From positions 1 through 20,072 of IMG/VR virus record IMGVR_UViG_3300044701_000587: a stretch of DNA of 20,072 nucleotides; one strand, written 5' to 3'. A program made the position numbers and the translations under genes. Position 1 is the first letter of the stretch, and every line of letters begins with the position of its first letter. Under the pieces are notes generated by a model. The model made no database searches, had not been told where the DNA came from, and saw nothing but the letters and a program-made list of their open reading frames with translations. This DNA is from a virus. Shown piece by piece: positions 1 through 20,072 of this stretch.

Positions 1-170
1 TTACCGACGAGCTGATCGAGAAGTTGCGGGCCATCTTCCCTGATGTCCCCAGCCGGTCGATGTCCCATCGGGAGATTGACCACTGGATCGGCACGCAGGA
101 GGTGATCGGCTACCTGATCAAGCTGCGGGAAGAGCAGCAGTCGGACCCGCTCAATCTGGAGGCTCTCTGA
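1..170 (+). CDS. Hypothetical small protein, C-terminal part (5' end outside window)
   Basis: An open frame enters from the left edge (first full codon at base 3) and ends at TGA 168-170, giving 55 visible residues. The frame is open throughout, with codon use like the rest of the window, and its stop overlaps the ATG of the next gene, so translational coupling is likely. The visible part is polar and probably helical. It contains S-H-R-E-I-D-H-W-I-G-T-Q-E-V-I-G-Y-L and ends D-P-L-N-L-E-A-L. Its place just before the gp6.7-like genes corresponds to the T7 gene 6.5 neighbourhood, but I do not recognise the family and assign no function. The last codons contain GGAGG (158-162), which is the Shine-Dalgarno sequence for the next gene. 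Confidence 0.75.
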   Translation, partial: TDELIEKLRAIFPDVPSRSMSHREIDHWIGTQEVIGYLIKLREEQQSDPLNLEAL

Positions 171-580
171 TGTGCTTCGGGAAAGCCCCGGCTGCAACCA
201 TCACCATGCCCAACACCGGTGCCTACGACCGGATGGCGCAGATGCAGATGGACGCCATGCGGCAGCAGCAGGACGGTGTGGCAATGCTCAAGCAGATGGA
301 GCTGAACCAGGCGCTGCGCGGCCAAGAGCAATCGCTCATGGAGTACCGCGACTTCAAGACCGAGCGGGCCAATGACACTGCCGCCAACGCTCAGCGGATG
401 GCGGCGCTGATCGGCACCCCGCCGCCGGAGAAGACCGCCAAGGCGCCAGTGGTCGGTACCGATCGGGAAAACATGGTCAAAGCCAAGGGCAAGAAAGGCC
501 TGCGGATTGATCGCGTCGACCGGTCTACCGCCACAAGCGAAGGCGCCGGGACAGGCCTCAACATCACCACTGGGAGTTAG
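170..580 (+). CDS. Small virion protein, T7 gp6.7-like
   Basis: This 136-residue protein starts M-C-F-G-K. It has a Met/Gln-rich, probably helical middle (about residues 18-60) and a basic C-terminal part. T7 gp6.7, a small virion protein ejected into the host, as I recall also begins M-C-F and carries G-R-K-G-L-K-V-E-R. Here G-K-K-G-L-R-I-D-R (about 107-115) matches it closely. A second related motif, G-L-N-I at 129-132, lies four residues from the end and resembles the G-I-N-I terminus of T7 gp7.3. The start is supported by GGAGG at 158-162, 7 nt before an ATG that overlaps the previous stop. It is the first of three similar tandem genes before the portal, the same place as T7 6.7-7.3. Family assignment rests on motifs and position. 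No signal peptide or transmembrane segment is visible. Confidence 0.72.
   Translation: MCFGKAPAATITMPNTGAYDRMAQMQMDAMRQQQDGVAMLKQMELNQALRGQEQSLMEYRDFKTERANDTAANAQRMAALIGTPPPEKTAKAPVVGTDRENMVKAKGKKGLRIDRVDRSTATSEGAGTGLNITTGS
572..576 (+). promoter_or_regulatory. Shine-Dalgarno site inside the last codons of the upstream gene
   Basis: GGGAG lies in the final Gly-Ser codons of the 170-580 gene, 6 nt before ATG 583. The conserved end of one protein therefore carries the ribosome site of the next. Confidence 0.7.
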
Positions 581-582
581 CC

Positions 583-1077
583 ATGTGCTTCGGAGGAACC
601 AGCGCGCCGCAAATCATCTACGCCGGGCCCAGCCAGGAAGAGATCGCGGCGCAGAACGCCCAGCTGCAGACCTTCATGCAGCAATCGGCCGCCCAGCAGC
701 AGACGTTTGCCTCGGCCCTGCAGGCGCAGATCGACCAGGCCAACCAGGCGGCGCAGAAGCAGGCTTCGATGCTCGAGCAAGAGCGCACTGCTTTTGAAAG
801 CGGCATGAAGACCGAGGCGCAGAAAGCCCAGGAGGTCATGTCTGCCGAGAAGCAGAAGGCCCAGCTCGATCAGGCGGCCCAGGCCGCAGCAGCTGCGAGC
901 GAGAACGCCGCGATTGCCCAGTCGGCCTATGGCGTGAACACGGCCCAGGTCACGCCTACCAACGCCCAGATGACCGAGCCGGTGGCCCCGAAGAAGAAGG
1001 AGGAGAGCACCGGCCTCAAGATCACGCCCGGCTCAGTAAGTGCCATGGCCGGATCCGGCCTCAACATCGGAGTTTGA
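583..1077 (+). CDS. Small Gln/Ala-rich virion protein, gp6.7/gp7.3-like paralogue
   Basis: This 164-residue protein begins M-C-F-G-G. Its long Gln/Ala/Glu-rich stretch (about residues 18-115) should form an extended helix or coiled coil. A Lys-rich linker follows, then two tail motifs: S-T-G-L-K-I-T-P-G-S (142-151) and G-S-G-L-N-I-G-V at the very end (157-164). The first tail resembles the whole C-terminus of the preceding protein (G-T-G-L-N-I-T-T-G-S), as if a second tag had been added. The gene begins 2 nt after the previous stop, with GGGAG 6 nt before ATG. I infer a minor tail or internal virion protein because the T7 proteins with these end motifs, gp6.7 and gp7.3, are virion proteins. 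No enzyme motif is seen. Confidence 0.68.
   Translation: MCFGGTSAPQIIYAGPSQEEIAAQNAQLQTFMQQSAAQQQTFASALQAQIDQANQAAQKQASMLEQERTAFESGMKTEAQKAQEVMSAEKQKAQLDQAAQAAAAASENAAIAQSAYGVNTAQVTPTNAQMTEPVAPKKKEESTGLKITPGSVSAMAGSGLNIGV
1069..1072 (+). promoter_or_regulatory. Shine-Dalgarno site inside the G-L-N-I-G-V tail codons
   Basis: GGAG is formed by the final Gly-Val codons (GGA GTT) of the 583-1077 gene, 7 nt before ATG 1080. It decides for ATG 1080 over the in-frame TTG at 1074. Confidence 0.7.
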
Positions 1078-1079
1078 TC

Positions 1080-1616
1080 ATGTGCTCAGGAGGAGGCGGC
1101 AACAAGAAGGCTCAGCAGCAAGCGGCAGCAGAGGCGGCCGCGCGTCAAGCCGAAGCGGATCGGCTGGCTCAGCAGCGAGCGGCCGAGCAGGCCCGGTTGG
1201 CCGAGGCGCAGCGAGCAGCCGAAACGCAGGCCAAGGCCTTGCAGGCTGAGCAGGCCCGGCAGCAGCAGCTGGCCCAGCAGAGAGCGGTCCAGCAGCAGCA
1301 GCAGATGCAAGCCCAGGCCAGGGCCCAGGCCGAACAAATTGCTCGGCAGCAGGAGGCGCAGCGGCAAGAGATTGCCCGGCAACAAGCCGAGCAAGCCAAG
1401 CTGCTGGCGGCGCAACGACTTGCCACCGGCGCGGCCTCGACCTCCTTGAGGGCCTTGGCACAGCAGCCGGCGGGCCGGGGCCCCACCGCGCCGATCACCG
1501 TCAACGGCTCCGAGGGCGCCGGCAAGCGTCGCCGCGGCGCTGGGACAGGTGCGGAGAACCTGCGGGTGGGTTCGTCGGGACAGTCCTCAGGCGCTGGCCT
1601 GAACATCGGAGTGTGA
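1080..1616 (+). CDS. Small Gln/Ala-rich virion protein, gp7.3-like
   Basis: This 178-residue protein starts M-C-S-G-G-G-G. Residues about 10-115 are almost entirely Ala, Gln, Glu and Arg, which predicts one long charged alpha-helix or coiled coil. The tail is Gly/Ser-rich, with N-L-R-V at 160-163 and G-A-G-L-N-I-G-V at the end. T7 gp7.3 (about 99 residues, needed for adsorption and DNA entry) as I recall ends S-L-S-V-A-R-S-S-G-G-G-I-N-I, which fits this tail arrangement. I chose ATG 1080 over the in-frame TTG 1074. The TTG lies inside the upstream gene, while ATG 1080 has GGAG 7 nt upstream and restores the shared M-C start. This protein is longer than gp7.3 because of the helical insert. Function is inferred from end motifs and position. 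Confidence 0.68.
   Translation: MCSGGGGNKKAQQQAAAEAAARQAEADRLAQQRAAEQARLAEAQRAAETQAKALQAEQARQQQLAQQRAVQQQQQMQAQARAQAEQIARQQEAQRQEIARQQAEQAKLLAAQRLATGAASTSLRALAQQPAGRGPTAPITVNGSEGAGKRRRGAGTGAENLRVGSSGQSSGAGLNIGV
1608..1611 (+). promoter_or_regulatory. Shine-Dalgarno site inside the G-L-N-I-G-V tail codons
   Basis: GGAG is formed by the final Gly-Val codons (GGA GTG) of the 1080-1616 gene, 9 nt before the portal ATG at 1621. This is the same arrangement as at 1069-1072. Confidence 0.7.
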
Positions 1617-1620
1617 GCAC

Positions 1621-3252
1621 ATGAGCTGCGCCAAGCGTTACCGGGCCCTGGAGTCAGACCGCAACTACTACCTGGAGCGGGCTCGCAGTTCGGCGCGGCT
1701 GACGCTGCCGTACCTGATCCCGCTGAGCGATGAGCCCACGGCGATGGAGAACCAGACCTGGCCTCTGCCATGGAATGGGATCGGCGCCCGCGGGGTTCAC
1801 AACCTGGCCAGCCGGCTGCTGCTGGCGCTGCTGCCACCGACCGAGACGTTCTTCCGGTTCACGATCGACGAGATCGCCATGGCCAAGCAGGAGGCCGAGG
1901 TGGCCGCTGCTGGCGCTGGCCCCGAGGAGGTGGGCCGCCAGAAGAGTGAGCTCGATCTGGCGCTGGCCCGGCTGGAGCGAGCGGTGCTGCGCAGCATCGA
2001 AACCTCCAACGACCGGGTGGCGGTGCACGAGATGCTCCTGCACCTGGTGATCAGCGGCAACGTGCTGATGTACGTGTCTGAGGAGGGGCTCAAGTGCTTC
2101 CACCTCAACCGCTACGTCTGCCGGCGGGACCCGATGGGCAACCCGCTGGAGGCGATCGTGTGCGAGGTGCTCTCCGTCGAGTCGCTGCCCGACAACGCCC
2201 GGGCGCTGCTGGACGAAAGCGATGGCGAGGTAGAGGGAATCGTCGATGACGACCACACGCCTGAGTACGAGCGCACCGTCCGCATCTACACCCACGTCCA
2301 GTGGGAAGGGAAGAAGGTCAAGTGGTATCAGGAGCTGAAGGACCAGGAGATCCCTGGCACCCGCGGCACCGCCAGCGTCAGCGAATCGCCCTGGCTGCCC
2401 CTGCGCATGTACCGGATTGACGGGCAGGGCTACTCGCCGGGCTACGTCGAGGCCGCGTGCATCGCTGACCTGCAGACCGCTGAGGCTCTGAGCCAGGCGA
2501 TCGCTGAGGGCTCGCTGGTGTCTGCCCAGGTGAAGCACCTGGTCAAGCCCAGCGGTATCGCAAACCCCAAGAAGCTGGCCGAGGCCCCCAACGGCGCCTA
2601 CCTGCCGGGCAACCCCGATGACGTGTTCACCATCCAGGTGAACAAGGCGGCCGATCTCAACGTGGCGGCCCAGGGCCTGGCGCGCATCGAGGCCCGGCTG
2701 GCCCAGGCCTTCATGCTCGCCGACGTGCGCGACTCCGAGCGAACCACCGCCGAGGAGGTGCGGCTGCAGGCGCTGCAAATCGAGAACAGCCTCGGCTCCA
2801 TCTACGCCATCCTCACCACCGAGTTCCAGCAGCCCTATGTGGCGCGGAAACTGGCGATCCTCACCCGCAAGGGCAAGCTGCCCAAGCTGCCGGAGGACCT
2901 GGTGCAGCCGGTGGTGAGCGTGGGCCTGGCGGCAGTGGGCCGCGGCAACGACCTGGAGAAGACCGCCCGCTTCATGACCATTCTCCAGCAGTCGCTGGGC
3001 CCCGAGGGCATCGCCACCTACGTGATGCCGTCAGAGCTGATTCGGCGGCTGGCCAGCGCGATGGGCATGGACATCATCGGGCTGGTCAAAACAGAAGAGC
3101 AGCTGGCCCAGGAACAGCAGGCCCAGCAGCAGATGGCGATGGCCCAGCAGGCGATGGCGGCCGGCATGGCCGACCCGCAGAAGCTGGCCAATGCCGCTGC
3201 CACCAGCCAGCAGATGGCTGAACCCCTACCCCCTGAACAGGCCCCGCAATGA
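1621..3252 (+). CDS. Portal (head-tail connector) protein, T7 gp8-like
   Basis: This 543-residue protein is close to the 536 residues of T7 gp8. The portal is a dodecameric ring at one capsid vertex, through which DNA is packaged and leaves and to which the tail attaches. Family signatures in order are: W-N-G-I-G-A-R-G-V-H-N-L-A-S-R-L (residues 51-66), where T7 has W-Q-A-V-G-A-R-G-L-N-N-L-A-S-K-L; V-I-S-G-N-V-L-M-Y (about 143-151); and T-A-E-E-V-R-L-Q-A (376-384), followed by E-N-S-L-G-S-I-Y-A-I-L, matching the T7 segment with T-A-E-E-I-R. The last 45 or so residues are Gln/Ala/Met-rich, as in T7. ATG 1621 follows GGAG, and the stop overlaps the scaffold start. Identification is firm. Confidence 0.95.
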   Translation: MSCAKRYRALESDRNYYLERARSSARLTLPYLIPLSDEPTAMENQTWPLPWNGIGARGVHNLASRLLLALLPPTETFFRFTIDEIAMAKQEAEVAAAGAGPEEVGRQKSELDLALARLERAVLRSIETSNDRVAVHEMLLHLVISGNVLMYVSEEGLKCFHLNRYVCRRDPMGNPLEAIVCEVLSVESLPDNARALLDESDGEVEGIVDDDHTPEYERTVRIYTHVQWEGKKVKWYQELKDQEIPGTRGTASVSESPWLPLRMYRIDGQGYSPGYVEAACIADLQTAEALSQAIAEGSLVSAQVKHLVKPSGIANPKKLAEAPNGAYLPGNPDDVFTIQVNKAADLNVAAQGLARIEARLAQAFMLADVRDSERTTAEEVRLQALQIENSLGSIYAILTTEFQQPYVARKLAILTRKGKLPKLPEDLVQPVVSVGLAAVGRGNDLEKTARFMTILQQSLGPEGIATYVMPSELIRRLASAMGMDIIGLVKTEEQLAQEQQAQQQMAMAQQAMAAGMADPQKLANAAATSQQMAEPLPPEQAPQ

Positions 3253-4118
3253 CGATGACCCCCGCCCCAGAGCTGCAGGACATGCTGGCCCCCGGCCAGG
3301 AAGACATGATCGACGGCTTCCTTGAGGAGCTGGAGGAAGAGCAAGCCCAGCTGAACACCCCTGCCCCGGCGGCGGAGGAGTCGCTGCTGGCCGGCAAGTT
3401 CAAGAGCACCGAGGAACTGGAGCGCGCCTACCTGGAGGCGCAGAAGCTGATCAGCAGCCGCGGCCAACAACCGCCTGAGCCGGCGGCCGACGAGCCTGCG
3501 TTCACACCCGACCAGTACACGCCCGAGCTGGGCAAGCAGCTCTACGGCGACACCGTGGCAACGGCGATCGAGGCGGCGCAGATCAACCCGCTGGAGATGG
3601 CCGAGAAGGTCTACGCCGGCCAGGACGTCAGCAGCTACGTCGATGCGCTGGTGAACCAGGGCGGCCTGCCGCGGGAGGTGGTGGAGACCTACCTGCAGGG
3701 CGTGAAGCCGGCAGCAGCCCCGGCCCAGCAGCCGAGCAGTGGCCTCACTGATGCCGACGTGGCTGAGCTCAAGGGCTTGGTGGGCGGCGATGAGCAGTTC
3801 CAGCAGCTGAGCCAGTGGGCGATGTCCAACCTGGAGCCCCAAGAACTGGCCGACTACAACGCCGCGATCGACAGCGGCAACAAGGCGGCGGCACGCTTTG
3901 CGCTCAAGCAGCTGCAGGTGCGGGCCAGCAGTGGTGGCGGCGAGCCGAAGTTGATCAGCGGCGGCGGGGCGGTCAAGACCGACGTGTTCGAGAGCGATCA
4001 GCAGGCGGTCGATGCCCGCAGCAAGCGCGACGCCAATGGCCGCTTCCTGTACGAGACCGATCCCAAATACCGGCAGTGGTACGACAAGACCCTTTCCAGG
4101 TCGAACGTGTTTCTGTAA
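3249..4118 (+). CDS. Capsid assembly scaffolding protein, T7 gp9-like
   Basis: This 289-residue acidic protein (T7 gp9 is about 307) lies between portal and major capsid genes. It guides procapsid assembly from inside and then leaves. The N-terminal half is rich in Glu and Asp, with E-E-L-E-E-E near residue 23. The C-terminal end reads R-F-L-Y-E-T-D-P-K-Y-R-Q-W-Y (about 263-276) and closes S-R-S-N-V-F-L. T7 gp9 has a comparable basic end with M-S-D-P-R-Y-R and terminates D-S-N-F, the part thought to touch the capsid protein. ATG 3249 overlaps the portal TGA by the ATGA arrangement and has only a weak AGG upstream, so coupled translation is likely. The low sequence conservation typical of scaffolds makes position an important part of the evidence. 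Confidence 0.88.
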   Translation: MTMTPAPELQDMLAPGQEDMIDGFLEELEEEQAQLNTPAPAAEESLLAGKFKSTEELERAYLEAQKLISSRGQQPPEPAADEPAFTPDQYTPELGKQLYGDTVATAIEAAQINPLEMAEKVYAGQDVSSYVDALVNQGGLPREVVETYLQGVKPAAAPAQQPSSGLTDADVAELKGLVGGDEQFQQLSQWAMSNLEPQELADYNAAIDSGNKAAARFALKQLQVRASSGGGEPKLISGGGAVKTDVFESDQQAVDARSKRDANGRFLYETDPKYRQWYDKTLSRSNVFL

Positions 4119-4127
4119 GGTTTGCGC

Positions 4128-4152
4128 ATGAGTTGTTCTGCACATGTGGAAC
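4128..4152 (+). promoter_or_regulatory. Intergenic ATGAG + TGCAC stem-loop element, copy A
   Basis: ATGAG (4128-4132) is followed by a stem-loop with GTTC (4135-4138) pairing to GAAC (4149-4152) and a TGCACATGTG interior. It resembles elements at 5311-5331 and 19898-19918 but has three extra bases after ATGAG. It lies just after the scaffold stop and 100 nt before the capsid start. A promoter, RNA processing site or mRNA-stabilising leader would each fit. This copy is the most diverged of the three. Confidence 0.45.
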
Positions 4153-4174
4153 TAAACGGGCCTCTTTAGGGAGA
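4152..4174 (+). promoter_or_regulatory. Candidate phage RNA-polymerase promoter (T7-promoter-like) for the capsid gene
   Basis: The 23 bases agree at 15 positions with the T7 class III consensus when aligned by eye. This includes the run CTNTTTAGGGAGA-like end (here CTCTTTAGGGAGA, 4162-4174), whose T7 counterpart is CACTATAGGGAGA. Transcription would begin at G4169. T7 has promoter phi10 at the same place, ahead of gene 10. An inverted repeat, CTAAA (4152-4156) with TTTAG (4165-4169), overlaps it. No second copy was seen elsewhere in the window, which weakens the call. Confidence 0.5.
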
Positions 4175-4181
4175 TACCCCG

Positions 4182-4206
4182 CTTTGGTGAAGCAAAGGAG
4201 CAGGAG
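4182..4206 (+). promoter_or_regulatory. Structured leader of the capsid gene with distant Shine-Dalgarno sites
   Basis: CTTTG (4182-4186) can pair with CAAAG (4193-4197), leaving a GTGAAG loop. AAGGAG (4195-4200) and AGGAG (4202-4206) are good Shine-Dalgarno sequences, but they end 27 and 21 nt before ATG 4228. CAGG (4201-4204) could pair with CCTG (4214-4217), shortening the effective distance. Only a poor AGG lies directly before the ATG. Confidence 0.4.
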
Positions 4207-4227
4207 CTCGCAACCTGAATTAGGCCA

Positions 4228-5232
4228 ATGGCCAACGTTTCTCTCGACCGTATCGGTCAAATCAAAGGCACAGGTGCAGTTGATGCCCTGTTCCTCAAAC
4301 TCGGCATTGCCGAGCTGCTGTCTGCCTTCGACCGCTCCTGCGTGTTCAAGGGCAAAGTCAAAGAGCGCAACATCAAGGGCGGCAAGTCTGCAGCGTTCCC
4401 GGTTTCGGGTCGCGCTGAGGCGGCCTACCACGTGCCCGGCACACCGATCCTCGGGGCAACCAACAGCCCTGGCGACCGCAACGAGCAGCTCATCAACCTC
4501 GATGGTCTGATGATCGCCGACCAGGTGATCTATGACCTGGAAGAGCTGATGAACTACTACGACGTCCGCCAAGACGTCACCCATCAGCTGGGCCAAGCCC
4601 TTGCTCGTGAGTGGGACAAGCGCGCTGCGCGCGTGCTGTACGCCGCGGCCAAGACCGTCACCGAGCCCCTGGCCAAAGCCGGCAACGCCGGCCGCATTGG
4701 TCAGTTCCAAACCCTCTCGGCGGGCTATGCCGCTGCTTCGGCAACGGCCAAAGGCGATGAGCTGGCTTCCCGGATCGGCGCCATCAAGGTGGCCATGAAG
4801 AAGAAGGACGTCCCCACGGAAGACCTGGTCTGCGTGGTCGGTCCTGACGAGTACGACTTCCTGCTCGACTCCACCCGTGCGATCAACACCGACTTCAACG
4901 GTGAAGGATCCAACGGTTCATTCGCCAGCGGCCGTGTGCTGCGGGTGAAGGGGATCCCGATCATCGAGTCCAACCACGTCACCCAGGCGGCTTACACCAA
5001 CGGCACCTACGACAAAAACACTGCCTATCAGCAGGATCTGTCGAAGTGCCGGGGCATCATTTTCCACAAAGATGCCATCGGCGTGCTGACCCTGCGCAGC
5101 CCCAGCCTGCAAGTCACCCCTCAGGGCGGCGACTTCAACATCATGTACCAGGCCAGCCTGATGGTCGCCCGCATGGCGATCGGCATGGGCGTCCTGCGTG
5201 CTGAGTGCGCAGGCGTGATCGAAGCCCCGTAG
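4228..5232 (+). CDS. Major capsid protein, T7 gp10A-like (HK97 fold)
   Basis: This 334-residue protein (T7 gp10A is 344) forms the icosahedral shell. Diagnostic stretches are: A-L-F-L-K-L (residues 20-25); G-G-K-S-A-A-F-P-V-S-G-R-A-E-A-A-Y (51-67), matching T7 S-G-K-S-A-Q-F-P-V-L-G-R-T-Q-A-A-Y; I-Y-D-L-E-E-L-M-N-Y-Y-D-V-R (about 100-113), matching T7 I-Y-D-I-E-D-A-M-N-H-Y-D-V-R; and a C-terminal A-R-M-A-I-G-M-G-V-L-R-A-E (about 314-326), matching T7 A-K-Y-A-M-G-H-G-G-L-R-P-E. ATG 4228 is the first start after an in-frame TGA at 4216-4218. It has its own leader with a promoter-like element and a terminator downstream, so it can be made in large amounts as a short transcript. No sign of a T7-type 10B frameshift extension was seen. 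Confidence 0.96.
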   Translation: MANVSLDRIGQIKGTGAVDALFLKLGIAELLSAFDRSCVFKGKVKERNIKGGKSAAFPVSGRAEAAYHVPGTPILGATNSPGDRNEQLINLDGLMIADQVIYDLEELMNYYDVRQDVTHQLGQALAREWDKRAARVLYAAAKTVTEPLAKAGNAGRIGQFQTLSAGYAAASATAKGDELASRIGAIKVAMKKKDVPTEDLVCVVGPDEYDFLLDSTRAINTDFNGEGSNGSFASGRVLRVKGIPIIESNHVTQAAYTNGTYDKNTAYQQDLSKCRGIIFHKDAIGVLTLRSPSLQVTPQGGDFNIMYQASLMVARMAIGMGVLRAECAGVIEAP

Positions 5233-5263
5233 ACTCTCTGCGGAGCGACTTCTTGACAGAGCG

Positions 5264-5295
5264 GCCCTCCTGTGTGGAAGCAGGGGGGCTTTTTT
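5264..5295 (+). terminator. Rho-independent terminator after the capsid gene (T-phi position)
   Basis: GCCCTCCTG (5264-5272) pairs over nine positions, one of them a G-U wobble, with CAGGGGGGC (5281-5289) across an 8-nt loop. Six T residues follow directly (5290-5295). T7 has its only late terminator, T-phi, at the same junction between genes 10 and 11. It should partly separate high capsid expression from the tail genes. Confidence 0.88.
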
Positions 5296-5310
5296 GTGTC
5301 CGCCGATAGC

Positions 5311-5331
5311 ATGAGGGCTGCACCTCTGCAG
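5311..5331 (+). promoter_or_regulatory. Intergenic ATGAG + TGCAC stem-loop element, copy B
   Basis: ATGAG (5311-5315) is followed by CTGCA-CCTC-TGCAG (5318-5331), a perfect 5-bp stem with a 4-nt loop. GAG (5313-5315) can also pair with CTC (5334-5336) around it. It matches copy C (19898-19918) at 21 of 26 positions, and both lie exactly 28 nt before their start codons. It stands just after the terminator, where transcription of the tail genes could restart. No proper Shine-Dalgarno sequence lies between it and ATG 5339. Confidence 0.6.
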
Positions 5332-5338
5332 AGCTCGG

Positions 5339-5998
5339 ATGGGCCTCGCCAACCAGGGAGCCACGCCAGGGCGCACGACGCTGCTGGAGGCGGTGAACAT
5401 CTGCCTGCAGAACATCGGCGAGCAGCCGGTCAACAGCCTGGAGAACCAGCAGATCGTCGAAGCGACGATGGCTGAGCGCACGATCCTGGAGTTCCACAAG
5501 GAAGGACAGACCCGGGGCTGGAGCTGGAACAGCGAGCAGGCCTACGAGTTCGTGAAGGACTCAAACACCAACCAGATCACGGTGCCGGCCAACGTGGTGT
5601 CGTTCGCGCCGGATGCCTACCAGTGGGCAGGCCGCTTTCAGCTGCGCGGCCAGCGGGTCTACGACAAGGAGAAGCGCACCTACAGCCTGGAGGCCGCCAT
5701 CCCCAGCTTGGAGGCGGATGTGGTGTGGCTGCTGCCCTGGGACGAGTGCCCGGAAGCGTTCAACCGCTGGATCACGATCCGCTCGGCGCGGGTGTTCAGC
5801 GATCGGGTGCTGAGCTCCGACGCGATCTTCAAGTACACGGCGCTCGATGAGCAGATGGCGCTGGTGGAGCTGCAGCGGGTGGAGATCGAGCAGGCCCAGC
5901 CCAACAGCCTGACCGGCGGCCCGGGCCTCAGGCCGTTCCCCACCTACTCGCCAGGACTGGGGCTGCTGGGCCGGAACGGGGGCTACCTGCGTGGCTAA
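5339..5998 (+). CDS. Tail tubular protein A (adaptor/gatekeeper), T7 gp11-like
   Basis: This 219-residue protein (T7 gp11 is 196) forms the dodecameric ring between portal and nozzle. Signatures are L-L-E-A-V-N-I-C-L-Q-N-I-G-E-Q-P-V (about 15-31), where T7 has A-V-N-D-I-L-A-S-I-G-E-P-P-V; R-G-W-S-W-N (about 59-64), where T7 has R-G-W-T-F-N; and W-D-E-C-P-E-A-F-N-R-W-I (134-145), where T7 has Y-D-E-M-P-E-C-F-R-Y-W-I. A Pro/Gly-rich tail of about 30 residues is extra relative to T7. ATG 5339 has no close Shine-Dalgarno site. GAGG at 5313-5316 is separated from it by the stem-loop of copy B, which would bring the two together if folded. The stop overlaps the next gene's GTG start. Confidence 0.93.
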   Translation: MGLANQGATPGRTTLLEAVNICLQNIGEQPVNSLENQQIVEATMAERTILEFHKEGQTRGWSWNSEQAYEFVKDSNTNQITVPANVVSFAPDAYQWAGRFQLRGQRVYDKEKRTYSLEAAIPSLEADVVWLLPWDECPEAFNRWITIRSARVFSDRVLSSDAIFKYTALDEQMALVELQRVEIEQAQPNSLTGGPGLRPFPTYSPGLGLLGRNGGYLRG

Positions 5999-8651
5999 TC
6001 TCGTCAGCTACACGATCCCGAGCCTGATCCAGGGGGTCAGCCAGCAGCCGGACGCGCAGCGCGAGCCGAGCCAGGGCGAGGTCCAGATCAATGGGATGAG
6101 CTCCCTGGCCGAGGGCCTGCGCAAGCGGGAGGGCTCCCAGGTGATTGCCAAGGTGAGCAACACCAGCTTCGGGGACGTCTACTTCCACCAGATCCTGCGG
6201 GACTCGGCTGAGAAGTACCTGGTGGTGGTCGGCAAGACCGCGATCAAGGTGTTCGACCTGGAGGGCAACGAGAAGACCGTCAGCGCTCCCTTTGGCTACG
6301 GCTACCTGTCGTCGGTGGTGAGTGCCAAGAGCGACATCCGGGCGGCGACGATCGCCGACTACACCTTCATCAGCAACACCCGGGCGGTGCCGGCGATGGA
6401 TGCGGCACTGGCCCCGGTGGTGGCGCGGCCATCCACCCACGAGGCGCTGGTGTGGGTGAAGGCGGCCAACTATGGCCAGACCTACAAGGTCAACCTCAAC
6501 GGCACCCAGGCGACGATCACGACAGCGGTGGCTGCCGTGGTGGTCAGCGGCACCACCACGGTCGAGAACCGGATCAGCTCTGAGGACATCGCCGCTTCAA
6601 TCCGCTCGGCGCTGACGGGTGTTTCGGGGGTGACGATCGACCGGGTTGGCAGCGTGCTGCATTTCAAGTCGGCCAACCCGATCACGATTGCCGCCAGCGA
6701 CGCCCGGGCCAATGCCGACATCACGGCGATCACCAGCTCTGTGCAGGCGTTCACCGAGCTGCCGACCGTGGCGCCGCAGGGCTACCAGATCCAGATCATT
6801 GGCGATCCGGGCAACAAGTTCGACGGCTACTACGTGCAGTTCAAGCCGCGCTCAGGCGCCGGCACCTTCGGCGAGGGGGCGTGGGAGGAGACCGTCAGCC
6901 CGGGGGTGGAATACAAGCTCAACGCCACCACGATGCCCCACCTGCTGGTGCGGCTGGCGAACGGCACCTTCTACTTCGGCCCGGCCAACGGCACCACCCA
7001 GAGCGGCACGAAGATTCCCAGCTGGGGAGAGCGCAGCGCGGGCGATTACGACACGGCGCCCGACCCGAGCTTCATTGGCTTCCCGATCCAGGACATCTTC
7101 GTCTACAAGAACCGGCTGGGGCTGCTGGCCGACGAGAACATCATCCTCAGCCGGACGCGGGACTTCTTCGAGTTCTTCCCGGAGACGGTCACCACGGTGC
7201 TCGACACCGACCCGATCGACCTGACGGCGAGCAACAACCGGGTGTCGATCCTGCGCTACGCCATCCCGTACCAGGACGAGCTGATCATCTTCAGCGACCA
7301 GATCCAGTTCCGCTTCAACACCACCGAGACGGTGCTGACGCCTGCAACGGCTGTGATCACGGTGCTCACCCAGTACGAGATCGACCCGGACTGCCGGCCG
7401 ATCCCGGTGGCGGGCACGATCATCTTCTGCCAGACCAACGGGCAGTGGTCGCAGTTCCGGGAGTTCAGCGTCCGCGGTGCGGGAACTGCGCTGGTGGCCG
7501 ATACCTCGGACCTGACGGGCTACGTCAGCAGCTACGTGCCCGACGACGTGTTCAAGCTGGCGGGCAACGACACCGGTAACTCCTGGTTCGCCATCTCAAG
7601 CAAGGCTGGCTTCCGGGATCGGGTCTACGTCTACAAATACTTCTACCGGAACACCGGCGCCGGGGCCGAGCGGGCCCAGAGCAGCTGGAGCCACTGGCAG
7701 CTGAGCGGCGCCGACAAGATCCTGCAGATCCTGTGCGTGCAGGAGGTGATGTTCCTCCTGGTGGAGTACGGCTCGGAGGTGTGGCTGGAGAAGATGCCGG
7801 TGGCCGATCGGCTGAGCGGTGCTGCGGAGGGCCCCTACCCGCTGCTGCTGGACCGGCGAGTTGCCAGCTATCAGGACACACCAGGGACCAGCACGATCGG
7901 CACCCCTGGCCAGCAGGGGTTTGGCATTGGCGTGTGCCCCGGCAATTTGCTGCCGGAGGACTGGGCCCCCACCTCTGCAGCGACCTACCAATCCGGCACG
8001 GCGGTCTACGGCAACTACGTCCATCTGCCCAGCGATGCCGGCGGACTGCTGGCCCCGTGGAGCACCTATGACGCCACCACGAAGCAGACCACCTGGACCC
8101 TCCCCTACGAGATCAAGGCACCGACCCAGGCGTGGTCGGGCTTTGGGCCAGCGACCAATGGGGGCGTGCTGCTGGGCCAGGCGAGCAGCGGCCGGCAGGT
8201 CGTGGCCAACGGCAACTGGTCCGCGGTGCCGGTGTTCTTTGGCGAGATGTTCGATTTCGTCTACCGGTTCACGCGCTTCAAGCTCTACAAGGAGGTCGGC
8301 GGCGGCAAGGTCGCAGCCAATGCAACACGGACCCAGATTCGCCACGCCAAGCTCCGCTATCACGAGAGCACGTACTTCGAAGTGCGGGTGATGGCCGAGC
8401 GCCGGGACATGGCGCTCTACAAGTTCGATGGGACCGTGTTGGGCAGCCGCAACTCAGCCCTGGGCACGGCGATGCCCAATGGCTACGACCCAGAGGACAA
8501 ACGGTATTTCGAGGGGGTCTTCCAGATCCCGATCGCCAGCAAGGGCGAGAACTGCATCGTCGAGATCCACAACGACACGATCCACCCGTGCAAGTTCAGC
8601 ACTTGCGAATGGGTGGGTCTGCTCAGCAGCCAAGCGAGGAGCCTGCAATGA
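5991..8651 (+). CDS. Tail tubular protein B (nozzle), T7 gp12-like
   Basis: This 886-residue protein, larger than T7 gp12 (794), is expected to form the hexameric nozzle that carries the fibres. The N-terminus has I-P-S-L-I-Q-G-V-S-Q-Q-P-D (9-21), as in T7 I-K-N-L-K-G-G-I-S-Q-Q-P-D. Further on are L-E-G-N-E-K-T-V, A-D-Y-T-F-I-S-N and N-R-L-G-L-L-A-D-E-N-I-I-L-S-R-T (374-389), then D-P-I-D-L and Q-S-S-W-S-H-W-Q-L, all with direct T7 counterparts. Extra length seems to lie partly around residues 620-700, a Gly/Pro/Thr-rich stretch with no T7 equivalent that I can align. The start is GTG 5991, overlapping the previous TAA by 8 nt; it gives M-A-N-L-V-S-Y at the same distance from S-Q-Q-P as in T7. 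Confidence 0.94.
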   Translation: MANLVSYTIPSLIQGVSQQPDAQREPSQGEVQINGMSSLAEGLRKREGSQVIAKVSNTSFGDVYFHQILRDSAEKYLVVVGKTAIKVFDLEGNEKTVSAPFGYGYLSSVVSAKSDIRAATIADYTFISNTRAVPAMDAALAPVVARPSTHEALVWVKAANYGQTYKVNLNGTQATITTAVAAVVVSGTTTVENRISSEDIAASIRSALTGVSGVTIDRVGSVLHFKSANPITIAASDARANADITAITSSVQAFTELPTVAPQGYQIQIIGDPGNKFDGYYVQFKPRSGAGTFGEGAWEETVSPGVEYKLNATTMPHLLVRLANGTFYFGPANGTTQSGTKIPSWGERSAGDYDTAPDPSFIGFPIQDIFVYKNRLGLLADENIILSRTRDFFEFFPETVTTVLDTDPIDLTASNNRVSILRYAIPYQDELIIFSDQIQFRFNTTETVLTPATAVITVLTQYEIDPDCRPIPVAGTIIFCQTNGQWSQFREFSVRGAGTALVADTSDLTGYVSSYVPDDVFKLAGNDTGNSWFAISSKAGFRDRVYVYKYFYRNTGAGAERAQSSWSHWQLSGADKILQILCVQEVMFLLVEYGSEVWLEKMPVADRLSGAAEGPYPLLLDRRVASYQDTPGTSTIGTPGQQGFGIGVCPGNLLPEDWAPTSAATYQSGTAVYGNYVHLPSDAGGLLAPWSTYDATTKQTTWTLPYEIKAPTQAWSGFGPATNGGVLLGQASSGRQVVANGNWSAVPVFFGEMFDFVYRFTRFKLYKEVGGGKVAANATRTQIRHAKLRYHESTYFEVRVMAERRDMALYKFDGTVLGSRNSALGTAMPNGYDPEDKRYFEGVFQIPIASKGENCIVEIHNDTIHPCKFSTCEWVGLLSSQARSLQ

Positions 8652-9097
8652 ACTGGTCAACCCCGGACGAATGGCGCGTGGCCCACATCGCCACCCACCT
8701 GCGGCCTCAGGATGCTGCAGAGGTGTTTTACAGCGACGCCAAGCGCCCAGAAGAGGCGGTCTACGACAGCTGGAAAAACAGCCCAGATTGTCGTTGCATA
8801 GATGGAGACGACGGCACCCCTGTGGGCATTTGCGGCGTGGCTCCTGGAGGGGTGATCTGGTTGCTGGGCACCGAGGAGCTGCTGGCGACCCCAAGCCACC
8901 GGCGGCAATTCATCAGAGGTGCAAAGCAATGGGTCGACGGTCTGCTGAATGAGGGCTCGGGGCCGCTGCACAACTGGGTGTTTGCCGCCAACCGGGATTC
9001 GGTCCGCTGGCTGAAGAAGCTGGGCTTCCAGTTCTGGCCAGCTGAGCCCTATGGCCCCTGCGGCCAGCTGTTCCGCTACTTCGAGAGGTCGGTCTGA
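8648..9097 (+). CDS. Internal virion assembly protein, T7 gp13-like (GNAT-like fold)
   Basis: This 149-residue protein (T7 gp13 is 138) sits between tail tube B and the gp14-like gene, as in T7. The C-terminal half has N-W-V-F-A-A-N-R-D-S-V-R-W-L-K-K-L-G-F (about 112-130). T7 gp13 has N-Y-V-W-V-G-N-T-S-H-I-R-F-L-K-T-I-G-A at the same place and also ends near Q-L-F. The middle P-V-G-I-C-G-V-A-P-G-G-V-I-W-L resembles the beta-bulge part of acetyltransferase-like folds, but I see no clear acetyl-CoA-binding R/Q-x-x-G-x-G/A loop, so catalysis is not claimed. ATG 8648 overlaps the previous TGA and has GAGGAG 6 nt upstream. In T7, gp13 is needed for proper assembly of the internal core. A longer open frame from 8132 is a shadow within tail tube B. 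Confidence 0.85.
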   Translation: MNWSTPDEWRVAHIATHLRPQDAAEVFYSDAKRPEEAVYDSWKNSPDCRCIDGDDGTPVGICGVAPGGVIWLLGTEELLATPSHRRQFIRGAKQWVDGLLNEGSGPLHNWVFAANRDSVRWLKKLGFQFWPAEPYGPCGQLFRYFERSV

Positions 9098-9924
9098 TGG
9101 ATCCCTTAACAGGAAGCCTTGTCCTTGGCGGCGCGCAAGCCGTCATGGGTGTCTTCCAAGGCATCGCCGGCTACCAGGCGCAGAAGCAGGACTATCGCAA
9201 CCAGCGAGCGTTCCAGAACGCCAATTCCCAGTACGCCAGCTGGCAGGCGGGCTTCAACAAGCGCGTCACCGACGCCAATGCGCAATACAACTACTGGCAG
9301 GAGACGGTCAATTACAACCAGAACCTCGCCTACACCCGCAGCCTCAAGAACTACGAGCTGCTCAAGGAGATCCGCCAGGCGGAGGTGGTGGGCCAGACCC
9401 GGGCCGCCGCCGGAGCCAGCTATGTGCTGAGCAGCGAGGCCCTCAACCAGCAGATGTCAGAGGCGTCGCTGCAGGACGCCGTGGCCTATCAGCAGTACCA
9501 AGTGGCCGCGCTCAAGGCGCGCAGCCGGGTGCTCGCCAGCGACCAGGAGGGCGGCTCAATTGACCGGCTGGTCAACGACTACGCCCGCCAGGTGGGCGAC
9601 TACCAGACGATCCAGGCGATCAACGAGGGGCTGCGCACGCGGCAGTACAAGCGCGAGCAGGCCGGGCAGGTGGCGCAGTACCTGAGCCAATACAACAGCC
9701 AGACCTTCTACGAGTCGCAGCCCTACATGGAGCCGATCGCGCCGTTTGCGCCGCTGCCTTCGCTGCTGGCAGCCCCAGCGCCAACGATGACCGGCTCCGG
9801 CCCAAGCGCCGGCGCTGCTGCCCTGAACATTGGCACCGGGATCCTGGGCGGCGTTCAGACAGGTCTGAGCGCCTACGGGCAGCTCAGCCAGTACGCATCC
9901 TCCGGCAAGAGGTCTAGCCCATGA
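9097..9924 (+). CDS. Internal virion (core/ejection) protein, T7 gp14-like
   Basis: This 275-residue protein is longer than T7 gp14 (196). T7 gp14 is ejected first and is thought to form the outer-membrane pore. The N-terminus has a Gly/Ala-rich hydrophobic stretch, G-S-L-V-L-G-G-A-Q-A-V-M-G-V-F-Q-G-I-A-G (6-25), suited to membrane insertion. A long Gln/Ala helix region follows, then E-G-G-S-I-D-R-L-V-N-D-Y-A-R-Q-V (about 151-166) and D-Y-Q. T7 has the comparable E-G-S-S-M-D-R. The extra C-terminal part (about 205-275) is Pro/Ala/Gly-rich. It includes A-L-N-I-G, which may only by chance resemble the G-L-N-I tags of the small proteins. AGAGG precedes the overlapping start by 8 nt. Confidence 0.88.
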   Translation: MDPLTGSLVLGGAQAVMGVFQGIAGYQAQKQDYRNQRAFQNANSQYASWQAGFNKRVTDANAQYNYWQETVNYNQNLAYTRSLKNYELLKEIRQAEVVGQTRAAAGASYVLSSEALNQQMSEASLQDAVAYQQYQVAALKARSRVLASDQEGGSIDRLVNDYARQVGDYQTIQAINEGLRTRQYKREQAGQVAQYLSQYNSQTFYESQPYMEPIAPFAPLPSLLAAPAPTMTGSGPSAGAAALNIGTGILGGVQTGLSAYGQLSQYASSGKRSSP

Positions 9925-12665
9925 CCCGCGAACTTCCGCTGAATCAGATCCGCCCCGCAGCCCAGCCGGTCGACACCTTCATCCGCCCGGCGCAACAGAA
10001 CACGGCAGCGCCAGCCGGTCCGCAGATGATGCCCAACCCCTCGGGGATTCGGATCATCGAGCAGGGCAATGGCGGCAGCGTGCAGGGCTACAACCAGTTC
10101 GCCCAGCTGGCTGAAGCCCTGGCGCCGTTTTCCCGAGCGCTGATAGACGTGGCCGGCGCTGGGGCGCGGATGTACGCCAGCGCCGAATACGAGAAGGGCC
10201 AAAACGAGGCGATGCGGGCGCAGGTGCTGGCCAACCAGCAGATGCAGCAGTCGATGAGCGAATACGCCAGCGAAACCCGCAAGCTGGCGCAGATCGATCC
10301 GATCGGCGCCCTGATGATGGATCGGGTGAATCCGTACCGGGAGGCCGGGCGGATCAACGCCCTCTCGCGGGTGGCCGCTAAGGAGATCAGCAGCGCTGTT
10401 CTCGATGAATACAGCCGCACCCCTGGCGTTGAGGAGTGGCAGTTCGGCGACCCTCAGCTCAAGCAACTCCAGGCGCGGGCCGTTGCAAGAGTTGCCGAGA
10501 AGTACCGGCTGGACGAAGGCACGCCTGGTTTTATCGACTACGTGCTGCCAGAGGTCGGGCAAGCGACCGACAAGCTGATCGCCCAGCACCGCGAGGACCG
10601 CACCAAGTACCTCCAGAACACGGTGCCGCGGCTGGCCGCTGTGGAAGCGCTGGGCGAATACGAGAACGCCCGCAAGACGGGCATCGTCGAGTGGAACGAG
10701 TTTGACCCGGTGAGCGGTCGCCAGATCAGGCGCGCCGCCCAGTCCAGCGATCCGGTGGCGTTCGAGTACGGGATTCGGATGCGCTTCGCGCAGATCCTGG
10801 ATCGGATGGCCAGCGAGTCCGGGCTGCCCGGCATGGCCGGCAAGTTCAAGCAGCAGGTTGTTGAGCAGCTGGGCGGGATGGCCACGGCCGCCGGCAACAG
10901 CGATCTGTACCGGATCGTTGCTGGCACCGAGGTGGGGCCAATCGGCAAGGACGGCCGCCGGCCGCTGGCTGCGGAGATGTTTGGACTGGAGCTGCTGGAA
11001 GCTCGGCACAAGTTTGGCCAGATGGTCTGGCAGGAGCAGCAGCGCACCCAGCAGCAGGGTCTGCAGGCCTTCCAGTCCGAGCTGGCCACGATCACCTTCA
11101 ACATGCCGGATAGCCCCGAGCGGGGCGCGGCGATTCAGCAGCTGATCCAGAAGTACGAGGGCACCATCCCCCGCTTCGAGCTGATGAAGGCTGCCGAGGA
11201 GGCCAGCGGGGTGGGCGACAAGATCGCTGCCCGCAGCTACTCCACCGAGCCAATCGAGCAGTTCTTCCTGGATGCCAACGAGCGCGCCGGCTCGGCGTGG
11301 AATGTCACCAAGGCCGACGCCGAATACCGGCAGATCCGCGAGACGCTGCCGCCTCAGGAGCGCGGCAAATACGACCGCCAGTGGGCCTCGATCCGCGACA
11401 GCAAGGAGAAGGAGAAAAACGACGTGCCGGGCTATCTGGTGGACCCGTTGATCAGCGGCGCCATCAAGTCACGCCTCAAGGAGTTCTACCCAAGCGACAC
11501 GACGGAGGCTGCGCTGCGCGGCGCCAACATCACCGACATGCTCGCCTACGGCGACGCCAACGTGGCCCGCTCGGCCCAGTTGCAGCTGAGCGCCTACCGC
11601 AAGCACGTCTACGCCAGGCTGCAGGAGGCCAAGGCCAAGAAGGGCGGCGAGCTCGACGCGGCCGAGGTGACGTCCGTGACCCAGGCGGCGCTGGCGGAAT
11701 ACGGCAAGAACGACGCCAAGAACTTCAACTCGCTGTTCCCGGGCTCCCCTAAGAGCAACAGCCCTGGCGTGGGCCCGGTGAAGCCGCCGGCTGCCGGCAG
11801 CGAACCGGTCAAGCCGCCCCCGGGCCGCCAGGCCTACAACCAGCCGGTCTACTCCTCAGGGCAGCTCGACAACATCCCCAACCGGGCAGAGCGCCTCAAG
11901 GCTGGCGAGCCGGTGCTGAGCCTGCCCAGCGCGCAGGAGGAGGCGACGCGCATCCTCAACGGCCGGGCGCCCAGCGCAGCGCTGTCCCGGGCGGCCAGGG
12001 ACGCCGGGCTTACTCCGGGCAAGTTCCTGCTGCAGCAGCTCGATGGCTACCCCAGCTTCCAGCTGCCGGCTGACGCCCGGCGGGACCTGTTGCGCAGCAG
12101 CCGCGGCGCCCAGGGCATCACCGACGCGGCCCGCACCGCCAGCGGCGGCAAGCCACGGCCGGTGGAGATGGCGGCGATGTGGTTCTTCGATGCGCTAACC
12201 GGCGCCCGGCCTGCAGCGGCATCCACGCTGCCACCACTCCAGGGAGGCGGCCGGAATGGCGGAGCCCCTTTTATGGCTAGCACTGGAGGCGGCAAGGGAT
12301 CGCTGCCGGTTTCAAGCCTTGGGGGCCTTGCGCGCTCGGCCGGCTTCTCCACCGAGCAGGCCGTGATCATGGCCGCGATTGCCATGGCGGAATCCAGCGG
12401 CCGCGTCAGAGCCCACAACGACAACCGCAGCACGGGAGACGACTCCTATGGCCTGTGGCAGATCAACATGATCGACAGGCTTGGCCCAGAGCGACGTCGG
12501 CAGTTCGGGATTGGCAGCAACGACGCCCTGTTTGATCCGGCCACCAACGCAAGAGCGGCGCGGCAGGTCTACCTGTCGCAGGGATTCGGCGCCTGGAGCG
12601 TCTACAAGAACGGCGCCTATCGGCAGTACCTGCCGGAGGCCCGCCGGGCCATCACAGGGAGGTAA
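9921..12665 (+). CDS. Internal virion protein, gp15-like, with C-terminal transglycosylase domain
   Basis: This 914-residue protein follows the gp14-like gene with an ATGA overlap. Most of it (about 40-640) is helical and polar, with no strong motif, and fits T7 gp15 (747), part of the trans-periplasmic ejection tube. A Pro-rich linker lies near 610-645. Residues about 805-910 are a lysozyme-fold lytic transglycosylase: A-I-A-M-A-E-S-S-G-R with catalytic candidate Glu824, then S-Y-G-L-W-Q-I-N-M (842-850), then G-F-G-A-W-S-V-Y-K-N-G-A-Y. It would open the peptidoglycan during DNA entry. In T7 this activity is at the N-terminus of gp16, so its place here, at the C-terminus of the preceding gene product, is unusual. 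The gp15 assignment rests on order and composition; the enzyme domain is clear. Confidence 0.85.
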   Translation: MTRELPLNQIRPAAQPVDTFIRPAQQNTAAPAGPQMMPNPSGIRIIEQGNGGSVQGYNQFAQLAEALAPFSRALIDVAGAGARMYASAEYEKGQNEAMRAQVLANQQMQQSMSEYASETRKLAQIDPIGALMMDRVNPYREAGRINALSRVAAKEISSAVLDEYSRTPGVEEWQFGDPQLKQLQARAVARVAEKYRLDEGTPGFIDYVLPEVGQATDKLIAQHREDRTKYLQNTVPRLAAVEALGEYENARKTGIVEWNEFDPVSGRQIRRAAQSSDPVAFEYGIRMRFAQILDRMASESGLPGMAGKFKQQVVEQLGGMATAAGNSDLYRIVAGTEVGPIGKDGRRPLAAEMFGLELLEARHKFGQMVWQEQQRTQQQGLQAFQSELATITFNMPDSPERGAAIQQLIQKYEGTIPRFELMKAAEEASGVGDKIAARSYSTEPIEQFFLDANERAGSAWNVTKADAEYRQIRETLPPQERGKYDRQWASIRDSKEKEKNDVPGYLVDPLISGAIKSRLKEFYPSDTTEAALRGANITDMLAYGDANVARSAQLQLSAYRKHVYARLQEAKAKKGGELDAAEVTSVTQAALAEYGKNDAKNFNSLFPGSPKSNSPGVGPVKPPAAGSEPVKPPPGRQAYNQPVYSSGQLDNIPNRAERLKAGEPVLSLPSAQEEATRILNGRAPSAALSRAARDAGLTPGKFLLQQLDGYPSFQLPADARRDLLRSSRGAQGITDAARTASGGKPRPVEMAAMWFFDALTGARPAAASTLPPLQGGGRNGGAPFMASTGGGKGSLPVSSLGGLARSAGFSTEQAVIMAAIAMAESSGRVRAHNDNRSTGDDSYGLWQINMIDRLGPERRRQFGIGSNDALFDPATNARAARQVYLSQGFGAWSVYKNGAYRQYLPEARRAITGR

Positions 12666-12671
12666 CAGGTC

Positions 12672-15600
12672 ATGCCCCAGGAAATGAAGAAGGTCAACGG
12701 CCGCTGGGTCGTGACCGGCAACCCACAAAGCAGCGACCTGGTGCCGTTCGTCAAGCCGAAGGCCGCAGCTCCCGCTGCCAAGCCCAAGCCCAAGGCAGCG
12801 GCCAAGCCCAAGCCGCGGCCGTGGTGGGACAAGCTGCGCAACGACGCCCTTTACGAGGTCAAGCAGCTGCTGGCTCCACCGCTGCAGCGCAACCCCCTGA
12901 GGGAAGCGCAGCGCGCGCTGACCAGCCCCCTGGCCCGAGCGGTGCCGCAGCAACTGGGCCTGGCGGCTGTGGGCGCGGTGGACAACACCAACCGCATGGC
13001 CTACTCGCTGTATCAGCGCCATGTGCAGAAGAAGCCCAAGGCCGACCCGAGCGCGGGCCGCACCGGCGAGCTGCTCGACAGCTATGCAGATACTGCATAC
13101 AAGCTGCTGGGAGCGACGCCGCCGTCGCAGATGACGCCGGCTGAACGGGAGCTTGATGAGACGCGGCGCTCCTTGGCGCTGAATGTCGGCCTGGCCGGGA
13201 TTCCGGGCGCTGGCCTGGGGGCTGTCGGCGCCACCACCGCCTTGGGCACGGCAGTGCGTGGCGGTGCCGCCTTTGCGGTCAACGAGCTGCTCAGCAACTA
13301 CCTGGACAACAACACCGGCGGCAACATCGTCAATCTGATCAACGGCCTGACATTCGATCCCACAGATTTCAAGGGTGTCCCGTTTGTTCGCGGATTGCGC
13401 GAAGGGGAGAAGGGACCAGGACTGCCGGGTGCCGTCGACGTGGGCAACGACGACATGGTGGACGCGGCGAACAAGTCGCTGGTGCCCAACACGGTCGCGG
13501 GCCTGGGGTTTGGCGCGGCCATCGGCGCCGGCGCGGCAGGGTTCCGCAACATCCAGCGCCGCGTTCGAGCCGGCAGGGCCGTTGAGGAGGTGCAGCGCGC
13601 CCGGGCGACGCAGGAAGACGCCGGCCTGATCGAGAAGGCGGAGGACGGCAGCTACCGCTTCACGGAGCAGGCGCAGCAGCCCGCGCAGCCAGCTCCAGCT
13701 GCAGCTGCCCCGGCCCAGCAGGCAGCGCCAGCGGCCTCTCCGATGGACGACTTCAAGGCGGCCAATGCCGCCATGGAGGAGCAGCTGGGTATCAAGGCGC
13801 CCGAGGCCGAGCCCAAGCCGATCCCGACGATCGAGGACTCCACGGTCGACAACTTCGGCAAGACCACCGAGGGCCAGGGCACTGCTGCTGCGGCGATGCC
13901 AGAAGACGCCGATGTGGGTGGCAATGCCTGGGACGTCGAATACGACCCCTCCCTGCCCGAGAGCGATGCGCTCGGCCGGGTGGTGGATGACCTCGACGAC
14001 GAGGAGCTGATGGTGATCGCCCAGGGCCAGGGCCCGGTGGTGGAGCAGGTGAACCAGCTGATCGAGACCCGTCAGCCGCTGGAGGTGAATCCCAGCGCCC
14101 GGCTGGACATGACTGCTGCGCCGACCTCCAACCTGGCCCAGCCGGTGGTGCCGTTTGCCGATCAGTGGCAATCCCTGCCGGGTGACCAGCTCAGGAGCCT
14201 GGCCAGCCCGGACAACAGCCCTGAGCTGTTCGGCCGCATCCAAGGGATGACCGGCAAGGAGTTTGAGGAGTTCAGCAAGGCCGACGTGCTCGACGGGCTG
14301 TCGTCCTTCGAGAGCGACGGCATCACGGTGCTGCCCAACCGGCTGATGCCAGGCCAGCAGGTGATGCGCACGTCCGAGATCTTCACCGACCCAATCAACC
14401 TCCAGTACAAGGGCGACGTGGATGCCGGCGGGGTGCAGCGCCAGGGCTCGCTGGAGGGCGTTGAGAGCTGGAGCACCGACGCCGAGGGCGTGATCCAGGT
14501 GTGGACCAACCCGACGGACGGCAACGTCTACGTGGTCAACGGCCACAACCGACTGGCCGCGGCCAAGCGCCTGGGCATCCCCTCGCTGCGGGTGGAGGAG
14601 CTGCTGGCCGCCACGGCCGAGCAGGCCCGGGCCCAGGGCGCAATCGCCAACATCGCCAGCGGCGGCGGCACGGTCTTCGATGCTGCCAAGTTCCTGCGCG
14701 ATTCGGGTGTCACCGACCCCGCCCAGCTCAAGCAGATGGGCATCCCCCTCGACTCCGGGCTGGGCACCCAGGGCCTGGCGCTGAGCCGGCTGCCGGGCAA
14801 CCTCTTCCAGGACGCGGTGGATGGCCGGCTGTCGCTGGGCAAAGCGGTGGCGCTGGGCGGCAGTGGCCTCGACGAGGTGCAGATGCAGGCGGCGATGAAG
14901 GCCATGGCCGGCAGCGACATCACCGATGCCGCCTTCAATGAGGTGCTGCAGCAGGCCCGCAGCGCACCGGTGGTGCAGGGCGAGCAGGTGGACCTGTTCG
15001 GCAACACCGAGGTGCTGTCACTGATGCGGCAGAAGGCTGAGCTGGCCGCCAAGATCCGCGCCGACCTGATCGGCGACAAAAACCTGTTTGGCCGGGTGGG
15101 CCGCAACGCCAACAAGCTGCAGGAGGCCGGCAACCGGATCAGCGTCCAGGGCAGCACCCAGGTGGCGATGGATGCCCAGTCGGTGCTGGCCAATTTCGAT
15201 GCCACCAAATACGCCGAGGGCACGCCAATCAGCCAGCTGCTGAACGACGGCGCCATGCAGGTAGCGGACGGCGCCAAGCCAGCAGTGGTCGCCAAGCGAA
15301 TCAAAGCCATGCTGGCGAAGGCAGCGGAGGACACCCCGCCGATCGAGGTGCAGTCCGATCTGCTGAACGCCGCCGCCAAGACCGAAGCGCCGGCCACGAT
15401 TGAGTCTGAGGTGATGGGCGCCGCCGACCGCCAGGCCCTGAAGGCCCAGGTGCTGCAGAAGGCGATCGCCAACGGCGAGGTGCGACCACCCTCCACGCCG
15501 ATCCCCGAGCTGCCTGATGCGCCCCGGGTCAATGCGGCAGAGGCTGCGCTGGACATTGAGGCCAACGGCCTGGTGCCTGGCTCCAAGGGTGCCCAGGCGA

Positions 15601-16373
15601 TGGCCGACGAGGTGCGACTGGCGGTGGAGCACGGCAAGGCCGATGCGCTGAACCGCTGGGACCAGGAGGAGGGGCTGCGGGATGCCTTCGACTACGAGGC
15701 GCGCAGCTTCGACGAGAAGAAGGACCTGGGCGCGGTCGAGGGCTGGGATGACGTGACGCCTACCGAGGTGATGGGCGCCGCCAAGATCCCGAAGCTCTCC
15801 GAGAAGCTGGGCGAGCTGATGCGGACGATGGCCGAGTCCGACGCCCGGCTGTTCCGCGAGATCGAGCAGATGGGGCAGGAGACCCGCCGCACCGTCAACG
15901 AGCTCAGCGGGCTTGCTGAAGCACCCGTCCGCCCCGAGCCGCTGCGGCTCACCCAGGCAGTCGAGCAACCCGGCTTCACGCTGCCGCAGAGCCTGGGCCG
16001 CGCTGCACCTCGCTACGGCCGCGCCACGGTCCGCTTCCAGTCCGATCTGGACCGGGCCGCTTACATCCTGGCCAACGATGCCGTGAAGCCCTCCAAGTCG
16101 GCGCCCAAGTTCCGCGAGGCCGTTGAGGCCGCTGGGCTGGACGTCGCCGAGGTGGTGGCCCACGGCAAGCGGGTCAAGGCTGCAATCAAGCAGGCCGCTG
16201 GCGGCGGCGCGGCACCGCAGAAGGCGATGGACCTGGACATCCCGGCCCAACCCTTCGGCGCGGCACCCAAGCCACCAGCGAAGGCTGGCGACATCGCTGT
16301 GCGCCAGCAGATTGAGGCCAACAACCAGGCCATGGACAACATCCGCCGCAAGGCTCAACAGGAGGGCTGCTGA
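12672..16373 (+). CDS. Giant internal virion protein with ParB-like domain (polyvalent-type)
   Basis: This 1233-residue protein begins with a Lys/Pro/Ala-rich segment (about 29-50). It has two Gly/Ala-rich hydrophobic stretches (about 168-212 and 273-292) and an acidic, Ala/Gln-rich linker. A ParB-superfamily region follows: G-V-I-Q-V-W (about 606-611), then Y-V-V-N-G-H-N-R-L-A-A-A-K-R-L-G (620-635), the equivalent of the G-E-R-R box. After it comes S-R-L-P-G-N-L-F-Q-D-A-V-D-G-R-L-S-L-G-K (about 704-723), which recalls the ParB helix-turn-helix region (L-P-x-x-V-Q-x-x-L-x-x-G-x-L-S-x-G-H). The remaining 500 residues are helical and unassigned. AGGGAGG 9 nt before ATG supports the start. By position it is probably a core protein ejected with the DNA. 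A role in binding host or phage DNA is inference, and CTP or nuclease activity is not claimed. Confidence 0.78.
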   Translation: MPQEMKKVNGRWVVTGNPQSSDLVPFVKPKAAAPAAKPKPKAAAKPKPRPWWDKLRNDALYEVKQLLAPPLQRNPLREAQRALTSPLARAVPQQLGLAAVGAVDNTNRMAYSLYQRHVQKKPKADPSAGRTGELLDSYADTAYKLLGATPPSQMTPAERELDETRRSLALNVGLAGIPGAGLGAVGATTALGTAVRGGAAFAVNELLSNYLDNNTGGNIVNLINGLTFDPTDFKGVPFVRGLREGEKGPGLPGAVDVGNDDMVDAANKSLVPNTVAGLGFGAAIGAGAAGFRNIQRRVRAGRAVEEVQRARATQEDAGLIEKAEDGSYRFTEQAQQPAQPAPAAAAPAQQAAPAASPMDDFKAANAAMEEQLGIKAPEAEPKPIPTIEDSTVDNFGKTTEGQGTAAAAMPEDADVGGNAWDVEYDPSLPESDALGRVVDDLDDEELMVIAQGQGPVVEQVNQLIETRQPLEVNPSARLDMTAAPTSNLAQPVVPFADQWQSLPGDQLRSLASPDNSPELFGRIQGMTGKEFEEFSKADVLDGLSSFESDGITVLPNRLMPGQQVMRTSEIFTDPINLQYKGDVDAGGVQRQGSLEGVESWSTDAEGVIQVWTNPTDGNVYVVNGHNRLAAAKRLGIPSLRVEELLAATAEQARAQGAIANIASGGGTVFDAAKFLRDSGVTDPAQLKQMGIPLDSGLGTQGLALSRLPGNLFQDAVDGRLSLGKAVALGGSGLDEVQMQAAMKAMAGSDITDAAFNEVLQQARSAPVVQGEQVDLFGNTEVLSLMRQKAELAAKIRADLIGDKNLFGRVGRNANKLQEAGNRISVQGSTQVAMDAQSVLANFDATKYAEGTPISQLLNDGAMQVADGAKPAVVAKRIKAMLAKAAEDTPPIEVQSDLLNAAAKTEAPATIESEVMGAADRQALKAQVLQKAIANGEVRPPSTPIPELPDAPRVNAAEAALDIEANGLVPGSKGAQAMADEVRLAVEHGKADALNRWDQEEGLRDAFDYEARSFDEKKDLGAVEGWDDVTPTEVMGAAKIPKLSEKLGELMRTMAESDARLFREIEQMGQETRRTVNELSGLAEAPVRPEPLRLTQAVEQPGFTLPQSLGRAAPRYGRATVRFQSDLDRAAYILANDAVKPSKSAPKFREAVEAAGLDVAEVVAHGKRVKAAIKQAAGGGAAPQKAMDLDIPAQPFGAAPKPPAKAGDIAVRQQIEANNQAMDNIRRKAQQEGC

Positions 16374-16375
16374 TC

Positions 16376-19300
16376 ATGAGCAACAACTGCGACGACTCCT
16401 TCAAGCAGATCCAGGATCTGCAGGAGCAAAACCGGCAGCTGCAAGAGCAGCTCGCGGAGGCAGAGCGTCTGCGCAAGGCGGCTGGGGTCTACACCCGCGC
16501 CGACGTGGGCGAGACGTTCATCCTGCCGGGCCGCAACGGCACCCCCAAGGAGCTGGGCCAGGCGGAGATCCAGCGCGGCTACCAGCAGCTGGCGGGCCAG
16601 ATGAACGCCAAGGAGGTGGACGACATCGTGGCCCGGGGCCTCGACCAGCGGGCCAAGCCCTCGGGCGCTGACGGCCGCTTCACCAACTACGACCGGCTGC
16701 TGCGCGAGATCGACATCGAGCAGGTGGAGGATTACGCCCGGCTCAGCGAGGCCCTGGGGCTGACGCTGGAGCGGCAGGCGCCGGATGACTTCGCCTTTAT
16801 CACCGAGAGCTACGGCAAGGACCGCATCCTCGACATCGCCAGCCAGGCCTATGCCGACCTGGGGATCCCGGGCGATGTACTGCGGGCCCGGATGGCGACC
16901 CGTGCAGCGCGGTTTGGCGGCATCGTCGAAAACAAGGTGTGGCTGCGCTTCTGGGCGGATCGCTCCAAGAAGGGTTACCTCGACACGCTGGAGCAGATCA
17001 GCGAGTACATGCGCGAGCTGCCTGGAGCGCCAGTGCCGGCCCAGCTCAAGCAGGACGCCTTCAAGCAGTACAAGCTGGCGCTGGTGTTTGAGCGGCACAA
17101 CGCCTACGCCAAGCGGCGGGTGGCGCAAGCGCTGCGCAGCGAGCAAGACGAGATCAGCGGGCTCACCCTGCGACTGGACCTGGGCGATGACCAGGAAGGG
17201 CTGGCAGATGCCATCGGCCTGACCGTGCGCGACGTGGACAAGGACAGCCACATCGCTCGCGTCATTCAGGCGGTGGACGACGGCCCCAAGGGCCAGCTGC
17301 AGCTGGACGAGATCATCAACGCCACCAAGATCGACAGCCTCGACCCCAAGAGGAACCTCGACAAGGACTGGTTCAACACCCACATGCGGCTGGGCAATGG
17401 CCTGGTCAAAGACAGCCAGCTGACCAACCTGAACACCCAGCTCAAAGCCAACCTGGGCAGCAACATCGCCATGGCGGTCTTCGGGCCGGTGCAAGAGACG
17501 CTGGTCAACGGGATCAAGCTCACCCCGGTGGGCACCCGCATGAGCCGGGACGCCTTCATGGAGGCCTTCAAGGTCAGCTCTGAGGCGCTGCGCTACGCCG
17601 CCGACTACACCCGGGCGACGCTGCGGCAGGACGTGAGCCGGGCGTTCTGGGATGGCGGCGGGCTCTACGGCGGCAACGCCGACACCTACGGCCGGCACCT
17701 GCTCACCAACGAGCAGGAGATCGCCCAGATCGCCTCGATCCTCGATCAGCCCTACCAGTCCGGCGGCAACTGGGCCCAGACCCTGGCCAATCCGCAGAAC
17801 ATGGCGCTGTTCCGCAACAAGCTGCAGGTCTCAGCGCGGATCCTGGCGTTCTCCAAGCCGATGGACGACGCCGGCATGAACCGCCTGGAAGCCGCCTGGC
17901 GGGCCCTGGGCATTGGCTCGCCAGCAGGTGGCGCCAGCCGGATGCCGGTGCCCGACACCTTCGTGCCATGGAAGCCCGGCCTGCGGCTGATGGGCAGCGT
18001 GGACGAGGTGTTTGGCAAGTTCCAGTACCTGTTCAAGCTCAAGGCTGACCTGGAGGTGAAGGCCCGCATGGAGGGCGCCCAGCTGGGCCTGTTCGACGAG
18101 CAGACCCGCAACGCATGGGTGCAGGCCCGCCTCGATGAGGCGATCTACCAGGCCACGCCCAGCGAGGCGAACATCAAGGCCTTCCGCAAGCAGCACAACC
18201 TCAAGGGCAGCGACTTCACCGACGATGAGATCGGGGCGATCATCGCCGAGCGGAACATGGCGGGCGGCCCAACGATGGCGACCCCGGACAGCCGAGAGGC
18301 CTACGACTACTCAGCCTGGACGCGCTTCCAAAACAAGCCGCAGAGCTCCGAGATAGGCAGCTGGTTTGGCAAGCCGGTCGAGAAGCTCGATCAGGCCATG
18401 ATGAGCGCCCGCCAGAGCTGGTCGCTCGACACGGTGTTCCCCTACTGGCGCTCGCCCTTCAACGCGCTGTTGATGGACCACCGCATGGCGACATTCGCGG
18501 CAGTGGACACCGCCAAGATGATCTTCGGCAACCCAACGCCCGCCCAGGTCGCCAAGACCAAGGCGGCGTGGGTCGTCAGCGGCGCCACCTTGGGCCTGTT
18601 CGGGATGCTCGATGCCGGCGGCCACATTGACGGCGGGATGCACCCCGACCCGAGCAAGCGCAACAGGATCTTCAACACGCCCTACCTGGGCGGCATTCCG
18701 GTGCTGAACACCCTGTTCCTGTGGAAGGACCTCAAGGACGCCGCGATGGAGGCCGGCGAGAGCGGCTTCGACGGGCAGGAGGCGCTGACGGGCCTGATGC
18801 AGGTCATGACCAACCAGATCATGCGCTCCACCGGCCTGACCACGATCCACCAGCTGTTGGAGTCGCTCAACGGCGACCGCAACGCCTGGCAGTCATTGGT
18901 CCGCTACGGCGGCTTCCTGGGGGCCGGCCAGCTGCCGGGCATCGGCGTGGTGCGCAACATCGAGCGCCTGACCGGTACCGATGGCGCCAGCTTCTTCAAG
19001 GACGGCACCGCCACCCCAGGCGAGCGCTACTGGCTCGATCAAGACAACCCCCTGGCGGGCGTGGAGAAGGCGCTGCGCGACCTGGCCTACAACACCCTGC
19101 CTTCGATCGCAGCGGCCACCGGCGCGCCACGCAAGACGGTCGACCACCTGGGCAGCCCGATTGGGCAGCTGTACGGAATTGACTTCGCTAAGGGCTTCCC
19201 GGGCTTCCCCAGCATCTGGCCCAAGGGCCGGATCAACGATCTGGTCTACGGCGAGCTCGACACCCAGGACATGCTCAACCCACCCGAGCCGCTGCTCACC

Positions 19301-19876
19301 AAGCGGCTGGGCGGCATCGGCATGAGCGACCAGCTGCAGGCCGAATACACCGACATCCACGGCGCAATCAAAGGCGACAGCTTCCTGGGCCGCATGGCCC
19401 TGGCGGGCAAGACCGTGGCGGTGCGGTTCCCGATGCCAACCGAGGTGGTCACCAGTGGCGGGGTGCGAATCCGCAAGGACGGCGGCGCCAGCATCCCGGT
19501 GGGCCAGTTCCTGGAGAAGCACGTCAAGGGCAAAACCAAGAAGGAGGCCTTCTTTTCGCTGTTCCAGGACCCCATTTACCAAGCGATGGAGGACGACCCG
19601 CTGCAGTCCGCCGATCCGCGGATTCAGGACCAGCCCAAAGCGCTGCGCCGCACCCGGCCGGCCCAGCTGCTGATCCAGGCCGTGACCGACTACTACGACC
19701 TGCTCACCCAGGACGAGCTGGAGCGGCGGGCCGCGGCGGGCACCAGCGAGGCCGCCAAACAGTGGAGCGATGCCAAGACGCAGATGGCCGAGGAAATGTT
19801 CAAGCGCTCGCAAGAAAGCTTGGATCCAAATCGCCCGGACAACTGGGTGCAGCGGCTGGTTGACGCGGTGCGGTAG
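16376..19876 (+). CDS. Large internal virion protein, gp16-position
   Basis: This 1166-residue protein is the last gene before the tail fibre, as T7 gene 16 (1318 residues) is. It opens with a short coiled coil (about 8-35, Q-D-L-Q-E-Q-N-R-Q-L-Q-E-Q-L). The middle has S-N-I-A-M-A-V-F-G-P-V-Q-E-T-L-V-N-G (about 363-380). Further on, V-F-P-Y-W-R-S-P-F-N-A-L-L-M-D-H-R (about 688-704) is followed by a hydrophobic stretch, A-A-W-V-V-S-G-A-T-L-G-L-F-G-M-L (730-745), and a G-G-x-H-x-D-G-G turn. This P-F-x-x-x-P-x-N plus hydrophobic-helix layout is common at the ends of large podovirus internal proteins and polyvalent proteins. No lysozyme motif is visible at the N-terminus, unlike T7 gp16. AGGAGG lies 10 nt before ATG 16376. 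The expected role is the inner-membrane end of the DNA-entry channel. Confidence 0.82.
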   Translation: MSNNCDDSFKQIQDLQEQNRQLQEQLAEAERLRKAAGVYTRADVGETFILPGRNGTPKELGQAEIQRGYQQLAGQMNAKEVDDIVARGLDQRAKPSGADGRFTNYDRLLREIDIEQVEDYARLSEALGLTLERQAPDDFAFITESYGKDRILDIASQAYADLGIPGDVLRARMATRAARFGGIVENKVWLRFWADRSKKGYLDTLEQISEYMRELPGAPVPAQLKQDAFKQYKLALVFERHNAYAKRRVAQALRSEQDEISGLTLRLDLGDDQEGLADAIGLTVRDVDKDSHIARVIQAVDDGPKGQLQLDEIINATKIDSLDPKRNLDKDWFNTHMRLGNGLVKDSQLTNLNTQLKANLGSNIAMAVFGPVQETLVNGIKLTPVGTRMSRDAFMEAFKVSSEALRYAADYTRATLRQDVSRAFWDGGGLYGGNADTYGRHLLTNEQEIAQIASILDQPYQSGGNWAQTLANPQNMALFRNKLQVSARILAFSKPMDDAGMNRLEAAWRALGIGSPAGGASRMPVPDTFVPWKPGLRLMGSVDEVFGKFQYLFKLKADLEVKARMEGAQLGLFDEQTRNAWVQARLDEAIYQATPSEANIKAFRKQHNLKGSDFTDDEIGAIIAERNMAGGPTMATPDSREAYDYSAWTRFQNKPQSSEIGSWFGKPVEKLDQAMMSARQSWSLDTVFPYWRSPFNALLMDHRMATFAAVDTAKMIFGNPTPAQVAKTKAAWVVSGATLGLFGMLDAGGHIDGGMHPDPSKRNRIFNTPYLGGIPVLNTLFLWKDLKDAAMEAGESGFDGQEALTGLMQVMTNQIMRSTGLTTIHQLLESLNGDRNAWQSLVRYGGFLGAGQLPGIGVVRNIERLTGTDGASFFKDGTATPGERYWLDQDNPLAGVEKALRDLAYNTLPSIAAATGAPRKTVDHLGSPIGQLYGIDFAKGFPGFPSIWPKGRINDLVYGELDTQDMLNPPEPLLTKRLGGIGMSDQLQAEYTDIHGAIKGDSFLGRMALAGKTVAVRFPMPTEVVTSGGVRIRKDGGASIPVGQFLEKHVKGKTKKEAFFSLFQDPIYQAMEDDPLQSADPRIQDQPKALRRTRPAQLLIQAVTDYYDLLTQDELERRAAAGTSEAAKQWSDAKTQMAEEMFKRSQESLDPNRPDNWVQRLVDAVR

Positions 19877-19889
19877 GGCCTAGCAGGCC
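19877..19889 (+). other. Small inverted repeat right after the gp16-position stop codon
   Basis: GGCCT (19877-19881) pairs with AGGCC (19885-19889) across a 3-nt loop. There is no T run, so it is not a standard terminator. It may act with the following stem-loop. Confidence 0.4.
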
Positions 19890-19897
19890 GCGGCAGA

Positions 19898-19918
19898 ATG
19901 AGGCTTGCACCAGTGCAG
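19898..19918 (+). promoter_or_regulatory. Intergenic ATGAG + TGCAC stem-loop element, copy C
   Basis: ATGAG (19898-19902) is followed by TGCAC-CA-GTGCA (19906-19917). GAGG (19900-19903) can pair with CCTC (19920-19923) as an outer stem. It matches copy B at 21 of 26 positions with the same 28-nt distance to the start codon. It sits at the position of T7 promoter phi17, before the tail fibre gene. Confidence 0.6.
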
Positions 19919-19925
19919 ACCTCTC

Positions 19926-20072
19926 GTGCCCTTCTCCTACGCGCCATACACGGGGAACGGGTCGACGACGACCTTCTCGGTCCCGTTCCCGTACCTGCTG
20001 AAGGCGCACGTCAAGCTCTACACAGGCTTCAACATCGTTGATGGCACATTCGCCGCCCAGCTGGTGGATGGC
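19926..20072 (+). CDS. Tail fibre protein, N-terminal part (runs off window), T7 gp17-like
   Basis: The open frame from GTG 19926 gives 49 residues to the window edge. It reads P-Y-T-G-N-G-S-T-T-T-F-S-V-P-F-P-Y-L (about 7-24), followed by a beta-like V-K-L-Y-T-G. T7 gp17 has Y-Q-L-D-G-S-N-R-D-F-N-I-P-F-E-Y-L at its N-terminus, the domain that attaches the fibre to the nozzle and adaptor. The position directly after the internal virion genes also fits gene 17. GTG is chosen because an in-frame TGA lies at 19899-19901. TTG 19905 is the only other start and falls inside the stem-loop. No close Shine-Dalgarno site is seen. The receptor-binding part is outside the window. Confidence 0.85.
   Translation, partial: MPFSYAPYTGNGSTTTFSVPFPYLLKAHVKLYTGFNIVDGTFAAQLVDG

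Follow-up and report, generated by a model that had tools for sequence, protein, structure and literature searches.

A divergent ParB-like module in a probable ejection protein of a T7-like phage

ParB-fold switches are known in chromosome and plasmid segregation, and the locus described here raises the question of what such a fold would do in a large protein encoded in the virion gene cassette of a phage. The window analysed (the whole 20,072-nucleotide stretch of virus record IMGVR_UViG_3300044701_000587) contains an open reading frame at 12672..16373 on the + strand, whose 1233-aa product is referred to as P0001. A previous sequence-only reading recognized a ParB box II pattern at residues 620–635. 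Both the reading frame and these residues (YVVNGHNRLAAAKRLG) were verified, and a loose box II pattern occurs only once in the approximately 40,000 codons of the six frames of the whole window.

Synteny with T7-like relatives defines the setting of this gene. Because it comes after homologues of T7 gp10-11-12-13-14, arranged in that order, P0001 is encoded in an ejection-protein cassette, as previously proposed. The gp13 homologue (8648..9097, + strand; PF11090, E = 2.8e-6, above the cut-off), which serves as the T7 synteny marker, is followed by four proteins, of which P0001 is the third: a gp14-like internal virion protein (9097..9924, +), located behind gp13 and matching PF24072 below the cut-off (E = 0.002); a gp15-position ejection protein (9921..12665, +) with a C-terminal lysozyme-like SLT_3 domain (PF18896, E = 9.7e-19); P0001; and the gp16-position ejection protein P0006 (16376..19876, +; 1166 aa), whose conserved gene comes next in T7-like relatives as well. 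The same gene order was found in most T7-like relatives. The gp15- and gp16-position assignments are based on synteny, because the profiles of these proteins reached no match to the solved T7 core proteins. The cassette thus resembles the genes for T7 core proteins gp14, gp15 and gp16 in position and neighbours, with large proteins behind gp13 and gp14, but lacks sequence matches to the solved ones, and T7 contains neither a fourth gene nor a ParB module. P0001 is probably a protein ejected into the host by a cyanophage-type T7 relative, although a literature search on this phage and its relatives found no virion proteomics that included P0001 or a relative.

The Gly-rich hydrophobic stretches that had been pointed out do exist, at residues 170–205 (13179..13286, +) and 270–292 (13479..13547, +; aligned with a stretch in P0002), and are both Gly/Ala-rich, but their hydrophobicity is only moderate (best 19-residue Kyte-Doolittle mean, 1.46). 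Residues 1113–1193 near the C terminus (16008..16250, +) form a small alpha/beta domain in the full-length model (pLDDT ~90). Domain and motif scans detected one recognized domain and no HExxH motif, and searches of P0001 against NCBIfam and, by phmmer, against PDB found nothing. A sub-threshold Pfam match to Fe-ADH (E = 0.009) was rejected as noise.

Structure models and profile comparisons indicate that P0001 contains a complete, divergent ParB-like module. In a Foldseek search with an AlphaFold model (pLDDT 84), all 16 PDB matches at E ≤ 0.001 were ParB, Noc or KorB (prob 1.00), and these proteins were again the best PDB matches of a second, full-length model. The TM-scores are moderate, reaching 0.60–0.65 at best on ParB and lower values against closed-clamp ParB chains. 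A profile of 64 relatives ranked Caulobacter crescentus ParB first among 177,635 PDB sequences (E = 0.008), with boxes II and III and the helix-turn-helix (HTH) colinear. In an hhalign comparison with eight chromosomal ParBs, the module obtained Prob 88.8 and a score of 50.6, versus 0.2% for the reversed control, 0.1% for unrelated alignments and a maximum score of 19.5 in 60 column shuffles. PF02195 yielded no match at E ≤ 10 in the window and three relatives, and PF18763 also yielded none, as might be expected if an unrelated domain simply happened to contain a GHNR string. Such a chance resemblance is nevertheless highly improbable, because the two structure models, the profile searches and the controls all favour ParB, and a tandem relative directly matches ParB-like PHROGs (phrog_620, E = 1.6e-8). 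The agreement of these analyses bears out the earlier proposal that a probable ejection protein contains a fold of the ParB type.

The ParB-CTPase-like N domain (residues 557–681; 14340..14714, +) carries the three nucleotide-pocket boxes in colinear order, namely box I (LQYK, 577–580, including Q578 and K580), box II (NGHNR, 623–627) and box III (N660), followed by the helical HTH domain. In the alignment of relatives, the box II/P-motif segment VVNGHNRLAAAKRLG (residues 621–635; 14532..14576, +) retains GH in 64 of 64 sequences and R in 61, and residue 623, directly behind the strand preceding GH.R, is N or D in all 64. In the box III segment GAIANIASGGGTVFDAAK (residues 656–673; 14637..14690, +), N660 (64/64) and D670 are invariant, but the E and R of ENxxR are absent, and none of 94 relatives has a complete ENxxR. 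The invariant polar pocket residues are Q578, K580, H625, N660 and D670. R627 aligns with KorB R117, which is required for CTP binding, and N660 with KorB N146, which is required for CTP hydrolysis. In the ParB-fold binders tested, replacement of the GxxR arginine by alanine abolished NTP binding (PMC12704722). Because this essential arginine is conserved in 90 of 94 relatives, nucleotide binding by the P0001 module is plausible.

The HTH-domain-like segment (residues 682–757; 14715..14942, +), defined by the structure model and profile alignment, contains LPGNLFQDAVDGRLSLGKA (residues 707–725), which had been likened to the ParB HTH. This segment exists and lies in the HTH-domain region, but it aligns with ParB LPDDVQEMLRDGALSIGHARA, a part of the DNA-binding domain just past the recognition helix, and is not the HTH itself. 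The polar DNA-contacting residues of the ParB recognition helix are lost in the profile alignment, and the HTH-domain charge is slightly negative, a value that does not cleanly separate the module family from ParBs. Since ENxxR is also gone, the module cannot be taken to bind DNA or to hydrolyse CTP. A helical mini-domain precedes the module (approximately residues 505–543; 14184..14300, +), and a long helical tail of the module is predicted at residues 777–866 (15000..15269, +). Overall, the module shares with the ParB/Noc/KorB CTPases the fold, the I-II-III box order, the HTH-like helical domain, the GxxR arginine and the box III Asn. It differs from them in having GHNR for GERR, in being embedded in a virion-cassette protein, and in lacking ENxxR, a PF02195 match and the ParA-binding motif LG[KR]GL, which is present in all eight chromosomal ParBs compared.

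An affiliation with the DdrB-like ParB domains, which had also been considered, was not upheld. P1 DdrB-type ParB (PF18763) belongs to the same ParB/Srx superfamily, occurs in large phage proteins near structural genes and has a QxxLF-like motif downstream (a single QGDMF in P1 DdrB), and the Asn/Asp preceding GH.R in the P0001 family may correspond to the reported Asp/Asn ending strand 2. However, the domain has no detectable profile similarity to P1 DdrB and its relatives (hhalign Prob 0.7), and the DdrB box II (VESGNGR) and helical extension are different. A DNase or nickase role has been proposed for the DdrB-like domains of polyvalent proteins, and nuclease activity has been reported for such ParB/Srx domains as Osa and ParB-methylase (PMC5512222). 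By analogy, entry could deliver the module as a DNase or nickase under NTP control, and box II does contain an invariant His. We consider this quite unlikely, because the module is not of the DdrB type, its nearest fold is a DNA-clamp ParB with an HTH domain, and a nuclease beside packaged DNA would require tight control.

Downstream of the HTH-like region, QVDLF (residues 772–776; 14985..14999, +) matches the beta-sliding-clamp binding motif as defined previously (PMC11139829) and lies in a loop predicted to be disordered (pLDDT < 50 in the model of the module and, over part of the loop, also in the full-length one). The strict motif is present in 66 of 92 relatives, whereas 14.6 were expected from shuffling, mostly at a spacing of 146–159 residues past GHNR, and relatives show both QxxLF and QxxLPF, an alternation reminiscent of the penta- and hexameric clamp motifs (PMC11139829). 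Together with the QGDMF of P1 DdrB, these features would suit a module whose main role is docking on the host beta sliding clamp, the ParB fold serving to position the motif. We find this doubtful, because several members, P0002 among them, have E or T in place of Q, the motif also occurs in fusions to portals, which do not enter the cell, T7-like phages rely on a polymerase of their own, and short motifs are prone to over-reading. QLGLF in P0006, considered as a second clamp motif, becomes QLGLL within a conserved region and was given no weight.

Comparison with close relatives revealed that the module is not always present. In the sister phage S-SRP02, whose MCP is 86% identical, the orthologous cassette protein has no module, and the same is true of the S38-C3 orthologue. 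BLASTP aligned residues 449–543 of P0001 with 580–678 of P0010 (E = 7e-8) and, in a shorter match, 500–555 with 635–690 (E = 2e-6), which shows that the module-less S-SRP02 orthologue retains the helical mini-domain, and residues 895–1020 (15354..15731, +) form a C-terminal region common to the module-less orthologue (E = 2e-16). The module is therefore an optional payload rather than part of the core ejection machinery, and it becomes less likely that, as suggested, it helps the entry machine to pull in or anchor the genome. Conservation within P0001 is highest in the module (identity mostly 0.52–0.70 versus 0.2–0.46 elsewhere in the protein), where dN is also lowest. The large proteins of cyanophages P-SCSP1 and MedDCM-OCT-S31-C1 contain an orthologous module (32–42% identity) at the same cassette position, but also a downstream HExxH metallopeptidase-like motif that is missing in P0001; a Pfam search of seven relatives without this motif found no substitute domain.

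The domain is absent not only from T7, as had been stated, but also from nearly all sequenced phages (present in 21 of 50,697 records at E ≤ 1e-3). An alignment query of IMG/VR retrieved 449 relatives; a single-sequence scan confirmed none, its patterns being too specific, and a plasmid search for the module gave no match. Relatives are joined to portals of the lambda and Mu types, to a MuF head protein and to a tape-measure protein, and, in line with the suggested link to polyvalent proteins, also occur in giant effectors with ART-PolyVal, LPD38, zeta toxin, methylase and helicase domains. These relatives combine several effector or processing domains in a single large protein, and in P0001 itself one domain is recognized. 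The module corresponds to positions ~1008–1330 of the 1362 of phrog_21 (E = 1.8e-37), which PHROGs labels 'portal protein'. This label stems from members with module-portal fusions and was rejected for P0001, which is no portal and matches only the C-terminal part of the profile. Since the same domain joins portal, minor-head and tape-measure proteins in other phages, it looks as though phages have repeatedly equipped components along the DNA exit path with a ParB-like switch.

These contexts, mostly at the portal vertex or along the exit path, together with the fusions to portals and MuF and the loss of ENxxR and the polar recognition residues, could also mean that the fold is purely structural, its nucleotide and DNA functions lost, and acts in the head as an oligomerization or packing domain of the portal or ejectosome. 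This is somewhat unlikely, because the five invariant pocket residues and the nearly invariant GxxR are not needed structurally, the module occurs in giant effectors too, and S-SRP02 dispenses with it.

We instead favour, at about an even chance, the reading that P0001 is a fourth member of the T7-like ejection cassette, whose payload is a divergent, optional ParB-type nucleotide switch acting as an accessory early factor. P0001 would be packed in the head alongside the gp14/15/16-like proteins and would exit with the DNA or ahead of it. In the host cytoplasm, the module would bind nucleotide in the GxxR pocket, dimerize with a second copy, and close on or dock to DNA or a DNA-bound partner, for example the host sliding clamp via QVDLF. 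Acting in the first minutes of infection, it may shield the incoming genome or redirect host replication, and would not be part of the DNA-translocation machine. Ejection would not be the rule for all members, because portal fusions would retain the module in the particle if no cleavage releases it. A broader proposal is that the module defines a hitherto unrecognized family of virion-borne ParB-type nucleotide switches, added time after time to proteins of the exit path, from portal and MuF proteins to the tape measure and the T7 ejection protein. Such switches would reach the cell along with the genome, clamp the earliest DNA to come in and connect it, through the conserved QxxLF loop, with the sliding clamp of the host. 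We consider this proposal quite unlikely.

A 2025 survey of the ParB fold, which used a PF02195-based search and does not refer to portals or virions (PMC12704722), would have missed the module because PF02195 fails to detect it. The module explains the 'portal' label of phrog_21 on non-portal proteins. A P0001 orthologue is also present in an isolated phage, P-SCSP1u, for which a cryo-EM structure exists; the orthologue in P-SCSP1g is PSCSP1g_00025, with 2563 aa. Through its occurrence on portal, minor-head, tape-measure and ejection proteins, the module would bring nucleotide-controlled DNA handling to genome delivery, a step with few known early protein effectors.

The stretch, a single IMG/VR virus record of 20,072 bases, is a T7-like structural block that encodes the portal (1621-3252), scaffold (3249-4118), major capsid (4228-5232), gp11 (5339-5998), gp12 (5991-8651) and gp13 (8648-9097; PF11090 above its cut-off) proteins, a gp14-like protein (9097-9924; PF24072, weak), a gp15-position protein ending in a lysozyme-like SLT domain (9921-12665), the 1233-aa protein P0001 (12672-16373, plus strand) and a further protein of 1166 aa (16376-19876). 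Because its capsid protein is closest among sequenced phages to that of Synechococcus phage S-SRP02 (86% identity), the host is likely a freshwater picocyanobacterium.

P0001 contains a module with a predicted ParB fold. The ParB box II-like motif recognized by the sequence-only reading was confirmed from the translation at residues 620-635, and both structural models match ParB best in PDB, in line with the ParB-like domain which that reading had proposed. An AlphaFold model of residues 509-866 (pLDDT 84.3) has 16 PDB matches at E <= 0.001, every one of them to ParB, Noc or KorB, and ParB was again the first match of a separate full-length model (residues 34-1233), which superposed best on C. 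crescentus 6t1f (TM 0.65 on the target). In a purely sequence-based search, too, the family profile places C. crescentus ParB first in PDB (E = 0.008). Profile-profile comparison with eight chromosomal ParBs yielded Prob 88.8 and a score of 50.6, compared with 0.2 for the reversed control, 0.1 for two unrelated alignments and a score of 19.5 for the best of 60 column shuffles. Furthermore, L082, a relative with two tandem modules, directly matches the ParB-like partition families of PHROGs (phrog_620, E = 1.6e-8).

Relatives were aligned from phages, IMG/VR (449 matches, 80 kept) and bacterial or archaeal genome contigs (14). In the profile alignment, the three nucleotide-pocket boxes of ParB are present in the correct order, and after them comes a helical domain alignable with the HTH domain of ParB. 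Among 64 diverse module copies, five polar residues (Q578, K580, H625, N660 and D670) do not vary, and R627 is kept in 61. However, ENxxR is absent from all 94 module copies, no ParA-binding motif was found in P0001, and the recognition helix is changed (SGLGTQGLALSRLP in P0001 versus KSRSYIANLLRLLQLP in ParB). KorB needs R117 to bind CTP and N146 to hydrolyse it (PMC11790492); motif alignment equates these residues with R627 and N660. The His in GHNR of the module is no obstacle to CTP hydrolysis, because KorB, with Ala in place of the GERR Glu, still hydrolyses CTP. Judged from these features, nucleotide binding by the module is likely, CTP hydrolysis possible and sequence-specific DNA binding unlikely. 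The comparison with the DdrB-like ParB of polyvalent proteins, also made earlier, did not hold: a PF18763 profile search gave no match, and hhalign against P1 DdrB and its relatives gave 0.7%. Therefore, the module is closer to segregation/clamp ParBs.

Residues 772-776 (QVDLF), after the HTH-like part, match the consensus for binding the bacterial sliding clamp, Q-aliphatic-x-[LM]-[FL] (PMC11139829). Of 92 relatives, 66 have a strict motif within this region (14.6 expected by shuffling), and its loop has pLDDT < 50 in both models (768-780 in the module model, 769-773 in the full-length model). Several relatives have instead QxxLPF, which resembles the six-residue variant, and Glu or Thr replaces Gln in some members. 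A clamp role shared by all members is made less likely by these Glu/Thr variants and by the portal fusions, and possible clamp docking through QVDLF is a lead. P1 DdrB (P1 record L101, 24542-27529) has a single QGDMF at residue 355, downstream of its ParB domain in a comparable place, and the tandem-module MuF protein of L082 (7853-11431) ends in QSSLFG, which may be a sliding-clamp motif at the C terminus.

Conservation within the protein peaks in the module (identity mostly 0.52-0.70 versus 0.2-0.46 in other blocks), where dN is also lowest. In T7-like relatives, the same two large genes flank the module gene in most contigs reaching far enough. In other settings, portals of the lambda and Mu types carry the module as a fusion, as do a MuF minor head protein, a tape-measure protein that also has an ADP-ribosyltransferase, and a zeta-toxin-like kinase; a further carrier is a 3912-aa protein that also has helicase, methylase, acetyltransferase and LPD38 domains. 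The module tree groups largely by architecture. One giant protein (record L075, 3-12587) joins the ParB module, ADP-ribosyltransferase and tape-measure domain. The phrog_21 ('portal protein') profile includes the ParB module at about positions 1008-1330, and proteins matching phrog_21 there only are therefore mis-annotated as portals. Queried with one distant member, a set of 72,556 plasmids yielded no module. Unlike P0001, many T7-like relatives further carry a C-terminal metallopeptidase-like motif (HExxH). Near its C terminus, P0001 has a well-predicted small alpha/beta domain without a database match (residues 1113-1193; 16008-16250), whose RYGRATV...DLDRAAYI segment recurs in P0002, a relative's large protein, with a similar segment in another, P0003.

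Comparison with S-SRP02 revealed a natural deletion. The portal (81%), capsid (86%), gp11 (86%), gp12 (74%) and gp14 (64%) proteins are well conserved and the scaffold less so (47%), whereas identity falls to 22-35% in the three large proteins of the cassette (9921-19876 versus 12904-22144 of S-SRP02 record L137); this contrast with the genes for portal, capsid and tail suggests wholesale exchange of the cassette. The gp15-position counterpart in S-SRP02 (12904-15810) is annotated as an N-acetylmuramoyl-L-alanine amidase, although Pfam detected no family in it, and the window protein ends in an SLT domain; the muralytic domain may have been swapped, too. The middle S-SRP02 protein (1016 aa) keeps counterparts of P0001 residues 449-555 and 895-1020 without the module, and the MedDCM-OCT-S38-C3 counterpart likewise retains the flanking regions and lacks the module. 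The module is thus a dispensable payload of a T7-like ejection cassette, which argues for an accessory early function rather than a part in DNA translocation, and so against the earlier idea that it pulls in the genome. The fold, the pocket, the cassette position and the optional presence of the module come from computation; we infer further that P0001 is most likely packed and ejected together with the neighbouring cassette proteins and that, inside the host, the module would most likely be a switch that depends on nucleotide and acts on DNA or a DNA-bound partner.

The authors of the P-SCSP1 genomes used size and position to guess which proteins are internal virion proteins, and found no annotation for these (PMC9860041); no discussion of internal core proteins turned up in a search of the P-SCSP1u cryo-EM paper. 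DdrB-like ParBs in polyvalent proteins had already been described (PMC5512222). A 2025 survey of the ParB-CTPase fold, which contains no mention of portals or virions, relied on PF02195 at its cut-off (PMC12704722); this profile misses the module family in the records tested.
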